Both the position numbers and the translations under genes were made by a program. Of a DNA stretch of 64,000 nucleotides, positions 1 through 64,000 are shown one piece after another. This stretch comes from Glutamicibacter sp. JL.03c. Lineage in GTDB: Bacteria > Actinomycetota > Actinomycetes > Actinomycetales > Micrococcaceae. The notes beneath the pieces were generated by a model. It was not told where the DNA came from, did no database searches, and was given only the letters and a program-made list of their open reading frames with translations. Where the stretch lies: assembly GCF_025854375.1 (NCBI RefSeq), contig NZ_CP107575.1, positions 620,001 to 684,000 on the forward strand, written 5' to 3'. Each line of letters opens with the position of its first letter. Position 1 is the stretch's first letter.

Positions 1-2172
1 GCACGGCCCCATGAGATTCTTGCTATTACCTTCACCAACAAGGCCGCGGCGGAAATGCGCGAGCGTGCATCCGAGCTCATCGGCGAAGACCAGGCCAAGA
101 AAATGTGGATCTCCACTTTCCACTCCTCTTGCGTGCGCATTCTGCGTCGCGAAGCAGCGACGATTGGCCTGAAGTCCAACTTCTCCATCTATGATTCAAC
201 CGATTCCCTTCGGTTGATCACCCTAGTGGCCAAGTCCCTTGAGATTGACCCCAAGCGCTTTACCCCCAAGGCCATCGCGCACAAGATTTCTTCGTTGAAG
301 AACGAACTCATTGATGATGAAGACTATGCTGCGACCATCAATACCAACGACCCGTTTTCGCGTGCCGTTGCCGAGGTCTACCGGGGATACACCCGGCGGA
401 TGCGTTCGGCCAATGCGCTGGACTTCGACGATCTCATCGGCCAGGTCGTCTACATGTTCCGTGCATTCCCACGGGTTGCCGATAGCTATCGTCGCCGATT
501 CCGCCACGTGCTGATCGACGAATACCAGGATACGAACCACGCACAGTACTCGCTGATTCGCGAGCTGACCGGGACCGAGGGGGAGACCTCCCCGGGTGAG
601 CTGACGGTTGTGGGTGACTCGGACCAGTCGATCTATGCCTTCCGTGGCGCCGATATCCGCAACATCATCGAATTCGAAAAGGACTACCCGAACGCGGCGA
701 CGATCAAGCTGGAGCAGAACTACCGCTCCACGCAGACGATCTTGTCTGCTGCCAACGAAGTTATCAAGCGCAATCCGGACCGCAACGACAAGCGGTTGTG
801 GACCGCTAGCGGTGATGGCGAACTGATTACCGGGTACGTCGGTGAATCCGAGTCCGACGAGGCGCGGTGGATCGCCGAAGAGATCCTGCGGCTCAATGAC
901 GAGAATGATGTCCGGCCGGGCGATGTAGCGATTTTCTACCGCACCAATGCCCAGTCTCGCGCGCTGGAAGAGCAGCTGATGCGTGTTGACCTCAAGTACC
1001 GAGTTGTGGGCGGTACAAGGTTCTACGATCGCAAGGAAATCAAGGATGCCTTGGCCTACCTGCGTGTTCTGGTGAATCCCGAAGACGACATCAACGTGCG
1101 TCGAATCCTCAATGAACCCAAGCGCGGGATCGGTGACCGTGCCGAGGGCGCAGTGGCGGCCCTGGCGGACCGAGAACGCATGTCCTTCATGGAAGCTTTG
1201 CGCCGTTCGGACGAGGCTCCTGGCCTCGGTACCCGTGGCATCAAGATGACTGCTGCCTTCGTGTCGCTGATCGATGACCTGCAGACTGTCGCCGAAGGTT
1301 CCGGCCCGGCAGAAGCCCTGGAGGCGGTGCTGGAGCAAACCGGCTACCTGGAAAACCTGCGCCTATCCACCGACCCGCAGGATGAATCACGTGTCGAGAA
1401 CCTGGCCGAATTGGTCGCGGTGGTTCGCGACTTCGTCAACGAGGATCCTGAAGGCGGGCTCGCCGGCTTCTTGGAGCGGGTGGCCTTGGTGGCTGATGCT
1501 GATCAGATTCCTGAAGCTCCGAGCGATGATGAAGGCGCAGCCATGGCCGCGCAGGAAGGCATGGTCACGTTGATGACCCTGCATACCGCCAAGGGCTTGG
1601 AATTCCCCGTCGTGTTCCTCACCGGCATGGAACATGGTGTTTTCCCGCATCAGCGTTCGATGACCGATGAGAAGGAACTGGCTGAAGAGCGCCGCCTGGC
1701 CTATGTCGGCCTGACCCGTGCCCGGGAACGCCTGTACCTGACTCGTGCCGAACAGCGCAGCCTTTGGGGCCAAGCCCAGTACAACCCGGCCAGCCAGTTC
1801 TTGGAAGAGATTCCGGGCCAGCTCATTGACTGGAAGCGCGAAGGATCGGGTTCGATGGGCTTCGGCTTCGGTAACTCAACGGTGAATTTCGCCACGAGCA
1901 GATATGAGCGCGGAAGCCATTGGGGCGCTGGCACTTCAAGCAGTGCGCCTCAGCGCGGGCACAATGCCGCTCCGGTTTCCAAACAACGTGTGGTGCAAAA
2001 CAAGGACATCACCATCCCGGAGGTCGGGCAATCGGTCAAGCATTCCGCCTTTGGCTTGGGAACTGTTATTGCTTTGGAAGGTGCCGGGGACAAGACTGTG
2101 GCCAAGGTGCAGTTCCCGGATTCCGAAAAGCGGCTGTTGCTGAGATATGCGCCCCTTGAAATCGTGGAATAG
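1..2172 (+). CDS. pcrA: ATP-dependent DNA helicase PcrA/UvrD (5' partial)
   Basis: Superfamily 1A 3'-5' DNA helicase acting in nucleotide-excision repair and replication-fork maintenance. The reading frame is open from base 1, where it reads through helicase motif Ia (ILAITFTNKAAAEM), so the Walker A motif and the true start lie outside the window. Motif II is visible as LIDEYQDTN, motif III as VVGDSDQSIYAFRGA, motif IV as LEQNYRST, motif V as LMTLHTAKGLEF and motif VI as YVGLTRARERLYLT. The C-terminus carries the PcrA-type tail ending in a Tudor-like segment (VGQSVKHSAFGLGTV). It lies upstream of sucCD, the order seen in M. tuberculosis (uvrD1 near sucC). Identity is very secure. Confidence 0.96.
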   Translation, partial: ARPHEILAITFTNKAAAEMRERASELIGEDQAKKMWISTFHSSCVRILRREAATIGLKSNFSIYDSTDSLRLITLVAKSLEIDPKRFTPKAIAHKISSLKNELIDDEDYAATINTNDPFSRAVAEVYRGYTRRMRSANALDFDDLIGQVVYMFRAFPRVADSYRRRFRHVLIDEYQDTNHAQYSLIRELTGTEGETSPGELTVVGDSDQSIYAFRGADIRNIIEFEKDYPNAATIKLEQNYRSTQTILSAANEVIKRNPDRNDKRLWTASGDGELITGYVGESESDEARWIAEEILRLNDENDVRPGDVAIFYRTNAQSRALEEQLMRVDLKYRVVGGTRFYDRKEIKDALAYLRVLVNPEDDINVRRILNEPKRGIGDRAEGAVAALADRERMSFMEALRRSDEAPGLGTRGIKMTAAFVSLIDDLQTVAEGSGPAEALEAVLEQTGYLENLRLSTDPQDESRVENLAELVAVVRDFVNEDPEGGLAGFLERVALVADADQIPEAPSDDEGAAMAAQEGMVTLMTLHTAKGLEFPVVFLTGMEHGVFPHQRSMTDEKELAEERRLAYVGLTRARERLYLTRAEQRSLWGQAQYNPASQFLEEIPGQLIDWKREGSGSMGFGFGNSTVNFATSRYERGSHWGAGTSSSAPQRGHNAAPVSKQRVVQNKDITIPEVGQSVKHSAFGLGTVIALEGAGDKTVAKVQFPDSEKRLLLRYAPLEIVE

Positions 2173-2413
2173 TCAACCAAAAGGGCGAGTTTTCTTCGTC
2201 ACATTTACCGGGTTCCCAGCGTAATTCCGCAGTTTCTCTACGTGTTGTAAAAGTGGGAACTTTACGAAAGTCGGGATAGTCTGAGAGGTGCGCACGGGCT
2301 ACGGCGCCTTATGACGTCCGTTTGTTGCGGTGCGCTCTCTTAGGCATGGCATGGATTTCGGTCTGTGGCCATGCCGCGAGTCAGCATGAACTTCGAACGA
2401 AGGACACAAACCC

Positions 2414-3586
2414 GTGGACCTGTATGAGTACCAGGCGCGCGATCTATTCGAGGCACACGGCGTTCCCGTGCTTGCCGGTATCGTCGCTTACACCCCGGAA
2501 GAAGCCAAGGCCGCAGCTGAGAAGATCGGCGGCGTTGTAGTAGTAAAGGCACAGGTCAAGGTCGGTGGCCGTGGCAAGGCTGGCGGCGTTAAGGTCGCTA
2601 AGACCGCCGATGAGGCTTTCGAGCACGCATCCGCCATTCTCGGTATGGACATCAAGGGCTACACCGTTAACAAGGTCATGATCGCCCAGGGCGCCGACAT
2701 CGCCGAGGAGTTCTACTTCTCGGTACTGCTGGACCGTGCAAACCGCAACTACCTTGCAATGTGCTCGGTTGAAGGCGGCATGGAGATCGAGGTGCTCGCA
2801 GTTGAGCGCCCAGAGGCTTTGGCCAAGGTCGCAGTGGACCCAATCGTCGGCATCGACGCCGCGAAGGCCGCTGAAATCGTCGAGGCAGCTAACTTCCCAG
2901 AAGAACTGCGTGCCAAGGTTGCCGAAACCATCCAGAAGCTTTGGGTTGTTTTCAAGGAAGAAGACGCAACCCTCGTGGAGGTCAACCCACTGGTGAAGAC
3001 CGGCGCCGGCGACATCGTCGCACTGGACGGCAAGGTCTCCCTGGACGACAACGCATCTGAGGTTCGCCACCCAGCTCACGAAGAGCTGGAAGACAAGGGC
3101 GCAGCCGATCCGCTGGAAGCCAAGGCAAAGGCCGCTGGCCTGAACTACGTGAAGCTGGACGGCGAAGTAGGCATCATCGGTAACGGTGCTGGCCTGGTCA
3201 TGTCCACCCTGGACGTCGTTGCTTACGCTGGCGAGAACCACGGTTCGGTCAAGCCAGCTAACTTCCTTGACATCGGTGGTGGAGCTTCGGCTGAGGTCAT
3301 GGCTAACGGCCTTGACGTCATCTTGAACGACCCGCAGGTCAAGTCGGTCTTCGTCAACGTCTTCGGTGGCATCACCGCATGTGACGCTGTCGCAAACGGC
3401 ATCGTTGGCGCGCTGAACACCCTGGGTGACGCAGCGAACAAGCCACTGGTTGTCCGCCTGGACGGCAACAACGTTGAAGAGGGTCGTGCCATCTTGGCCC
3501 AGGCCAACCACCCGTTGGTCACCCTGGCAGCAACCATGGATGAGGGCGCCGACAAGGCCGCCGAGCTCGCCAACGCAGCGAAGTAA
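2414..3586 (+). CDS. sucC: Succinate-CoA ligase [ADP-forming] subunit beta
   Basis: Beta subunit of the TCA-cycle enzyme that interconverts succinyl-CoA and succinate with ADP/ATP. The 390-residue product has the normal family length. It opens with the ATP-grasp N-terminus [19 protein letters not shown], carries [15 protein letters not shown] for nucleotide binding, and ends in the ligase CoA domain ([28 protein letters not shown]). The start is GTG with AAGGA about 9 bases upstream. An upstream leader of about 240 bases separates it from pcrA, so it probably has its own promoter, which I could not place with confidence. It forms an operon with sucD, 16 bases downstream. Confidence 0.97.
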
Positions 3587-3602
3587 GAGGGATAAGCGAA
3601 CA

Positions 3603-4505
3603 ATGAGCATTTACCTGAACAAGGACTCCAAGGTCATCGTCCAGGGCATCACCGGCGGCGAAGGCACCAAGCACACCGCCCTGATGCTCAAGGCTGGCAC
3701 CAACATTGTTGGCGGCGTCAACGCCCGCAAGGCTGGCACCACCGTCACCCATGGCGACCAGGACATCAAGGTCTACGGCACCGTGGCCGAGGCCAAGGCC
3801 GAGACCGGTGCAGACGTATCGATCGTCTTCGTGCCACCAAAGTTCACCAAGGACGCGGTCATCGAGGCTATCGAGGCTGAAATCGGCCTCGTCGTAGTCA
3901 TCACCGAAGGTGTTCCAGTACAGGACTCCGCTGAGTTCTGGGCTCTGGCACAGTCGAAGGTTGACGCCGACGGCAACCAGATCACCCGCATCATCGGCCC
4001 TAACTGCCCAGGCATCATCACCCCGGGTGAAGCACTGGTTGGCATCACCCCGAACAACATCACCGGCAAGGGCCCAATCGGCTTGGTTTCCAAGTCCGGC
4101 ACCCTGACCTACCAGATGATGTACGAACTGCGCGATCTGGGCTTCTCGACCGCAATCGGCATCGGCGGTGACCCAGTCATCGGCACCACCCACATCGACG
4201 CACTGGCTGCTTTCGAAGCTGACCCAGAGACCAAGGCCATCGTCATGATCGGTGAAATCGGTGGCGACGCTGAAGAGCGTGCAGCTGATTACATCAAGGC
4301 CAACGTCACCAAGCCAGTTGTTGGCTACGTGGCTGGCTTCACCGCTCCAGAGGGCAAGACCATGGGCCACGCAGGCGCCATTGTCTCCGGCTCGGCTGGC
4401 ACCGCCCAGGCCAAGAAGGAAGCTCTGGAAGCCGCTGGCGTGAAGGTCGGCAAGACTCCTTCGGAGACTGCTGTACTGCTGCGCGAAGTTTTCGCAGCTC
4501 TCTAA
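3603..4505 (+). CDS. sucD: Succinate-CoA ligase [ADP-forming] subunit alpha
   Basis: Alpha subunit partnering SucC. The 300-residue product begins [19 protein letters not shown]; the TGGEGT and GIIGPNCPG segments belong to the CoA-binding Rossmann fold. The phosphorylated active-site histidine sits in [14 protein letters not shown] near residue 254. I place the start at the ATG at 3603, preceded by AGAGGGATAAG; longer readings overlap sucC and are not needed. A strong intrinsic terminator follows immediately, closing the sucCD unit. Confidence 0.97.
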
Positions 4506-4521
4506 GCTGACGCTGAGCGAA

Positions 4522-4561
4522 AGCCATGCCCCGGATCTTCGGATCCGGGGCATGGCTTTTC
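4522..4561 (+). terminator. Rho-independent terminator of sucCD
   Basis: A perfect 16-bp stem (4522-4537 with 4542-4557) closed by a TTCG tetraloop is followed by a short T run. It lies 16 bases after the sucD stop codon and is oriented for the plus strand. Confidence 0.93.
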
Positions 4562-4602
4562 TCTACCGTATCAACGACTGCCAGCGCTTGGCAGAACGAA
4601 GC

Positions 4603-4639
4603 AAAGGGGAAGGCTGCCTCATCGGCAGCCTTCCCCTTT
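4603..4639. terminator. Second hairpin between convergent sucD and MHS transporter
   Basis: A perfect 16-bp inverted repeat (4603-4618 with 4624-4639, 5-nt loop) with A/T-rich outer pairs. It lies 73 bases past the end of the minus-strand transporter gene, so it most likely terminates that transcript and backs up the sucCD terminator. There is no clear U run outside the stem. Confidence 0.7.
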
Positions 4640-4711
4640 GGTATTCAGTTAGCGACGCCCAGAGCCATTGCGGACGGATCCGGTGCGGACTCGAGGGGCG
4701 GCGGATCAGCC

Positions 4712-6262
4712 TCACGGCTGCGGGGTCATGTCCTTTCCAGGTTTACCCTGATCCGCAATTTCCTGCTGGTAGCTTTCTTCCAGCGCCGGCACCTGTTCGA
4801 AGAGCTCTTCAACGTCGAGGTCAGGATTCTCTTCCTGGGTCTCGACCAGTTCAATGGCTTCTTCCTCGGTGGCAACCGAAGGCAACGAACCCGGCAACGG
4901 CTTGCGAGCGGATTCCCTCAGGAAGCACACCGCGATGAAACCGGCTACCGAAGTACCCATCACCCAGAATGCTGGAGCCAACGACGATGACGTCATCGTG
5001 ACCAGGGCCTGCATGATGAACGGTGCGAAACCACCGAAGATCGCGACGGCGAAATTATAGGAAATGCCCATGCCACCGTAACGCGAAGCGGTCGGGAACA
5101 GCGCCGGCAGCGACGACGCGAGGTTAGCCACGTAGAAGGTCACCGGGAAGGCCAGCAGAGCCAGGCCAACCAGCGTGGACCAGATAGCGCCGTGCATCAT
5201 GAACAAGAATGCAGGGATGGCCAAGACGATTGCGGAAACGGAACCGATGAACAACACCTTGCGGCGCCCGATGGTATCGGAGAGCTTGCCGCCCAGAGGG
5301 ATGCACAACGACATGCCTACGAGGATCGGCAGGGTCAGCAAATTGCCGTGGACCGGGTCGTAATGAAGAGTTTCGGTCAGGTACGTCGGCATGTAGCTAG
5401 TCAAAGCGTAGCCAGCGGTGTTGGCCGCCGAAACCAGAACGAAGCCGGTCAGCAGCTCGCGCCAATAGGACTTGACCAACGCGATGACACCCTTGGGTGC
5501 ATCAGGCGAATTCTTGGCATCCTCGCTGGCGCGGCTGGCGGCTTCCTGGGCCTCCTTGAACGCTGGAGTGTCCTCGATCTTGGAACGGAACCACAACGCG
5601 ATAACACCAAGCGGCAACGCCACCAGGAATGGAATGCGCCATGCGAATCCTTCCATGACGTCTTCGGTCAAAGTCAGCTGCAGGATCGATACAAATGCCG
5701 CGCCTACCGCGAAGCCCATGTAGGAACCGAGGTCCAGCAGCGAGGCGTAAAAACCGCGTCGCTTATCGGGTGCGTACTCGGTAATGAACGTAGTAGCACC
5801 GGCGTACTCACCGCCGGTGGAGAATCCCTGAACCAGTTTCAAAACGACGAGCAGAATTGGTGCTGCTACGCCCCATACCGAGTAATCCGGAAGGATACCA
5901 ATGCCGAAGGTGGCCAGAGCCATCATCAGCAAGGTGAAGACCAGGATCTTCTGGCGGCCAACGCGGTCGCCGAGCTGGCCAAGGATCACGCCACCCATAG
6001 GGCGCGCAACGAAGGTCACGGCAAAGACGCCGAGACTGAACAAAGTCTGAATTGCAGGGTCAACGGTGTCCGGCATGAACAGCTTGCCGATAATGACAGC
6101 AAGGTATCCGTAGACACCAACGTCGTACCATTCCATGAGGTTACCGACGACAGTTCCGCCGATGGCCTTCTTCAGCATTGAGTCGTCAACGACGTTGACG
6201 TCTTCTACTTTCAGGCGGCGTTTTCTAAAGAACCGTTGTTTACGTGGATTTGCTGCTTCCAT
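4712..6262 (-). CDS. MFS transporter, metabolite:H+ symporter (MHS/ProP-like) family
   Basis: A 516-residue inner-membrane permease. The segment GNLMEWYDVGVYGYL after a basic N-terminus is the MHS-family signature; GQLGDRVGRQKILVFTLLMM is the MFS cytoplasmic loop 2-3 motif, and about twelve hydrophobic segments follow. Family members carry proline, glycine betaine, citrate, shikimate or alpha-ketoglutarate; the substrate cannot be read from sequence. I chose the ATG at 6262 because GAGGAG sits 7 bases upstream, which removes 24 residues that a longer reading would add. The C-terminal tail is long and acidic (residues about 465-516). It is a single-gene unit, convergent with sucD. Confidence 0.9.
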   Translation of the reverse strand: MEAANPRKQRFFRKRRLKVEDVNVVDDSMLKKAIGGTVVGNLMEWYDVGVYGYLAVIIGKLFMPDTVDPAIQTLFSLGVFAVTFVARPMGGVILGQLGDRVGRQKILVFTLLMMALATFGIGILPDYSVWGVAAPILLVVLKLVQGFSTGGEYAGATTFITEYAPDKRRGFYASLLDLGSYMGFAVGAAFVSILQLTLTEDVMEGFAWRIPFLVALPLGVIALWFRSKIEDTPAFKEAQEAASRASEDAKNSPDAPKGVIALVKSYWRELLTGFVLVSAANTAGYALTSYMPTYLTETLHYDPVHGNLLTLPILVGMSLCIPLGGKLSDTIGRRKVLFIGSVSAIVLAIPAFLFMMHGAIWSTLVGLALLAFPVTFYVANLASSLPALFPTASRYGGMGISYNFAVAIFGGFAPFIMQALVTMTSSSLAPAFWVMGTSVAGFIAVCFLRESARKPLPGSLPSVATEEEAIELVETQEENPDLDVEELFEQVPALEESYQQEIADQGKPGKDMTPQP

Positions 6263-6779
6263 AGTTTCACTCCTCGTATCTTTCTTGATCTTGTCGTGGA
6301 ACCGACGCCCGCACTGCCATGACAATCGAGCCAAAGATTACTCTCTGAAGTCACATACGGACACCGGGCGACTCATCGAAATCGATAGATTCCTACTCGA
6401 AAACCGCCTAAAAACGGGCTTCGAGCGATGAAACGCTTGAGCGGATAGTTATCAACTCTACCAAAAATCCGATTATTTCCCCTAAGCGGGGTGTGTCCCA
6501 CGTCTCGCGCAAGAGGCCTTGAGATGCCTTGTCCACGCGAGGCCGACCGGCTGAAACCGTTGAAGACATTAGGCATTGAGACGAGTTGAATGTGAAATTT
6601 GTGTGCGGAAGCTTGGCGCCAAAAATGTGGCGAAGGCCTCTGAACGACACGGCAGGGAAACCGCGGAAAACTAAGAATTCCGCCCGTCACAGAGCTATAT
6701 TTTGAGGATTCTTCATTGCCGGGCACCCGCGTTTCGTCGAACATCCGGCACCGGCTGTTGGGTTGAGGCGGACACGACA
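6263..6779. other. Intergenic region without a convincing gene
   Basis: About 520 bases upstream of the MHS transporter. Possible reading frames here lack a ribosome binding site and show no protein-like composition. It should contain the transporter promoter on the minus strand, but I cannot identify -35 and -10 elements with confidence. Confidence 0.5.
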
Positions 6780-6816
6780 ATGCCCCAAGGGTGCCGGCGA
6801 GGCATCTTGGGGCATA
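6780..6816 (-). terminator. Hairpin terminator of the small minus-strand gene
   Basis: The arm 6780-6795 pairs with 6801-6815 around a 5-nt loop, with one G-U pair. It starts 14 bases after the stop of the 94-residue gene on the minus strand. No strong U run follows. Confidence 0.6.
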
Positions 6817-6829
6817 TGGTGGACGATTG

Positions 6830-7114
6830 TCAGCCTCGCAGGCCGACAGTTGCTTCAGCATCGATCCGCAGGAATGAGGAACCGATGACGGCAAAAGCGC
6901 CGGGGATCAGAAGCATCCTGTGCTTGGGGTTGTAAAAAATCTCTTCGATTGGAGATGCGAGTACCCGGCGGACTTTCTCCAGCAGGCGATCGTTTTCCAG
7001 GGACAGACGCTGCTGTCCAGTTTCGATGACCACACGATCTTTATCGGTACTTACCGACGCGCGCATCCATTCGTCATCGGGGGTACTGATAGTCTCCGAC
7101 TTAATCAGGGACAC
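6830..7114 (-). CDS. Small protein of unknown function (94 aa)
   Basis: I do not recognise the family. The GTG start at 7114 has an AAAGGCGG Shine-Dalgarno sequence about 8 bases upstream. The product has a charged N-terminal half and a moderately hydrophobic stretch (MLLIPGAFAVIGSSFL) near residues 66-81, which might fold as a beta-rich core or a weak membrane segment. A hairpin terminator follows directly, so it is a monocistronic unit. The ribosome binding site plus terminator support a real gene; the function is open. Confidence 0.6.
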   Translation of the reverse strand: MSLIKSETISTPDDEWMRASVSTDKDRVVIETGQQRLSLENDRLLEKVRRVLASPIEEIFYNPKHRMLLIPGAFAVIGSSFLRIDAEATVGLRG

Positions 7115-7276
7115 GGTTATTACCGCCTTTATCGTTCGTTTCGCCCTAGCGCGGATCCGCTCAGGCCAGTGACCGATGGGCGCACTATGTGTGGTTTAGC
7201 GCATACCAACTGACACATCGAATATATCGCGTCTGGCCAGCAGTCGCCTCTTATTCCCAGAGAATTAATCAACCTG

Positions 7277-10200
7277 TTACTCGAGCAGTCCTCTGATGTC
7301 TTGTGCGGTGAGCGCCTTAGAGAACCCATCGGCTTCGTCCATGACGGTGGAGATCAACTTGCGCTTGCTTTCCTGCAACGCAACGACCTTCTCCTCGATG
7401 GTGCCCTGGGAGATCATCCGGTAGACCATCACCTGACGAGTCTGGCCGATACGGTGCGTGCGGTCAATGGCCTGGGCCTCGACCGCAGGATTCCACCAGG
7501 GATCCAAAAGGAAGCAATAGTCCGCTTCGGTCAGGTTCAACCCGAAGCCACCGGCCTTCAGGGAGATCAAGAACAGAGGCGCTTCGCCTTCCTTGAACTG
7601 CTCGATGACCTTGGAGCGATTTCGCGTATTTCCATCGAGATACACAAAATTCACGCCTCGTTCGGTGAGCTTGTCGGCCAAGACCTTCAGATACGAAGTG
7701 AACTGGCTGAAGACCAATGCGCGGTGGCCTTCGCCCAGAACATCGTCCAGCTGATCAAACAGGGCTTCCAGCTTGGACCCCGGGACATCAGATAGTTCCG
7801 GGTCAACCAATGAAGGTTCCAGTGCAAGCATGCGCAAGTGCGTCAGCGACTGGAAAATGGTAAAGCGGTTGCGGTCAAGGTCCTCCACCAGGTGCAGGAT
7901 CTTCTGGCGCTCGCGGTTCAGGTGCGTGTCGTACACATGCTGATGCTCATCCGAGAGGCGAACCAACAGTTGCTGCTCCTGCTTTGGCGGCAGATCGAGG
8001 ACCACCGATTCCTTGGTGCGTCGCAGCATGAACGGCTTGATGCGGCGCTGAAGCAAAGCCAAGGTGTCCTTGTCGCCGAGCACTTCGATAGGACGGGCGA
8101 ACTGACGGTTGAAGCGGCTCGTATTCAGGAAGAGCGCCGGTGCTACCAGAGACAGCAAGGCGCCGAGCTCGGAAAGATTGTTCTCCATGGGGGTACCGGT
8201 CACCGCCAACTTGAAGTTGGTCTGCAAGTTCACTGCGGTGCGGTGGGCCTTGGTGGAACGGTTCTTCACGAACTGGGCCTCATCGAGGATCAGGCCTGCG
8301 AAGCGCTGCGCCTCATAAATCTCGTCATTCAGGCGCAGCAGCGTGTAGGTGGTGAGGATGACGTCGTAGTTCTCGGCCAATTCGCTGAGCTGGCGTGGCG
8401 AATTCAGTGTTCCCTCGATGCTGGTCACGCGCAGGCTCGGGGCAAACCGCTTCACTTCGGTTTCCCAGTTCGAGACGACGGAGCTTGGCGCAACCACCAA
8501 GAACGGGGCCGGAGCCTGCTGGGCCGCTGGCAGCTTGGCGCACGCCTCGCTGTCATTCCACAGCCCATGGGCATGAAGGATCAAGGCAATGGTCTGCAGG
8601 GTCTTTCCCAGGCCCATGTCGTCGGCCAGGATCCCGCCGAAACCGCCTTCATACAGCCGGCTCAGCCAGCGGAAGCCTTCCACCTGGTACGGGCGCAATT
8701 GCGCGTTCAAAGTTTCCGGGACGCTGGCTTGCTCGCCCTCGGCTACCTTCAGCAAGGAGCGCATGCGGGCGATGAACAAATCGGCGCCGTCAATGCCTTC
8801 GGCGAGTTCATCAAGCTCTTCAAAGATGGAAATCTGGAAGACGGTAAGCTTCAGGTCTCCATCTTTGGGCTTGTCGTTAAGCGCCTGCGCCTCGTCCACG
8901 AGGGCCTTGAGCTTCGCGAAGAGCGGCTGGTCCAGGGAGAACCAGGTATTGTCCGGCAGCTTGATCTTCATCGCGCCATTGCTCATGGCCTCGACGATCT
9001 GAGAAAAAGTAACCTCGTGGTCGCCCACGGTGATCAGCAATCCCAGATCCAGCCAGTCGGTGCGTTCATGGTTCACCGCATTGATCTTCAGCTGTGGAAG
9101 TTCGCGCAGCTGGCGGAATACTGGCCTAGTGCCTTTTTCACTGAGCTTCACCACAGGCAGGCTCTCGATGGCCGGCAAGATCTCAGAGACGAAGGTGATC
9201 ACGCTTTCGCCCGAGTAGAATTTCGGGGAAAGATCCGGGTTACCAGCACCGGTGGTTTGCTCGAAGACCTCGTTGATTGCCGCGCGCAACTGCTCCTCGG
9301 CCTCGCAATCGTAGACCTCGTGCTGGTCCGGAACGCCGGGGTAGCGAACCTGGAATTCCAAGGTAGCCGAGTCATTGGGCTCTCCCTTGTCGTTCAGATC
9401 CCGCTTGTAGGTGGCCGTGGCCTGGACATAGGGAGGCTTGAGATCGGGGAGCGCCAACTCGTCGCTGGCGCTGCGAAGATCAAAACGGCGTGCCAAACGC
9501 GGGTAGGTCGATTCAAAGAAGCTGTCGATTTCCGCAACCGGGACGGTGACCGGACGGCGGTCGACGTACCAGCGGCGATGGGCTTGTGCGACCGGTTCCT
9601 GGCTACGCGCCAACCAGATCTCATCGGGCTGGCCCAGCTGGGCGTAGAAGCCATGGTCGGCGATGACGCCGCTAGGGGAGTCGGAATCGAGGCTCAGGTC
9701 CTGGCCGTCGATATGCAGGATGCCGCCGAGCTGCATCTGCTGGTCATCGAGCGTGGCCTGCATGCTGAAACTGGCTGGCTCCACGATGCGGATGCGCTGC
9801 TCGGAGCGGGTGGAAATGAGCGCGATGCCCAGCTCCTGGGCCTGCTGGAGCAGCGGCCAGAGGAGGTCCGAGGCGTATTCATCCATGAACAGCCAGTCTT
9901 CGTCGACCTTGAACTGCAGCTGGGTATCGCTACGGGCCATGGAAGCAAAGCGGGTGAACCAGTGGTGCTGCGAACGCAGCAGGTTCCACCCGTAGGTCTT
10001 GAAGCCCAACGTGGTCCAGCGCAATTGCCCGCGCACCCAGCGGCCCTCGGAATTGCGGACCATCGGGCGCACACCCAAACGGAAGCGCTTATTGCGGGTG
10101 GGGTGCGGGATGGTTCCGGTGGGCATCCACTGCTGCTGCTGGGTGGTGTTCTTCGCGTCAAAGAGCATGAATTGCAGGCCCATGGCGACCACCGGGTCGT

Positions 10201-10624
10201 GCTGGGAGCCGAGAAGCCCATCGGCCGGGCCAGGTTCAGAGGGTTCAAACCACGCGTCGATCTGCTGCGCCCACGCTGCGGTGTTCTTCTCCTCCGGCAC
10301 GGCCACCAAGCGCGGCAAGGAGGCGATCTTGTTCGAGACGATGGCCAACGCGGCAATGTGCGCGCAGATGCCTGGATTGTCGCAAGTGCACTCGCAGAGT
10401 TCGATTGTCCAGTCGTTGCCCTCTTGCTGGACCTGGATCATCGGCGAGAATTCTTCGTCGTTGGCACGAACGGTGCCTTCGATTTGCCGAGTGGATCCAT
10501 CAAATTCCACGTCAACCACGGAATTTTCTTGTGCCGCTATGTTCTTTCCGTAGAAGAACGGGACGTCGCCGAGATAACGCAGCAAGTGGCGGGCGTCGAT
10601 GGTTGGTGGAACAGAATCACTCAT
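7277..10624 (-). CDS. SNF2-family helicase with N-terminal SWIM zinc finger
   Basis: An 1115-residue DNA-dependent ATPase of the bacterial SNF2/HepA-like group. A SWIM zinc finger (CxC...CxH, C79, C81, C87, H89) lies near the N-terminus, followed by a long middle domain and the two RecA-like lobes. Walker A reads GILADDMGLGKTLQ, motif II LILDEAQ, motif III AVTGTPMENN, motif V GLNLTEADY and motif VI AIDRTHRIGQ. Such proteins are widespread in actinobacteria, with a presumed role in DNA repair or nucleoprotein remodelling; no client is evident here. The ATG start has GAGAGG upstream. It is divergent from the LOG-like gene, 86 bases away. Confidence 0.93.
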   Translation of the reverse strand: MSDSVPPTIDARHLLRYLGDVPFFYGKNIAAQENSVVDVEFDGSTRQIEGTVRANDEEFSPMIQVQQEGNDWTIELCECTCDNPGICAHIAALAIVSNKIASLPRLVAVPEEKNTAAWAQQIDAWFEPSEPGPADGLLGSQHDPVVAMGLQFMLFDAKNTTQQQQWMPTGTIPHPTRNKRFRLGVRPMVRNSEGRWVRGQLRWTTLGFKTYGWNLLRSQHHWFTRFASMARSDTQLQFKVDEDWLFMDEYASDLLWPLLQQAQELGIALISTRSEQRIRIVEPASFSMQATLDDQQMQLGGILHIDGQDLSLDSDSPSGVIADHGFYAQLGQPDEIWLARSQEPVAQAHRRWYVDRRPVTVPVAEIDSFFESTYPRLARRFDLRSASDELALPDLKPPYVQATATYKRDLNDKGEPNDSATLEFQVRYPGVPDQHEVYDCEAEEQLRAAINEVFEQTTGAGNPDLSPKFYSGESVITFVSEILPAIESLPVVKLSEKGTRPVFRQLRELPQLKINAVNHERTDWLDLGLLITVGDHEVTFSQIVEAMSNGAMKIKLPDNTWFSLDQPLFAKLKALVDEAQALNDKPKDGDLKLTVFQISIFEELDELAEGIDGADLFIARMRSLLKVAEGEQASVPETLNAQLRPYQVEGFRWLSRLYEGGFGGILADDMGLGKTLQTIALILHAHGLWNDSEACAKLPAAQQAPAPFLVVAPSSVVSNWETEVKRFAPSLRVTSIEGTLNSPRQLSELAENYDVILTTYTLLRLNDEIYEAQRFAGLILDEAQFVKNRSTKAHRTAVNLQTNFKLAVTGTPMENNLSELGALLSLVAPALFLNTSRFNRQFARPIEVLGDKDTLALLQRRIKPFMLRRTKESVVLDLPPKQEQQLLVRLSDEHQHVYDTHLNRERQKILHLVEDLDRNRFTIFQSLTHLRMLALEPSLVDPELSDVPGSKLEALFDQLDDVLGEGHRALVFSQFTSYLKVLADKLTERGVNFVYLDGNTRNRSKVIEQFKEGEAPLFLISLKAGGFGLNLTEADYCFLLDPWWNPAVEAQAIDRTHRIGQTRQVMVYRMISQGTIEEKVVALQESKRKLISTVMDEADGFSKALTAQDIRGLLE

Positions 10625-10710
10625 CCTCTCATCGTTTCACGTTCCGGCCCGTGGTGAAAGTTGAAGGGCCGGTCTGTGAATAATCACTATCTATGACGTA
10701 GCGTTGACGC

Positions 10711-11889
10711 ATGTCGCACATCTGGCCCTATCTACCGGCACGGGCAGTGAATATCACCTCGCTGATCGAGTTCGATCGCTTGGCTTCCGAGGCGCTGGCC
10801 GCAACTTCGGCCCGGGGAATGGGTTGGCGGGTGCATCGCGTCGACCTGCGCGAGCGTGATTCCGTCCTGCGGTCCCTGGATCTTTCAGAAGCGATCTTCA
10901 TCGACTGCGAATTCTCCCCGCAGGGCAGGACCTTGGTCCAGGCGACGGGCGGATTGTGCATGGGCTCGGGCCAGGAGCTTCCCTTCTCCACGGGTGAGCG
11001 GGGCTTGTATAGCCCAGAGGAACTGTATTCGGGAATCCGGACAGGAAGCTACGAACAGGTTCCGGACGCGAAGATCTACGCCTACTCGCAGCAGCACACG
11101 GCGCCAGCTGTGCGCACCTCCGAGGATGCGATGGCAAGGACACTGCACGATCATCACATCGGGCAGGCCCTCGTCTCGGAAGTCTACGAGGGCGCCTTCA
11201 AGGATTCCCCGTTGATTGGGGTGATGGGCGGCCACGCCATGGAGCGCGGGACACCCGAATACGAGCGCACCGTGGAACTCGGGCAACTTATTGCCCGGGC
11301 CGGTTACGCCGTCGCCACCGGCGGGGGACCGGGAGCCATGGAAGCGGCCAATGCGGGTGCATGGCTGGCGGACTACGATCCCGCGGACGTCCGGGTCGCC
11401 CTGGAAATGCTGGCTGCCGAGCCTGATGCCATTCATCAGCGCACAGGGTGGGCCCGCACCGCGCTCGCCGTCAAGGAGCGATTCCCCAGCGCCCGGCAAT
11501 CACTGGGCGTGCCCACCTGGTTCTATGGCCATGAACCGCCGAATCTCTTCGCCACAAGAATCGCGAAGTTCTTCACCAACTCCATCCGGGAAGCAATCCT
11601 CCTGGAGCAGTCCAATGGCGGGTTGATCGTCCTGCCCGGGGCTGCCGGAACGGTCCAGGAGATCTTCCAGGATGCCTGCGAAAACTATTACGCCACCGGA
11701 GCCAGGGTGGTTCCCATGGTGCTGCTGGGGCGCGAATACTGGACCACGACCATGCCGGCGTGGCCCCTGCTCAAAGCGCTCGCCGCGCAGCGGGTCATGG
11801 ACGACCGGATCGCCCTGGTGGACACGGCCGCCGAGGCGATGGAATTCATCGGTTCCATGGGCGCCTTGCGTCGACGCACGCGCTGGTGA
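10711..11889 (+). CDS. LOG-family (Rossmann-like) nucleotide-binding protein, long form
   Basis: A 392-residue protein whose C-terminal half is a LOG/lysine-decarboxylase-like Rossmann fold: GVMGGHAMERG near residue 170, GYAVATGGGPGAMEAANAG near 200, and PGAAGTVQEIFQDA near 310. The last departs from the canonical PGGxGTxxE by Gly to Ala but keeps the glutamate. Short LOG proteins release cytokinin bases from nucleotides; for these long versions the substrate is not established. The N-terminal 150 residues form an extra domain I do not recognise. Convergent with the VIT-type gene, 14 bases away. Confidence 0.82.
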   Translation: MSHIWPYLPARAVNITSLIEFDRLASEALAATSARGMGWRVHRVDLRERDSVLRSLDLSEAIFIDCEFSPQGRTLVQATGGLCMGSGQELPFSTGERGLYSPEELYSGIRTGSYEQVPDAKIYAYSQQHTAPAVRTSEDAMARTLHDHHIGQALVSEVYEGAFKDSPLIGVMGGHAMERGTPEYERTVELGQLIARAGYAVATGGGPGAMEAANAGAWLADYDPADVRVALEMLAAEPDAIHQRTGWARTALAVKERFPSARQSLGVPTWFYGHEPPNLFATRIAKFFTNSIREAILLEQSNGGLIVLPGAAGTVQEIFQDACENYYATGARVVPMVLLGREYWTTTMPAWPLLKALAAQRVMDDRIALVDTAAEAMEFIGSMGALRRRTRW

Positions 11890-11903
11890 GGGCCGGCGGC
11901 CGG

Positions 11904-13007
11904 TCAGGCGACCTGTACGTCGAAGAGCAGACCCAAGCAATAGGTCACCGCGGCGGCACCCCAGCCGATAGCCAGCTGGCGCAGGCCCCGCTTGAGCGGC
12001 GAAGCGCCCGAGAGCAATCCGACGATGGCACCGGTGATCATCAGGGCGATGCCAACCAAGACCACGGAGATGATGACTGCCGTCAATCCGCCCAGTCCGA
12101 AGATATAAGGCAGGATCGGAATCACGGCGCCGGAAGCGAAAAGGCAGAATGAGGTAGCCGCGGCGCCGGTGGCCGAGCCGAGCTCCTCATGTTCGCTTTC
12201 CAATTCCTCCGCGCGTTCCTCGGGGTTCAAGGAGAAGGACGGGTTGCAGTCGCAGGTGAACAGGCCCATGCGTTCCGCGACGCGGTGTTCGGCATCTTCA
12301 TCGTTCATGCCGCGGGCCTTGTAGATCAGCACCAGTTCGTTGGAGTCCAGATCGAGGTTGGGCGCCGCGGTCAGCGTGACTTGGGTAGGGCGCGAGGCGG
12401 TGAGCAGCTCACGCTGGGAACGCACGGAGACGAACTCGCCAGCGGCCATGGATAGCGCACCGGCCAATAGTCCCGCGATGCCGGAGAAGAGCACGAAGGT
12501 CGAGGAAACCCCGGTGGCCCCGATGCCCATGATCAGCGCCAGGTTCGAGACCAAACCGTCATTGGCGCCAAAAACCGCGGCACGGAAGTTGCCGGAGAGC
12601 TGGGCGCGTCCCGCGGTGGCCAGCGCGCGGACTACTTCTTCGTGGACCTGTTCGTCCGCGGCCATCTGCGCGGTCGCGTCCTTGTCGTTGCGGTACGGCG
12701 AATTGCTCTCGGAACGCTGCGCCATGGCCAGGACGAAGACCGAGCCGAAGCTGCGTGCCAGGAAACGCAGGATGATGCGGCGCAATGAAGGGCGCACCGG
12801 CTTGGCCTGTTCGCCGAGTTTGGTTCGCCAGTGTTCTTCGTGGCGGGCTTCGGCTTCAGCCAGACCTAGCAGGATCTGCTTTTCCTGTCCGGTTTTCTTC
12901 TGCGCGAGGGTGCGGTAGATGGCGCCTTCGGCGACTTCATCGGCCAGATACTTTCGCCAGCGCTGGATCTGGGCGCGGGTAGGTTCGGTTGCTGACTGGT
13001 TCGACAT
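11904..13007 (-). CDS. VIT1/CCC1-family transporter with ferritin-like N-terminal domain
   Basis: A 367-residue membrane protein. The first ~100 residues are helical and carry a rubrerythrin-like metal-site pattern (DEVAEGAIYRTLAQ and AEAEARHEEHW). The C-terminal part is the VIT1/CCC1 domain: ANDGLVSNLALIMGIGATG for the first helix, AAGEFVSVRSQRE after helix two, and three more hydrophobic helices. This arrangement is that of the MbfA-type iron/manganese exporters, so a role in Fe or Mn homeostasis at the cytoplasmic membrane is likely. I use the ATG at 13007 rather than the GTG directly before it; GAGAG lies 11 bases upstream. Confidence 0.87.
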   Translation of the reverse strand: MSNQSATEPTRAQIQRWRKYLADEVAEGAIYRTLAQKKTGQEKQILLGLAEAEARHEEHWRTKLGEQAKPVRPSLRRIILRFLARSFGSVFVLAMAQRSESNSPYRNDKDATAQMAADEQVHEEVVRALATAGRAQLSGNFRAAVFGANDGLVSNLALIMGIGATGVSSTFVLFSGIAGLLAGALSMAAGEFVSVRSQRELLTASRPTQVTLTAAPNLDLDSNELVLIYKARGMNDEDAEHRVAERMGLFTCDCNPSFSLNPEERAEELESEHEELGSATGAAATSFCLFASGAVIPILPYIFGLGGLTAVIISVVLVGIALMITGAIVGLLSGASPLKRGLRQLAIGWGAAAVTYCLGLLFDVQVA

Positions 13008-13062
13008 CACGACAACAGCTCTCTTGGCAGATCGAATTCCTTGGAGAAATCCGGTGAACAGG

Positions 13063-13329
13063 TCAGCTACCTATTTTAGTGGCCGGTTCCAGAGTTGGGA
13101 ATTTGGCAAGGCTAAAAGCAATGGTGCGCCCCTGCGGACTGCCGGCGGCGGCAACGGCTAATCGGAGCTCGCAGGCCTCGGGGATGAAGATCGGGCGGCG
13201 TGCGCATCGGGCGAGGAGGAATTCCAGGCGTTGCGGATCGCTGACGTAGCAGATGTGCCAGTGGCCCTGGACGGTGAATTGCACTTGGCCGGTTTGGCCA
13301 TCGACGATGGGCAGGACGGAATATGCCAT
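13063..13329 (-). CDS. Small protein of unknown function (88 aa)
   Basis: The product begins MAYSVLPIVDGQTGQV and contains a compact run HWHICYVSDPQRLEFLLARC, with several aromatic and cysteine residues. It looks like a small globular protein but belongs to no family I can name. CGAGAG lies 8 bases before the ATG; a longer reading adds 12 residues without support. It lies just upstream of the VIT-type gene on the same strand, so co-transcription is possible. Confidence 0.5.
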   Translation of the reverse strand: MAYSVLPIVDGQTGQVQFTVQGHWHICYVSDPQRLEFLLARCARRPIFIPEACELRLAVAAAGSPQGRTIAFSLAKFPTLEPATKIGS

Positions 13330-13528
13330 GGGATGCACTCTCGCTGGGTTCTTGCCCGGGCACAACTAGTGAACGGACCGCTTCTTCATCCGAACCACCC
13401 ATGAATCTGGGGTTGGTGCACGGCAAGTCGGAGCTTGACGCCGTGTCTCGTGAAGCAACACCAGTGATGCTACCCGCCTGCACTACGCATAGTGAAGAGT
13501 TGTTCCGTAATATGACCTGGCCGTCGAT

Positions 13529-14113
13529 CTACAGCTGGCTACCGCCGTCGGCAAGGCGGTTGATGGACTCGAATTGCTCGGCCCACTGCGCAGCGGAGTA
13601 GTCAGGGAGGTTGGGTGCTTCTGGGCGTAGCCCGGTGAATCCATCGAGCTGCTCGCGCACGATATCAAGGTGGCCGGCGTGCCGGGAGGTCTCGGCGATC
13701 ATATGCACCACGAGTTGTTCCAGCGTGGTGTGCCGGCGCCGGATCCACCAGGGCACCTCGACCGGCGCATCGAGTGGCAGCGACTTGATGCCGGCGTCAG
13801 AGAAGAGGATCGAGTCTCGATACAGGCCGATGATCCCGTTCGCGTTCAAGTGCGCCGGCGGCAGGAAGTCGGCCTGCGGATCCTCGGCATCCAGCAGGTT
13901 CTGGATGTAGGGGTCGTCCACGCTCCGGCCGAGGCACTGCCCGAAATACCCGTATTCGGTGATGGCCAGATGATGGACGACACCAAGGATGTGCGTTCCG
14001 GTGGGGGTCAGCGGTTTACGGGCCAGCCGGTCGCTGAGCCCCTGGGCTTTGTAGATGACGGCTTGGCGCGCGTCGCCGAGGTATTCGAGCAGGAGCTCTT
14101 TGCTGTGGTCCAT
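13529..14113 (-). CDS. DinB-superfamily protein (DUF664)
   Basis: A 194-residue four-helix-bundle protein. The metal-ligand histidines of the DUF664/DinB fold are seen at VVHHLAITEYGYF (about residues 45-57) and in the helix HMIAETSRHAGHLDIVREQLDG (near 135-157). Actinobacterial members are thought to be mycothiol-dependent transferases, but the substrate is unknown. A TAGACT hexamer lies 6 bases upstream of the ATG with no Shine-Dalgarno sequence, which suggests a leaderless transcript. Single-gene unit, divergent from the XRE-cupin regulator. Confidence 0.87.
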   Translation of the reverse strand: MDHSKELLLEYLGDARQAVIYKAQGLSDRLARKPLTPTGTHILGVVHHLAITEYGYFGQCLGRSVDDPYIQNLLDAEDPQADFLPPAHLNANGIIGLYRDSILFSDAGIKSLPLDAPVEVPWWIRRRHTTLEQLVVHMIAETSRHAGHLDIVREQLDGFTGLRPEAPNLPDYSAAQWAEQFESINRLADGGSQL

Positions 14114-14196
14114 GCTAAGAGTCTAATCAGCGGGAGCGATATCGAAGTGTGAAGTGTGTGAGACAAGGCATATTTGCAGGACTGGCGCTATGCTCT

Positions 14197-14213
14197 GTTT
14201 ACTATTGGTAAAC
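14197..14213. promoter_or_regulatory. Palindromic operator candidate upstream of the XRE-cupin gene
   Basis: GTTTAC-N5-GTAAAC is a perfect 6-bp inverted repeat about 80 bases before the regulator's start codon. Aligned base for base it matches 12 of 17 positions of the sequence at 15538-15554 in the guanidinobutyrase promoter. Both are therefore candidate binding sites for the same helix-turn-helix protein. Confidence 0.55.
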
Positions 14214-14289
14214 TTGCCGCGGCAGCCTGATGCGACCGCCAAAAATGGCCGCTGGTGTGCCGAAATAAACGACACGATGGAGCTGACGA

Positions 14290-14853
14290 ATGAAAACCCT
14301 GCCCGTGGAATCAAGCGGAACCGCGATCAATATTGGTTCGCGGTTGCGCGGGGTGCGTCAGCGGCAGCGGATGACCATCGACCAGGTAGCCGAGCTGTCC
14401 GGGCTGACCAAAGGGTTTCTCTCGCGCGTGGAACGGGATCTCACCAGTCCTTCGGTGTCAACGCTGCTGAAGTTGTGCGAAGTGCTTGGCATCGAGGTGG
14501 GCAACTTGTTTGAAGTGCCCGAGACGATGCTGGTGCGCTTGGAAGATGCGCCCCGGGTGTCGCTGGGCGGCGAAGGGATTACCGAGCAGCTGGTGACGCC
14601 GCGCAGTGAAAAGCGCGTGCAGATGATCCGTGCCGAAGTCGCTCCCAAGGGGGTCGGCGAGGCCGAGCTGTACTCCGTGGACTGCGAATTGGAAGTGCTG
14701 CATGTGATCGCCGGGAAGTTCACCCTGGTGCTGCCAGAGCAGCGCGTCGAGCTCCAAGCGGGGGACACCATGACTTTCCCGGGGCGCGAACCGCATAGCT
14801 GGGAGAACGAGTCGGACGATGTTGCCTTGGTGACGTGGACCTTGATCCTCTGA
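14290..14853 (+). CDS. XRE-family transcriptional regulator with C-terminal cupin domain
   Basis: A 187-residue regulator. Residues about 15-70 form the HTH_XRE domain (GSRLRGVRQRQRMTIDQVAE, GLTKGFLSRVERD, SPSVSTLLKLCEVLG). Residues about 110-185 form a small cupin (VLHVIAGKFTLVLPEQRVEL, AGDTMTFPGREPHSWEN). PuuR-like proteins of this type sense amino-acid or polyamine catabolites. Its position 740 bases upstream of the guanidinobutyrase operon on the same strand, and related palindromes in both promoters, suggest it controls that operon. No clear Shine-Dalgarno sequence stands close to the ATG. Confidence 0.88.
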   Translation: MKTLPVESSGTAINIGSRLRGVRQRQRMTIDQVAELSGLTKGFLSRVERDLTSPSVSTLLKLCEVLGIEVGNLFEVPETMLVRLEDAPRVSLGGEGITEQLVTPRSEKRVQMIRAEVAPKGVGEAELYSVDCELEVLHVIAGKFTLVLPEQRVELQAGDTMTFPGREPHSWENESDDVALVTWTLIL

Positions 14854-14949
14854 TCCGAGGCGCCGCCATTCGGCGTGATGCCGTTCAGCGCGTATTCTAA
14901 AAAGGTGTGCTCGGCGTACGCACACCATGCGGTGATTGATAGGAGTGGC

Positions 14950-15375
14950 GTGGGTACTAGCGAGGAAACTGGCACACGAGGCCAGCTGCGCTGCATCAGC
15001 TGGTGGGCCTCATTGCTGGTCGGCATTCTTGCCGGCACGACGCTGACCTTGATCCGCACGCAACGCAATTTCTTTTTCATCGGCGCGGTGATCATCGCCG
15101 TGGTGATTGTGGCCCTGGGGCTGCGGACCATCCGCCGCCGCGCTCGCTTCCCGCAGATGGCCCAAGCGCATGTTTCCTGGTCCTATGCCTTCTGGGCGGT
15201 CATTCTGCTGATCCTGGTCGGGCCAATCCAGCTGGTTTACGTTGCCGATGACTTCTCGGAACTGATGCTGAAGTCGCTGGTTCTTTCCGCCGGATTAACC
15301 CTCGGGATCCATGAAATCGATCGCTCGCTGGTCAATGGCAGCAAGAAGAACTATCGCGCAGCGCCGGGAACCTAG
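14950..15375 (+). CDS. Small integral membrane protein of unknown function
   Basis: About 141 residues with three or four transmembrane helices: WWASLLVGILAGTTLTLI, FFFIGAVIIAVVIVALGL, YAFWAVILLILVGPIQLVY, then a weaker one. A conserved-looking basic loop RTIRRRARFPQM follows the second helix. I place the start at GTG 14950, with AGGAG close upstream; an in-frame GTG at 14932 would add six residues. No family recognised. It lies between the XRE-cupin regulator and the guanidinobutyrase operon and is closed by a strong hairpin, so it may be co-transcribed with the regulator. Confidence 0.65.
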   Translation: MGTSEETGTRGQLRCISWWASLLVGILAGTTLTLIRTQRNFFFIGAVIIAVVIVALGLRTIRRRARFPQMAQAHVSWSYAFWAVILLILVGPIQLVYVADDFSELMLKSLVLSAGLTLGIHEIDRSLVNGSKKNYRAAPGT

Positions 15376-15407
15376 GCGGGCGTTGCAGCCATGGCCGAAC
15401 CCGGATG

Positions 15408-15444
15408 ACAGATGCCGTGACCCCCTAGGGGTCACGGCATCTGT
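15408..15444 (+). terminator. Hairpin terminator after the membrane protein gene
   Basis: A perfect 17-bp inverted repeat (15408-15424 with 15428-15444) around a 3-nt loop, 33 bases after the stop codon. It lacks a U tract, but its length and location fit an actinobacterial terminator. Confidence 0.75.
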
Positions 15445-15494
15445 GGCATTCAGCGGCTTTGCGCGTCATGGTCCTAGGTTTGGCGGCTTGAGCC

Positions 15495-15523
15495 TTGACG
15501 TGACCTCGCCAACAAAATAGCAT
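15495..15523 (+). promoter_or_regulatory. Sigma-70-type promoter of the guanidinobutyrase operon
   Basis: TTGACG at 15495-15500, a 17-base spacer and TAGCAT at 15518-15523. This is the best match to a housekeeping promoter in the area, and it ends exactly where the palindrome at 15524 begins. Confidence 0.7.
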
Positions 15524-15547
15524 AATAGGAAACTGAAGTTTCGTATT
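15524..15547. promoter_or_regulatory. Operator palindrome overlapping the transcription start
   Basis: The arms 15524-15533 and 15538-15547 are inverted repeats matching at 9 of 10 positions (core GAAAC-TGAA-GTTTC). The site starts one base after the -10 element, so a bound protein would block initiation: a repressor operator by position. An overlapping 17-mer at 15538-15554 resembles the palindrome upstream of the XRE-cupin gene. Confidence 0.65.
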
Positions 15548-15592
15548 AGGCAACTATGGCAGTTGCCCGCTGAATGCCAGGAGGGCAAGAAC

Positions 15593-16582
15593 ATGAAAGA
15601 AGTCCGCATCGAGGAAAACGGCCATCTGGGGCCGATCAATGCTGCAGTGATTCCTCGCTACGCAGGCGCTGGAACCTACGCCCGCCTGCCACGCCTGGAC
15701 CAGGTGCAGAACGCCGACATCAAGATCATCGGTGTTCCTTTTGACACCGGCGTTTCCTACCGCCCCGGCGCCCGCTTCGGCGCCAACCACGTGCGCGAAT
15801 CCTCGCGATTGATCCGCCCGTACAACCCGGCCACCGACACCTCGCCCTTCGCGCAGAGCCAGGTCGTGGACGCCGGCGACCTCGCGGTCAACCCGTTCAA
15901 CATCAACGAGGCCATCGAGACCATCCAGGACGAGGCCCTGGAGCTAACCGCTGATGGCTCGAGCCTGGTCACCATCGGCGGCGACCACACCATCGCCCTG
16001 CCGCTGCTGCGCGCCGCCTCCCAGCGCGCCGGCGCGCCGGTGGCCATGCTGCACTTCGATGCCCACCTGGATACCTGGGACACCTACTTCGGCGCCGAAT
16101 ACACCCACGGCACCCCCTTCCGCCGTGCCGTGGAAGAAGGCATCCTGGACACCGAAGCCATCTGCCATGTGGGCACCCGCGGCCCGCTGTATGGCAAAAA
16201 GGACCTGGAAGATGACAAGCGCTTCGGCTTCGGCATCGTGACCAGCTCGGATGTGTACTACCAGGGCGTGCGCGAAATCGTCGACAAGCTGCGGGACCGC
16301 ATCGGCAACCGCCCGCTGTACATCTCGGTGGACATCGACGTGCTGGATCCTGCCCACGCACCGGGCACCGGCACCCCGGAAGCCGGCGGCATCACCAGCC
16401 GCGAACTGCTCGAAATCCTGCGCGGCCTGCGCGGCCTGAACATCGTGGGCGCCGACATCGTCGAGGTCTCCCCGGCCTATGACCACGCGGAACTCACCGG
16501 TGTGGCCGCCAGCCACGTCACCTACGACCTGATCAGCCTGATCAGCGACTTCCGTTCCACCCAGGGGCTGAACAAGTCATGA
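15593..16582 (+). CDS. Ureohydrolase (agmatinase family), probable guanidinobutyrase
   Basis: Binuclear manganese hydrolase of 329 residues that releases urea from a guanidino compound. Metal ligands are H132 in GGDHTIA, D156, H158 and D160 in DAHLDTWD, and D247 and D249 in [17 protein letters not shown]. The family includes arginase, agmatinase, guanidinobutyrase and guanidinopropionase, which sequence alone does not separate. The translationally coupled ThDP enzyme downstream favours 4-guanidinobutyrate as substrate. The ATG at 15593 follows GGAGGG; the 30 bases before it in the same frame contain that site and are excluded. Confidence 0.88.
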
Positions 16583-18222
16583 GCGAACAGCCTCAACGCA
16601 ATGGCGGCGACCTGGTCATCGAGACCCTCACCGCGCTGGGCGCCAAAACGGTGTTCGGCATCCCCGGACAGCACGCCTTGGGGCTGTTCGACGCGCTGTC
16701 GCGTTCCAACCTGGAATTCGTCTCCTCGCGGGTGGAGAACAACTCGGCCTTCGCCGCCGACGGCTACTCCCGCGCCACCGGCGAAGTCGGCGTGCTCTTC
16801 CTCTCCACCGGCCCCGGGGCGCTGACCTCGCTGGCAGGATTGCAGGAAGCCTACGCCACTGGCGTGCCGATGGTCGTCGTGGCCAGCCAGATTCCCCTGG
16901 ATGGGCTGGGCGCCCGCCGCAAGGGCATGCTGCACCAGCTTGATGACCAGAAGGCCTCGGCCGCGAACGTCACCAAGTTCCAGCAGACCGTGCACCATGC
17001 TTCGGGCATCCCTTCGGCGATCCAGGATGCCTGGGCCCGAGCCATCACCGTGCCCATGGGCCCGGTCTGGGTCGAGGTGCCGCAGGATGTGCTGCTGGCC
17101 CAGGTCATGGTCCCGCCGGTGCAGGACGCCTTGGCCGAAGCCTACGAGCACCCGCCGCGCGAGGAACTGGTCCGCGAAGCGGTCAATTGGCTGTCGGATG
17201 CCCAGCGCCCGGCCATTATCGCCGGCGGCGGCGTGCGCCGTGCCGGCGCGCAGGCTGAACTGCTGGCGGTGGCCGAAACCTTGCAGGCACCGGTGCTCTG
17301 CAGCCCCGGCGGCAACGGGGCTTTCCCCTGGAACCATGAGCTGTCCCTGCAGTCCTGGGTCGAGGACCGCCATGCCACGCAGGTCATGGAAGATGCCGAC
17401 GTGCTGCTGGTCATTGGCTCGGCGCTGGGCGAAGTGACCAGCAACTACTTCACCCTGGAGCCGCGCGGCAAGATGATCCAGATCGATGCGGAACCGCGGG
17501 TGCTGGAGTCCAACACCCCGGCCCTGGGTATCCGCGCCGATGCCCGCGAAGCGCTGAAATTCCTTGATCGGGATCTGCGCGCCGCCGGGTTCATCTCGCA
17601 GGCCACCTGGCACGGCCAGGACCCTGCCCGCATCGTCGCCCAGACCCTGGAGAAGATCCAGGCACGCCTGGACGAGCAGGACCTGGCCAAGGAGCGCAAG
17701 TTCATGGCCGATATCCGCGCGGCCGTTCCGGCCCAGATGCAGACCTTCTGGGATATGACGATCGCGGCCTACTGGGGCTGGAGCTGCTGGGATACCCGGG
17801 GCGGGCAGTTCCACTCGGCGCAGGGCGCCGGCGGGCTCGGCTTCGGCTTCCCGTCGGCCATTGGCGGGGCCATCGGCACCGGCCAGCGCGTGCTGGCGGT
17901 CAGCGGCGACGGATCCTCGATGTATTCGATCGCGGAGCTGGCGACCGCCAAGCAGCATCAGGCCCCGGTGACCTGGCTGATCGTTGACGATGGCGGATAC
18001 GGCATCCTGCGTGAATACATGCAGGGCGCTTTCGGCAAGGCGACGGCCACCGAGCTGGCCCGGCCGGACTTCGTGGCGCTGGCCCAGTCCTTCGGCGTAC
18101 CGGCCCGCGAGGTAGAGGTCGAGCAGATCGGCGAAGCGCTCACCGAGGCGCTGGCCGAGCAGGGCCCTAACGTCCTCGTGGTCAAAACCCTGCTCAAGAT
18201 GTTCGCCCCGACGCATCTGTAA
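16579..18222 (+). CDS. Thiamine-diphosphate-dependent enzyme, AruI-like 2-ketoarginine decarboxylase candidate
   Basis: A 547-residue ThDP enzyme of the acetolactate synthase/benzoylformate decarboxylase fold. The Pyr domain carries the activating glutamate in [15 protein letters not shown] (E53). The PP domain has the cofactor motif GDGSS (443-447) through DDGGYG (470-475), where the usual Asn pair is replaced. The ATG overlaps the ureohydrolase stop by 4 bases (ATGA), so the two are translationally coupled. In the arginine transaminase route AruI decarboxylates 2-ketoarginine to 4-guanidinobutyraldehyde, and the oxidised product feeds guanidinobutyrase. That function fits this pairing but is inferred. 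Confidence 0.82.
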
Positions 18223-18251
18223 AGGGCCGGGCGAGAGCGGGCAAGAATATG

Positions 18252-18292
18252 GTGGCCTCGGACCGTCGGCAATTGCCGAGGTCCGGGGCCAC
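18252..18292 (+). terminator. Two-part hairpin terminator of the guanidinobutyrase operon
   Basis: Outer arms 18252-18263 and 18281-18292 pair with one wobble; an inner hairpin TCGGC-AATT-GCCGA (18266-18279) sits on top. It lies 29 bases after the stop codon. No long U run follows. Confidence 0.7.
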
Positions 18293-18316
18293 AGCCTTAT
18301 CGAATGCCAGCAGCGC

Positions 18317-18529
18317 CTAGTGCGTGAAGTGGTACACCACGCCGAAAAGCACTGTGGAAATGCCCATGCAAACTCCGATGAGCAGTGGCTCCCAGTCCAG
18401 GGACTGGGCTGCCAACATCACTGCGAAGGCACCGAAGAGAACTATCGCTCCGATTCCTCCCAGGATCACTCCTCCGCCTCCATGGTGCCGCACGGCGGAG
18501 TGTGCGGTCCGGTGGAATAGTGGTTCCAT
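18317..18529 (-). CDS. Small two-helix membrane protein (70 aa)
   Basis: Unknown family. After a His-rich start the protein has two hydrophobic helices, GVILGGIGAIVLFGAFAVML and LLIGVCMGISTVLFGVVY, and a short tail. No Shine-Dalgarno sequence precedes the ATG, but TATCAT stands 6 bases upstream on the coding strand, consistent with a leaderless mRNA. It ends just past the terminator of the convergent ThDP gene. Confidence 0.55.
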   Translation of the reverse strand: MEPLFHRTAHSAVRHHGGGGVILGGIGAIVLFGAFAVMLAAQSLDWEPLLIGVCMGISTVLFGVVYHFTH

Positions 18530-18590
18530 GCCGCCATGATACGACCGAATTGCTGCCGAGCCGAGGGATCGGGGCGGAATCCGGATATTG

Positions 18591-19466
18591 TCAGATTTCT
18601 TGGGTTCCGCTGCCGGTGCGCAGCTCGTGGATCTGCCGGGCGGCGCTCTCCAGCGAGGGGTAAGCGGCGCCCGGACCCTGGGCGATGAAGCCGGGGCATT
18701 CATGATCAGCCAATCGGCTGTTCCCGTAGGACAGGCCGCGGAAGCTGCCGTGGGCCATACGCACCAAATGCGCTCCGGCGGCCACATCCCAGACCTTGGT
18801 ATCAAAGCCGATCGTGGCATCGCACCACCCGGCCGCCACATGGGCCAAGGCCAGCGCGGCGCTGACCTTCCGCCGAACGGTGGCGAAGTCCTCGATCCAC
18901 TGCCCGAAGAGCTGCAAGGCCAAGTCCCCGTCCCGCCCTAAGGATTCCGCGCCGGGATAATCGGTCATCAGGTTGGCGCGGGACTGCTCGGGGCGCGATT
19001 GCGGGCGCAGCACGACATCGTTGAGCAGCGCCTGCTGCAGGTTCGCGGTGAACTCGTCACCGGAGATCGGGTCGATGATCACCGCGGCCACCAGGTGGCC
19101 GTCGATCGCGGCGGCAATGGAAATGCAGAAGAAGGCGACGCCGTGGACGAAATTGCTGGTCCCGTCGATCGGGTCGACAATCCACTGCACCGCCCCGGAT
19201 GCTGCTTGTCCCGGCTGCGTGGCGATCTTTTCCTCGCCCAGGACCCATGAATCCGGGACCGAGGCGAGCAGCGCTTCGGTGATGATCTGCTGGCTGCGGC
19301 GGTCGATGTCCGTGACCAGGTCATGGGTGCTGGTCTTGTGCTCCGCATGCACCGACGTGCGGAAAGTCGAACGCAGCAGTTCTGCTGCGCTGCGCGCCGC
19401 GGACAGGGCGGCCAGGCGCAGTTCTTCGGCGCGGGAATTATCGCAGATTGCCTGATGCTCACTCAC
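18591..19466 (-). CDS. Inositol monophosphatase family protein
   Basis: Mg-dependent phosphatase of the IMPase/FBPase/CysQ superfamily, 291 residues. Metal ligands are visible: the loop glutamate in VLGEEKIATQ, WIVDPIDGTSNFVHG, and the C-terminal WDVAAGAHLVR. Substrates in the family include inositol phosphates, histidinol phosphate and PAP; none can be chosen here. I use the GTG at 19466 (VSEHQAICDN) because homologues start just before the first helix; another in-frame GTG at 19529 with AGGA upstream would add 21 residues and come within 45 bases of the divergent gntR start. Confidence 0.87.
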   Translation of the reverse strand: MSEHQAICDNSRAEELRLAALSAARSAAELLRSTFRTSVHAEHKTSTHDLVTDIDRRSQQIITEALLASVPDSWVLGEEKIATQPGQAASGAVQWIVDPIDGTSNFVHGVAFFCISIAAAIDGHLVAAVIIDPISGDEFTANLQQALLNDVVLRPQSRPEQSRANLMTDYPGAESLGRDGDLALQLFGQWIEDFATVRRKVSAALALAHVAAGWCDATIGFDTKVWDVAAGAHLVRMAHGSFRGLSYGNSRLADHECPGFIAQGPGAAYPSLESAARQIHELRTGSGTQEI

Positions 19467-19573
19467 CGTGCCAGCATATCGCGCGGCGAGTAGAGCCGTG
19501 CGATCGTGCGGCAGGGCGATCAGGAGCACCTGGCGTTCCTGGCCCGGGAGTGAAGCAGGATAAGCTTCTGCTC

Positions 19574-20293
19574 ATGAGTAGCATGCAACCGATACTGCCC
19601 AAGGCCTCGCTGACCGAGCAGGTCACCACGATGATCAGGGCAGCCATCGTGGCGGGGGAGATGGCACCGGGGCAGCATTACTCGGCGATCGGCATTTCCG
19701 AAAAGCTGGGGGTCTCGCGTACTCCTGTGCGCGAAGCGCTGCAGCTGCTGGAAAAAGAAGGCATCGTGACCGTGGCCAAGAACCGCGGTGTCCGGGTCAA
19801 CCAGATCTCCCTGGAAGACATTGTCGAGGTCTTCCAGCTGCGACTGGCGATTGAACCGCCGGCTGCCGCGCGCGGGGTCATCAATGCCAGCGATGACGAC
19901 CGGGCCCGATTGGCGCAGCTGCATGCGCAGATGCTGCAGGCGGGGCGCAGCGGCGACGGGCGCGCGACCTTGGAAGCCGACAAGGAATTCCACCTCTGCT
20001 TGCTGGGGCTGGCCGGGAACAAGAAGCTTGACGGCGTAGTGGGGCAGCTGCGCAATCTGGTGCTGGCGCATGGCCAGACCACCATCCCTTATGCGCGAAG
20101 CAGCCAAGAGCTGGCAGGGGACCGCGAAGAAATCATGGCGGCGATCCTCGCCAAGGACGCCCCGGCCGCCGCCCAGGCGGTGCGCGGGCACATCATGCGC
20201 ACCGCGCAGATGCTGGTCCGCTCGATCTGTTCGCGGACCGAAGGGCTGGAACCCGAACCGTTCCTGGAGCGACTGGACGACCTGTCGTCCTAG
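19574..20293 (+). CDS. GntR-family (FadR/FCD subgroup) regulator of the glutarate operon
   Basis: A 239-residue repressor-type protein. Residues about 10-75 form the winged helix (LTEQVTTMIRAAIVAGEMAP, GVSRTPVREALQLLEKEGIV). The C-terminal FCD ligand domain carries its metal/ligand residues in EADKEFHLCLLGLAGN and VRGHIMRTAQ. Its own start codon overlaps the motif GTAGCATGCAAC, found again in the promoter of the next operon, which fits autoregulation plus control of the CoA-transferase genes. The inducer is unknown; glutarate or a CoA ester is plausible. ATG 19574 is used; ATG 19583 is an alternative. Confidence 0.9.
   Translation: MSSMQPILPKASLTEQVTTMIRAAIVAGEMAPGQHYSAIGISEKLGVSRTPVREALQLLEKEGIVTVAKNRGVRVNQISLEDIVEVFQLRLAIEPPAAARGVINASDDDRARLAQLHAQMLQAGRSGDGRATLEADKEFHLCLLGLAGNKKLDGVVGQLRNLVLAHGQTTIPYARSSQELAGDREEIMAAILAKDAPAAAQAVRGHIMRTAQMLVRSICSRTEGLEPEPFLERLDDLSS
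19578..19589. promoter_or_regulatory. GntR operator candidate, copy 1 (overlaps gntR start)
   Basis: GTAGCATGCAAC is nearly palindromic (GTW-GCATGC-WAC). It lies inside the first codons of gntR. A 14-base identical stretch recurs at 20361-20374. FCD-type GntR proteins commonly bind short palindromes of this size. Confidence 0.6.
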
Positions 20294-20334
20294 ATCCGGT
20301 TCCTGAACGGCGCAACGCAATTTTCCACGATCTC

Positions 20335-20374
20335 TTGCCATTGGTGAGCTGCGCAACATAGAGTAGCATGCAAC
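20335..20374 (+). promoter_or_regulatory. Promoter of the glutarate operon with GntR operator copy 2
   Basis: TTGCCA (20335-20340), an 18-base spacer and TAGAGT (20359-20364) form a plausible promoter. The GTAGCATGCAAC element at 20363-20374 overlaps the end of the -10 box and would occlude RNA polymerase when bound. The CoA-transferase ATG follows about 40 bases later. Confidence 0.6.
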
Positions 20375-20415
20375 ATGTAACAAGCGTCAGCTGTGAATCA
20401 CGAAGAGGTGCAGAG

Positions 20416-21567
20416 ATGGGCCAACCGCTCGACGGAATCAAAGTCGTCGACCTCTCGCGCATCCTGGCCGGGCCGCTGTGCACCATGACCCTGGCCGACT
20501 TCGGCGCCCATGTGCTGAAGGTCGAAAGCCAGGCAGGGGACGAAACCCGCGGCTGGGTTCCACCGGTCAATGCCCAGGGCATCAGCACCTACTACTGGGC
20601 GGTGAATCGCAACAAGCAGGCAATCGTTGCCGACTTCGCCAATGCTGAACACCGGGCAAGGCTTCTGGAACTGATCCGGGAGGCCGACGTCCTCGTGGAA
20701 AACTTCCGTCCCGGCGTCTTGAAAAAATACGGGCTGGACTACGACGGCCTGAAGCACTTGAATCCCCGCCTGGTCTATTGCTCGATTTCGGGATTCGGCG
20801 AGCAGGCCGGCGCGTCCTTGCCCGGCTATGACCTGCTCGTCCAGGCAGTGGGCGGGCTGATGAGCATTACCGGGGACCCAGAAGGAACGCCAAGCAAGGC
20901 CGGGGTGGCACTGGTAGACGTGCTTGCCGCGCAAAATGCCGTCGCCGGAATCCTGCTGGCGCTGCGCGAAAGGGAGAGCAGCGGTGAAGGGCAGCGCGTG
21001 AGCATCAACCTGCTCTCCTCGGTGCTGGCGGGAATGACCAACCAGACCAGCAGCACGCTGGCCACCGGAAAAGCACCGGTACGCATGGGCAACGCCCACC
21101 CGAGCATCGCCCCGTACGAAACCTTCAAAGCCAGCGACGGGATGGTGGCCATCGCCGTGGGAAATGAGCGCCAATTCGCGGCGCTATGCCGCCAACTGGG
21201 TGACGCCGCGCTCGCCGAAGACCCCCGCTTCCTCAGCAATGCCGACCGCGTGGCTCACCGCGGGGAACTGAAAGCACTCATCGAATCGGCCACCGCACAG
21301 CGAAGCGCCAGCAGCTGGGAGAGCAGCCTCATGAAGGCGGGAGTGCCCGCTGGAAAGGTGAACTCCATCGCCGAAGCCATAGACTTCGCCCGGGAACTGG
21401 GCCTGGATCCCGTGGCGGTCATCGAAGACCCGGCGACCGGGGAAACCACGACCCACGTCGCAAGCCCCATCGGGCTATCGCGCACTGCGGCCCGATACCG
21501 GACCGTGCCACCGAGGCATGGTGCGGATCAAGAGCTATTCGACCAGCAGACGACAGCAACCGCCTAG
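20416..21567 (+). CDS. CaiB/BaiF-type (family III) CoA-transferase, probable glutarate CoA-transferase
   Basis: A 383-residue family III CoA-transferase. It opens with the typical DGIKVVDLSRILAGPLCTMTLADFGAHVLKVE and has PGYDLLVQAVGGLMS, containing the region of the catalytic aspartate (Asp of YDLL), and the C-terminal segment SPIGLSRT. Family III enzymes move CoA between carboxylic acids, often from succinyl-CoA. Because glutaryl-CoA dehydrogenase follows 8 bases later, activation of glutarate is the likely job (as in SUGCT-type enzymes). The ATG at 20416 follows GAGGTG. Expression is probably GntR-controlled. Confidence 0.87.
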   Translation: MGQPLDGIKVVDLSRILAGPLCTMTLADFGAHVLKVESQAGDETRGWVPPVNAQGISTYYWAVNRNKQAIVADFANAEHRARLLELIREADVLVENFRPGVLKKYGLDYDGLKHLNPRLVYCSISGFGEQAGASLPGYDLLVQAVGGLMSITGDPEGTPSKAGVALVDVLAAQNAVAGILLALRERESSGEGQRVSINLLSSVLAGMTNQTSSTLATGKAPVRMGNAHPSIAPYETFKASDGMVAIAVGNERQFAALCRQLGDAALAEDPRFLSNADRVAHRGELKALIESATAQRSASSWESSLMKAGVPAGKVNSIAEAIDFARELGLDPVAVIEDPATGETTTHVASPIGLSRTAARYRTVPPRHGADQELFDQQTTATA

Positions 21568-21575
21568 GAGCGAGA

Positions 21576-22754
21576 ATGACCACCACCGAGCACGTCCTTG
21601 ACCCGGCAGATCTCATCAATTTCGATTCACTGCTCAGCAGCGACGAGCTGGCCCTGCGCGATACCGTGCGCGGCTTCGTCAAGGAGCACATCAAGCCGAA
21701 TATCGCCCAGTGGTACAACGACGCGGTGTTCCCGCTGGACATCGTCCCGGAAATGGCGAAGCTGGGCCTGCTGGGAATGCATCTGGCCGGCTACGGCTGC
21801 GGTGGCCGATCAGCCGTCGAATACGGCATCGCCGGAGCGGAATTGGAGGCCGGCGACTCGGGGCTGCGCACCTTCGTCTCCGTGCAGGGATCCCTGGCCA
21901 TGAGCGCCATCCACAAGCACGGCTCGGAAGAACAGAAACAGGAATGGCTGCCGAGAATGGCCGCCGGCGAAGCCATCGGCTGCTTCGGCCTGACCGAGCC
22001 AACCGCAGGATCCGACCCGTCAAGCATGAAAACCTTTGCCCGCCGTGATGGCGGTGACTGGGTGATCAACGGATCCAAGCGGTGGATCGGCCTGGCCAAC
22101 GTGGCACAGGTAGCGGTCATCTGGGCGCAGACCGACGAAGGGATCCGCGGCTTTGTCGTGCCAACGGACACCCCCGGCTTTACCGCGACCCCCATCGAGC
22201 AGAAGCTGTCCATGCGCGCTTCGATCCAGTGCGAGATCGACCTGGTCGATGTCCGGCTTCCAAGCACCGCGGTGCTGCCCGACGTCAGAGGACTGAAGGG
22301 ACCGTTCTCGTGCTTGAATGAGGCGCGCTATGGCATTCTCTGGGGATCGATGGGAGCAGCCCGCGACGCTTTCGAGGATGCCTTGGCCTACGCGCAGCAG
22401 CGACTCCAATTTGATAAGCCACTGGCCGGCTACCAGATGACCCAGCAGAAGCTGGTGGACATGGCCCTGGAAATCAACAAGGGCTTCCTGCTGGCCCTGC
22501 ACATTGGCCGGCTCAAGGACTCAGGAAAGCTGGATCTGCACATGATCTCGGTAGGCAAGCTCAACAACTGCCGCGAAGCGATCAAGATCTGCCGCGAGGC
22601 CCGCACAATCCTCGGTGGCAACGGCATCACCCTGGACTACTCGCCACTGCGCCACGCCAACAACCTGGAGTCGGTGCGCACCTACGAAGGCACCGACGAA
22701 GTCCACACCCTGATCCTCGGCAACCAGCTCACCGGCGTACCAGCCTTCCGCTAG
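21576..22754 (+). CDS. gcdH: Glutaryl-CoA dehydrogenase (acyl-CoA dehydrogenase family)
   Basis: FAD enzyme of 392 residues that oxidises and decarboxylates glutaryl-CoA to crotonyl-CoA. The family signatures are CFGLTEPTAGSDPSSMKT in the flavin-binding middle domain and the C-terminal RTYEGTDEVHTLILG, whose glutamate is the catalytic base. The stretch LSMRASIQCEIDLVDVRLP and LNEARYGILWGSMGAA are close to known GCDH sequences, including the substrate-binding arginine. Its Shine-Dalgarno sequence (TAGGAGCGAG) overlaps the stop codon of the CoA-transferase, so the two form one operon. Confidence 0.92.
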   Translation: MTTTEHVLDPADLINFDSLLSSDELALRDTVRGFVKEHIKPNIAQWYNDAVFPLDIVPEMAKLGLLGMHLAGYGCGGRSAVEYGIAGAELEAGDSGLRTFVSVQGSLAMSAIHKHGSEEQKQEWLPRMAAGEAIGCFGLTEPTAGSDPSSMKTFARRDGGDWVINGSKRWIGLANVAQVAVIWAQTDEGIRGFVVPTDTPGFTATPIEQKLSMRASIQCEIDLVDVRLPSTAVLPDVRGLKGPFSCLNEARYGILWGSMGAARDAFEDALAYAQQRLQFDKPLAGYQMTQQKLVDMALEINKGFLLALHIGRLKDSGKLDLHMISVGKLNNCREAIKICREARTILGGNGITLDYSPLRHANNLESVRTYEGTDEVHTLILGNQLTGVPAFR

Positions 22755-22784
22755 AGCGAAGAACATAGAAAACCTAGAGGAAAC

Positions 22785-23199
22785 ATGACCAGGGAACCAG
22801 CATCCGACCCGGTGGCATTGCGCCGGTACCCCAACGGCGACTGGATTGAAGGTGAAGGCCGCAAAATCACTTCCGTCGCGGCAGCTGAGTGCGGAGGGAA
22901 GAATTTTTGCCCCGATCCTGGGGGTGCGCACCGATAGAGGCAACGAACAGGCATGTGAAGCCGCGGAGGACTCAGACTTCGGCCTGAGCCTTGCCTTGTC
23001 CACCAGCAATCTTTCTGCGGACCGCCAGGCCCGACAAACACTGGATGTTGGCACATTGCCTGTACATTCGGAATCAGCAGGTGCAGACCCGCACGTTCCC
23101 TGCGGAGCAGCCAAAGCATCTGGCTACGGGCCGAAGGAACCAGGAGCGGCAGCTCGCGAGTTCTACACCCGAATGACGACGACGTATCTGCGGGGCTGA
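22785..23199 (+). pseudogene. Aldehyde dehydrogenase remnant: internal deletion plus frameshift
   Basis: The first 31 codons from ATG 22785 (RBS AGAGGAAA) read like an aldehyde dehydrogenase N-terminus, ending RRYPNGDWIEGEGRKITSV. That frame stops within 20 more codons. From about 22890, in the +1 frame, the sequence is a clear ALDH C-terminus: EGRIFAPILGVRTD, DSDFGLSLALSTSNL, HSESAGADPHVPCGAAK, and PGAAAREFYTRMTTTYLRG to the stop at 23199. About 330 residues in between, including the catalytic cysteine and glutamate, are gone. The intact gene was probably a semialdehyde dehydrogenase (glutarate or ketoglutarate type) of this operon. Confidence 0.88.
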
Positions 23200-23234
23200 G
23201 AGCCCGCGCTGGAGTGCCGAAGGAAGAATCATCA

Positions 23235-24092
23235 ATGACGATTGAACGCATTTTGGTAATTGGCGCCGGAACCATGGGCCGGCAGATCGCGATGAGCTGC
23301 GCGCTCAGCGGCTACACGACGGTCTTGCAAGATATCTCCAGCGACGCCTTGGCCGCCGCCCGCAAGGAATTGGAAGGGTGGGCCGCCTCAAGGGTTGCCA
23401 AGGGCAAACTAGCGCGGGCGGACGCGGACGCTGCCTTGAACAATCTGGCCCAGAGCACCAACTTGGAAGACAGCGCAAGGAACGCTGACCTGGTTATTGA
23501 AGCGGCTGTGGAGCGTCTGGATATCAAGGAGCAGATTTTTGCCACCCTGGGCGAAAATGCGCCAGCCCACGCCATCTTGGCAACCAACTCCTCGACCTTG
23601 CCTTCCTCTCGCGTGGCCCAAGCCAGCGGCCGCGCTGAGCAGGTATGCAATATGCACTTCTTCAATCCCGCGTTGGTAATGAAATGCGTTGAGGTAGTCC
23701 GCAATGAACAGACCAGTGAAGAAACCGTGCAAGCCGTGACCGAGGTGGCTACCAGGCTGGGCAAGCGGCCGGTGCTGGTGAACAAAGAGATTCCCGGATT
23801 CATCGCCAACCGCATGATGGGGGCTCTCAACGCCGAAGCACTGAACCTGGCCCACGCGGGGATTGCCAGCATTGAAGATATCGACACCACGGCAAAAACC
23901 GCGCTCGGCCACCCCATGGGCCCCTTTGAGCTGATGGACATGGTTGGCTTGGATGTCATCGACTTCATCGCCCAAGCCACCTATGCCGAAACCGGAGACG
24001 AAGCTGATAAGCCACATCCGCTGATTACCGAAAAGGTGCAAGCAGGACTGCTGGGGCGCAAGAGCGGGGAAGGGTTCTATCCCTACTCCTAG
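23235..24092 (+). CDS. 3-hydroxyacyl-CoA (3-hydroxybutyryl-CoA) dehydrogenase
   Basis: A 285-residue NAD-dependent enzyme. The Rossmann motif is VIGAGTMGRQIAMSCALSGY, the catalytic region NMHFFNPALVMKCVEVV contains the His of the His-Glu pair, and the hallmark EIPGFIANRMMGALNAEAL connects to the C-terminal domain (GHPMGPFELMDMVGLDV). It would oxidise 3-hydroxybutyryl-CoA formed from crotonyl-CoA, the step after glutaryl-CoA dehydrogenase and a hydratase not present here. The ATG at 23235 follows AAGGAAGA; an earlier in-frame GTG at 23214 lies upstream of that site and is rejected. Confidence 0.92.
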   Translation: MTIERILVIGAGTMGRQIAMSCALSGYTTVLQDISSDALAAARKELEGWAASRVAKGKLARADADAALNNLAQSTNLEDSARNADLVIEAAVERLDIKEQIFATLGENAPAHAILATNSSTLPSSRVAQASGRAEQVCNMHFFNPALVMKCVEVVRNEQTSEETVQAVTEVATRLGKRPVLVNKEIPGFIANRMMGALNAEALNLAHAGIASIEDIDTTAKTALGHPMGPFELMDMVGLDVIDFIAQATYAETGDEADKPHPLITEKVQAGLLGRKSGEGFYPYS

Positions 24093-24184
24093 AGAACAGG
24101 CAAGTGCACGGGTCGAGCCACGTGGCGGGCGTTGACTGCTTGTCGTTTTTCCAAGGTTTGGCGAGATCATGAAAGACTGTGAGC

Positions 24185-25258
24185 ATGAGTCACATTTCGA
24201 CTGATCAGCGAGCCCGTCACGTTGCTTCGCGAGTGGAAGACAGATTCCACAACTGGCGTGCCAAGCGGGCACTGGCGAAGGGCCAAGGGGCGGTGATTCT
24301 TCCCTATGCCGGGTACGGCTCCACCGGCCCCGATGGCGGATGGATCCGCGTTCTGGCACGCGTCGTGCTTGCCGGCCCAGGAGCCTTTGAATTCGGGCAG
24401 CATCAAGCACAAATGATCGCGGACGGGATCAGGGGCTTCCGGAATTTCGTCTCGCCCATTCTGCCATTCGGCAAAGTCAGCATCATGGTCGGCGAGCACC
24501 GGTTCGAGGTGCAGGCGGACCGCGGCGGCGTCCTCGACGTGAAGCTGTCGGTCGATCTTCCCGCTGGATGGAATGAAATCCATCTCCAGGCGCATGATGG
24601 CGACGAGGCAACCGCGCGCATCATGGTCATTGACCAGACCCAGAAATACGGCGTGATCAGCGACGTGGACGACACCGTGGTGGTTACGGCTTTGCCGCGT
24701 CCACTGCTGGCCGCATGGAACTCATTTGTCCTCTCGGAACATGCACGCGTGGCAACGCCGGGCATGGCGGTCATGCTGCAAAAAGTGCGGCAAGAACACC
24801 CTGGCGGACCGATGATCTACCTTTCCACCGGCGCATGGAATGTTGCGCAGACACTGCAGCGTTTCATGTCCCGCAATCTCTATCCCGAAGGACCGCTGCT
24901 GCTGACGGACTGGGGCCCCACAGACCGTTCCTGGTTCCGCAGCGGCATGCAGCATAAAGTGGACCAGCTGCGGCGTTTGGCCCAGGAGTTCCCGCACATC
25001 TCGTGGATCCTCGTGGGCGACGACGGGCAGCATGATCCTGCGATTTACGCAGAGTTTGCCCGGCGGTATCCCGAACTGGTGCGCGCTATCGTGATTCGCC
25101 AATTGACCCCGTCCGAAGCCGTGCTCGCTGGCGGCCGTTCCAACGAGCTGCGACGAACGACTCCGGGCGTGCGCTGGGTCTATGAGCCAGACGGCGCACG
25201 GATTCTGGACCAGCTGGTCAAGCTGGAATTGGTCGATGCAGACGCAAAAGATCTGTAG
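24185..25258 (+). CDS. App1-family phosphatidate phosphatase-like protein (DUF2183)
   Basis: A 357-residue HAD-like hydrolase. The App1 catalytic DxDxT-type motif is VISDVDDTVVVT near residue 160; downstream, FPHISWILVGDDGQHDPAIYAE gives the acidic motif IV. MIYLSTGAWNVAQTLQRF supplies the conserved serine/threonine. Yeast App1 dephosphorylates phosphatidate; bacterial members are uncharacterised. The N-terminal 140 residues form the DUF2183-associated beta domain. I start at ATG 24185; a GTG two codons earlier is also possible. The thioesterase gene follows within 15 bases. Confidence 0.85.
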   Translation: MSHISTDQRARHVASRVEDRFHNWRAKRALAKGQGAVILPYAGYGSTGPDGGWIRVLARVVLAGPGAFEFGQHQAQMIADGIRGFRNFVSPILPFGKVSIMVGEHRFEVQADRGGVLDVKLSVDLPAGWNEIHLQAHDGDEATARIMVIDQTQKYGVISDVDDTVVVTALPRPLLAAWNSFVLSEHARVATPGMAVMLQKVRQEHPGGPMIYLSTGAWNVAQTLQRFMSRNLYPEGPLLLTDWGPTDRSWFRSGMQHKVDQLRRLAQEFPHISWILVGDDGQHDPAIYAEFARRYPELVRAIVIRQLTPSEAVLAGGRSNELRRTTPGVRWVYEPDGARILDQLVKLELVDADAKDL

Positions 25259-25272
25259 AAGGAAGTATGAAA

Positions 25273-25740
25273 ATGGCTGAATCAACTCTTCGCGTGCAGG
25301 TGCCAATGCGTTGGGGTGATATGGACGCGTACGGGCACGTTAACAACGTGAACCTGATCAGGTTGATGGAAGAAGCGCGCATCGCCGGGTTTGGCGTGCC
25401 CGGCGGCACCGGCGCTCCGGGCGTTGAGCCGCGGGCCGATATTTTCTCCGCCGTGCCAGCGGGAACCCAGATTCTGGTAGTGGAGCACCGCGTGCGGTAC
25501 TCCAAGCCGCTGGAATACCGCAATGTACCGGTGAATGTTGACCTGTGGGTCGCCAATATCAAACCCGCAAGTTTTGACATCTGCTACGAATTCCGGGATC
25601 CAATTGAGGATTACCTATGTGTCAAAGCCGCCACAACGCTGGCGTACTTTGACCCGTCGACATCACGCGTGCAAAGGCTGAGCCCTGAAGAACGTGAGGG
25701 ATTAAGCGCCTTCGAGGGTGCTCCGACCTTCCCCAAGTAA
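25273..25740 (+). CDS. Hotdog-fold acyl-CoA thioesterase (4HBT family)
   Basis: A 155-residue thioesterase. The 4HBT active-site motif VPMRWGDMDAYGHVNNVNLIRLMEEARI, with its catalytic aspartate in GDMDAYGH, is intact, and EHRVRYSKPLEYR is the usual second strand pair. The acyl-CoA substrate is unknown. AGAAGGAAG sits 9 bases before ATG 25273 but only 3 before ATG 25267, so the later start is preferred. Probably co-transcribed with the App1-like gene. Confidence 0.87.
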   Translation: MAESTLRVQVPMRWGDMDAYGHVNNVNLIRLMEEARIAGFGVPGGTGAPGVEPRADIFSAVPAGTQILVVEHRVRYSKPLEYRNVPVNVDLWVANIKPASFDICYEFRDPIEDYLCVKAATTLAYFDPSTSRVQRLSPEEREGLSAFEGAPTFPK

Positions 25741-25758
25741 GCTCTGGCGCTCCTGTCA

Positions 25759-25788
25759 ATTAGGATTGATCTATCTACTCTTATTAGG
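25759..25788. promoter_or_regulatory. Two ATTAGG direct repeats upstream of the siderophore gene
   Basis: ATTAGG occurs at 25759-25764 and 25783-25788, shortly before the siderophore-interacting protein start. TTAGG is the half-site of the DtxR/IdeR iron box. The pair is not a full palindromic box, so iron control is suggested rather than shown. Confidence 0.4.
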
Positions 25789-25803
25789 ACAGGAAGTGAT
25801 GTT

Positions 25804-26658
25804 ATGTCTCAGCCAGCTGGCGGACGTCCGCAAACCGAGGCTCGACCTGCACGTCCTCAAGTTGTTTTGCAGGTGCTCAAGCGGGAACAGATCGCACCTC
25901 ATTTGATTCGCTTGACGCTCGGCGGGCCCGGCTTTGCCAACTTCGTCGACAAGGACGTGACGGACCGTTACGTCAAGTTCCTGTTCGCCAAGCCCGAGCT
26001 GGGCTTGGACATGCCTTACGACATGGAAGAACTGCGCCATAAGCTGGCACCGGAAAATCTGCCGGTGCGTCGCACCTACACTGTGCGCCGCAGCGATCAT
26101 GAAGCGCAGACTATTGAAGTCGATTTCGTCGTCCATGGGGATGAAGGACTGGCTGGCAAGTGGGCGCGTGACACTCAGATCGGTTCGTCGATCTGTTTCG
26201 CCGGGCCAGCTGGCCTCTTCGTTCCACGCGAAGAATTCGATTTCCATTTCTTTGCCGGTGATGAGACCGCGATTCCAGCAATTTCTGCTGCCTTGGAAGC
26301 GATGTCTCCTCAGATGAAAGGCGTGGCCATCATAGAGGTCGCTGACGCTGCTGATGAGCTGGAATTGGTCCATCCCGAAGGTGTGGAAGTCCGGTGGCTG
26401 CATCGGAAGGGAGCATTTACTCCGCAGAATACCGTCTTGGAGCAGGCCGTGCGAGAGCACCCGTGGTCAGGTGGCCGTGTGCAGGTCTTCGCCCACGGCG
26501 AGCGTGAAGTGATGAAGCGGCTGCGCCTCTACTTCTATGATGAGCGCGCCGTGGAACGCCGTGACATGTCATTGTCCGCGTACTGGGCATTCGGCCGGGC
26601 CGAAGATGCTTTCCAGGCTGAAAAGCGCACTGAGGTCGGCAAAATCTTCGCCGACTAA
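25804..26658 (+). CDS. Siderophore-interacting protein (SIP family flavin reductase)
   Basis: A 284-residue cytoplasmic FAD-dependent ferric-siderophore reductase of the ViuB/SIP type. The FAD-binding beta barrel shows LPVRRTYTVR and DFVVHGDEGLAGKWA (about residues 85-120). The NAD(P)H domain shows FFAGDETAIPAISAALEAM, and the C-terminus carries the SIP hallmark SAYWAFGRAEDAF. It releases iron from imported siderophores by reduction. GACAGGAAGTGATGTT precedes the ATG. TTAGG repeats flank the gene on both sides, consistent with DtxR/IdeR control. No transport genes lie nearby. Confidence 0.92.
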   Translation: MSQPAGGRPQTEARPARPQVVLQVLKREQIAPHLIRLTLGGPGFANFVDKDVTDRYVKFLFAKPELGLDMPYDMEELRHKLAPENLPVRRTYTVRRSDHEAQTIEVDFVVHGDEGLAGKWARDTQIGSSICFAGPAGLFVPREEFDFHFFAGDETAIPAISAALEAMSPQMKGVAIIEVADAADELELVHPEGVEVRWLHRKGAFTPQNTVLEQAVREHPWSGGRVQVFAHGEREVMKRLRLYFYDERAVERRDMSLSAYWAFGRAEDAFQAEKRTEVGKIFAD

Positions 26659-26674
26659 CGCTAAGTTAGACAGG

Positions 26675-26748
26675 CCTAATAAAAAATTACCGATATTAGG
26701 TGATTAGGGGTTGACCTTATTAGGGCTAGTTAGGTTATGCTTATTCCA
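26675..26748 (+). promoter_or_regulatory. Cluster of TTAGG iron-box-like elements with an embedded promoter
   Basis: Five (A)TTAGG elements crowd this stretch: one inverted (26675-26680) and four direct (26695, 26703, 26719, 26730). TTGACC (26711-26716) and TATGCT (26736-26741), 19 bases apart, form a possible promoter. A 19-mer at 26730-26748 matches the DtxR consensus at about 13 positions and overlaps that -10 box. Nothing downstream on this strand encodes a normal protein. Confidence 0.5.
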
Positions 26749-26957
26749 GAGCTTCTCCCGTGTGTGGTCGGGAGAAGCGACAAACTTGACCGATATCATC
26801 GGCCAGTTCACTACGGTTCGGGGCTGCTCACCTCGACCTAGTGGTCGGCTTAGCCGGCTTGAATAAGGGGAATAGGGAATCGGGTGACCTGCTCAGTCAT
26901 CCGGATCGCAGAAAAAGGAACTTGCCAAGATTGCACACCTTGGCAAGTTCCTTTTTC
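26748..26957 (+). ncRNA. Candidate iron-regulated small RNA or short mRNA
   Basis: From the predicted start near 26748 to a strong terminator at 26911-26957 is about 210 nt with no ordinary gene. The 5' end folds into a perfect 10-bp hairpin (26751-26760 with 26769-26778). Smaller hairpins follow (CCGAT-ATC-ATCGG; CGACC-TAGT-GGTCG). The 3' arm of the first hairpin contains GGGAGAAG, and 8 bases later a TTG opens a 26-codon frame ending at 26866 that starts TDIIGQFTTV. So the transcript could be a regulatory RNA or a leader for a tiny peptide whose ribosome site is occluded. Unconfirmed. Confidence 0.4.
26911..26957. terminator. Strong bidirectional terminator between SIP and alkA
   Basis: A perfect 19-bp stem (26911-26929 with 26939-26957) with a 9-nt loop. 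The 5' arm starts with AAAAA and the 3' arm ends with TTTTT, so it has a U run in both directions. The alkA stop codon on the minus strand overlaps its edge. Confidence 0.92.
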
Positions 26958-27807
26958 ATTTGCCGCGATAGGCGGAGTCATGGGCCCACAAAAGCAAAGT
27001 GGCCAGGTATCCCGAACCTTCGGGCAGGGATGCGCTAGTGCCAGGCGCCATGCCAAGATCCTTGAGAGCCCGTCTGACGACAAGGTCAGAATCCAGAAAA
27101 ATCATCGGGTCTCGCAGCCCGCGCAGTGCCATGTAGTCCCGTGTCCACGGGCCTACCCCGCGCAAAGATAGCAGCTGACCTAGGAATTCGTCCGGTCGTT
27201 GACCAAGTTCTTGTCCGTCATCGAGGTACCACGAGGCGACGTTGTGCAAAGTTGCGGCCCGCGACAAGGGGCATCGAATAATGGCCTGAATCTCCGTGGG
27301 GTTCAGACTTGCGGTGGACTCGGCGGTGGGGAAGGCCCGCAGTCCCGATGGATGCGCCTCACCCAGATGTTCTACGTATCGCCCGGCCAATGTCCGTGCG
27401 GCAGCCAACGAGACCTGTTGGCCGATGACCGTCGTTGCGAGCGCTTCGAATAGGTCCGGGTAGCTAATGAGCCTCAGGTGGGGAAATGCCGCGGCCAGGC
27501 TCCTGAATCCTGACATTTCCGAGAGGGCCTGATAGGCGCCCGTGGTGTCCTGCTCAAGCCCGAGCCAATGGATGATGACCGCCTGAAGCCGGGGAAGCAA
27601 CTCCAGCGGGGCATCATGATCCACGCAGATTCCTGATGGATCCAACGTCAGGCGAGCATCAATCAGGTGATCCTCAATACGCAGAATCCTGTGGACCTCG
27701 CCCCTGCCGAAGTTGATGATCTCCTGGCCAGGAAGTGAATGGAGACTCAGCACCGAGAGCGCATGCGCGATATCCAGCGTTCCCTCTGCTTCCAAGCGCA
27801 GCCGCAT
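26956..27807 (-). CDS. alkA: DNA-3-methyladenine glycosylase II (AlkA family)
   Basis: HhH-GPD glycosylase of 283 residues that removes alkylated purines from DNA. The helix-hairpin-helix reads LLSLRGVGPWTRDYMALRG, followed by the catalytic aspartate in FLDSDLVVRRAL. The N-terminal AlkA_N-like domain covers the first 90 residues, and LFEALATTVIGQQVSLAAARTL is the typical start of the HhH core. It begins 5 bases after the stop of tag on the same strand; the two glycosylases form an operon for alkylation repair. Its stop codon runs into the terminator shared with the upstream region. Confidence 0.92.
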   Translation of the reverse strand: MRLRLEAEGTLDIAHALSVLSLHSLPGQEIINFGRGEVHRILRIEDHLIDARLTLDPSGICVDHDAPLELLPRLQAVIIHWLGLEQDTTGAYQALSEMSGFRSLAAAFPHLRLISYPDLFEALATTVIGQQVSLAAARTLAGRYVEHLGEAHPSGLRAFPTAESTASLNPTEIQAIIRCPLSRAATLHNVASWYLDDGQELGQRPDEFLGQLLSLRGVGPWTRDYMALRGLRDPMIFLDSDLVVRRALKDLGMAPGTSASLPEGSGYLATLLLWAHDSAYRGK

Positions 27808-27812
27808 GAGTC

Positions 27813-28406
27813 CTAGGCCCAGATTCCAGAGCTATTGCGACGGTGGGATCCCACCAGATGCGTATCGACCATGCCGATCGCTTCCATGAGGGCGAACATC
27901 GTCGTAGGCCCAACAAATCTGAAACCGCGTTTTTTCAAGGCTTTGGCCAGCTCCTTGGATTCAGGGCTTTGGGTGGGGATCTCCGCAATGGTTCGAGGAA
28001 TGGGAGTCGCATCGGGCTGGAAAGACCAGATGAAATCGGCCAATCCTCCCTCTTCGCGCATCATGAGCGTAGCCTCCGCATTCGCGATGGTAGCGCGAAT
28101 CTTCAGCTTGTTGCGCACGATGCCGGGGTTGTCCATGAGGCTATCAAAGTCGTTTTCCGTGAAGAGCGCGACCTTTTCGGGATCGAAGTTAGCGAATGCC
28201 TCTCTGAATGCCTCCCGCTTGGACAGGATGATGGCCCATGAAAGCCCGGACTGGAAGCATTCCAGGCTCAGCCGCTCGAAGACTCCTGCCTCGGTATTCA
28301 CCGGCATGCCCCACTCGGAATCGTAGTAGTCGCGGAGCATATCGTTGCTGGCTGCCCATTGCGGTCGGGCGAGACCATCTTCACCAATAACAAGATCTTC
28401 AGTCAT
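27813..28406 (-). CDS. tag: DNA-3-methyladenine glycosylase I (Tag), zinc-ligand-poor variant
   Basis: A 197-residue Tag-family glycosylase excising 3-methyladenine. Conserved segments are DYYDSEWGMPV, LECFQSGLSWAIILSKREAFREAF, DNPGIVRNKLKI and RGFRFVGPTTMFALMEAIGMVDTH. E. coli Tag binds a structural zinc through Cys4, His17, His175 and Cys179; here the aligned residues are Pro15, Tyr28, His183 and Ser187, so three of four ligands are missing. The core catalytic pocket looks intact. It is the first gene of a two-gene operon with alkA. Confidence 0.92.
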   Translation of the reverse strand: MTEDLVIGEDGLARPQWAASNDMLRDYYDSEWGMPVNTEAGVFERLSLECFQSGLSWAIILSKREAFREAFANFDPEKVALFTENDFDSLMDNPGIVRNKLKIRATIANAEATLMMREEGGLADFIWSFQPDATPIPRTIAEIPTQSPESKELAKALKKRGFRFVGPTTMFALMEAIGMVDTHLVGSHRRNSSGIWA

Positions 28407-28688
28407 CTATCTATCTTCGCATTGAGTGAGGTCAAGGGCATGTACTGAAGAAATGCTTCAGATTTTAGTAAATCTTGAGTGTCGGTCGAGCAGATGGGTG
28501 CGAGGCGGTCTGCTGGTGCTGAACCGCGAGTTTTAGACCTGTGCCCCGGCGAATGAGGCGGTGGGTCGTCCACTCCTTCACGTTCAGTATAGGCCGGTCC
28601 TCTCGCCTATCAGCGGGGGTCTGCACCAAGCGCGAGTGCTTCGGCGCGCCGCGAGAAGCGGCATCTGCGCAACCTTCGCCTTCCGGTC
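28407..28688. other. Intergenic region between tag and arsR
   Basis: About 280 bases separate the divergent tag and arsR genes. It should hold the tag promoter. No repeated element or convincing reading frame is visible; a long open frame continuous with arsR exists but has no start signal. Confidence 0.5.
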
Positions 28689-28735
28689 TTCAGATTCCGG
28701 GCGCAGTGATTTATCATCGTTATATGGCGATGATA
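28689..28735 (+). promoter_or_regulatory. Leaderless promoter with ArsR-type operator
   Basis: TTCAGA (28689-28694), 17 bases, then TATCAT (28712-28717), 6 bases before the arsR ATG. A perfect 8-bp inverted repeat TATCATCG-N8-CGATGATA (28712-28735) covers both the -10 box and the start codon. This is where an ArsR/SmtB repressor would bind to autoregulate. Confidence 0.65.
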
Positions 28736-29089
28736 GAGTCCAAAAGCGATGAAGTGCTGGATCGTGAAGGCAAGACGCGGCAAGCCGCCCTCTTCCATGC
28801 CCTTGCCGACCCGACACGGCTGCTGATCCTCGAGCACCTGAAGACCGGAGACCATAAGGTCAAGGAACTCACCGATCATCTGGGGCTGGCCCAAAGCACG
28901 GTCAGCGCCCATCTCGCCTGCCTGCGGGATACCGATCTGGTGACTGCCCGCAGCCAAGGGCGGGCCAGCATCTATTCGCTGGGCCAGGCAGACTATCTGG
29001 ATCAGCTGCTCTTGCTGGCACAGCAGCTCATTCCAAGCCAAACGCATCATTGGCATGAAGCGCACACCGGCAACCTGGGGGAGGTGTAA
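28724..29089 (+). CDS. ArsR/SmtB-family metal-responsive repressor
   Basis: A 121-residue winged-helix repressor. The HTH core is ALFHALADPTRLLILEHLKTG, VKELTDHLGLAQSTVSAHLACLRD; the wing is GRASIYSLGQADYL. There is no CVC-type arsenic site; the C-terminus is His-rich (QTHHWHEAH), which points to zinc or a similar divalent metal, as does the CDF exporter encoded 2 bases downstream. The mRNA may be leaderless, because the start codon lies 6 bases after a -10 box. A start at ATG 28730 is also possible. Confidence 0.87.
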   Translation: MAMIESKSDEVLDREGKTRQAALFHALADPTRLLILEHLKTGDHKVKELTDHLGLAQSTVSAHLACLRDTDLVTARSQGRASIYSLGQADYLDQLLLLAQQLIPSQTHHWHEAHTGNLGEV

Positions 29090-29091
29090 TC

Positions 29092-30018
29092 ATGGGCCAC
29101 GATCATTCCCATGGCCATTCCCACAACCATTCGGATGCAAACCGCACCCGATTGGCCTTGGCTTTCGCCATCACTGCTGGCATCCTGGTCGCCGAAGTCA
29201 TCGGAGCCATCGTCACCAGCTCGCTGGCGTTGCTTGTCGATGCCGCGCACATGCTGACCGACACGCTCGGGCTGCTGCTTGCCTTGACCGCAGCCAACCT
29301 GACTGCACGCAAACCTACGACAAAACGCACCTGGGGCTTCCGGCGGGCCGAGGTGCTCTCGGCCACCGTGCAGTCAGCACTGCTCTTGGCGGTGGGAATC
29401 TATGCGGCCGTCGACGCCGTCCGCCGGCTCTTCGCTCCGGCAGAAATCCACCCCACGGGGCTGCTGGTCTTTGGTGTCGTTGGCCTCTTGGGAAATGTCA
29501 TTTCCATGTGGATCATCTCCGCGGGACGCAAGAACAACCTCAATATGCGCGCCGCATTCCTTGAAGTCGTCAACGACGCCCTGGGTTCTGTCGCCGTGAT
29601 CATTGCTGCCATTGTCATCGCGACTACCGGTTGGATGCGCGCAGACTCGATTGCAGCCCTGGTGATCAGCGCGCTGATCGTCCCACGCGCCATGAGGCTG
29701 TTGGGCGAAACCACCCACATCCTGCTGGAATCCACGCCGCGGGGTCTGGACCTCATTGCGGTACGCGAGCATCTTGAGAACCAGCCCGGGGTCATCGCAG
29801 TGCATGATCTGCATGCCAGCCAGATCGCTTCCAACCTTCCCGTGCTCACCGCCCACGTGGTGGTCGAAGACGCCATGTTCTCTGCAGGAGTTGCCGGCGA
29901 CCTGTTGAAGAACCTGCAAAATTGCGTGGCGGACCACTTCACGATCAGCATTGAACATTCGACTTTCCAGATCGAGCCATCGTCGCATCAAAGCACCGAG
30001 CACCAGCACGGGTGCTAG
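29092..30018 (+). CDS. Cation diffusion facilitator (CzcD/ZitB-like) efflux protein
   Basis: A 308-residue CDF transporter. It starts with a metal-binding His stretch (MGHDHSHGHSHNHSD), has six transmembrane helices with the metal-site helices SLALLVDAAHMLTDTLGLLL (helix 2, HxxxD) and FLEVVNDALGSVAVIIAA (helix 5, NxxxD with Asn replacing the usual His), and a cytoplasmic domain ending in a His-rich tail HQSTEHQHGC. The likely role is zinc (or cobalt/cadmium) export, induced through ArsR encoded just upstream. GGGGGAGG precedes the ATG within the end of arsR. Confidence 0.92.
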   Translation: MGHDHSHGHSHNHSDANRTRLALAFAITAGILVAEVIGAIVTSSLALLVDAAHMLTDTLGLLLALTAANLTARKPTTKRTWGFRRAEVLSATVQSALLLAVGIYAAVDAVRRLFAPAEIHPTGLLVFGVVGLLGNVISMWIISAGRKNNLNMRAAFLEVVNDALGSVAVIIAAIVIATTGWMRADSIAALVISALIVPRAMRLLGETTHILLESTPRGLDLIAVREHLENQPGVIAVHDLHASQIASNLPVLTAHVVVEDAMFSAGVAGDLLKNLQNCVADHFTISIEHSTFQIEPSSHQSTEHQHGC

Positions 30019-30160
30019 TCCGCGGCCCAGCAGATTGGCACTGGATCGCCTGTGGTTTAGTTTTGTCCGAACTGGGTCATACCTGAGTATGAGCGCCCGG
30101 TAAACAAGACAAGCCTGTTGGTGGATGCCCCTCTGGCTAGGAAGTTTATATTCTTTTGAT

Positions 30161-30910
30161 ATGACTTCTGAAACCCTGCCAAAAACAGACTATGCAGTCG
30201 CCGCTCGCGGACTGACCAAAACCTACGGGCATGACACCACCCGAGTCGAAGCGCTGCGCAGCGTGGACGTTTCCTTCGCACGTTCGCGTTTCACCGCCAT
30301 CATGGGGCCTTCCGGATCCGGCAAGTCTACCCTGATGCACTGCCTGGCCGGCCTGGACTCGGCAGACGGCGGAGAAATCGTCATCGGCGGCAAGAACCTG
30401 CTTTCGCTCAGCGACGACCAGCTCACCGAAATGCGCCGCGAACAGATCGGCTTCGTATTCCAGTCCTTCAACCTGGTGCCCACCATCAACGCGCAAGAGA
30501 ACATCCTGCTGCCGCTGTCCCTTGCCGGCAAGAAGCACGATAAAGCCTGGTTCGAGACCGTGATCAACGCCTTGGGCCTGCGCGATCGCCTGACCCACAA
30601 GCCGCATGAGCTCTCCGGCGGCCAGCAGCAGCGCGTCGCGGTTGCCCGGGCCTTGCTCACCCGTCCCGAGGTGGTCTTCGGCGACGAGCCAACGGGCAAC
30701 CTGGATTCCCGTACCGGAGCCGAGGTCTTGTCGCTGATGCGCACCTCGACCCGTGAGATGGGGCAGACCATCATCATGGTGACCCACGATCCTGTCGCCG
30801 CGTCGTACGCTGACACCGTCCTGCTCATGAAGGACGGCGCCATCGTGGGAACCATCGAGGAGCCAAGCGTGGCTACCGTGTCCGAGGCACTCGCCTCATT
30901 GGCGGAGTAA
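30161..30910 (+). CDS. ABC transporter ATP-binding protein (LolD/MacB type)
   Basis: A 249-residue ATPase subunit. Walker A is MGPSGSGKSTL, Q-loop FVFQSFNLVP, signature LSGGQQQRVAVARALL, Walker B VVFGDEPTGNLDSRTG and switch His MVTHDP. The LolD-type sequence pairs with FtsX-domain permeases such as the next gene, which starts 3 bases later. These machines act on lipoproteins, peptides or cell-envelope substrates by mechanotransmission rather than classical transport; the substrate is unknown. The ATG at 30161 lacks a Shine-Dalgarno sequence, and TATATT lies 8 bases upstream. Confidence 0.92.
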   Translation: MTSETLPKTDYAVAARGLTKTYGHDTTRVEALRSVDVSFARSRFTAIMGPSGSGKSTLMHCLAGLDSADGGEIVIGGKNLLSLSDDQLTEMRREQIGFVFQSFNLVPTINAQENILLPLSLAGKKHDKAWFETVINALGLRDRLTHKPHELSGGQQQRVAVARALLTRPEVVFGDEPTGNLDSRTGAEVLSLMRTSTREMGQTIIMVTHDPVAASYADTVLLMKDGAIVGTIEEPSVATVSEALASLAE

Positions 30911-30913
30911 GCG

Positions 30914-33409
30914 ATGCTGCACGTAGCACTTTCCAATATCAAGACCTATGCGCGACGCTATATCGCTGTCGTGCTCGCAGTTGCCATCGGCACCGCGTTT
31001 CTCGCCGCAACACTGGCCGTGAACTCGTCAACACAGGCGACCTTGCGGAATTCCTTGGGGGATTCCTACAAGAACGCCGACTTGGTCGCCTACTGGGATC
31101 CAAGCCCGAGCGCCGACCCGGAGGAGACGACGGAGCTGACCGCCAAGGAGATCAGCGGCGTTCGCGAGCTTTCCGGCGTGTCCACCGCCTATGGCCTGGG
31201 CTTTGCCTACGGCCAGCTGCATACCGCGGACAACGGCTACACCGTGCAGATCCAGCCGGTCGACCCTAACCAGGGTCTTGGCGGCATGGAACTGCTCGCA
31301 GGCCGGGCTCCACTGGCCAATAACGAGATGACCATCGATGAATCACACGCTGAGGAGATGGGCGTTTCCATTGGCGATGTTGTCGCACTGAGCGATGACC
31401 AGGGCAAAACCCAGAACATCAAGGTTGTTGGCATCCAGCGATCATCAGCCAACCCGCAGACTTCTGCCTACGCGCTGGCCGGGATGAGCGAAAAGGCCTG
31501 GAACCACTTCGCTGGCGACGGCGCGGTCTTCCGCGATGTGGTCATCAACGCCGAGGGCTCCATCGATGCTGTGCGGCAACAGCTGCAAGACTACTTCGCC
31601 GACCAGAAGAAGAAGGACGTCTCGGTAGTCACCGCGGACCAAAAGGTCATCGACGAAGTAGCGCAAATGACCGGCGGCACCGACCAGCTGAGCGTCATCC
31701 TCGTGATCTTCGCCTTGATCGCGCTGGTCGTCACCGGCCTGGTTGTCGTCAATACCTTCTCCGTGGTGATCGCCCAGCGCACCCGTGAATTGGCGCTGCT
31801 GCGTACCTTGGGCGCCAAGCGCAAGCAGATCCGCAGCTCGGTGCTGATTGAAGCCCTGGTCATCGGCATCGTCGCATCGGTCATCGGCGTCCTGCTGGCC
31901 ATCGTGCTGATGGCCGGCCTGATCCAGCTCCTGCATGCGCTGGTTCCTGCCATGTCCTATGCAACCTTGGCGATGACTCCGGTTGGCCTGGCCATTCCGA
32001 TTGTTGTTGGCATCCTGATGACCGTTGTCGCCGCGAGCCTGCCTGCCCGTCGAGCCATGAAACTGGCGCCACTGGCAGCCCTTCGCCCCTTTGACGCAGC
32101 CAGCGTGAAGAACCGCGCAGGTCTTGTCCGCATCATCCTCGGCGCGATCCTCGCATTGATTGGCGTTGCCTTGCTGGTCTTCGGAGCGATCAAGGGCAAC
32201 CTGATCGTCGCCTTCCTCGGCGGCCTGGTCTCCTTCCCGGGCATCTTGATGCTTGCCTCGCTCTTCGTACCGAGCAGCGTGGCAGGCATCGGCAAGGCTA
32301 TGGCCGGCAAGTCCACGTCCCGTCGCCTGGCGGCGCTGAACGCGGTCCGCAACCCAGGGCGAACCACTGCCACGGCGACCGCGCTGCTGATCGGCGTGAC
32401 CTTGGTATCGATGATCATGGTCGGCGGGCAAACCGCCAAAGCCAGCCTGAACAATTCGGTAGCAGCCGAATATCCAGTGGACATGATGGTGTCCTTCTAC
32501 GATGGCACGACGAATCAAGCCAAGGCTGACAAGCTGGCCAAGCAGATCGACGACGTTGATGGCGTGAGCGCAACCTCGACCTTCACCAGCGCCTCGGCCG
32601 ACGTGGAACTGTCCAAGGGCGAACTGGTCACTATGCAGCTGCTCGCCGTTGATCCGGATCAGTACGCCACGACCGTTCTGGACCAGAAGGTCGTTCCGCA
32701 GGACGGCGAACTGATCTTGTCGCAGTGGGAGACTGAGCAGAAGACCATCGAGGTGGCCGGCACCTCGCTGAAGGTCAAGCAGTCCGGGGCGTTGCTCTCG
32801 GGAAATCTGATCACGAACGAGACGTTCAAATCCCTGGGAATCAAGGATCCGAATTCCTACCCGGGCATCATCGTCAAGGTCGATTCGACTGTCGCTGGTG
32901 CGCAGATCAATGACTTGGTGACCGAGATTTCGGATATCACCGGTGTTGAATCTTCGATGATCGACGGAGGCGTGGTCATGAAGTCGATGTTCACCCAGAT
33001 CATCGACGTGCTGCTGACCATCGTCTCGGCGCTGCTGGCCGTTGCCGTGCTCATCGCGTTGATCGGCGTCGCCAATACGCTCAGCCTCTCGGTGCTTGAA
33101 CGCACCCGTGAGAACTCGCTGCTTCGGGCGCTGGGTTTGAAGAAGAAGCAGCTGCGCAGCATGCTGGCTACCGAAGCGGTATTGATCGGCGGTGTTGCGG
33201 CATTGCTGGGCATGATCCTGGGTGTCGCCTATGGCCTGCTCGGTGCCCAGTCTGCCCTGGCATCCATGGGAACCCTGACCTACTCCATCCCGTGGTGGCA
33301 GCTGGCAGCTGTCCTGGCCATCAGCGTGATTGCTGCGCTCCTGGCTTCCATCACGCCAGGCCGGCGGGCTGCAAAGCTTTCACCCGTGGAAGGCTTGGCC
33401 ACCGAGTAG
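30914..33409 (+). CDS. ABC transporter permease with two FtsX domains
   Basis: An 831-residue permease partnering the ATPase encoded upstream. It has an N-terminal transmembrane helix (RYIAVVLAVAIGTAFLAATL), an extracytoplasmic MacB_PCD-like domain, a first FtsX domain (about 260-390, with LIALVVTGLVVVNTFSVVIA and RTRELALLRTLGAKRKQ), two central helices, a second extracytoplasmic domain, and a C-terminal FtsX domain (about 690-825, with RTRENSLLRALGLKKKQ). The duplicated layout is typical of actinobacterial LolDE-like exporters. It ends at a strong terminator and is convergent with the Wadjet-like operon. Confidence 0.92.
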   Translation: MLHVALSNIKTYARRYIAVVLAVAIGTAFLAATLAVNSSTQATLRNSLGDSYKNADLVAYWDPSPSADPEETTELTAKEISGVRELSGVSTAYGLGFAYGQLHTADNGYTVQIQPVDPNQGLGGMELLAGRAPLANNEMTIDESHAEEMGVSIGDVVALSDDQGKTQNIKVVGIQRSSANPQTSAYALAGMSEKAWNHFAGDGAVFRDVVINAEGSIDAVRQQLQDYFADQKKKDVSVVTADQKVIDEVAQMTGGTDQLSVILVIFALIALVVTGLVVVNTFSVVIAQRTRELALLRTLGAKRKQIRSSVLIEALVIGIVASVIGVLLAIVLMAGLIQLLHALVPAMSYATLAMTPVGLAIPIVVGILMTVVAASLPARRAMKLAPLAALRPFDAASVKNRAGLVRIILGAILALIGVALLVFGAIKGNLIVAFLGGLVSFPGILMLASLFVPSSVAGIGKAMAGKSTSRRLAALNAVRNPGRTTATATALLIGVTLVSMIMVGGQTAKASLNNSVAAEYPVDMMVSFYDGTTNQAKADKLAKQIDDVDGVSATSTFTSASADVELSKGELVTMQLLAVDPDQYATTVLDQKVVPQDGELILSQWETEQKTIEVAGTSLKVKQSGALLSGNLITNETFKSLGIKDPNSYPGIIVKVDSTVAGAQINDLVTEISDITGVESSMIDGGVVMKSMFTQIIDVLLTIVSALLAVAVLIALIGVANTLSLSVLERTRENSLLRALGLKKKQLRSMLATEAVLIGGVAALLGMILGVAYGLLGAQSALASMGTLTYSIPWWQLAAVLAISVIAALLASITPGRRAAKLSPVEGLATE

Positions 33410-33486
33410 CCGCTCCCTGGACACTGGAGGACGGGCAAGCAGGTCCAAGATCGAACTCTTGGAGCAGCCACTGCGCCACGAAGCTC

Positions 33487-33523
33487 AAGGTCCGGTTCCC
33501 TGCCGAGGGAACCGGACCTTTTG
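33487..33523 (+). terminator. Terminator of the ABC exporter operon
   Basis: A perfect 15-bp stem (33487-33501 with 33506-33520), GCCG loop, then a T run. A second small hairpin (33444-33450 with 33457-33463) precedes it. It lies 15 bases from the end of the convergent jetC gene and could serve both. Confidence 0.9.
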
Positions 33524-33537
33524 CCGTGCATGGCGCG

Positions 33538-36500
33538 CTAGCTGCGCAGCGTGATGGTGGTGGCCATGGCAGGTGAGCGACCGGTGGTCACGAAGCCCGA
33601 GATATTCGATCCCGGGTGCTTGATGATGTCCGTAATGGAACCCAGATGGCGGCTCAGATCGATCTTGTCCTCGGGCGCGGCCAGCACCAGGTGGAAGCCG
33701 AATTCCTGCAAGGCGCGTATGCCGGCAGCTGCATATTCGGAGTTGGCCTGGATGAAGGCTTCATCGATCATCACGGTACCGAAGGACGTGAATCCGGCCG
33801 AAGCGAAGCCCAGCTGGTAGGCCAGCGCAGCACCCATGATGAAGGAGGTGAAGCGCTGCCCCTCGCCGCCGGAGAGGGTTCCCGGCTCCAAACCGGTTTC
33901 GATTTCGCCATTGGTCTTGTGCTCATTGCAGCTGATGACCACGTGCTGGCGAACATCCAGCACGGTGGAGCGCCAGGCGTTCAACGCCGGATCGCTCAAT
34001 GCTGTCACCAGGGATTCCAGCGCCTGGTACGAGGTCGCCAAAGTGGTTTCATCCTTGGTCGTGTAGGCCTCCTGCAGGGCATCCTTCAATTCCTTGCGGA
34101 AGTTTCCGGCCTCGGCCGGAATCGCGTTCTCGACTTCCAGACGCAGGATGGATCCGTGTTCGAAGGTCACCTCGGCCAGGATCTGGTTCAGCGGCTTGAT
34201 CCGTTCGGAGATCATGCGGCGTTCTTCATCCAGCAGCTGCAACAGGTCGCTGAAGCGCTCATAGGAGCGGTTGGCGAAGTATTCGCGGAACTGCGCTTCA
34301 TGATGCGGCAAGCCATCGGCGACAATCTGGTCGTGCAGTTGCGTATAGTGCTCGGCAGCCTCGGCAGAAGTGCCGTGGGTCTGGGCATGCGAGGTGCCGA
34401 AATCCCGGGCAAAACGGCGGAAGGTTTCACTGAGCTGGCTGCCGATTTCCTGGCGCTTGCTGCTCAGCGAGTTCATCTGGCTGCCCAATTGCAGCTTGAC
34501 TTCGGCGAAAGCCTCGCTGATCTGCTCGCTGGCCGGGCAGTTGCCGGCAACAACCTGATCCAGGACCGGGCCTAGGTGCTGATGCTGGCGCAGGGACAGC
34601 GGAATCGCCTGCTCCCAGTCCTGTCTCGGCTCCTGCGCGGTGGCGAGGACCTGCTCGGCGCGCTGGATCTGAAGCTGCAGATCCTGGATGCGCGAGCGCA
34701 CCAGCGCCAAATCGCCAACCAGCTTTTCGGCGTCGGCCTTGGCGGATTCGATCTGCTGGCGAACCCGTGAGGAATCGCCGGAGAGCGAGAGGGCATCGCC
34801 GAGTTTCTGCTCGCCGCGGCGCAGGGCCTCCAACGCTGGCGAAGAATCCAGCTGGCTGAAGCTGCGCTCGTCAGCGATGATCGCCTTGAGCAGCTGGGAC
34901 TTGGCGACCACCTTGTTCTTGGCGGCACTGCGCTCATCGGCTGATGCCTGGGCTTCGGTGATCTTCTCTTCCAAGCCGGCGGCCTTGGACTGCAGCTCGG
35001 AGATTTTTGATTCGTTGGTGAAGCCGAGCAGGTACTCGGAAGCAGGAAGCCCGCGGGTATCGCGCTCAAAGGTGCCATGTGCGGTCTTCATCGTGCCCGC
35101 CGGGGTGATGGCCTTGGGATGCACGTGCATGGCAGCGTCGTTCTCGACGCAGGCCAGCGGGTAGTCCGCGGTGATCTTGGCCTTGAGCCAGGCACCGGCC
35201 TCGCCGGGAGCGAAGTCGAGCTTGGTCACCAGATCGGCAGGCCCGGCTTCGGCGTGCTTGGGCTGCTGTGAAATATCGGTCCACCGCACTCGTCCCAGGC
35301 CATTGAGCTGGTCAATAGCGTGGGTCACCTGGCCCAGCAGGTCGCCCGGAACCAGCAGGGTGCGGGCCAGGGAATGCAGGGCTTTCTCGGCCGCCAGGCG
35401 CCAGGTCGAGGCGTCGGCCGCGACATCCATCAGCTCGCCGGCGAACGGCAGCTGTTCCTCGCTCAGCGAGCAGGCCGAGGCAATGGCGCGGCGAGCCGCG
35501 ATGGAGCGGTCATCGATGTTGCTGGCGCGACGCTGGTAGGAGCGAATCTGTTCAGCCAGCGTCTCGGCCCGCTTGCGCAAGTTCACCAGCGAGGCCATGG
35601 CCTCATATTCCACGGTCTGCGCATCATGGGTGATCGAGGCCAGCTGCTGCAAGGTGCGCGCAGCATTCGCACGCAACTCGTCCAATCCGGTGGCGGAGAA
35701 CTCGAAGTTCAACCCCGCCTCCGATGCCTGCTGCTGCAAGGCGCGAATGTGGTTCTCCTTCTCGCTCAGCGCCTTGCGCGCGACATCGGCTTCGCGTTCC
35801 AGAAGCATCAGCGAGGCAGAGCCAGCCGAATCGTGGGCGGCTTCCAAGGACTGCAACTGGTCATCGAGCTGCTCCTTGCGGGACCGAAGCTCTTGTTCTT
35901 CTGCCTGCAGGGTCGACAGTTCGCTGTGATGGGAGGCAAGGTCATTGCGCAGGACCAGCTGGCGGACCTGGGACTCCAGCTCCTGGACATCGCTATCGAG
36001 CAGCTGGCGGGTCTCGGTGATCTGCCGTTCCAGCTGCCGGTAGTCCTGGTCCTGCTGCGGAACATCGGCCAGTGCATCACGCTGGGCGCGAGCGGTATCC
36101 AGCTGGCGATAGATGCCGCGAAGGTGGGCGAAGTCCTCCACTGCCGCAGCTGCGGCCCTCAGCGTTGCCGGTTCCTCGAGCACTTCGTGGCGGAAGAACT
36201 GGTTGACGCCCTTGGCCAGGCCCTTGCCGTTTTGCAAGGTGCGCAGCAGGGCAAAGGCCTTGTCGCTTTCAACCCCGAGGCGACGGCGCAAGCGCTCGAT
36301 AAATGCCTTGTGGGTGTCGAAGGCCTCGGTGGGAACCAGTGCCTTGGAAAGCGAAGAGACGGTGAAGCGGCGCGGGCCATGATGTTCCAGCTCCGCGATA
36401 TCGATCGTGCCTTCGCACAACAGGTAGTGCTTGGAGACTTGGCCTTCCAAGCCGGCGTCGGGCAGGTCGAACACCGCACCGGAGGTGACGGTATTGCCCA

Positions 36501-36864
36501 TGCCGTCGTCGTAGCTCAGGATGATGGCGCTCCAGGTTGCCCCGGGACGCTGGTAGACCGTGCCCTCGGCGGTCTTGAACTGGCGGCCTCGCATATAGGA
36601 GAAGGTGGTGCGCCGGTCCTCGCGGGTGGCGGCGTCATTGGCCGATTCATTCAGCCTCGGCGTCGCGAAGAACACATGGCCCATGGCGTCAAACAGCGTC
36701 GACTTGCCCACGCCGGGATGGCCGGTGACCAGGGTGCCGGCACGGTCGACGGCCAGATCGTGAAGCCCGTGGAAGGTGCCCCAATTTACGATCTGCACCC
36801 GGCTGAGGCGATGCTGGCCGGGGTTGACGGCGCCGCCCAGCGGAAGAGTCATTTCAATGCTCAT
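33538..36864 (-). CDS. jetC: JetC-like SMC/MukB-type ATPase (Wadjet)
   Basis: An 1108-residue SMC-like ATPase. Walker A is GHPGVGKST (48-56). Long heptad-rich coiled coils run through about residues 250-430 and 640-950. The signature LSGGEGQRFTSF and Walker B TVMIDEAFIQAN lie near residues 1000-1050. The N-terminal QIVNWGTFHGLHDLAV is the usual opening of MukB/MksB/JetC proteins. In Wadjet, JetABC extrudes DNA loops on circular plasmids that JetD then cuts. It starts 3 bases after the jetB-like stop with GGAG inside jetB. No jetD follows; the next plus-strand gene is convergent. Confidence 0.85.
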   Translation of the reverse strand: MSIEMTLPLGGAVNPGQHRLSRVQIVNWGTFHGLHDLAVDRAGTLVTGHPGVGKSTLFDAMGHVFFATPRLNESANDAATREDRRTTFSYMRGRQFKTAEGTVYQRPGATWSAIILSYDDGMGNTVTSGAVFDLPDAGLEGQVSKHYLLCEGTIDIAELEHHGPRRFTVSSLSKALVPTEAFDTHKAFIERLRRRLGVESDKAFALLRTLQNGKGLAKGVNQFFRHEVLEEPATLRAAAAAVEDFAHLRGIYRQLDTARAQRDALADVPQQDQDYRQLERQITETRQLLDSDVQELESQVRQLVLRNDLASHHSELSTLQAEEQELRSRKEQLDDQLQSLEAAHDSAGSASLMLLEREADVARKALSEKENHIRALQQQASEAGLNFEFSATGLDELRANAARTLQQLASITHDAQTVEYEAMASLVNLRKRAETLAEQIRSYQRRASNIDDRSIAARRAIASACSLSEEQLPFAGELMDVAADASTWRLAAEKALHSLARTLLVPGDLLGQVTHAIDQLNGLGRVRWTDISQQPKHAEAGPADLVTKLDFAPGEAGAWLKAKITADYPLACVENDAAMHVHPKAITPAGTMKTAHGTFERDTRGLPASEYLLGFTNESKISELQSKAAGLEEKITEAQASADERSAAKNKVVAKSQLLKAIIADERSFSQLDSSPALEALRRGEQKLGDALSLSGDSSRVRQQIESAKADAEKLVGDLALVRSRIQDLQLQIQRAEQVLATAQEPRQDWEQAIPLSLRQHQHLGPVLDQVVAGNCPASEQISEAFAEVKLQLGSQMNSLSSKRQEIGSQLSETFRRFARDFGTSHAQTHGTSAEAAEHYTQLHDQIVADGLPHHEAQFREYFANRSYERFSDLLQLLDEERRMISERIKPLNQILAEVTFEHGSILRLEVENAIPAEAGNFRKELKDALQEAYTTKDETTLATSYQALESLVTALSDPALNAWRSTVLDVRQHVVISCNEHKTNGEIETGLEPGTLSGGEGQRFTSFIMGAALAYQLGFASAGFTSFGTVMIDEAFIQANSEYAAAGIRALQEFGFHLVLAAPEDKIDLSRHLGSITDIIKHPGSNISGFVTTGRSPAMATTITLRS

Positions 36865-36867
36865 CGG

Positions 36868-37554
36868 TTACTCCTGCACCAACTCTGGGGTCTGTTCAGC
36901 CAGTTCGTCGTTCTCGTCAGCTGCTAGGTTCAAGGCCGGTTCATTGGCATCAATGGCTGCGATATACCGCGGGATGTCCTGGATATTGCCCAGAGGCAAA
37001 GCCATCGCCAATGCAGGGGAGATGCGGAACTCGTTCTCCAACTCGGTGCCGGTCAACAGCCGCAAGGACTGCAGGCGGGCAATGGCGGCATCGCAGGATT
37101 CGGCAAAGCGCTTGTCATCGCGGTCGCTGGCCTGGCGGTGCTCGGCCAGGATCTCGTGCATCGTGGATCGGGAAGCCACCGCATCGGCTCCGCTGCCGGA
37201 CTGCTGCTCCAGCAGCAGGCGCAAGCGCAGTGCCAGCAGCGTTTCATCGCGCTTCAACGGGCGTCGCGGGGCAATCGGCGCGGTATGGACCTGCTCGATG
37301 TGCACCGGGGCCAGCATCGCGATCTTGCGATCCATATCCAAGCTCAATGACAAGAAGATCTCCGAGAAGTAATCGGTGATCGTCTGCTGCTGATCCAGCA
37401 GCAACTGCCAGGCCGCGGCATCGATCGAGCCGTCGAGGTAAGGGCCACGCAAGAGGCGAACCAGCAGCTGGCGCAGCTGCAGGGAGTACTTTCCGGTATC
37501 ACCTTCGAACAACGGTTCGGCGATCGGTGCGGCGTAGGCATCGCTCGTGGTCAT
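36868..37554 (-). CDS. jetB: JetB-like kite subunit (DUF4194, Wadjet)
   Basis: A 228-residue protein of the DUF4194/MukE-MksE-like type. It has winged-helix character and recognisable segments LRQLLVRLLRGPYL, a central ETLLALRLRLLLEQQ and the acidic C-terminus. In Wadjet and MksBEF complexes this kleisin-bound KITE subunit dimerises on the kleisin JetA. Start ATG overlaps the jetA-like stop by 4 bases (ATGA), and its end lies 3 bases before jetC, so the three genes are tightly coupled. The name rests on order, size and domain type. Confidence 0.78.
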   Translation of the reverse strand: MTTSDAYAAPIAEPLFEGDTGKYSLQLRQLLVRLLRGPYLDGSIDAAAWQLLLDQQQTITDYFSEIFLSLSLDMDRKIAMLAPVHIEQVHTAPIAPRRPLKRDETLLALRLRLLLEQQSGSGADAVASRSTMHEILAEHRQASDRDDKRFAESCDAAIARLQSLRLLTGTELENEFRISPALAMALPLGNIQDIPRYIAAIDANEPALNLAADENDELAEQTPELVQE

Positions 37555-39011
37555 AGCGGCTCCTTCGTGAAGCTTAAAGCGGGCAGGATAGCGGTTCTGA
37601 TCGAACCATCAAGTTGCTGGAATTCAATGTTGACCAGGTCAGCCTCGTTGAGCGACTCGCCATTGGTGCGGCCGATCTCCACCAGGGCGCGAATGGTATT
37701 CAAATGCCGATGCTCGTCATCCAAGGCGGCGAATACTTCATCCATGCGCACCGCCGAGCCTGGCTGGCCATCCAAGTGCCGGGTAATCGATGCGCGCAGC
37801 AACGACATGTCGGCCTGGGGCGTCGCCGGATTGCGGACGATGTCGGCCTCGCTGAATTCCGGCGCCTGGGCCAACGGTGGAGGCGCGACATGCTCGGAAG
37901 GATCGTAAATGCCCAATCCCGAGAGGGTCATCAGCTGCGGGCTGTACAGGTCCATCGGCGTCAGGCCGTTGCGGGGTTTCAGCGCAGTTGACTTGCTGAT
38001 TGCCAGTTCCGCCTCGCGGACCGCCTGGCGCAGAAGCTCAGCTTGCTTGTAATCCTCGGATTGCACAAAGGCATGCAAGGACTCGGACAGCTTGCCGTAG
38101 GACGCGTGCACTTCGGCGGCCTGCCGGCGCAATTCCCGCAGCAGGTTCGTGAGGATCTGGCGCTCTGTGGTCTGTAGGTCGTCAACAAAATCGCGCTCGA
38201 GGACTTCAGCCAACGCCGAGCGGAATCGCTGCTGGGCATCGGGGGAGTTGAGGAATTCGGTGAATCCGCTGAAGGTTTCGCCTTCGGCCGTTGATCGCAG
38301 CTGGCGATCGGCTTCGAGCACCTGGCCCACCGCGACGCCCTTGGCTGTGGAAGCATCGAGGATGCCTTCACGCAGCGAGTGCAACATGTCCTGGACGCCA
38401 TCGCGCATGCGGCGGAAGTCCGCGGGGAGGCTTGAAGCAAGGTCCAGCAGCGAACGCGTGGCCGACAGGGCGGTGGTCCGCGACAACACTGCAGGATCAT
38501 CCCCGCTGCGCAGCTGCTCGATTTGCGCCTGTCGTTGGGCGATCTGGGATTCCAGGGCGCGGATTCGGGCCTCGGGATCGGGGTCCGTCTCGTGGACCAA
38601 GGATTCCAGCGAGGAAAGCAGGGTATTCAGGCGCGAGGAGTTCAGGTGCGAATCATCGGTGGAAAAATCTGCGAGGAAACGAAGCGCGCGCAGGGTCTGG
38701 GCACTGGGTTCGTAGACGAAGCGCCCATCGATTAGCGGACGGGCAAGAATCCCTTGCTTGACCCAGGCCTCGGCAAAATCCTGGGCGGAATACGACTGCG
38801 GGATCTGCTCGTCGCTTTTTCGAGCCTGCTTCAAAAACGAATCCAGCGACGCATGGAAGAGTTCCAGCGCTACGCGGGATCGATCTGCGGTGAACTCTGC
38901 CCGAATGAAAGCAACCGCCCAGGGTTGGGCCGTCAAAAGACGATATGCTGCCGAGCCTTTGAACTGCTGAGCCTGAAGCCACAAACTATTCGCGCGGTGC
39001 GAGGGCTGCAT
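37551..39011 (-). CDS. jetA: JetA-like kleisin subunit (DUF3375, Wadjet)
   Basis: A 486-residue DUF3375-type protein, first gene of the operon. It has a helical N-terminus (QQFKGSAAYRLLTAQPWAVA), a glutamine/arginine-rich coiled coil (residues about 145-330) and a C-terminal winged-helix-like part (ADMSLLRASITRHLDGQPGS, RTNGESLNEADLVNIEFQQLDG). It corresponds to the MukF/MksF kleisin that bridges the two SMC heads. AAGGAAG lies before the ATG. The promoter must lie in the 226 bases shared with the divergent lipoprotein gene. Confidence 0.82.
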   Translation of the reverse strand: MQPSHRANSLWLQAQQFKGSAAYRLLTAQPWAVAFIRAEFTADRSRVALELFHASLDSFLKQARKSDEQIPQSYSAQDFAEAWVKQGILARPLIDGRFVYEPSAQTLRALRFLADFSTDDSHLNSSRLNTLLSSLESLVHETDPDPEARIRALESQIAQRQAQIEQLRSGDDPAVLSRTTALSATRSLLDLASSLPADFRRMRDGVQDMLHSLREGILDASTAKGVAVGQVLEADRQLRSTAEGETFSGFTEFLNSPDAQQRFRSALAEVLERDFVDDLQTTERQILTNLLRELRRQAAEVHASYGKLSESLHAFVQSEDYKQAELLRQAVREAELAISKSTALKPRNGLTPMDLYSPQLMTLSGLGIYDPSEHVAPPPLAQAPEFSEADIVRNPATPQADMSLLRASITRHLDGQPGSAVRMDEVFAALDDEHRHLNTIRALVEIGRTNGESLNEADLVNIEFQQLDGSIRTAILPALSFTKEPL

Positions 39012-39237
39012 GTACTTCCTTGATCTTTAGGACGCCTAACCAATCAATTCTAAATCATCGGGCCCAACAGTAAATGTGAATCCATCGCGTCTGGGCCTGA
39101 ATCTGGGGGGATTGCCGATGAAACAGCGTCTTGGGGTGTTGCCAAAACCTCATCCTGTGTAGGGTCGAATTAGATGGATGACAGCTTGTTTTCTGTCCAA
39201 GCATGGCAAAAGCCAAAATGCGCGGAGGTGGCGATCA

Positions 39238-40527
39238 ATGAAGTCTTTGCGACTGGCGATATCCGTCAGCCTGGTCATGGCAATGGCGGCCTGCAGCGGC
39301 CAAACGGCCACCGAAACCCCGGATTCCCAGTCCGCCGCTCCCGAACAGTCCCAACAAGAACAAGACCGGGTCGAAAGCGTGAAAGCCGAGATCAACCGGC
39401 TCGCCGATGGCTATGACTACGACGCCGCAATCAAGCTCGCCAAGAACGACAAGAGCGAGGAACTATCCTCCATGGCCGCCGGACTGGAAGACGAAAAAGA
39501 GCAGACCAAAGCGTGGGAGCGGCCCGATCAGATTCCGCACCTGTTTTTCCACTCGCTCATTGTGGATACCGACCGCGCCTTTGACAAGGACAACAGCTCC
39601 GCCGGGTACGGGGACTACATGGTGACGCAGAAGGAGTTCTCGGCCATTCTGTCATCGCTCTACGCCAACGACTTCGTACTGGTCAATCCGCAGGATTTCG
39701 CCGGGCTGAATAAGGCGAAGCAGATGGAATACCGAAAGATCATGCTCCCCAAAGGCAAGAAGCCGCTGGTCTTGTCGGTGGATGATCTCAGCTACTACGA
39801 ATATATGGAAGGCGACGGGTTCGCCAGCAAACTGGTGCTCGACGAGCACGGAGAAGTCCGCAATGAATATGTTGATGCCGACGGCAAGAAGCACGTCGGC
39901 GCCTATGACGTGACCACGATGGTTGATGATTTCATCAAGGAGCACCCTGATTTCAGTTATCGCGATGCTCGCGGCCTGGTTGCCATGACCGGTTATAACG
40001 GCGAGTTCGGCTACCGCACCTCGCAAAGCCAGTATCCAGATAACAAGAACCTGAAACAGGATCAGCAAAAAGCCGCCGCAATCGCCAAGGCCATGAAGGA
40101 AACCGGGTGGGTCTTCGCGTCGCATTCATGGGGCCACATCCAAACTGGCACCGTGAGCATGGGGCGCCTGCAACGCGATTCCAAGCTCTGGAAAGAAGAA
40201 GTTGAACCAATCGTGGGCTCAACGGACCAATTCATTTATCCCTTTGGCTCTGACATTGCGCATACCGGGGCCTATGCGGGGCCGCGGTACGAGTTCCTGA
40301 AGAAGCAGGGCTTCAAGTACTTCTACGGCGTGGATGGCACCACCGAATCCTGGATGCAGCAGCGCCCGGATTATCAGCGACAGATGCGCATCAACGTTGA
40401 CGGGTTGCAGTTCGCCAAGGAGGAAAAAGGCGACCGCCCAGTACTGGGCCCGTTCTTCGACGTGGAAAAGGTCATCGACCCGGCCAGAAAAATGGCCGAG
40501 TCGGCGTCCTCGTCTACAAAGCCATGA
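39238..40527 (+). CDS. Lipoprotein with polysaccharide-deacetylase-like domain
   Basis: A 429-residue secreted lipoprotein. The lipobox MAMAAC puts the lipidated cysteine at residue 19, after a short basic signal peptide. A Gln/Glu-rich linker follows, then a NodB-like domain: KPLVLSVDDLSYYEYM stands where the TFDDG motif is expected, and FASHSWGHIQTG resembles the metal-binding HxxxH motif. FIYPFGSDIA matches the later YP.G motif. A role in cell-wall or polysaccharide deacetylation is likely. ATG 39238 has GGAGG 9 bases upstream. Its last 14 bases overlap the convergent nuclease-helicase gene. Confidence 0.82.
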   Translation: MKSLRLAISVSLVMAMAACSGQTATETPDSQSAAPEQSQQEQDRVESVKAEINRLADGYDYDAAIKLAKNDKSEELSSMAAGLEDEKEQTKAWERPDQIPHLFFHSLIVDTDRAFDKDNSSAGYGDYMVTQKEFSAILSSLYANDFVLVNPQDFAGLNKAKQMEYRKIMLPKGKKPLVLSVDDLSYYEYMEGDGFASKLVLDEHGEVRNEYVDADGKKHVGAYDVTTMVDDFIKEHPDFSYRDARGLVAMTGYNGEFGYRTSQSQYPDNKNLKQDQQKAAAIAKAMKETGWVFASHSWGHIQTGTVSMGRLQRDSKLWKEEVEPIVGSTDQFIYPFGSDIAHTGAYAGPRYEFLKKQGFKYFYGVDGTTESWMQQRPDYQRQMRINVDGLQFAKEEKGDRPVLGPFFDVEKVIDPARKMAESASSSTKP

Positions 40528-43500
40528 AGGCGCCCAGCTGCGACAACGCCAAAGGGGAAGAAGGCAGATAGTCAGTGAGCCTCTCACTGCGCACGATAAT
40601 CGCCTTCCACTGGCCTCTGGAAATCGCTACGTTGATCCGGTTCCGATTCAAGAGGAATTCAATGCCGCGTGAAGCGTCATCCGCGCTGGAGCAGGCCATC
40701 GTCATGAGCACAACGGGCGCTTCCTGGCCTTGGAACTTATCGACCGTGCCGACCTTGGCGGCTTCCAAGCCTTCCGCGGCCAAGACATCGCGCACCAGAT
40801 TGACTTGGGCGTTATAGGCGGCAACAACCAAGATGTCAGCCGGTTCCAAGGCTCGTTGCGGCTTGCCGGGCGCCGGGCTCCACATCAGTCCCAGATGCTC
40901 GCGAACCAGCTGAGCAATCGCCTTGGCCTCTTCAATCGAGCTGACGGTATTGCCCCGATGCTCGACCAGCGTAGTGCTCACCCCTGCGGGAGTGCCTTCC
41001 AGCGACCTCTGGCCTGCAGCCGGGGCTGAAAACAGCTGGTGGTCGTAGCTCAAGGCCGAGACCTTGGCACACAGCTCGGGGTGCATGCGCCAGGATGCCG
41101 CAAGGAAGTAGCCCAGTTCCGATGGCAGTACAGGTTCCCCGGCAGAGAGCCACCCCAATGCGGACTCGTCGACTGGCTGCGGATGGGATCCCTGGGTGAC
41201 CTGGGGAAGCTGTTGCGGGTCGCCAAGCAGCAGAAGATTGCGGGCAGCCCGGGAGACGGCCAGGGTATTGGCCAGAGAGAACTGCCCTGCCTCGTCGATG
41301 ACCAGCAAATCGAGGCTTCCTGCCGGGACTTTGGAACCGGTGAGGGTCCACGCCGTGCCGCCGATGAGCGCTCCTTCGGCCGAAGCCAGAACCTCGGCAA
41401 TGGAGTCCTTAGAGGTTCCGGACCATGGCACCGGGTCCTTGTGCTTGACCTCTTTGGCGACGAGTTCGGGATCTACCCCTGCGTCGACTGCTTTGCGGAG
41501 AACATTTTCGACGACGGCGTGGGATTGGGCGACGACACCGATCTTCCAACCGTCCTGGACGAGTTCACGGATCACGTGGGAGGCAACGAAGGTTTTTCCG
41601 GTGCCGGGAGGACCTTGGACGGCAAGATATGAGTGGTCCAGGTCCTTCAGCGTCTCGACAACTGCTTGATAGACCTGAGGCTGGCCATCGAGAACAATCG
41701 GCTGCGCCGGGGCGGAAAGCGTCTTGAGCCGCGGGGAGATCCGGCGCAAGATATCGATTCCCGGCTGCTGTGGCAGCACAGGAACCGTTGACCCTACTTT
41801 TTGCGCGATTTCCGATAAGGCGTCGTCAATGCTCTTGGTCATCAAGGGCTTGTCCGGGGTGAGCGCCATGGGCGCCGATCCGTAGGGAGGGATCTTGGCG
41901 CTGGACTTTTCAGCAATAACGATCCATCCCTCCCCGACTTCCATGACCGTGGCATTAAATGCTCCGCCGCGCAGGGATTCGTCGACTTCCATGCCGTCGG
42001 GCAACGGGGAGGCGAACATGGCGAAAACCGATGAGCCCGGGGAGAGCAGCGAGCCTTCGGCCAAGGTGCCATTGAGCTTGGTCAGCCGTGTGAAGGTCCG
42101 TGCTCGTTCGGTGGGCTTGTGCCAATCTTCGAGGATTTCGGCGTTGTCGACCGAGAACACGCCTCGAACGTCGCCCCAATCATCAATGGGTGCCGAGAGC
42201 CGGTCGAAGTGCTCCCACCAGAATTGTTTTTTCTCCCGGCGGTTGTAGCCGGTGGCTGCCGCCACCATGGCGATGGCGCGATCGTCATCACTCAGGGGCT
42301 GTCCGGACGGAAGGTTCGCCAGGTAGTCCTGCAGCCGCAGTTCTTCTGGGGTCGGCTCGTATTCTTCTTTGGCTTCTTCCTGCAACGGCATGGCAGGAAG
42401 GCTCTGCGGCTGGTGGTCTTCCAGCGTCAGCAGCCAGTCGCGCAAACGCAGCGTGGAGAGGCAATCGTATTCGTTGTAGTCGGCAATCGAGGCCAGTACA
42501 TCGCCGGCTGTGTCAGCATCGTTGGCATCGCGCGCTTGCATGTAGTGGGCGTAGGCCACTACCGAGGCGCCGGCGTCGGTCACGTCACCGCCCCTCAGAT
42601 GCTGCCCCATGTACAGCGGTTCAAGTTTCTTGATCGAGTAGGAACGGGTGGAAACCACTAATGAATTTCGCACCGTTTCATAGAGATCCACCAGCAAGTT
42701 TTCCCGCAGCCAAGTATCAACTTCTTCTTCACCGGCGATGTGCACCTGCGACAGCTTGCGCAGGGCGCTCTTTTCATAGGACGCGTAGTGGTAGATCTTC
42801 ATGTGCGGGAACTGCTGGCGCCGTTGCTGGACATAGCTGATGAAATCCAGGAAGGCCTGGCGCTCTTCGGCCCGGTTGTGTGCCCAGAAGGGCCTGAACA
42901 CCGGTTCCCCGGTGTCGTTTTCGATGACGCCGAAAAGGTATTCCAAGCCCCAGGAGCCGTCGGTGCGTTCTTGGTAGAGCGGGTCACCCTCGAAATCGAA
43001 GAAAATATCGCCGGGGTCTGGTGCCGGAAGCTGCGAAATGGTTTGGCTGGATTTGACCCGGAAGCTCACACCTTGGACTTCACCGTCAACGCGCCCTAGC
43101 CCCAGCTGCATTTGCGCCTGGTCGACCATACGAGCCAGGGATGTTCCAGCCGGCGCTTCCAGCGCAGCCAATTGCTCGATGGTGAACACCTTGCGTTTGC
43201 GCAGCTTCTCACGCTGCACCATGGACATGCCGGCGACGAGCAGGACATCGCTGGTTGCCCGGACTTGCTCGGCGCAGTAATCGCAACGGCCGCAGATGCG
43301 CAGCTGGTCCGAGTCCCAAGCAACCGGCTGCGAGGATAAGCGATGATTCTGGATCATCGACAGGAAGCGAGCACGCTGGGCACGGAAGACGGGAAGCACC
43401 TCGTCGACGCGATGGACCGAATGAGTGCCATCGCCGAGGACGAGCGTGGTCTTGCTGGATACCTTGATGCCTTCAGCCATCATCTGATCCGCATATGCGG

Positions 43501-43969
43501 CGACCTGGAGCAGGGCGCTGACCCGCGCGTGGCGGGCCAACTTCGTATCCCAGACGGCCCAGGAGCCATCGGGCTGGCGCACGAGGAAATCAGCGAATCC
43601 AAGGAATGAGCCGTCAAAGAACGTGGCCTGGAATATGACATCCGCACCACTGCGCAACACCTGCATGGTTTGCTCGTGAGCATGGCGTAGTCCCTCGGGC
43701 GTCATGGCGGGACGGTCGTGGAACTGCTTGACGCCCTGGCCGGTGGCAGGGTCATATTCGCCGTAGGTCTCGATCAGCTGATCCAAGACGTTGTGCTCGT
43801 GAACGTCGCCGAGAATGGCGGTACGCTCGAGCATTTCGTCGCGAGCGTTGTCCGCAGCAGGACGGCGGCCGAGCTTGACGTCGAGGAGAAATAGCGACTG
43901 GAAATTGCAGTCGACGGACACGGCGAGGTCGCTGGCTGAGAAGATGAACTGATCCTCTAAAAAGAACAC
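40514..43969 (-). CDS. TM0106-type RecB-like nuclease / RNase H-like exonuclease / SF1 helicase fusion
   Basis: An 1151-residue multidomain protein. The N-terminus (about 1-240) is the TM0106 RecB-like nuclease, with WAVWDTKLARHARVSALLQVAAYADQM as PD-(D/E)xK core and four cysteines (CGRCDYC nearby) for an iron-sulfur or zinc site. A DEDD/RNase-H-like domain follows (DIFFDFEGDP; later DYNEYDCLSTLRL). The C-terminal half is a DNA2/Upf1-like SF1 helicase: Walker A VQGPPGTGKTFVA, motif II LLVIDEAGQFSLA, motif III LLLGDPQQLPQV, and NRNRINVAISRG. Function unknown; nucleic-acid processing or defence is likely. Starts at GTG with AAAGGCG upstream. Confidence 0.9.
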   Translation of the reverse strand: MFFLEDQFIFSASDLAVSVDCNFQSLFLLDVKLGRRPAADNARDEMLERTAILGDVHEHNVLDQLIETYGEYDPATGQGVKQFHDRPAMTPEGLRHAHEQTMQVLRSGADVIFQATFFDGSFLGFADFLVRQPDGSWAVWDTKLARHARVSALLQVAAYADQMMAEGIKVSSKTTLVLGDGTHSVHRVDEVLPVFRAQRARFLSMIQNHRLSSQPVAWDSDQLRICGRCDYCAEQVRATSDVLLVAGMSMVQREKLRKRKVFTIEQLAALEAPAGTSLARMVDQAQMQLGLGRVDGEVQGVSFRVKSSQTISQLPAPDPGDIFFDFEGDPLYQERTDGSWGLEYLFGVIENDTGEPVFRPFWAHNRAEERQAFLDFISYVQQRRQQFPHMKIYHYASYEKSALRKLSQVHIAGEEEVDTWLRENLLVDLYETVRNSLVVSTRSYSIKKLEPLYMGQHLRGGDVTDAGASVVAYAHYMQARDANDADTAGDVLASIADYNEYDCLSTLRLRDWLLTLEDHQPQSLPAMPLQEEAKEEYEPTPEELRLQDYLANLPSGQPLSDDDRAIAMVAAATGYNRREKKQFWWEHFDRLSAPIDDWGDVRGVFSVDNAEILEDWHKPTERARTFTRLTKLNGTLAEGSLLSPGSSVFAMFASPLPDGMEVDESLRGGAFNATVMEVGEGWIVIAEKSSAKIPPYGSAPMALTPDKPLMTKSIDDALSEIAQKVGSTVPVLPQQPGIDILRRISPRLKTLSAPAQPIVLDGQPQVYQAVVETLKDLDHSYLAVQGPPGTGKTFVASHVIRELVQDGWKIGVVAQSHAVVENVLRKAVDAGVDPELVAKEVKHKDPVPWSGTSKDSIAEVLASAEGALIGGTAWTLTGSKVPAGSLDLLVIDEAGQFSLANTLAVSRAARNLLLLGDPQQLPQVTQGSHPQPVDESALGWLSAGEPVLPSELGYFLAASWRMHPELCAKVSALSYDHQLFSAPAAGQRSLEGTPAGVSTTLVEHRGNTVSSIEEAKAIAQLVREHLGLMWSPAPGKPQRALEPADILVVAAYNAQVNLVRDVLAAEGLEAAKVGTVDKFQGQEAPVVLMTMACSSADDASRGIEFLLNRNRINVAISRGQWKAIIVRSERLTDYLPSSPLALSQLGAFMAL

Positions 43970-44077
43970 GGGGCCGGCGCCTTTCGCTGACTGGTATCTA
44001 CCTAGTCAACGTAGCACCGGACCCCGACAGAATCATTGTTCTGCACCGTCACCGACGGTATTCACGTTTGGCAAGTC

Positions 44078-44398
44078 TTAGGAAAGCTCATCCTTCGACT
44101 TCTTGGATCCGCCAAGCAGCAGGGACAAGAGACCCACCCCTGCGGTGACACTGTTGACTGCAGGCCACGCACCGAGCTTCTTTGCCAATGGGTGGGAGGC
44201 GCCGAAGCCGCCAACGTAGGCAGTGATCAATGCGATCGCCTTGCCGGTTCCAGCATCCTTTTTCCAGATGAAGAATGCGCCAGCACCTGCTGCGCCAAGC
44301 ACTACGGCGGCCAGCGGGCGTTTCTTGGTCGCACGTCCGGTAGCGTAGCCTCCGGCCAATCCGGTAACGGCCAACGCAGTAGAAGCCAAGCGAGACAT
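44078..44398 (-). CDS. Small glycine-rich membrane protein of unknown function (106 aa)
   Basis: Three hydrophobic segments (LASTALAVTGLAGGYATG, LAAVVLGAAGAGAFFIW, AIALITAYVGGFGASHPLA) and a short charged tail KKSKDELS. No family recognised, although such DUF-type proteins are common in Micrococcaceae. ATG 44398 has TTGGAGGA 5-7 bases upstream, which decides the start over an ATG eight codons earlier. Confidence 0.72.
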   Translation of the reverse strand: MSRLASTALAVTGLAGGYATGRATKKRPLAAVVLGAAGAGAFFIWKKDAGTGKAIALITAYVGGFGASHPLAKKLGAWPAVNSVTAGVGLLSLLLGGSKKSKDELS

Positions 44399-44557
44399 GA
44401 AGTTCCTCCAAATATTTTGCACAACGTCTTGCTATGAAGGTTATGCCTTGCACCTGTGATGTTTCCCAGAACGTGGTTGAACTGCTGGGTCGCACAGGGG
44501 TCAAACAGGTGGTGCTTGCAAGAATGGGAAGCATCAATGCGCGATTGAGGAGCTTGA

Positions 44558-45277
44558 GTGAACTTGGACATTGTTGAAGCTTGGCATCGTTTGGCTCAAC
44601 CGGTTGCTGTCGATCTGAGCTCATGGCAGTGGGTGATTATTGCCGCTGTGGTGCTGGTCTTGGTGATCCCTGCTCCAGCTTGGCGGATCACCGGACTGTA
44701 TTCGACGTTGGTCCACGAACTAGGGCATATTGTCTCTGCATTATTCACCGGAAGATTTGTCACGGGTCTGCGGCTGGGCTGGGACCATTCGGGCGAAGTG
44801 GTAAGCCGGGGACGTGGAAAATTTTCCGTGATCGTGTCGGGCATTTTCGGCTACCCGGCACCGTTGTGGGTTTCTGCGGTGATGCTCTGGGCGATTTCCA
44901 TCGGCTACGCAGGCCAAGCGCTGGGCATTTACGCGCTCTTCTTCTTGCTGGCATTGATTTTTGTCCGCAATTGGCCAGCCCTTGTGGTGTGTGCGGTCAG
45001 CGCGATCGTGGCGCTCTGCGTCGTCTTTTTCGCGCCAGTGGAGGCCTATCTTTATCTTTCATTGCTCATCGCGGGATTCCTGCTGATTGCGGGACTGCGT
45101 GATTATGTGAAGCTCTTTGCCGTTCACACTTGGCGGCGCCGCGATATCGGGCAATCTGATGCGTACTTGATTGCGCGTGCAACCAATACTTTTGCAGGTT
45201 TGTGGCTCATGTTGATACTTGTTCTTGGCGCTGTCGCCTTGTGGTGGTCGGCCACGAGCCTACTGGCCTTCATCTGA
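44558..45277 (+). CDS. M50-type membrane metallopeptidase-like protein
   Basis: A 239-residue polytopic protein. LVHELGHIVSALFTG (near residues 52-66) is the zinc-binding HExxH-type motif of the M50B-like family, placed at the start of a helix as usual; five or six further helices follow. Such short members are widespread and uncharacterised; an aspartate for the third ligand is not obvious. The GTG start at 44558 follows GAGGAG. Its 3' end overlaps the convergent BrkB-family gene by 18 bases. Confidence 0.82.
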   Translation: MNLDIVEAWHRLAQPVAVDLSSWQWVIIAAVVLVLVIPAPAWRITGLYSTLVHELGHIVSALFTGRFVTGLRLGWDHSGEVVSRGRGKFSVIVSGIFGYPAPLWVSAVMLWAISIGYAGQALGIYALFFLLALIFVRNWPALVVCAVSAIVALCVVFFAPVEAYLYLSLLIAGFLLIAGLRDYVKLFAVHTWRRRDIGQSDAYLIARATNTFAGLWLMLILVLGAVALWWSATSLLAFI

Positions 45278-46450
45278 GCTAGTCTTCATTTTCTTGCGCA
45301 GGGACCTGCTTGTTAGTGCGCGGGACATCATCCAAGCGGCACCCGCAGCTAGTCCCATCGGCAACAGTTTCGTCTTGCGCTTGGCGGGTCGCTGCGGATC
45401 GATTTCCATGTCCTTAAGCGGGTCGCCACCATGATTGATGCGAACTTCTTGAGCCTGGACGAGATCCTTGTAAGTAGCCAGTTCCTGCTTGGCCACCAGG
45501 GCATCATCGCGCAGGGGGAGCAGTACCTCGTCAACGGCGGGCAGGCCCGTGCGCAGCTGGCGCAGCCGGATGAATTCGATATCGACCAGTGCGCCAAGCA
45601 GCAGGGCAATATTGCTGATCCAGCATGCCAGCACCAGGATGATGACACCACCGATGGTTCCATACGTGGCGGAGTAGCTGGCGAACTGGGAAAGGTAAAT
45701 GCCGAACCCAGCCAGTGACAGCCCCAAAATCACCAGGGCCGTCAGTGTCCCAGCTGAGAACCAACGGAATCGTGGACGCTTGACGTTGGGCGTGAAGTAG
45801 TAAAGCAACGCCAAGACGAGCAGGATCATCACCAGCATGATTGGCGGTTTGGCGATGTTCAGGATGAGCACGAAACTGTCGCCAAGACCAACGACGTTGC
45901 CGATACCTCGGGCAATGGAACCCGAGGTCACAAGAAGGACCAGCGTGATAACCGTGACCAGCATGATCATGACGGTAATCAGGAACATCTGCGGACGACG
46001 TTTCCACTGCGGTCGGCCTTCTGGCACCCCGTAGAGTCGGTTCAAACTGCGGCCAAAAGCTGTGACGTATCCGGAAGTACTCCACAGGGCACCGAGCGAA
46101 CCTGCAAGGATGGCCCAGAACGTTCCGCTGGCTTGGGACGCCAGGCCTTCCAGCAATTGTTCGGTGGTGTCGAGCAGCTGCTGGGAATCGCTATTGGATG
46201 CATGTCCATTGGGTGCCAGGCCTTGTTCCAAGATTTCCATGATCCATTTGGTTCCGCTTTCGCTGGCCCCGGCCAGAGACAGCAGGGAAATCAGGGCCAG
46301 AAGTCCGGGGAACATTGCCAAGACCATGAAATAAGCGAGCGACGCTGCGACATCCAGACCATCGTTCCTGAAGAACTCGCGCAATGCGCGCGGGAAGCAG
46401 GCGAGTGATTCTTTCATGTGTTCTTTGGTGAATCTGCCTTGGTTTGGCAT
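45260..46450 (-). CDS. YihY/BrkB-family inner membrane protein
   Basis: A 396-residue polytopic protein of the YihY/BrkB (formerly RNase BN) family. The family opening DVAASLAYFMVLAMFPGLLAL and the internal LALLYYFTPNVKRPRFRWFSAG and YGTIGGVIILVLACWISNIALLLGA segments are well conserved. Six transmembrane helices are expected, with a long cytoplasmic C-terminal tail. Function is unknown. ATG 46450 (MPNQGRF) follows AGGGGAACCCC; an earlier in-frame GTG-type start lacks such a site. Confidence 0.88.
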   Translation of the reverse strand: MPNQGRFTKEHMKESLACFPRALREFFRNDGLDVAASLAYFMVLAMFPGLLALISLLSLAGASESGTKWIMEILEQGLAPNGHASNSDSQQLLDTTEQLLEGLASQASGTFWAILAGSLGALWSTSGYVTAFGRSLNRLYGVPEGRPQWKRRPQMFLITVMIMLVTVITLVLLVTSGSIARGIGNVVGLGDSFVLILNIAKPPIMLVMILLVLALLYYFTPNVKRPRFRWFSAGTLTALVILGLSLAGFGIYLSQFASYSATYGTIGGVIILVLACWISNIALLLGALVDIEFIRLRQLRTGLPAVDEVLLPLRDDALVAKQELATYKDLVQAQEVRINHGGDPLKDMEIDPQRPAKRKTKLLPMGLAAGAAWMMSRALTSRSLRKKMKTSSDEGQ

Positions 46451-46504
46451 GGGGTTCCCCTGTCTGACAAATGAATTCATCAGTGCGACGATCTGGTTTC
46501 GCAC

Positions 46505-47095
46505 ATCACACTACCTAACCGCCCGACCAGTGACTAGGTCATTTAGATTGCGGTCGTGTCTTGGCCAGTTGAGAAAGACCGATATTTGGCTGTTGCCTAG
46601 GGGTGCAGGACCAGAAGTCCAGGCCATATTCTGCGCATTTTGATCGGCAGTCGTCGAGTCGTCAGCGACGGCGTTATGGGGCGGCTGGAGTCCGGGACTT
46701 TAACATACGGACTGGGCCTGTTTTTGGCCTCTTGAGCGGATTGAAAGCCATATCACAAAAAGTTATTTGATATCCAGTTCGGTTCGGTAACATTCTTGCG
46801 GGTTCACAAGGGGTTTAAGGGCCGTGGTTGTGCCGAAATTTAAATTTTTCGGTCGAAACTGACCTGTGATTACGCGGATTCTGAACGTTTCCTGAGTTGC
46901 AGAGTGGGTGGGGGTCTGGGTTAGTGTCTTTATAACGTTTCGATAACACTCGCTGTGTTATTGGGGAAACAGGTACTGCCGGGACTTCCAGACCGCTCGC
47001 CAGGGCAGTGCTTCATACAACGTCGAAATGCGACGCTGAGCGGTGCACGAAGATGGTCTTGGACGACCTGAGCGCGGGAAGAGCACTGGAGAATC
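46505..47095 (+). promoter_or_regulatory. Long leader region of rpf with several hairpins
   Basis: About 590 bases without a gene. A possible promoter is TTGCAG near 46896 with TTAGTG about 18 bases on. The putative 5' UTR of about 160 nt contains ATAACAC-TCGCT-GTGTTAT (46943-46961), an ACTGCC...GGCAGT stem near 46975-47010, and CGTCG-AAATG-CGACG near 47020. Rpf genes of other actinobacteria are controlled by a c-di-AMP (ydaO) riboswitch, but the conserved ydaO motifs are absent. So this is a structured leader of unknown type. Confidence 0.45.
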
Positions 47096-47851
47096 ATGAT
47101 CCAGCAGAAGACTAAGAAATTGATCCGCCGCGGCGGGGCCTCCCTGGCAGCCGTAGCAGTAGCCGGTGGCGCAATCGTTGCCACCACCGCACCAGCAAAC
47201 GCAGCAAGCACTTGGGACAAGCTGGCCCAGTGCGAGTCCGGCGGCAACTGGTCCATCAACACCGGTAACGGTTACTACGGTGGCCTGCAGTTCTCGCTGT
47301 CGACTTGGAAGGCATTCGGCGGTTCGGGCATGCCTAACCAGGCTTCGAAGGCTGAGCAGATCCGCATTGCAACCAAGGTTCAGGCTGCACAGGGTTGGGG
47401 CGCATGGCCAGCATGTACCGCAAAGCTGGGCATCAGCGGAACCCCAAGCGGCGGTTCGTCGAGCGAATCCACCGCGAGCACTCAGACCCAGAAGTCGACC
47501 ACCCAGACCAAGTCGACCACCCAGGCCAAGAAGAGCACCCAGACCCAGCAGGCAGCTCCAAAGGTTTCCGAAACCAAGACTTCGACCAGCAACTCGGTCA
47601 AGTCCACCAAGCAGGCTGCTCCAAGCACCTCGGGCAAGCACGCGGCTCCAGCTCCAAAGGCACCAGTGTTCAACATTGATGTCACCGACTCGGGCAAGAA
47701 CTACACCGTCAAGTCCGGCGACACCCTGGCCAAGATTGCTGACCAGCTCGGTGTTGACGACTGGCGCGGCCTGTTCGTTCTGAACGATGATCAGCTGACC
47801 AACCCAGATCTGATCATGGTTGGACAGACCCTGAACGTTCCAGCGAACTAA
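47096..47851 (+). CDS. Resuscitation-promoting factor (transglycosylase-like plus LysM)
   Basis: Secreted muralytic protein of 251 residues. A signal peptide ends near TTAPANA|AS (36/37). The Rpf domain covers about 38-112 (STWDKLAQCESGGNWSINTGN) with catalytic E47 and the disulfide Cys pair. Residues 120-195 form a Thr/Gln/Lys/Ser-rich linker, and a LysM domain (NYTVKSGDTLAKIADQLGV...LIMVGQTLNVP, about 202-249) anchors it to peptidoglycan. It cleaves peptidoglycan and promotes growth from dormancy. The gene has a long structured leader and is closed by a terminator. Confidence 0.94.
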   Translation: MIQQKTKKLIRRGGASLAAVAVAGGAIVATTAPANAASTWDKLAQCESGGNWSINTGNGYYGGLQFSLSTWKAFGGSGMPNQASKAEQIRIATKVQAAQGWGAWPACTAKLGISGTPSGGSSSESTASTQTQKSTTQTKSTTQAKKSTQTQQAAPKVSETKTSTSNSVKSTKQAAPSTSGKHAAPAPKAPVFNIDVTDSGKNYTVKSGDTLAKIADQLGVDDWRGLFVLNDDQLTNPDLIMVGQTLNVPAN

Positions 47852-47871
47852 TTTCGCTAGACAAGCTTGTT

Positions 47872-47910
47872 AGGTCCACATGGCGTCAGTTGACGCCGTG
47901 TGGACCTCTC
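47872..47910 (+). terminator. Terminator of rpf
   Basis: Arms 47872-47885 and 47894-47907 pair with one G-U wobble; inner bases can extend the stem. It begins 21 bases after the rpf stop and is followed by CTCTCC, not a clean U run. Confidence 0.75.
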
Positions 47911-47963
47911 CGCATTTAACCCACCTATATATAGGGGACGAATTGGCGCAGTAGTCTGGTGCT

Positions 47964-49334
47964 ATGGATATGAGTGCCGATTCGGACAGAGCTGTTCAGC
48001 GAATTCTCAGCAGGGGTTTTGAACGATCCGGGATGCTGGCCGCGTCTTCGGTTCCAAAGATCGCCGGACCAGGTTCATGGTGGGGCGGCTCCCTCAACGT
48101 GGAGCAGCTTGCCGTGGGGTCGGTCGCTCTGGTGTCTTCGGCCTTGAACGCACTGAGCCACGGACAATTCGCGCCAGACATCAGTTCCAGCCAAGTCGCC
48201 GCCGCATTCGGGTCTTCCGGCCACCTGCGGATTAATGGCGAAACGACCAAAGGCTTCGCCGAATATTCAGGTTTCTTCCGCACCAGTGATGGCTGGATCA
48301 GGACTCACGCCAATTATCCGCATCACGAACGGCGATTATTGCAGTCCCTCGGCGCGGAATCAGGCGATGAACTGAGCGAAGTCTTGGGCCAGGTGTCTTC
48401 GGCGCAAGCGCAGGAACTCATTGCGGCTGCAGGTGGCGTGGCCGCCGCGGTGCAAACTCGCAGGCAATGGCTGGAATCAACGCAGGGCCAGGCCGCGCAA
48501 CAAGGCGATTGGGCGCAATTCTCGCTTCGACCTTCGGGCGCGGTCCGAACCTGGCAGTACAGCCCAGCAGCTTCGCGTCCGCTGTCTGGGTTGCGCGTTC
48601 TGGATTTGACCCGCGTCATTGCCGGGCCCACCGCGACCCGGACCCTGGCAGCATTGGGCGCGCAAGTGCTCCGCGTTGATGCTCCCCAGCTGCCCGAGCT
48701 GGAAATGCAGCATGTTGATACCGGGTTCGGCAAGCGCAGCACCTTGCTCGATCTCTCGTCGCCGGAGGGCAGCGAGCGAATGGCGCAGTTGCTGCGGGAG
48801 GCTGACGTTCTGATTGCCGGTTATCGGCAAGGGTCGCTAGCGCGTTTTGGCCTCAGTGAGCAGAGCCTGGCCGAGAAGTACCCGGACTTGATCATCGCCG
48901 AGCTGGATGCCTGGGGCTATGAAGGCCCGTGGGTCGGACGGCGCGGTTTCGACAGCATTGTGCAGGCCGCCTGCGGCATCTCCGATGTCTACCGGACCCA
49001 GGATGGGAAGCCCGGTGCGCTGCCCGTGCAAGCGTTGGACCACGCCACCGGCTATGGCCTGGCCGCCGCGATCATCACCATGGTCCAGGCCCGTTCAGAA
49101 CATCGCGGCGTTGGCAGCGTACGTTTTTCATTGGCGCGCACCGCGGCCGCATTGTTCGAATTCGGGGCACCCACCCTGCCGACGCAGTCGCTGGATGCTC
49201 CTCGCATGGGCCATATGGCAAGCGCCAGTGGGAAACTGGACTATACGCTGACACCCTTTGTGGTTGATGGCGAGATTCTCGATTTCTTGGCGGCGCCACC
49301 GGCCTATGGGCAGGATGAGCCGATCTGGATTTAG
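47964..49334 (+). CDS. Family III (CaiB/BaiF) CoA-transferase, two-domain long form
   Basis: A 456-residue CoA-transferase. The canonical family start (SGLRVLDLTRVIAGPTATRTLAALGAQVLRVDAP) lies at about residue 215, not at the N-terminus, and RRGFDSIVQAACGISDVY carries the likely catalytic aspartate near residue 333. The first 200 residues resemble a second, partial CaiB domain (SLNVEQLAVGSVALVSSAL, GFFRTSDGWIRTHANYPHHERR). The acceptor is unknown. TAGTCT lies 6 bases before the ATG and no Shine-Dalgarno sequence is visible, consistent with a leaderless mRNA. The stop overlaps the convergent paaX-like gene by 4 bases. Confidence 0.87.
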   Translation: MDMSADSDRAVQRILSRGFERSGMLAASSVPKIAGPGSWWGGSLNVEQLAVGSVALVSSALNALSHGQFAPDISSSQVAAAFGSSGHLRINGETTKGFAEYSGFFRTSDGWIRTHANYPHHERRLLQSLGAESGDELSEVLGQVSSAQAQELIAAAGGVAAAVQTRRQWLESTQGQAAQQGDWAQFSLRPSGAVRTWQYSPAASRPLSGLRVLDLTRVIAGPTATRTLAALGAQVLRVDAPQLPELEMQHVDTGFGKRSTLLDLSSPEGSERMAQLLREADVLIAGYRQGSLARFGLSEQSLAEKYPDLIIAELDAWGYEGPWVGRRGFDSIVQAACGISDVYRTQDGKPGALPVQALDHATGYGLAAAIITMVQARSEHRGVGSVRFSLARTAAALFEFGAPTLPTQSLDAPRMGHMASASGKLDYTLTPFVVDGEILDFLAAPPAYGQDEPIWI

Positions 49335-50188
49335 CCCGCGAGCACCGAGGCGACAAATTCCTTGGCCGGGCGTTCAAAGATGCCCGAGAACTCCAAGAGG
49401 CGTTCCCTGCTGCGTTTGCCGGACCAGGCCGCCGGCAGCATGGCATCGGGTAGTCCCGGGTCAAGGTAGGGCAGTGCCCGCCAAGCATCAATCATGCCCA
49501 CGTACCCGCGGTAGGCGTCTGCTGGAGCGGTGTGGGCGGCGTTGAGATCAGCAGTGGCCTTGAGGAACTGCTGGTGCAGGGAATCGAGATGTTCCAGATC
49601 CCACCATTGAGCTGCGGCTTCCTGGGGCGTGGCAGCGAAGTGCGGCTGTTGGACCGTGAATAGCGTGGCCAGGGAGCGGACCTGCAAGGCGGCTAGGGCC
49701 TCGTCGACCTCGATGCGAAGATACTCCGGGAAAATCCACAACCCCGCAGCGACCGAGCCGCCGCCGAGCTGCTGGAAGTGCTTGCGGATCTGGTGGCGCA
49801 ACGGGCGCATGCTTTCCGGCAGGGAGTAGGTCGCCAAGCACCACTGGTCGTCGGGAGACATCTGCCGCGGCGTGAAGATGCGGCGGCTTCCGCGTTCAAA
49901 CATGGCCCGGGCCATCGGCGGCACATCCAAGGTTGCATCCGCGGAGTTCGCCAGCACCTGCTTGTCGATCAGCCGGGAAATGGCTGTTTGGGCTGCGGCG
50001 GCGGAGATGCCGGCCGCCCTCGCCAGTTCTACCAGTTTCGTGCGCGGCACCGGGGCCGGCTGGTGGCGCAGGTATAGCCCGGTAATGCTCCGGATGATCG
50101 ACGTGGCGCTGCCGGTGCGTGCCTCGAAGTCGTCGAGGCTGAAGGCCGATATCGGGGTGCTAGTTGTCAATTTCGGTGCGCACCGCAA
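49331..50188 (-). CDS. PaaX-family transcriptional regulator
   Basis: A 285-residue regulator of the PaaX type: N-terminal winged helix (SIIRSITGLYLRHQPAPV, ARAAGISAAAAQTAISRLIDKQVL), central PaaX domain (PDDQWCLATYSLPESMRPLRHQIRKHF) and C-terminal PaaX_C segment (YRGYVGMIDAWRALPYLDPGLPDAMLP). PaaX represses phenylacetate genes through phenylacetyl-CoA; the ligand of this one is unknown. The start is unsure: TTG at 50188 or TTG at 50170, both inside the end of kynA, so it is translationally coupled to kynA. It could govern kynA or the hpa genes nearby. Confidence 0.85.
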   Translation of the reverse strand: MRCAPKLTTSTPISAFSLDDFEARTGSATSIIRSITGLYLRHQPAPVPRTKLVELARAAGISAAAAQTAISRLIDKQVLANSADATLDVPPMARAMFERGSRRIFTPRQMSPDDQWCLATYSLPESMRPLRHQIRKHFQQLGGGSVAAGLWIFPEYLRIEVDEALAALQVRSLATLFTVQQPHFAATPQEAAAQWWDLEHLDSLHQQFLKATADLNAAHTAPADAYRGYVGMIDAWRALPYLDPGLPDAMLPAAWSGKRSRERLLEFSGIFERPAKEFVASVLAG

Positions 50189-51026
50189 ACAGCTCGGGGA
50201 AGAAGGTCAGATCCAGTGCGCGCTTGAGGAAATCAACGCCCGACGAGCCGCCGGTGCCGCGCTTGAAGCCGATGGTGCGCTGCACCACGCGCAGGTGGCG
50301 GAAGCGCCATGCTTGGAAATTATCCTCGACGTCTACCAGATCCTCGCAGGCCTGGTAGAGGCTCCACTGGGTGTCTTCCGATTCGTAGATCTCCTTGAAG
50401 ACCGGAACCAGGGCTTCTTGGAAGGTCCATGGCTTGGTGACGTCGCGGGAAAGGATTTCCTCGGGGATTTCGTAGCCTCGGCGAGCCAGTGCCGCCAGGA
50501 AGACGTCATAGAGGCCGGGCTCATGCAGGAGCTTGGTCAGCAGTTCGTGGGCTTTGGGATCTGCCTCGTGGACCTTGAGCATGCCTTCGTGCTTGTTGCC
50601 CAGGATGAATTCGATGGCGCGGTACTGGAAGGACTGGAAGCCGGAAGACGAGCCGAGGAAGCCGCGGAACTGCGCGTATTCTCGCGGGGTCAGGGTAGCG
50701 AGGACCGACCACTGCTCAGTCAGGGTCTTCTGGATGTGCTTCACGCGGGCCAGGCACTTCAACGCCTTGCCGATGTCGTCCGTGCCGAGCAGCCGGCGGG
50801 CTTCGACCAGTTCGTGGAGCATGAGCTTGAGCCACAGCTCGCTGGTCTGGTGCTGGATGATGAAGAGCATTTCATCGTGATGCTCGGGCACGCTGACCGG
50901 GTGCTGTGCGGAGAGCACGCGGTCCAGATCCAGGTAGCTGCCGTAGGACATGGTGTTCCTGAAGTCGGTGCGTACGCCTTCTTCGATGTCGCGCTGGTTT
51001 TCGGTCTGTGGCTTCTGGTTGCTCAT
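50160..51026 (-). CDS. kynA: Tryptophan 2,3-dioxygenase
   Basis: Heme enzyme of 288 residues that opens the indole ring of tryptophan to give N-formylkynurenine, the first step of the kynurenine pathway. Signature stretches are TMSYGSYLDLDRVLSAQHP, HHDEMLFIIQHQTSELWLKL (heme pocket), SSSGFQSFQYRAIEFILGNK, and RFRHLRVVQRTIGFKRGTGGSSGVDFL with the proximal heme His region and the Thr substrate contact. The rest of the pathway (kynB, kynU) is not in this window. TACACT lies 6 bases upstream of ATG without a Shine-Dalgarno sequence, suggesting a leaderless mRNA. Confidence 0.95.
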   Translation of the reverse strand: MSNQKPQTENQRDIEEGVRTDFRNTMSYGSYLDLDRVLSAQHPVSVPEHHDEMLFIIQHQTSELWLKLMLHELVEARRLLGTDDIGKALKCLARVKHIQKTLTEQWSVLATLTPREYAQFRGFLGSSSGFQSFQYRAIEFILGNKHEGMLKVHEADPKAHELLTKLLHEPGLYDVFLAALARRGYEIPEEILSRDVTKPWTFQEALVPVFKEIYESEDTQWSLYQACEDLVDVEDNFQAWRFRHLRVVQRTIGFKRGTGGSSGVDFLKRALDLTFFPELFAVRTEIDN

Positions 51027-51099
51027 GCGCCCAGTGTATCAATATTCTTACCAACGTCACAGTAATGAAAATTGGTCTCGGGAATACCTGTGCCGGTCG

Positions 51100-51128
51100 T
51101 TGTGTTGATACATGCATACGCATATAAA
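51100..51128 (+). promoter_or_regulatory. Promoter of the FMN reductase gene
   Basis: TTGTGT (51100-51105), a 17-base spacer and TATAAA (51123-51128). The -10 element is near consensus, the -35 weak. It lies 18 bases before the ATG, with AAAGGCGG between as ribosome site. Confidence 0.5.
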
Positions 51129-51146
51129 TCATGAAAGGCGGCAGCA

Positions 51147-51833
51147 ATGAGCAAGTCGATAGTGGTCATCAGCGGCGGACTGGGCTCGCCTTCGAGCTCC
51201 TCCATGCTCGGGCACCAAATTGGCCAGAATATCGCAGCGAAACTGTCCTCGACAGGCGTCCAGGCAGATGTCAGCAACATCGAATTGCGCGAGCACGCCA
51301 GTGAAATCACCAACAACATGCTCACCGGCTTTGCCGCGCCCAGCCTCCAGCACGTGATCGACGCCGTCACCAGCGCTGACGTCCTCGTGGCGGTCACCCC
51401 GGTCTTCACCGCGTCGGTATCCGGGCTGTTCAAGTCATTCCTGGACATCCTCGACCCCACATCGCTGGACGGAAAGCCGGTAGTGCTCGCCGCGACGGCG
51501 GGGACGCAGCGCCATCAGCTGGCGATCGACTATGCAATGCGGCCGATCTTCAGCTACCTGCGGGCTGACATCATGCCCACCACGGTATTCGCCGCCTCGG
51601 AGGACTTCGGCGGACAAGGGCTTGCTGGCACCTTGGCGGAGCGCGCTCGCCGGGTTGCTGAGGAAGTGATGCTCACCCTCGGTGCTTCACGCGGAAGGCT
51701 TCAGGCCGACACCGATCTGGGCGACACCCGATCGATCGCCCCGTCGGTCAGCGAAAACGCGGATCCGAACGACGAACTGACCTCGCTGCCCTTCGAGGCG
51801 CTGCTGGCGAATGTGAAGGCCGCGGGGCGCTGA
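51147..51833 (+). CDS. NAD(P)H-dependent FMN reductase (MsuE-like flavodoxin fold)
   Basis: A 228-residue flavoprotein: SIVVISGGLGSPSSSSMLGHQIG binds the FMN phosphate, and DVLVAVTPVFTASVSGLFKSFLDIL with KPVVLAATAGTQRHQLA is the NADPH-dependent FMN reductase core. Members supply reduced flavin to two-component monooxygenases. The hpaH-hpaI genes that follow belong to hydroxyphenylacetate-type meta-cleavage, where a flavin reductase (HpaC) is needed, but this gene has its own promoter and 130 bases separate them. Divergent from kynA. Confidence 0.87.
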   Translation: MSKSIVVISGGLGSPSSSSMLGHQIGQNIAAKLSSTGVQADVSNIELREHASEITNNMLTGFAAPSLQHVIDAVTSADVLVAVTPVFTASVSGLFKSFLDILDPTSLDGKPVVLAATAGTQRHQLAIDYAMRPIFSYLRADIMPTTVFAASEDFGGQGLAGTLAERARRVAEEVMLTLGASRGRLQADTDLGDTRSIAPSVSENADPNDELTSLPFEALLANVKAAGR

Positions 51834-51894
51834 CGCGGGCAAAAATGTTAGTACGATGTGCCATGCACTTGGAAGCTCGGTACGATCAAGAAAC

Positions 51895-51930
51895 GTGAGC
51901 CATCTCATTGAGCTGGTTGGTGGGGCTCAC
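51895..51930 (+). promoter_or_regulatory. Leader hairpin upstream of hpaH
   Basis: GTGAGCC (51895-51901) and GGCTCAC (51924-51930) can pair across a 22-nt loop in the putative hpaH leader. A direct repeat GTACGAT (51851 and 51880) stands just upstream. Both might be regulator sites; neither is established. Confidence 0.35.
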
Positions 51931-51964
51931 CTTGGTTTCAACTGGAGTGAAAGGTGTAGCGCCG

Positions 51965-52750
51965 ATGCTATCCGAGGAAACAATCACGGCCATTGCCGAT
52001 GAGCTGGTCCAGGCCGGCCAAACGCGTACCCCGGTACCGCGTTTGACCGCGCGCTATCCGGAAATGACTGTCGAGGACTCCTACCGCGTGCAAAACCTCT
52101 GGCGCCAGCGTTCCGAGGCGGCCGGACGAGTCCTCGTGGGGCGCAAGATCGGCTTGACCTCGCGGGCCATGCAGATGGCCACCGGAATCACCGAACCCGA
52201 CTACGGAATCATTTTCGACGACATGGTCCACGACTCGGGCGCCACATTCAACTTCTCGGAATTCACCGGCGCCCGCGTCGAAATGGAACTGGCCTTCAAG
52301 CTGAACAAGGACATCGAAGGCCCGCGCGCCAACATCTTCGACGTTCTGGACGCCACCGAATACGTCATCCCGGCCCTCGAGATCCTCGACGCCCGCGTTG
52401 AAATGGAAGGGCGCACCATCGTCGACACGATCAGCGACAACGCGGCCATGGGCGCGATGGTGATCGGCGGCAACCCGGTGAAACCAGACGCCATCGACCT
52501 GCGCTGGGTTTCGGGCATCCTGTTCAAGAACCAGACCGTGGAAGAAACCGGCGTCGCTGCCGGCGTGCTGAACCACCCTGCAGCCGGTGTCTACTGGCTG
52601 GCCAATAAGATTGCTCCGCACGGCGACAAGCTCAAGGCCGGCGAATTGATTCTCGCCGGCTCCTTCACCCGGCCGATGTGGGTCAATGCCAACGACACCG
52701 TTTTTGCCGACTACGGACCGCTGGGAACTGTGACATGTCATTTCGAATAG
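51965..52750 (+). CDS. hpaH: 2-oxo-hept-4-ene-1,7-dioate hydratase
   Basis: Hydratase/decarboxylase-family enzyme of 261 residues that adds water to 2-oxo-hept-4-ene-1,7-dioate in the homoprotocatechuate (4-hydroxyphenylacetate) meta-cleavage pathway. Mg-binding and family segments include GRKIGLTSRAMQMATGITEPDYG, ARVEMELAFKLNKD, and the C-terminal LKAGELILAGSFTRPMWV. AAAGGTG lies before ATG 51965. It overlaps hpaI by 16 bases; the two act in sequence, hydratase then aldolase. Confidence 0.92.
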   Translation: MLSEETITAIADELVQAGQTRTPVPRLTARYPEMTVEDSYRVQNLWRQRSEAAGRVLVGRKIGLTSRAMQMATGITEPDYGIIFDDMVHDSGATFNFSEFTGARVEMELAFKLNKDIEGPRANIFDVLDATEYVIPALEILDARVEMEGRTIVDTISDNAAMGAMVIGGNPVKPDAIDLRWVSGILFKNQTVEETGVAAGVLNHPAAGVYWLANKIAPHGDKLKAGELILAGSFTRPMWVNANDTVFADYGPLGTVTCHFE

Positions 52751-53544
52751 AACCGGATCCCTCGCTCAAGGACGCGCTGGAGCAGGCCGATCATCCGCTG
52801 GCGGGAATCTGGGTATGCTCCGCCTCGCCGCTGGTCGCAGAAATCTGCGCGGGCGCCGGATTCGATTGGCTGTTCATTGACGGTGAGCATTCCCCCAACG
52901 GCCTGCAGGACATCTTGGCCCAGCTCCAAGCGGTACGCAGCTACCCGGTCGTGCCGGTGGTGCGCCCGGCAGTTAATGACCCGGTAGTCATCAAGCAGTT
53001 CCTCGACCTCGGTGTGCAGTCGCTGATTATTCCGATGGTCAATGATGCGCAGCAGGCCGCCGCTGCCGTGGCTGCCTGCCACTACCCGCCCAAGGGAGTG
53101 CGCGGGGTGGGTTCGGCCCTGGCGCGCTCGGCGAGGTGGAACCGCATCCCGGACTACCTGACGCGTGCCGATGAAACCATCACCGTGATGGTCCAGATCG
53201 AAGCCGATGAGGCAGTGCGCAACGTCCAGGCCATTGTGGAAACCGAGGGCATCGACGGCATTTTCATCGGCCCTTCGGACTTGGCTGCCTCGATGGGAGT
53301 CATCGGCCAGCAAAACCACCCGGACGTTGTCGCCGCCGTGATCACGTCGATTGATGCTGCCAAGGCGGCCGGCAAATACGCTGGAGTCAACGCCTTCGAC
53401 CAGAAGACTGCGCGCCAGTACATGGAGGCCGGTGCAGACTATGTCGGGGTCGGCGCAGATGTGGCATTGCTCGCTCGCGCCACCGAGGCGCTGGCTGCGA
53501 GCTTCACCGCCGAATCCCAGGCACCAGCGCCGAAGAGCTACTGA
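52735..53544 (+). CDS. hpaI: 4-hydroxy-2-oxo-heptane-1,7-dioate aldolase
   Basis: Class II aldolase of 269 residues that splits the HpaH product into pyruvate and succinate semialdehyde. Metal-site and core motifs are IWVCSASPLVAEICAGAGFDWLFIDGEHSPN, VVRPAVNDPVVIKQFLDLGVQSLIIPMV, and GIDGIFIGPSDLAASMG, which holds the pyruvate-binding region. Starts within hpaH at ATG 52735. The upper-pathway genes (hpaB, D, E, F) are not in the window. Confidence 0.92.
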   Translation: MSFRIEPDPSLKDALEQADHPLAGIWVCSASPLVAEICAGAGFDWLFIDGEHSPNGLQDILAQLQAVRSYPVVPVVRPAVNDPVVIKQFLDLGVQSLIIPMVNDAQQAAAAVAACHYPPKGVRGVGSALARSARWNRIPDYLTRADETITVMVQIEADEAVRNVQAIVETEGIDGIFIGPSDLAASMGVIGQQNHPDVVAAVITSIDAAKAAGKYAGVNAFDQKTARQYMEAGADYVGVGADVALLARATEALAASFTAESQAPAPKSY

Positions 53545-53607
53545 AGCAATGGTTCTGGGCAAGCGCTCAGGGGCAGGTTGCGCGTCGAACTGCGCGGGGC
53601 GCCATCA

Positions 53608-54939
53608 ATGGTGGCAACATTGACAATGATGAGTCGCGAAAAGAAACCCATGAAGGCCGTGATGCTGCGTCTGCGCAACGGCTGGCCGATGCCCCTGGCG
53701 TTGCAGGGCGTGTTCGAGATCCTGCAATCAGTCGTTTTTTGCCTTGCCTTGATCATGCTGCCCCTGGTCGCGGTGTACTTCAGCGGCGGGTTCCTGGAAG
53801 ACTCCTTTAACATCATCTTGCAGTTCGCCGGATTCGTCTGGCTGATGATCCACGGCGTCCCCATCGAGGTGCTGAACCTGGGCCCCGAAGCCGACCCGGG
53901 GTCTGCCTCCGGGTGGCTGACACTGATCCCGCTGGGGCTTGCGCTGCTGCCCTTCCTCTTCTGCCTGCGTGCGGGGCGGCGCATCGCCCGCGCCTCGTAC
54001 ACCGACCAGCTGTGGCAGGGCCTGCTCGGTGCCTTCATCGCCTATGGCGGCATCGGCGCTGCGGTGGGCGCGCTGTCCAATAACAGCTATGGGCGGGTCA
54101 ACATCTTGGCCGCCGCCTTCATTCCGTTGATCATCGCCGCCCTGGGCCTGATCATCGGCGCGCGACGCGAAGCAGGCTCCTGGGCCAGGCTCTTCGGTGT
54201 TGACATGGCCGCCTATATCCAGCGGATTTCACCGCACCGCCGTTGGGCCGGCTCCTATGTCTGGCACGTGGTCGTGGCAGGGTTCCTCGGCTATGTCGCG
54301 GCGGTAGGCATCAGCGGGCTGCTGCTGACCATCAACCTGGGATTGCACTGGACCGAAGTGGCCAACGTCTACCAGGAATTGAGGCCCGGTCCGATCGGCT
54401 CCGCGGCCCTGACCCTGGTGCAGCTGTCCTTGATTCCCAACGCGGTCTTCTGGGTCCTGTCATGGATCAGCGGTGGCGGATTCACCCTGGGCACCGGAAG
54501 CACGCTGTCGACCCTGGAGACCACTGTCGGGCCTTTGCCCTCGATTCCGATGCTGGCTTCGCTGCCGTCAGGGGAAATGTCCCACCAGTGGCTCTTCCTC
54601 CTGCTGCCTGTTGCCGCGGGCATCATGGCTGGCTGGTACTTCCTGCGTGGCGGCGAGAACCATCTTGAAGACTGGTTCGCCCGCCGCATCCCGTTCAACA
54701 TGCTCTCCCTGGGACTGTCTACCGCGTGCCTCTCGCTGTTCACCGGCATTGTCGCCGGTGTGCTGAGCCTGATCGGTTCGTGGCTTTCCTCTGGTTCCCT
54801 GGCCATTGGCCGTCTGGTCGACATCGGACCCAACCTGTGGCTCACCGCCGGTGCGCTGGTACTGCAGGTGGGCGTCGGCACTGCGATCGGCTACCTGATC
54901 GCTCCCTTGTTCGAAACCGACCCGGTACTCGAAGGGTAG
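53608..54939 (+). CDS. DUF6350 integral membrane protein (PerM-like)
   Basis: A roughly 443-residue polytopic protein with ten or so hydrophobic helices (for example VFCLALIMLPLVAVYFSGGF, GLLGAFIAYGGIGAAVGAL, VVAGFLGYVAAVGISGLLL). The characteristic DUF6350 stretch AVFWVLSWISGGGFTLGTGSTLS is present. The M. tuberculosis homologue region, Rv0955 (PerM), is linked to cell division and lies directly before purN, as here except for one intervening gene. The start is uncertain: ATG 53608, 53626 or 53650, none with a clear ribosome site. Confidence 0.83.
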   Translation: MVATLTMMSREKKPMKAVMLRLRNGWPMPLALQGVFEILQSVVFCLALIMLPLVAVYFSGGFLEDSFNIILQFAGFVWLMIHGVPIEVLNLGPEADPGSASGWLTLIPLGLALLPFLFCLRAGRRIARASYTDQLWQGLLGAFIAYGGIGAAVGALSNNSYGRVNILAAAFIPLIIAALGLIIGARREAGSWARLFGVDMAAYIQRISPHRRWAGSYVWHVVVAGFLGYVAAVGISGLLLTINLGLHWTEVANVYQELRPGPIGSAALTLVQLSLIPNAVFWVLSWISGGGFTLGTGSTLSTLETTVGPLPSIPMLASLPSGEMSHQWLFLLLPVAAGIMAGWYFLRGGENHLEDWFARRIPFNMLSLGLSTACLSLFTGIVAGVLSLIGSWLSSGSLAIGRLVDIGPNLWLTAGALVLQVGVGTAIGYLIAPLFETDPVLEG

Positions 54940-54971
54940 CCGGCATCAGGCCAGCGAGAGCGGCCCGTGGA

Positions 54972-55502
54972 TCAGCTTGCGTGGGAATCCAAATCCCATA
55001 AATGATGCACAAAATCGTGCCATGCGTATTGGTTCAAAGTTTCCACAGTGAAGGCCGAGCCGTTCGAACGCAGGCCACGGCGCGAGTACGAATCCTCGTT
55101 GATGCTGGCCAATTTTTCTGCGTACTTCGATGCCGCGCCGCGAAGCTGCGCCGCAGCCTCTTCTGGTTCCAAGGCATTGTAGTTGCCAGCGTCCGCGGCC
55201 TGGTCCTGGTCCCAATTGGGGAAAGTCGGCTCATCCTGCTCCAGCATCAGATCCAGCCGGTCATTCATGATCACCAGCATGTGCGCCACATGCGTGACGT
55301 ACTCCTGATCGCTCCACCTCGAGGGGTCGATCCGCACGCGGGCCTCGGGCCTGGACAGCGCGGCAACATAGCGCTCCACGCCATCGGGTAATTGGGCGAT
55401 GACAGCTCCTGGAGTCACCGCGCGCACGTCGTATTCGCACTCGGGGCAAACCGAGTCCAAGACGAAGGTCCAATTCTTCTGATCTGGAACAATTTTGCTC
55501 AT
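54972..55502 (-). CDS. DinB-superfamily protein
   Basis: A 176-residue DinB/MDMPI-like helical-bundle protein. It opens MSKIVPDQKNWTFVLDSVC and ends LNQYAWHDFVHHLWDLDSHAS, with DFVHHLWD supplying likely metal-ligand histidines; TFVLDSVCPECEYDV has a CxxC at the N-terminal helix. WSDQEYVTHVAHMLVIMNDRL fits the DinB helix with a His ligand. Thiol-dependent transferase or isomerase activity is typical of the fold. It interrupts the DUF6350-purN pair on the opposite strand. Start taken at ATG 55502. Confidence 0.78.
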   Translation of the reverse strand: MSKIVPDQKNWTFVLDSVCPECEYDVRAVTPGAVIAQLPDGVERYVAALSRPEARVRIDPSRWSDQEYVTHVAHMLVIMNDRLDLMLEQDEPTFPNWDQDQAADAGNYNALEPEEAAAQLRGAASKYAEKLASINEDSYSRRGLRSNGSAFTVETLNQYAWHDFVHHLWDLDSHAS

Positions 55503-55598
55503 GTGATCATCTTGCACCGCGGATGAGGACTCTGCCACATTTGCTACCGGGGAAGGCAACAAACTGCTGCCGAATGAAAAACTGGGCCGCAGGAACCG

Positions 55599-55604
55599 TA
55601 GAAT
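55599..55604 (+). promoter_or_regulatory. -10 element of a leaderless purN promoter
   Basis: TAGAAT lies 7 bases before the purN ATG, which would put the transcription start at or next to the start codon. No Shine-Dalgarno sequence is present. The -35 region is weak. Confidence 0.5.
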
Positions 55605-55611
55605 TGAGCCC

Positions 55612-56181
55612 ATGCGCATCGTGGTTTTGGTTTCAGGTACCGGTTCTAATCTTCAAGCAGTCATCGACGCCGTCCAGGATGGTTCCCTGGCTAACGTGGA
55701 GATTGCCGCTGTGGGTGCCGACAAGCACGGAACCTTGGGTGTGGAGCGCTCGGCGCAAGCGGGAATCGAAACCTTCGTAGTGAACTTCAAGGACTTCGAA
55801 GACCGCGCCGACTGGAATCATGCCCTGACCGAAACATGCCTTTCGTACGCACCGGACTATGTGGTCTCCTCCGGCTTCATGCGCATTGTCGGCGAGGAAT
55901 TCATCAACGCCTTCGACGGCACCTACATCAACACCCACCCGGCGTTGCTGCCGTCCTTCCCCGGAGCCCACGGCGTGCGCGATGCGCTGGCCTATGGAGT
56001 GAAGGTCACCGGCTGCACCGTGCACATTGCCGACACCGGTGTGGACACCGGCCCGATCCTGCGCCAGGAGGCAGTGGCCATCGAGGACAACGACACCGAA
56101 GCGACGCTGCACGAACGCATCAAGGTCGTCGAGCGCCGCCTGCTCATCGCCACCCTCGCAGATCTCGCGCAGGGCCAGTAG
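55612..56181 (+). CDS. purN: Phosphoribosylglycinamide formyltransferase
   Basis: The 189-residue 10-formyltetrahydrofolate-dependent GAR transformylase of purine synthesis. It begins RIVVLVSGTGSNLQAVIDAV, has FMRIVGEEFINAF and the catalytic Asn-His of YINTHPALLPSFPGAHG, and the catalytic Asp in VHIADTGVDTGPILRQ. In many actinobacteria purH follows directly; here a different gene follows and purH is not in the window. Confidence 0.95.
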   Translation: MRIVVLVSGTGSNLQAVIDAVQDGSLANVEIAAVGADKHGTLGVERSAQAGIETFVVNFKDFEDRADWNHALTETCLSYAPDYVVSSGFMRIVGEEFINAFDGTYINTHPALLPSFPGAHGVRDALAYGVKVTGCTVHIADTGVDTGPILRQEAVAIEDNDTEATLHERIKVVERRLLIATLADLAQGQ

Positions 56182-56243
56182 CCGAGCGCCCAGGGCCTCG
56201 CGCTGCCTGGCCCCGACTCCAAGGCCGTAAAATTGGTGGCGAG

Positions 56244-57758
56244 ATGACTGAGCAAACACCTGCCGCCAACGAGGCGAGAACCACCGAACTGTTCACCGAC
56301 GCCGAGCTGGCCTCCGCGCTGAAGGTGCTCTCGGTGGTGCACCAGCTGGATTCCGCCGATGAACGCCATATCGCCGTCCGCCGCGCCACCAGCAACATGT
56401 TCAAAGCCGCCAAGCGTTTCCGCAAGTCGCAGAAGCGTGCCGAAATCAGCGCCGCGGACCGCGCGCTCATCGAAAGCACCGCCACCGGCTCGCCCCAGCG
56501 CCTGGATGAAGAAACCCTGGGGCTGGATCTGAGCACGCCCACCGAGGGCGCCAGTGCCGGCGAATTCCGCAGGCCCCGCGGCTGCTACATCTGCAAGCAG
56601 CGCTACACCACGGTGGATGCCTTCCACCATTACCTCTGCCCCGACTGCGCAGCTGCCGGACGCGAGCGCCGCGATGCCCGCGCGGATCTGAGCGGCAAGC
56701 GCGCACTGCTCACCGGAGGACGGGCAAAAATCGGCATGCACATTGCCCTGCGACTGCTGCGCGACGGGGCGCACACCACCATCACCACGCGCTTCCCCAA
56801 AGACGCCGCCCGGCGCTTCGCGGCCATCGACGACAGCAGCCAGTGGCTGCACCGATTGCGCATTGTCGGCATCGACCTGCGCGACCCCGCCCAGGTCATC
56901 TCGCTGGCCGACCGCGTCGCCGCCGAAGGCCCGCTGGACATCTTGATCAACAACGCCGCCCAGACCGTGCGGCGCACCACCAACTCCTACCAGCACCTGA
57001 TCGAATCCGAGCAGCAGCCGCTGGGCCAGGAACTGCTCGCCGGCAATGGCGGCCCGGAGCTGTGGGGCGAAGCCAACCCGCCAGCCGAGCACCCCAAGGC
57101 CCTGGCCAGCGCCTTCAGGCTCGAAGACTCGGCCCTGCTCGCCCCGGCGCCGCTGGGCAGCTACGACGCGCAGCAGCTGGCCGACCTGGCGATGAAAGCC
57201 GGCTCGGCGTCGCTGGAACGGATTGCCGCAGGCACCGCCATCGACGCCGGAGGCCTGGTGCCCGACGTGGTCGCAGAGAACTCCTGGACCCAGATCCTGG
57301 GCGATGTGGACGCGCTGGAGGTGCTTGAAGTGCAGCTGTGCAATGTCACCGCGCCCTTCCTGCTGGCCTCGCGCTTGCGCCCGGCGCTGGCGGCCAGCGA
57401 CGCGCGGCGCAAATACATCGTGAACGTCTCGGCCATGGAAGGCCAGTTCTCCCGCCGCTACAAGGGGGCCGGGCATCCGCACACCAATATGGCCAAGGCC
57501 TCGCTGAATATGCTCACCCGCACCAGCGCCGAAGAAATGCTGTCCACCGACCGCATCCTGATGAGTGCGGTAGACACCGGCTGGATCACCGATGAACGCC
57601 CGCACGATTCCAAGGTCCGCATGGTGGCCGAGGGCTGGCACGCGCCACTGGATTTGATCGACGGGGCAGCCAGGGTCTACCAGCCGATTGTCGACGGAGA
57701 ACGCGGGATCGACCTCTACGGCTGCTTCCTCAAGGACTACGAGCCGTCGCCGTGGTAA
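56244..57758 (+). CDS. SDR-family oxidoreductase with N-terminal zinc ribbon and altered active site
   Basis: A 504-residue protein. Residues about 1-110 are helical and unassigned. A zinc ribbon CYICKQRYTTVDAFHHYLCPDC (about 113-134) leads into a Rossmann SDR domain: ALLTGGRAKIGMHIALRLL, then NNAAQT. Between them and the active site lies an insert of roughly 100 residues. The catalytic serine is in NVSAMEGQF, but the expected YxxxK reads TNMAK, so threonine replaces the tyrosine. NAD(P) binding is likely; ordinary SDR chemistry is doubtful. Sits 62 bases after purN; the ATG follows GTGGCGAG. Confidence 0.85.
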   Translation: MTEQTPAANEARTTELFTDAELASALKVLSVVHQLDSADERHIAVRRATSNMFKAAKRFRKSQKRAEISAADRALIESTATGSPQRLDEETLGLDLSTPTEGASAGEFRRPRGCYICKQRYTTVDAFHHYLCPDCAAAGRERRDARADLSGKRALLTGGRAKIGMHIALRLLRDGAHTTITTRFPKDAARRFAAIDDSSQWLHRLRIVGIDLRDPAQVISLADRVAAEGPLDILINNAAQTVRRTTNSYQHLIESEQQPLGQELLAGNGGPELWGEANPPAEHPKALASAFRLEDSALLAPAPLGSYDAQQLADLAMKAGSASLERIAAGTAIDAGGLVPDVVAENSWTQILGDVDALEVLEVQLCNVTAPFLLASRLRPALAASDARRKYIVNVSAMEGQFSRRYKGAGHPHTNMAKASLNMLTRTSAEEMLSTDRILMSAVDTGWITDERPHDSKVRMVAEGWHAPLDLIDGAARVYQPIVDGERGIDLYGCFLKDYEPSPW

Positions 57759-57765
57759 GGCTGGC

Positions 57766-58341
57766 TCACGGTTCTTCCCCCATCCCTGCCAGGATCCCGC
57801 GCAGGTTGCGCAGGGCGTAATACTCCCGTGACTTCACCGTGCCCTCCGGAATGTGCAGGTCATGGGCTGCCTGGGCCACCGTGGAACCGAAAAAGTGCAA
57901 ATGCAGCACGACCAGCCGATGCTCGGCGCTCAAGCGCATCAGCGCCTGCTGTATCAGCAGGCGATCCAGGACCTGGAGAGTGCCATCCGCGGATCGGGCA
58001 GCGGCGGGATCCGCATCGCCCAGCAAGTCGGTTCGAATGCGCGCCGTAGCCCGGCGATGCCCATCGATGATGACATGCCGCGCCGTTGCAAACAGGTAGC
58101 CGTGCAGCGACCCGGTGATGACCGGTGCGGCCTTCCAGACTTTCAGCACGGTTTCCTGCACCACGTCGTCGGCTTCTTCCCTGCTGCAGTACCCGCGCAA
58201 CGCGAAGCGGCGCAGGGCATCTGCATGCTTGCGGTAGATCTCGGACGCCAGCTGGGCATCCCGGGGAGCCTTGGCTCCGCCTGGTCTTGGCTGGGACAAG
58301 GCGCTAGGTCCCGGAACACGCCTGTGAGGCACGTGGTTCAT
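57766..58341 (-). CDS. ECF-type sigma-70 family RNA polymerase sigma factor
   Basis: A protein of about 191 residues. Region 2 is ALRRFALRGYCSREEADDVVQETVLKVWKAA, with GYLFATARHVIIDGHRR for the -10-recognition part; region 4 is ALMRLSAEHRLVVLHLHFFGSTVAQAAHDLHIPEGTVKSREYYAL. Region 1 is absent, as in group 4 sigma factors. No anti-sigma gene lies beside it. The divergent lipoprotein gene has an ECF-type promoter. I use ATG 58341; a TTG at 58362 with AGGGA about 7 bases upstream is an alternative. Confidence 0.86.
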   Translation of the reverse strand: MNHVPHRRVPGPSALSQPRPGGAKAPRDAQLASEIYRKHADALRRFALRGYCSREEADDVVQETVLKVWKAAPVITGSLHGYLFATARHVIIDGHRRATARIRTDLLGDADPAAARSADGTLQVLDRLLIQQALMRLSAEHRLVVLHLHFFGSTVAQAAHDLHIPEGTVKSREYYALRNLRGILAGMGEEP

Positions 58342-58378
58342 CCATGGCCCAAGTATGGGCAAGATTCTTTCCCTGCGG

Positions 58379-58406
58379 TGAACCTGGCGGGGATTCCCTG
58401 CGTCCT
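58379..58406 (+). promoter_or_regulatory. ECF sigma-factor promoter of the lipoprotein gene
   Basis: TGAACC (58379-58384), a 16-base spacer and CGTCCT (58401-58406) match the AAC...CGTC pattern of ECF promoters. It points to the lipoprotein gene, about 60 bases downstream, and lies next to the divergent ECF sigma gene. Confidence 0.6.
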
Positions 58407-58468
58407 ACAAGGTAGGGGCTGAATGCCCGCGCTTGAGGCGGGTCCAGCTTTCGAGAAGGGATCGGATC

Positions 58469-58987
58469 ATGGGTAACAAGAATGGCAGAAATTGCGTGGC
58501 CGGGGTGGCCGCGCTGTTCGGCGCCGCGTTGCTGCTGGCAGGCTGCTCTGGCGATGGCGGATCGGAGGGCGGAACCGGCGGCATGTATTCAGGAGGCGGG
58601 GAAAACACCAGTCAAGCCCCTGCGGAATCATCCTCGGGGGTGGATCTCGGGGTGGCGAGAACAGAATTGGGCGACGTTGTGGTGGATTCGCAGGGGATGA
58701 CCCTGTACTACTTCACCGAGGATGAGCCAGGCACCACGACCAGCGCCTGCACCGGGGATTGCCTGGCCAAGTGGCCGATTGCCACCACGATGAGCGATGA
58801 CCCGACGCTGGAAGGCGTTTCCGGCGAAGTGGACGCCATTCAAAGCCCCGACGGGCGCAGGCAGCTGACGCTCAACGGTATGCCGCTGTACACCTTCGCC
58901 CAGGACGCCAAGCCCGGGGACACTTCCGGACAGGGCGTGGGCGGGGTCTGGTACGCGGTGGCCCCGGACGGCACGTTGATCCGGTAA
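58469..58987 (+). CDS. Secreted-repeat lipoprotein (COG4315 type)
   Basis: A 172-residue lipoprotein. The lipobox LLLAGC puts the lipidated Cys at 26, followed by a Gly/Ser-rich linker. Two secreted-repeat units follow, each ending in an aromatic-rich segment: QGMTLYYFTEDEPGTTTSACTGDCLAKWP and LNGMPLYTFAQDAKPGDTSGQG. The paired cysteines CTGDC may bind a metal or form a disulfide. Function is unknown. AAGGGA precedes the ATG. The ECF-like promoter upstream suggests control by the adjacent sigma factor. Confidence 0.87.
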   Translation: MGNKNGRNCVAGVAALFGAALLLAGCSGDGGSEGGTGGMYSGGGENTSQAPAESSSGVDLGVARTELGDVVVDSQGMTLYYFTEDEPGTTTSACTGDCLAKWPIATTMSDDPTLEGVSGEVDAIQSPDGRRQLTLNGMPLYTFAQDAKPGDTSGQGVGGVWYAVAPDGTLIR

Positions 58988-59024
58988 GCGGCCGGATTCG
59001 CCCCGGGCCCCTCAGGCCTGCAGG

Positions 59025-62000
59025 CTACCGTGCCAGGCTGAAGCGCAAGGTCCGCACCTCGAAGGGTCCCAGGGCCAACGGCAGCGAGCCGTCGGTGAGC
59101 TCGAGTTCGCCGTCATCCAACGGATCTTCGAGCAGGCTCGCCGTTGTCGCTGCGGCCACCGGGACGTTGAGCTGCAACTCGCCGCGGGCGCGACGGCCCA
59201 GCGACTCGTAGACACGCACCATCAGATCACCAGATTGATCGGCGGCCAGCTTCACGCTGGAAATAACCAGCCCTTCACCGGTGATCCTCGCCAACGGAGC
59301 CACGGGTTGGGAACCGTTGACAGTGCGCTCCGGGCTGTTCAGCAAGGCTCCGGCCTCGGTCACCGTGGCAATATCCGCGCCAATCACCAGTCCGTAGCGG
59401 TGGGTCTGCAGCCCCTGGTCCGTCTGCGGATCGGGGAAGCGCGGAGCCCGCAGCAAGGACAGGCGCATGGTGGTGGTGACCTGGGCGTCCTTGGCATCGC
59501 GGGTGACATCGAATCCATAGATGGAATCATTGATCAAGCCAACGCCGAAGCCCGGTTCCTCCGCCAGGGCAAAGCGGTGCATGGAGGTCTCGAACTTGGC
59601 CGCCTCCCAGCTCGTATTCACGTGGGTCACCCGCTTGTGGTAGCCGAACTGGGTTTCGGCGATGACCTGCTCGGCGCGGACATCCAGCGGGAAGGCGACC
59701 TTGAGGAACTTCTCGGCTTCATGCCAGTCGGTGCTCTGGCTGATCTGCACGGTGCGTTCGCCCGGCGCCAACGAGACTTCCTGCACCACGGTGGATTTGG
59801 AGAAGCTGCGCTTGATGGTGATCACCGCGCCCGAATCCTCGGACGAAGACAGCTCCATGGAGTCCAGATCGTGCAGGTCGGTGGCCTGATTGCGGTAGTA
59901 CTCGTCCACATCCCAGGCATCCCACATATTCGGGAAGTCCTGATGCAGCTGCAGGAGGTTGGCTTCCTGGCCGGGGGCGATTCCCTCGCGTTCGGTGGCC
60001 AGATCCACTGCGGAAGTGATCAAGCCCCGGGCATTGATGACGACACGGATGATGCCATTATCCAGCACGTAGCCGCCATCCACAGCGGTTGCCTGGACCG
60101 CCGCCGCGGTGCCCGCTTCCAGGGCCTTGGCTTCGCCGAAGGCCAGGTCGTTGCGGGTGAACGCGGCGCCGTTGAAGGTGATGGCAGTCGACCCGGTGCC
60201 GGCAAGACGCTGCTGGGCCTCGCGGATCAGCTGCTCGGCTTGCTCGATCACCTGGGCGTAGCGGGCGACGACTTCGCGGTGCACCCACGCGATGGATGTG
60301 CCCGGCAGGATGTCGTGGAACTGGTGCAGCAGCACGGTCTCCCACAGCTCGTCCAGCTGCTCGTACGGGTACTCGGCGCCGGTGTAGGCGGTGGCCGTGG
60401 CGGCCCACAGCTCGGCTTCGACCAGCAATTGCTCGGTGCGGCGATTGCCTTGCTTGGTCTGGTGCTGGCTGGTGAGCGTGGCGCGGTGCAGTTCCAGGTA
60501 GAGCTCGCCCACCCATACCGGAGGGTGCGGAAGCTCGGCCTTGGCGCGATCGAAGAAGTCGTTGGGGTGCTCCCAGGTGACCCTGGCGCTGCCCTCGAGG
60601 TTGGCCAGGCGCTTGGCCTTTCCGGTCATCTCGCGGGTGGTGCCGCCACCGCCATCACCCCAGCCCACCGGGGCGATGGAGTTATTGGCGATGCGCGCTT
60701 CGCGGAACTGGCGGGAGGCCTTGGCGACTTCTTCGCCGGAGAGCTGGGAGTTGTAGGTATCCATCGAGGGGAAGTGGCTGAAGATGCGCGAGCCGTCAAT
60801 GCCTTCCCAGTCGAAGGAGTGATGCGGGAACTTGTTCTGCTGGTTCCAGGAGATCTTCTGGGTGAAGAACCATTCGAAGCCAGCACGGCGCATCAGCTGC
60901 GGCAGGGCAGGGGAGTAGCCGAAGGAATCGGGCAGCCACACGCCCTTGGATCTCACGCCGAATTCGTCGCGGAAGAATTTCTGGCCGTAGAGGAATTGGC
61001 GGGCCAGGGATTCGCCCGAAGGCATGACGGTGTCGGATTCAACCCACATTCCGCCCAGGGGCAGGAAGCGCTCATCGGCAACGGCCTGCTTGACCCGGTC
61101 CCACACTTCGGGGCGGTGGGTCTTGAGCCACTTGTACTGCTGGGCGCTGGACATGCCGTAGAGGAAGTCGGGCTCATCGCCGAGCAGTTCAACCATGGAT
61201 GAGCAGGTGCGTGAGACCTTGCGGATGGTTTCGCGCAAGGGCCACAACCAGGCGGAGTCGATATGCGAGTGGCCGATGGCTGAAATCTGGTGGGCGCTGT
61301 GCTCGGCCGGGGCGGAAAGGACTTCTGCCAGTTCATCGCGGGCCAGCCCGGCGGTCCCCGTGATGTCCTGCAGGTCCAGCACATCCAGCGCGTTGTCCAG
61401 GGCCTGGAGGATCTGCATCTTGCGCGGGCCCTGCGGCAATTGCTCTTGGAGGTCGAGCAGCACCTCGAGATCCAAGGACAGGTCATGGACCTGCGGCTCG
61501 AAAACGGCCAGATCCATCCGGCGGGTGGTGTAGAGCCGGCTGCTCGAGGAGGTGAGGATATCGCCCTGCTCGGTCGGCAGGAAAGGATGGTGGTCCAGCA
61601 GCACCGGATTGGATGCGGCCTCCAGATACAGATCCACCAGTTCATCCCCGGCGGCGCAGCCGGTGATCGGCACCCACTGGTTGCGCGGATTCAGGGCCTT
61701 GATGGTGCTGCCGTCCGGGCGATAGATCAGCCCTTCGCACTGGAACCCGGTCATGTTCACGTCGAATCCGAGATCGATCACCGCTTCGACGCGGCGCCCG
61801 GCCCAGCTTGCGGGCACCTGCCCCTGCAGGTGGAACCAGGTGGTGCCCCAGGCGGCGCCCCAAGCGGTTCCTGCCTGTGTCGGCGAGTAGTCCAGGGCCA
61901 GGCCCTCGGCAGGGGTGACCGGTTCGCCGGGAAGTTCATGCCACGACACCTGCAGCGGAATCGACTGGGAGTAGATGGCAGGACGAACGCGTTCCTGCAG

Positions 62001-62045
62001 TACTCGTTTGACTCGACCGGTGGTCAGCGAGGTGTCGTCGTGCAT
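59025..62045 (-). CDS. Alpha-mannosidase, glycoside hydrolase family 38
   Basis: A 1006-residue GH38 enzyme hydrolysing alpha-mannosides with a zinc ion. The metal site is GHSHIDSAWLWPLRET, the nucleophile aspartate lies in WLPDSFGYSPALPQLM, and QFHDILPGTSIAWVHREV marks the helical domain. The C-terminal half is the mannosidase beta-sandwich (GERTVQISQSTDWHEAEKFLKV). No signal peptide: cytoplasmic. ATG 62045 follows AAAGGCTGCA; a longer reading adds about 69 residues without a start signal. A TetR-family regulator lies divergently upstream. Confidence 0.93.
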   Translation of the reverse strand: MHDDTSLTTGRVKRVLQERVRPAIYSQSIPLQVSWHELPGEPVTPAEGLALDYSPTQAGTAWGAAWGTTWFHLQGQVPASWAGRRVEAVIDLGFDVNMTGFQCEGLIYRPDGSTIKALNPRNQWVPITGCAAGDELVDLYLEAASNPVLLDHHPFLPTEQGDILTSSSSRLYTTRRMDLAVFEPQVHDLSLDLEVLLDLQEQLPQGPRKMQILQALDNALDVLDLQDITGTAGLARDELAEVLSAPAEHSAHQISAIGHSHIDSAWLWPLRETIRKVSRTCSSMVELLGDEPDFLYGMSSAQQYKWLKTHRPEVWDRVKQAVADERFLPLGGMWVESDTVMPSGESLARQFLYGQKFFRDEFGVRSKGVWLPDSFGYSPALPQLMRRAGFEWFFTQKISWNQQNKFPHHSFDWEGIDGSRIFSHFPSMDTYNSQLSGEEVAKASRQFREARIANNSIAPVGWGDGGGGTTREMTGKAKRLANLEGSARVTWEHPNDFFDRAKAELPHPPVWVGELYLELHRATLTSQHQTKQGNRRTEQLLVEAELWAATATAYTGAEYPYEQLDELWETVLLHQFHDILPGTSIAWVHREVVARYAQVIEQAEQLIREAQQRLAGTGSTAITFNGAAFTRNDLAFGEAKALEAGTAAAVQATAVDGGYVLDNGIIRVVINARGLITSAVDLATEREGIAPGQEANLLQLHQDFPNMWDAWDVDEYYRNQATDLHDLDSMELSSSEDSGAVITIKRSFSKSTVVQEVSLAPGERTVQISQSTDWHEAEKFLKVAFPLDVRAEQVIAETQFGYHKRVTHVNTSWEAAKFETSMHRFALAEEPGFGVGLINDSIYGFDVTRDAKDAQVTTTMRLSLLRAPRFPDPQTDQGLQTHRYGLVIGADIATVTEAGALLNSPERTVNGSQPVAPLARITGEGLVISSVKLAADQSGDLMVRVYESLGRRARGELQLNVPVAAATTASLLEDPLDDGELELTDGSLPLALGPFEVRTLRFSLAR

Positions 62046-62312
62046 TGCAGCCTTTCGAAGGGCGGCACCCCGAAAATCAGCGGGGTGGTTCCCTGCTAGA
62101 CTACCCAAATTCACTGATGAACAGCTATTTATTCGACATACGGGCGAGGTTTTCTGGCAGATGGCTTGAGACGGTAGCCGGCACCGCGGGTTTCTGGAAA
62201 AATCACTGGAGCTTGGAGTCGGCCCATCAGGTAATCTATCCAAGATCCTCAAACCGGCAGACGGCGGCTGGCCTGCTGTCTGAGTTCCCTACGGAAAGGC
62301 ACAACAGGTCTT

Positions 62313-62885
62313 ATGCGATCAGATGCTTTGCGACGACGAGAGACGATCCTGAGGACAGCACGAGAACTTTTCGCGCAGCATGGCGCCAATATTGCGATGG
62401 ATCTCATTGCAGAGCGAAGCAGCGTAGGCATCGGGACCCTGTACCGCAACTTCGCTTCCCGCGCGGAGCTCGTTGAAGAAGTGACCGTCTCGACCTTGCA
62501 GGAAATCCTGGACGCATCAACAGCGGCCGAGGCACGGCTGAACGAAGAACACGATGCGTGGACCGAGTATCTGGAGATCCTGGTCGGTTTGAACATCGGA
62601 GCGCTGAGCGAAGCACTGGGTGCTGCTTTGCCATTGACGCTCAGCGATCGGGTGCTGGGCATTCAACGCGAGTGCGCGCGGGCGGTCAGCCGGGTTCTTG
62701 ACTTGGCCAAGCGCCACGAACTGGTACGTGAAGATCTGAACGGTGTTGAGCTGGTGACCGCTATTGGCGCTGCCACTCGTCCCTTGCCGCGTGCATTCAG
62801 AGACCAGGCTCCGCACCTTCAATCACGGTTGGTGCAACTCATGCTGGACGGTTTCAAGCCTCATGCCATGATGGCCAGCGCCTAG
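62313..62885 (+). CDS. TetR-family transcriptional regulator
   Basis: A 190-residue regulator. The HTH is RRRETILRTARELFAQHGANIAMDLIAERSSVGIGTLYRNFASRAELV (about 8-55), of the class that keeps the YRNF signature. The C-terminal ligand domain is unassigned. It is divergent from the alpha-mannosidase gene and could control it or the MFS transporter downstream on the minus strand. GGAAAGG lies upstream of ATG 62313. Confidence 0.87.
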   Translation: MRSDALRRRETILRTARELFAQHGANIAMDLIAERSSVGIGTLYRNFASRAELVEEVTVSTLQEILDASTAAEARLNEEHDAWTEYLEILVGLNIGALSEALGAALPLTLSDRVLGIQRECARAVSRVLDLAKRHELVREDLNGVELVTAIGAATRPLPRAFRDQAPHLQSRLVQLMLDGFKPHAMMASA

Positions 62886-62916
62886 CGGTCGCAGCAGCTT
62901 GGGCATCCAGTTCGCT

Positions 62917-63015
62917 CTAGGGCCAGAAGCGCACAAGGTCAAAGACGATGGAGAGCAGATCATCCCAGTGACGACGAAGCCAACTACGGTGCTTCTTGGC
63001 TCGCGAACGCTTCAT
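62917..63015 (-). CDS. Possible 32-residue basic amphipathic protein
   Basis: A short frame MKRSRAKKHRSWLRRHWDDL ending in SIVFDLVRFWP, with a strongly basic N-terminus and a helix rich in Trp, Leu and Phe. It starts 20 bases after the MFS transporter stop on the same strand, with only GAGAACC as a weak ribosome site. Unusual composition for a chance frame, but too short to be sure. Confidence 0.3.
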   Translation of the reverse strand: MKRSRAKKHRSWLRRHWDDLLSIVFDLVRFWP

Positions 63016-63035
63016 GGTTCTCGACGTGGAGTCAT

Positions 63036-64000
63036 CTAGCCCAGTTCCCGGCCCTTGGTTTCGGGAGCAAATTTCGCCATGGCAATCATGGCGACGACAA
63101 CCAATACCGTGGCTCCGGTGAATAGCCCGGGCAGCCCGACCACTGGCCACAACGCGGCGAAAAGCAGCGGGCCGAAGCCCGCGGCAAAACGCGACATGGT
63201 CGAGGCCCAGCCGAATCCGCTGGCCCGCAGCTCCGTCGGATACAGCTCGGAAACGTAGGCATACAGCACCGGGATCGCGACCTGGACAACCACGCCGAAC
63301 ACCAGCACCCAAGCCACCGCCGTTGAGGGGACATCCAGGTTCAGCGCCACCAGAACCAGCACAAGGCCCGAGAGCGGGGCCGAGATCGCCAACAGCCATT
63401 TGCGTCCCACCCGCTCCACCAACAAGGCAGCGATGACCACGCCGAGCAGGCCCATCAAGGCCATCACGGCGGTAGCGAAGAAGGAGGCGGACTGGGCCAT
63501 GCCGGCTTCGGTCAAGATCGAGGGCAGCCAGGTCAGCGCCAGGTAGTACACCAGCAATACGGTGACGAACAGCAGCCAGCTGGTGGCGGTGATCTTCCAC
63601 GAGTAGCGCCACAGCGCCACGACCTGCTCCCACCAGCGTGCCGGGCGCTGGGCGACAGGCTGCTCGATGACGTAATCGCGCGGCGTGGCCCCGGTGCGCT
63701 GCACCAGCTGGTCAATGACGGCTCGCGCTTGCTCTTCCCGGCCCTTCGCCGCCAGATACAGCGGGGATTCGCGCACCGAGCGCCGGATAAGGAACACCAT
63801 GAAGGCCGGAAGGATCATCACTGCCAGGATCAGGCGCCAGTTATCGGCGGTGGCCATGACCCACCCCGAAACGAAGAAGGACAGCGCGGCGCCCACCGGC
63901 CACCAGCCGTCCATGGCGGTGAGCACGCGGCCGCGGAGTTTGGCCGGGGTGAATTCGCCCACCAGGGCGTAGTCCACGGGAATGCAGCCGCCCAATCCGA
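63036..64000 (-). CDS. MFS transporter (5' partial, cut by window end)
   Basis: The last ~321 residues of a major facilitator permease; the start lies beyond 64000. It shows the MFS fourth-helix segment GLGGCIPVDYALVGEFTPAKLRGRVLTAMD, RRSVRESPLYLAAKGREEQAR in the central loop, and LLVERVGRKWLLAISAPLSG and SELYPTELRASGFGWA in the second half. Similar permeases carry sugars, aromatic acids or niacin; I cannot choose. It ends FAPETKGRELG, typical of sugar-porter-like MFS. Confidence 0.87.
   Translation of the reverse strand, partial: GLGGCIPVDYALVGEFTPAKLRGRVLTAMDGWWPVGAALSFFVSGWVMATADNWRLILAVMILPAFMVFLIRRSVRESPLYLAAKGREEQARAVIDQLVQRTGATPRDYVIEQPVAQRPARWWEQVVALWRYSWKITATSWLLFVTVLLVYYLALTWLPSILTEAGMAQSASFFATAVMALMGLLGVVIAALLVERVGRKWLLAISAPLSGLVLVLVALNLDVPSTAVAWVLVFGVVVQVAIPVLYAYVSELYPTELRASGFGWASTMSRFAAGFGPLLFAALWPVVGLPGLFTGATVLVVVAMIAMAKFAPETKGRELG

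Follow-up and report, generated by a model that had tools for sequence, protein, structure and literature searches.

A Wadjet-like jetABC operon lacking JetD in Glutamicibacter sp. JL.03c, possibly encoding a second condensin

The genome of Glutamicibacter sp. JL.03c hosts an intact jetA-jetB-jetC operon on the minus strand, at positions 33538-39011 of the window (the whole 64,000-nucleotide stretch that we analysed). The nuclease subunit JetD is found neither beside it nor elsewhere in the genome. We lean, with modest confidence, towards the view that the operon encodes a three-subunit SMC complex derived from Wadjet type I, that one Micrococcaceae branch lost JetD at an early stage, and that the complex is now likely a second condensin. 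Without its cutter it probably serves a job other than plasmid cutting, most likely on the cell's own DNA.

The operon and its surroundings

The initial annotation described the gene order DUF3375, DUF4194 and SMC-type ATPase, with a 4-base overlap between jetA and jetB and a 3-base gap between jetB and jetC. The open reading frames agree with this. It also placed a convergent exporter after jetC, which is correct, at a distance of 127 bases, which is not: the permease ends at 33409 and the gap is 128 bases. The features, in window coordinates, are as follows.

37551..39011, minus strand: jetA, DUF3375, kleisin-type (JetA/MksF), 486 aa; from family profiles and solved-structure matches
36868..37554, minus strand: jetB, DUF4194, KITE-type (JetB/MksE), 228 aa; from family profiles
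33538..36864, minus strand: jetC, SMC-type ATPase (JetC/MksB), 1108 aa; from family profiles, phmmer and motifs
30914..33409, plus strand: MacB/FtsX-type exporter permease, convergent with jetC; context
33487..33520, no strand assigned: hairpin with a 15-bp perfect stem and a loop of 4, 17 bases beyond jetC in the convergent gap
39047..39074, minus strand: promoter-like TTTACT-16-TAGAAT, 35 bases upstream of the jetA start; weak
39178..40527, plus strand: polysaccharide-deacetylase-like gene, divergent from jetA; Pfam match below cut-off
40514..43969, minus strand: RecB-like nuclease fused to an SF1 helicase (TM0106 family), upstream; context

The family assignments are strong. JetA matches PF11855 (DUF3375; E 2.3e-104, 350.3 bits) and JetB matches PF13835 (DUF4194; E 5.2e-34, 117.8 bits), with a weak further match of JetB to Pfam MksE (32 bits, cut-off 27). 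JetC matches AAA_29 and SbcC_Walker_B, and carries a Walker A (GHPGVGKST), a signature (LSGGEGQ) and a Walker B motif (VMIDEAF). The PADLOC models JetA1 (766.6 bits), JetB1 (282.5) and JetC1 (1084.9) match nearly full length. Judged by sequence, the JetA, JetB and JetC ATPase components of Wadjet type I are thus each present, while JetD (DUF3322 plus JetD_C) was found in neither operon nor genome; what is found is a three-gene kleisin-KITE-SMC operon without MksG/JetD, as in the MksBEF type.

Searches against solved structures, which had been proposed as a check, returned only Wadjet chains. The JetA profile matches the JetA chains 8q72, 8as8, 9qxt and 8dk1 over profile positions 18-301 or 18-293 (threshold E 0.01), the JetC structures 8dk2 and 8as8 are nearly full-length phmmer matches of our JetC (E 0.001), and JetB has no match at E 0.1. 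There is no MukB, MukE or MukF among these matches. Nor is JetC the Smc of Smc-ScpAB, scoring 51.4 bits against a curated cut-off of 567.35; the canonical Smc is encoded separately, with its start at 1,531,237 of the genome.

The hairpin in the convergent gap is unusually stable (-33 kcal/mol, z -6.1, none of 200 shuffles as good) and is a possible terminator candidate. Its T run is short, with 4 T on the plus strand, 2 of them inside the stem, and a terminator scan called none at this position. One promoter-like site was found where 0.3 were expected by chance.

JetD in the genome and across the Micrococcaceae

The initial annotation offered three readings of the missing gene: that JetD is encoded elsewhere, that it has been lost, or that the complex works without it as an MksBEF-like organiser. 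As far as profile searches can detect JetD, the first is excluded for JL.03c. The assembly is a single contig of 3.59 Mb with an estimated completeness of 100%, and PF09983 (JetD) has no match in it, in a search whose 14 controls included C. glutamicum, which was detected. The DUF3322 profile (PF11795) gives a single sub-threshold match, which we rejected as a hidden JetD on account of its E-value of 0.03 and its surroundings, an mrp/tatB/sigma-factor region. An eight-sequence JetD profile, which includes the most divergent JetDs found, returned nothing in the genome at E<=1, and a separate JetD profile returned nothing within the window, bearing out the report of no jetD beside jetC.

To place this in context we surveyed 197 Micrococcaceae genomes, one per species, counting a JetD_C match if it lay within 12 kb. 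By score, the DUF3375 loci separate into two classes. Class H (high) has 47 loci, 45 of them with JetD in range. Class L (low), to which our operon belongs, has 90 loci, one per genome, and JetD within 12 kb in none of them, the sequence after jetC being only 1,524 bases long in locus L046 and 626 bases in L062. Chance is no issue for the absence of JetD beside the operon. In 61 of the 90 class-L genomes, JL.03c included, there is no JetD_C match anywhere. Among named relatives, the fetched stretches of the best 80 of 202 likewise hold no JetD-profile match. For the order, 60 of 99 loci were fetched, and one locus count was made with the Micrococcaceae's own loci and second pieces of already-counted loci set aside.

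Class L is present in all 18 Glutamicibacter genomes examined, and its main clade in 86 of the 197 Micrococcaceae. It is missing from some related genomes, e.g. G037 (genus g7), and from 15 of 51 tips in the rpoB clade to which its carriers belong; the operon is therefore not indispensable. Displacement of jetD by the exporter was also considered and rejected, because in the stretches seen from other genera the genes after jetC are different and jetD is still absent.

Inheritance and selection

In a tree of JetA, JetB and JetC combined, the operon groups with 37 relatives in a single clade lacking the nuclease (support 1.0), with a long stem and diversification within; the clade is monophyletic in three trees. 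The concatenated tree omits eight of the order's loci, all from genus g42 (L100, L103-L105 and L107-L110), because jetC was not found in their fetched stretches. The sister clade is mixed, and the few JetDs in it make up a separate branch. With the class counts, the trees support the second of the three readings, an old and clade-wide rather than local loss, as the simplest one. Over the whole tree of sampled loci there seem to have been repeated losses of JetD, 12-13 if it was never regained, in a count omitting L101, L106, L111-L113 and L127, which have 0-453 bases after jetC.

Inheritance of class L is largely vertical, following rpoB. Across 36 genomes the two sets of distances give a Mantel r of 0.744, where the highest of 2000 permutations was 0.193. 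The rpoB set comprised 39 class-L-type genomes (G095 and G157 omitted) and 21 hand-chosen genomes without class L. That said, some horizontal transfer is likely, since rpoB unites the three representatives of genus g8, whereas in the Jet tree one locus, L056 (G007), does not group with the other two. Class H gives r 0.87 from just 7 genomes with two deep types mixed, and so provides no contrast to class L.

Selection on the jet genes is purifying, as estimated from the sequences. Against three relatives their dN/dS is 0.026-0.097. For the same pairs, the ratio of their dN to that of the neighbouring helicase, deacetylase and permease genes is about 0.27-0.65; another neighbour, the exporter ATPase, is equally or more strongly constrained. 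All three ATPase motifs (Walker A, signature, Walker B) are retained by each of the 38 JetC proteins compared.

Some alignment columns are conserved in JetD-bearing systems and lost in class L. At those in JetB, the sister-clade loci L152 and L156 retain the residues seen in JetD-bearing systems. We dropped these columns as a marker because two of the four loci with JetD in that clade, L154 and L157, show the JetD-less states of their neighbours. No column cleanly tracks JetD presence, and there is therefore no sequence signature of changed function. An N-terminal IFDR motif of JetB has been linked to JetD binding (PMC10586767); none was seen by eye in the JetB N-termini inspected from either class, where a few loci showed a frame other than JetB.

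Possible functions and related systems

The third reading, an MksBEF-like organiser, is in our analysis the best remaining one, because the three genes are intact, under purifying selection and found throughout the genus. A JetC ATPase dimer, the JetA kleisin and the JetB KITE subunit would form an active SMC complex, whose Wadjet type I ancestor would have lost the JetD nuclease early, in one Micrococcaceae branch. ATP binding, DNA loading and loop extrusion would be retained as in JetABC, with extrusion ending without a DNA cut, and the complex would act beside Smc as a second condensin that helps to organise or segregate the cell's own DNA.

Another possibility, which we consider unlikely, is that the complex still acts against plasmids, trapping or silencing small circular DNA or recruiting a nuclease such as the RecB-helicase. 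Described relatives with JetD do act on plasmids, according to the portions of the literature available. Among the fetched Micrococcaceae loci, 17 of 40 have the RecB-helicase gene upstream in the same orientation, as do 30 of 80 named ones, some of these stretches being short; in Arthrobacter sp. ERGS1:01 it is 151 bases before jetA, and in L203 helicase matches place it upstream. Its association with class L has p 9e-10, a value without kinship correction. However, it is within 12 kb in only 29 of the 86 main-clade class-L genomes, is absent from 19, and is present in 38 of the 111 others. We did not adopt it as a replacement nuclease or obligate partner, given these absences and its presence elsewhere; the spread of distances suggests an eroding ancestral synteny. 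Furthermore, G. arilaitensis Re117 hosts circular plasmids (8.5 and 50 kb) alongside an intact class-L operon, and in G181 the ends of a 7-kb contig carrying a replicase overlap by 46 bases, although such resident plasmids may have adapted.

It is very improbable that JetD is borrowed from a second, JetD-bearing Wadjet system of the same cell. Class L and class H DUF3375 loci do occur together in 26 of the 197 genomes, but a near-full-length JetD match exists in only 4 of 18 Glutamicibacter genomes, the JetA proteins of 20 longer class-H loci are just 22-32% identical to ours, and the 61 class-L genomes without JetD_C include JL.03c, for which the idea is refuted barring a JetD beyond profile detection. 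Least probable of all is a decaying Wadjet remnant, which the missing subunit and the apparent repeated losses might suggest, and which is refuted by the open frames, ATPase motifs, low dN/dS, retention across the genus and diversification of the long-stemmed clade.

Nuclease-less complexes of the Wadjet group are already known. Wadjet type I itself (JetABCD; C. glutamicum MksBEFG; M. smegmatis EptABCD) shares the JetA/B/C profiles and the order A-B-C with our operon, and its solved JetA and JetC are the nearest structures. It differs in that no JetD/MksG was found in JL.03c, and our operon is single-copy genus-wide, mostly vertical and in a separate long-stemmed clade. P. aeruginosa MksBEF is, in the parts available of PMC10586767 and PMC7083940, a nuclease-free kleisin-KITE-SMC complex that coexists with Smc-ScpAB. 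We liken the two by composition, JetB matching DUF4194 strongly and MksE only weakly. For the P. aeruginosa complex there is a reported chromosomal role, which would be extended by analogy to ours. Such a role cannot be assumed, since MksBEFG of C. glutamicum, a version with the nuclease, does not fold the chromosome, as far as the available text of PMC7083940 goes. The enterobacterial MukBEF is, in the accessible part of PMC7617805, another Wadjet-group SMC complex without MksG/JetD. It differs in that neither MukB nor MukF is among the structure matches of our JetC and JetA (JetB matched nothing), and in that MukBEF apparently replaced Smc-ScpAB (PMC10586767), while JL.03c keeps Smc.

More tentatively, and with slightly more doubt than conviction, we propose that a single ancient nuclease loss turned a plasmid-cutting defence into a Micrococcaceae housekeeping condensin, independently of P. 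aeruginosa MksBEF. The class-L operon would then offer a natural experiment on the passage of an SMC motor from immunity to housekeeping. Disarmed operons are widespread at the genus and family counts given above, with armed systems in only some of those genomes; if the proposal is true, the 26 genomes with armed and disarmed cousins let both fates be compared in one cell.

Our results also carry a practical warning for annotators. In Paenarthrobacter lasiusi S21, likewise of the Micrococcaceae, the available Table 6 of PMC11719660 gives a PADLOC 'Wadjet' made up of just JetA, JetB and JetC, next to a type I system that has JetD1; the parts of that paper available to us list the JetABC set as a defence system and hold no discussion of its missing JetD. 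Our JetC matches the PADLOC JetC1 model with the high score given above, and defence-finding software can therefore call Wadjet without the cutting subunit.

Operon and search for the nuclease

The source genome is a single contig of 3,586,856 bases, of which the window covers positions 620,001-684,000. The initial annotation described a three-gene operon of DUF3375, DUF4194 and SMC ATPase genes, and this is borne out by Pfam, PADLOC and the gene coordinates. The genes are tightly coupled and share the minus strand with an upstream helicase gene.

Features of the jetABC region (window positions)
40514-43969, minus strand: fusion of a RecB-like nuclease (TIGR03491) and an SF1 helicase, upstream of jetABC
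39011-37551, minus strand: jetA, DUF3375 (Pfam), nearly full-length JetA1 (PADLOC)
37554-36868, minus strand: jetB, DUF4194 and a weaker MksE match (Pfam), nearly full-length JetB1 (PADLOC)
36864-33538, minus strand: jetC, SMC-type ATPase (Pfam), nearly full-length JetC1 (PADLOC)
33487-33520: hairpin of 15 bp with a short T run, between jetC and the convergent exporter permease

The exporter is indeed convergent and close after jetC, at a distance of 128 bases rather than the 127 first given. The solved chains closest to JetA and JetC are the JetA and JetC of Wadjet complexes; jetB has no match among solved structures. The GC content is unremarkable (62.6% for the operon vs 61.0% for the remaining window). 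Most of the nearest named relatives belong to Glutamicibacter, the genus that also includes G. creatinolyticus LGCM 259 and G. arilaitensis Re117.

JetD, the plasmid-cutting nuclease, is recognized by JetD_C (PF09983) and DUF3322 (PF11795). PF09983 has no match in the whole Glutamicibacter genome, with a positive C. glutamicum control, and a profile built from eight JetDs, the most divergent of those found among them, returns nothing in the genome at E≤1. The single PF11795 match in the genome was rejected as a chance match. The lack of jetD, first noticed in the window, therefore extends to the genome: within reach of the sequence profiles used, JetD is absent.

A nuclease-less lineage

The nuclease-less operon is a lineage, not an accident. 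Among 197 sampled Micrococcaceae genomes, 110 carry DUF3375 and 50 carry JetD_C. Besides two DUF3375 fragments there are 137 loci in two score classes, their border placed in a gap of 364-376 bits that was chosen once the scores were known. JetD_C lies within 12 kb of 45 of the 47 high-scoring (class H) loci; the exceptions are the locus of genome G139 and that of G108, which is close to a contig end and has its JetD_C on another contig. The low-scoring class L, where the window locus falls, comprises 90 loci in 90 genomes, and the missing jetD proved common to these relatives, with JetD_C within 12 kb of 0/90 loci and nowhere in 61 of the genomes. Both classes occur together in 26 genomes. 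Four class-L loci of one genus (g11) are set apart, the JetAs of the three fetched being 26-27% identical to the window's and outside the main clade; leaving this genus out gives 86 main-clade genomes.

A separate JetD profile was run on fetched loci, some of them short after jetC, and it matches none of 40 class-L loci, none of 36 JetD-less loci of the order and none of the best 80 among 202 named relatives. It does match 19/20 class-H loci (all but that of G139) and 24/24 JetD-bearing order loci; since the profile was built from these positives, they demonstrate no more than that it functions.

In an order sample of 297 genomes, some from the family, 15 JetA loci, all in the family, reach at least 647 bits with a class-L profile; all others, those of class H too, stay at or below 221 bits. 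Outside the family, JetD_C lies within 12 kb of 45 of 99 JetA loci and not of the other 54. The fetched stretch holds no detected jetC in 8 of the 36 JetD-less order loci. In one order-level family (f11; L100, L106), several kilobases with transporter genes separate jetA from jetB.

The concatenated tree of 113 loci places the window locus together with 37 other class-L loci in a single clade, with support 1.0 and a stem of 0.89. The JetC-only tree gives this clade support 1.0, and the JetA-only tree keeps class L monophyletic, the support printed once it was re-rooted being 0.47. The sister clade has 27 tips, mostly JetD-less, with four that bear JetD (L152, L154, L156 and L157). These four JetDs form their own clade (support 1.0), which fits a JetD that was ancestral in the sister clade and lost repeatedly; gains may also have occurred. 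The whole tree takes 12-13 losses if JetD was never regained, or 7 changes by unrestricted parsimony. The JetDs of L152, L154, L156 and L157 are a divergent subgroup, scoring only 109-118 bits with Pfam JetD_C.

Inheritance and selection

In an rpoB tree of 60 genomes, all 36 main-clade class-L genomes share a single clade (51 tips, support 0.90), which also contains 15 tips without class L. Class-L and rpoB distances are correlated (Mantel r 0.744, against at most 0.193 in 2000 permutations). One locus, L056 of genome G007, looks horizontally transferred.

Within Glutamicibacter, class L is present as a single copy in 18/18 genomes examined, in a largely constant gene neighbourhood. Near-full-length JetD matches occur in four of these (G023, G095, G191 and G475), with in-frame stops counted in the last three. 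In Re117 (G191), the JetD-bearing Wadjet (L072, 5090-8468) has jetC split over two frames, 5090-6748 and 6369-8468. One weak JetD match was found in G075 (E 0.003), and fragments in G112. The latter (L304, contig C2) lie on a different contig from that genome's sole DUF3375 locus, which is class L, and are probably the remains of a lost JetD-bearing Wadjet.

In several genera, class-L jetABC is preceded on its own strand by a RecB-helicase gene, which lies 41-81 bases ahead of the jetA frame in some Arthrobacter-group loci (L046, L062, L194, L195 and L201). This gene is within 12 kb in 29/86 class-L genomes and missing from 19/86.

Walker A, signature and Walker B motifs are present in 38/38 JetC proteins. 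Against three relatives, dN/dS is 0.026-0.076 for jetC, 0.031-0.049 for jetA and 0.043-0.097 for jetB. In these same pairs, the jet genes have a dN roughly 0.27-0.65 times as high as the helicase, deacetylase-like and permease genes; the fourth neighbour, the exporter ATPase, is constrained as strongly as the jet genes or more so. The median dN/dS over all pairs with pS <0.6 is 0.161 (jetC), 0.113 (jetA) and 0.150 (jetB), vs 0.195, 0.235, 0.291 and 0.092 in the four neighbouring genes. All these values are rough, with many pairs close to dS saturation.

Possible function and precedents

A complete motor without its cutter has been kept by selection, which argues for a JetD-independent job. The genome also encodes Smc, so jetABC is a second SMC complex. 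The closest precedent is MksBEF of P. aeruginosa, which a review describes as a nuclease-less complex in a cell that also has Smc-ScpAB (PMC10586767). Against this precedent, PMC7083940 reports that the JetD-bearing C. glutamicum complex does not fold the chromosome. The window's class-L operon falls short of Wadjet in that no JetD was found for it; it probably works like MksBEF.

Re117 carries an intact class-L operon (L034) beside the circular plasmids pRE117-2 (8,528 bases) and pRE117-1 (50,407 bases). The smaller contig of G191 matches pRE117-2 identically, and the larger one agrees with pRE117-1 over its first 8,000 bases. Genome G181, with class-L jetABC and no JetD, has a replicase contig (L333, G181:C15) of 7009 bases whose ends overlap by 46 bases; it probably represents a small circular plasmid. 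These plasmids count against a stringent anti-plasmid role, as cases of coexistence rather than tests.

Nuclease-less Wadjet-group complexes are already in print: according to PMC7617805, MksG/JetD is lacking from MukBEF and from 'several other Wadjet group members', and Table 6 of PMC11719660, in the part consulted, lists a JetA-JetB-JetC locus without JetD and without comment. No title among the matches listed from the open-licence literature names a nuclease-less Micrococcaceae lineage.

Class-L-like relatives also occur on Arthrobacter plasmids. In Arthrobacter sp. ERGS1:01 the plasmid is 754 kb long (L336, NZ_CP012477.1) and no jetD is annotated adjacent to the locus; in Arthrobacter sp. 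StoSoilB13 the plasmid record measures 1.35 Mb (NZ_AP024648.1, hit H8). A record named Sporosarcina beigongshangi REN13 (L198) holds a Micrococcaceae-type class-L jetA (51% identity) and is probably misnamed or a mixed assembly.
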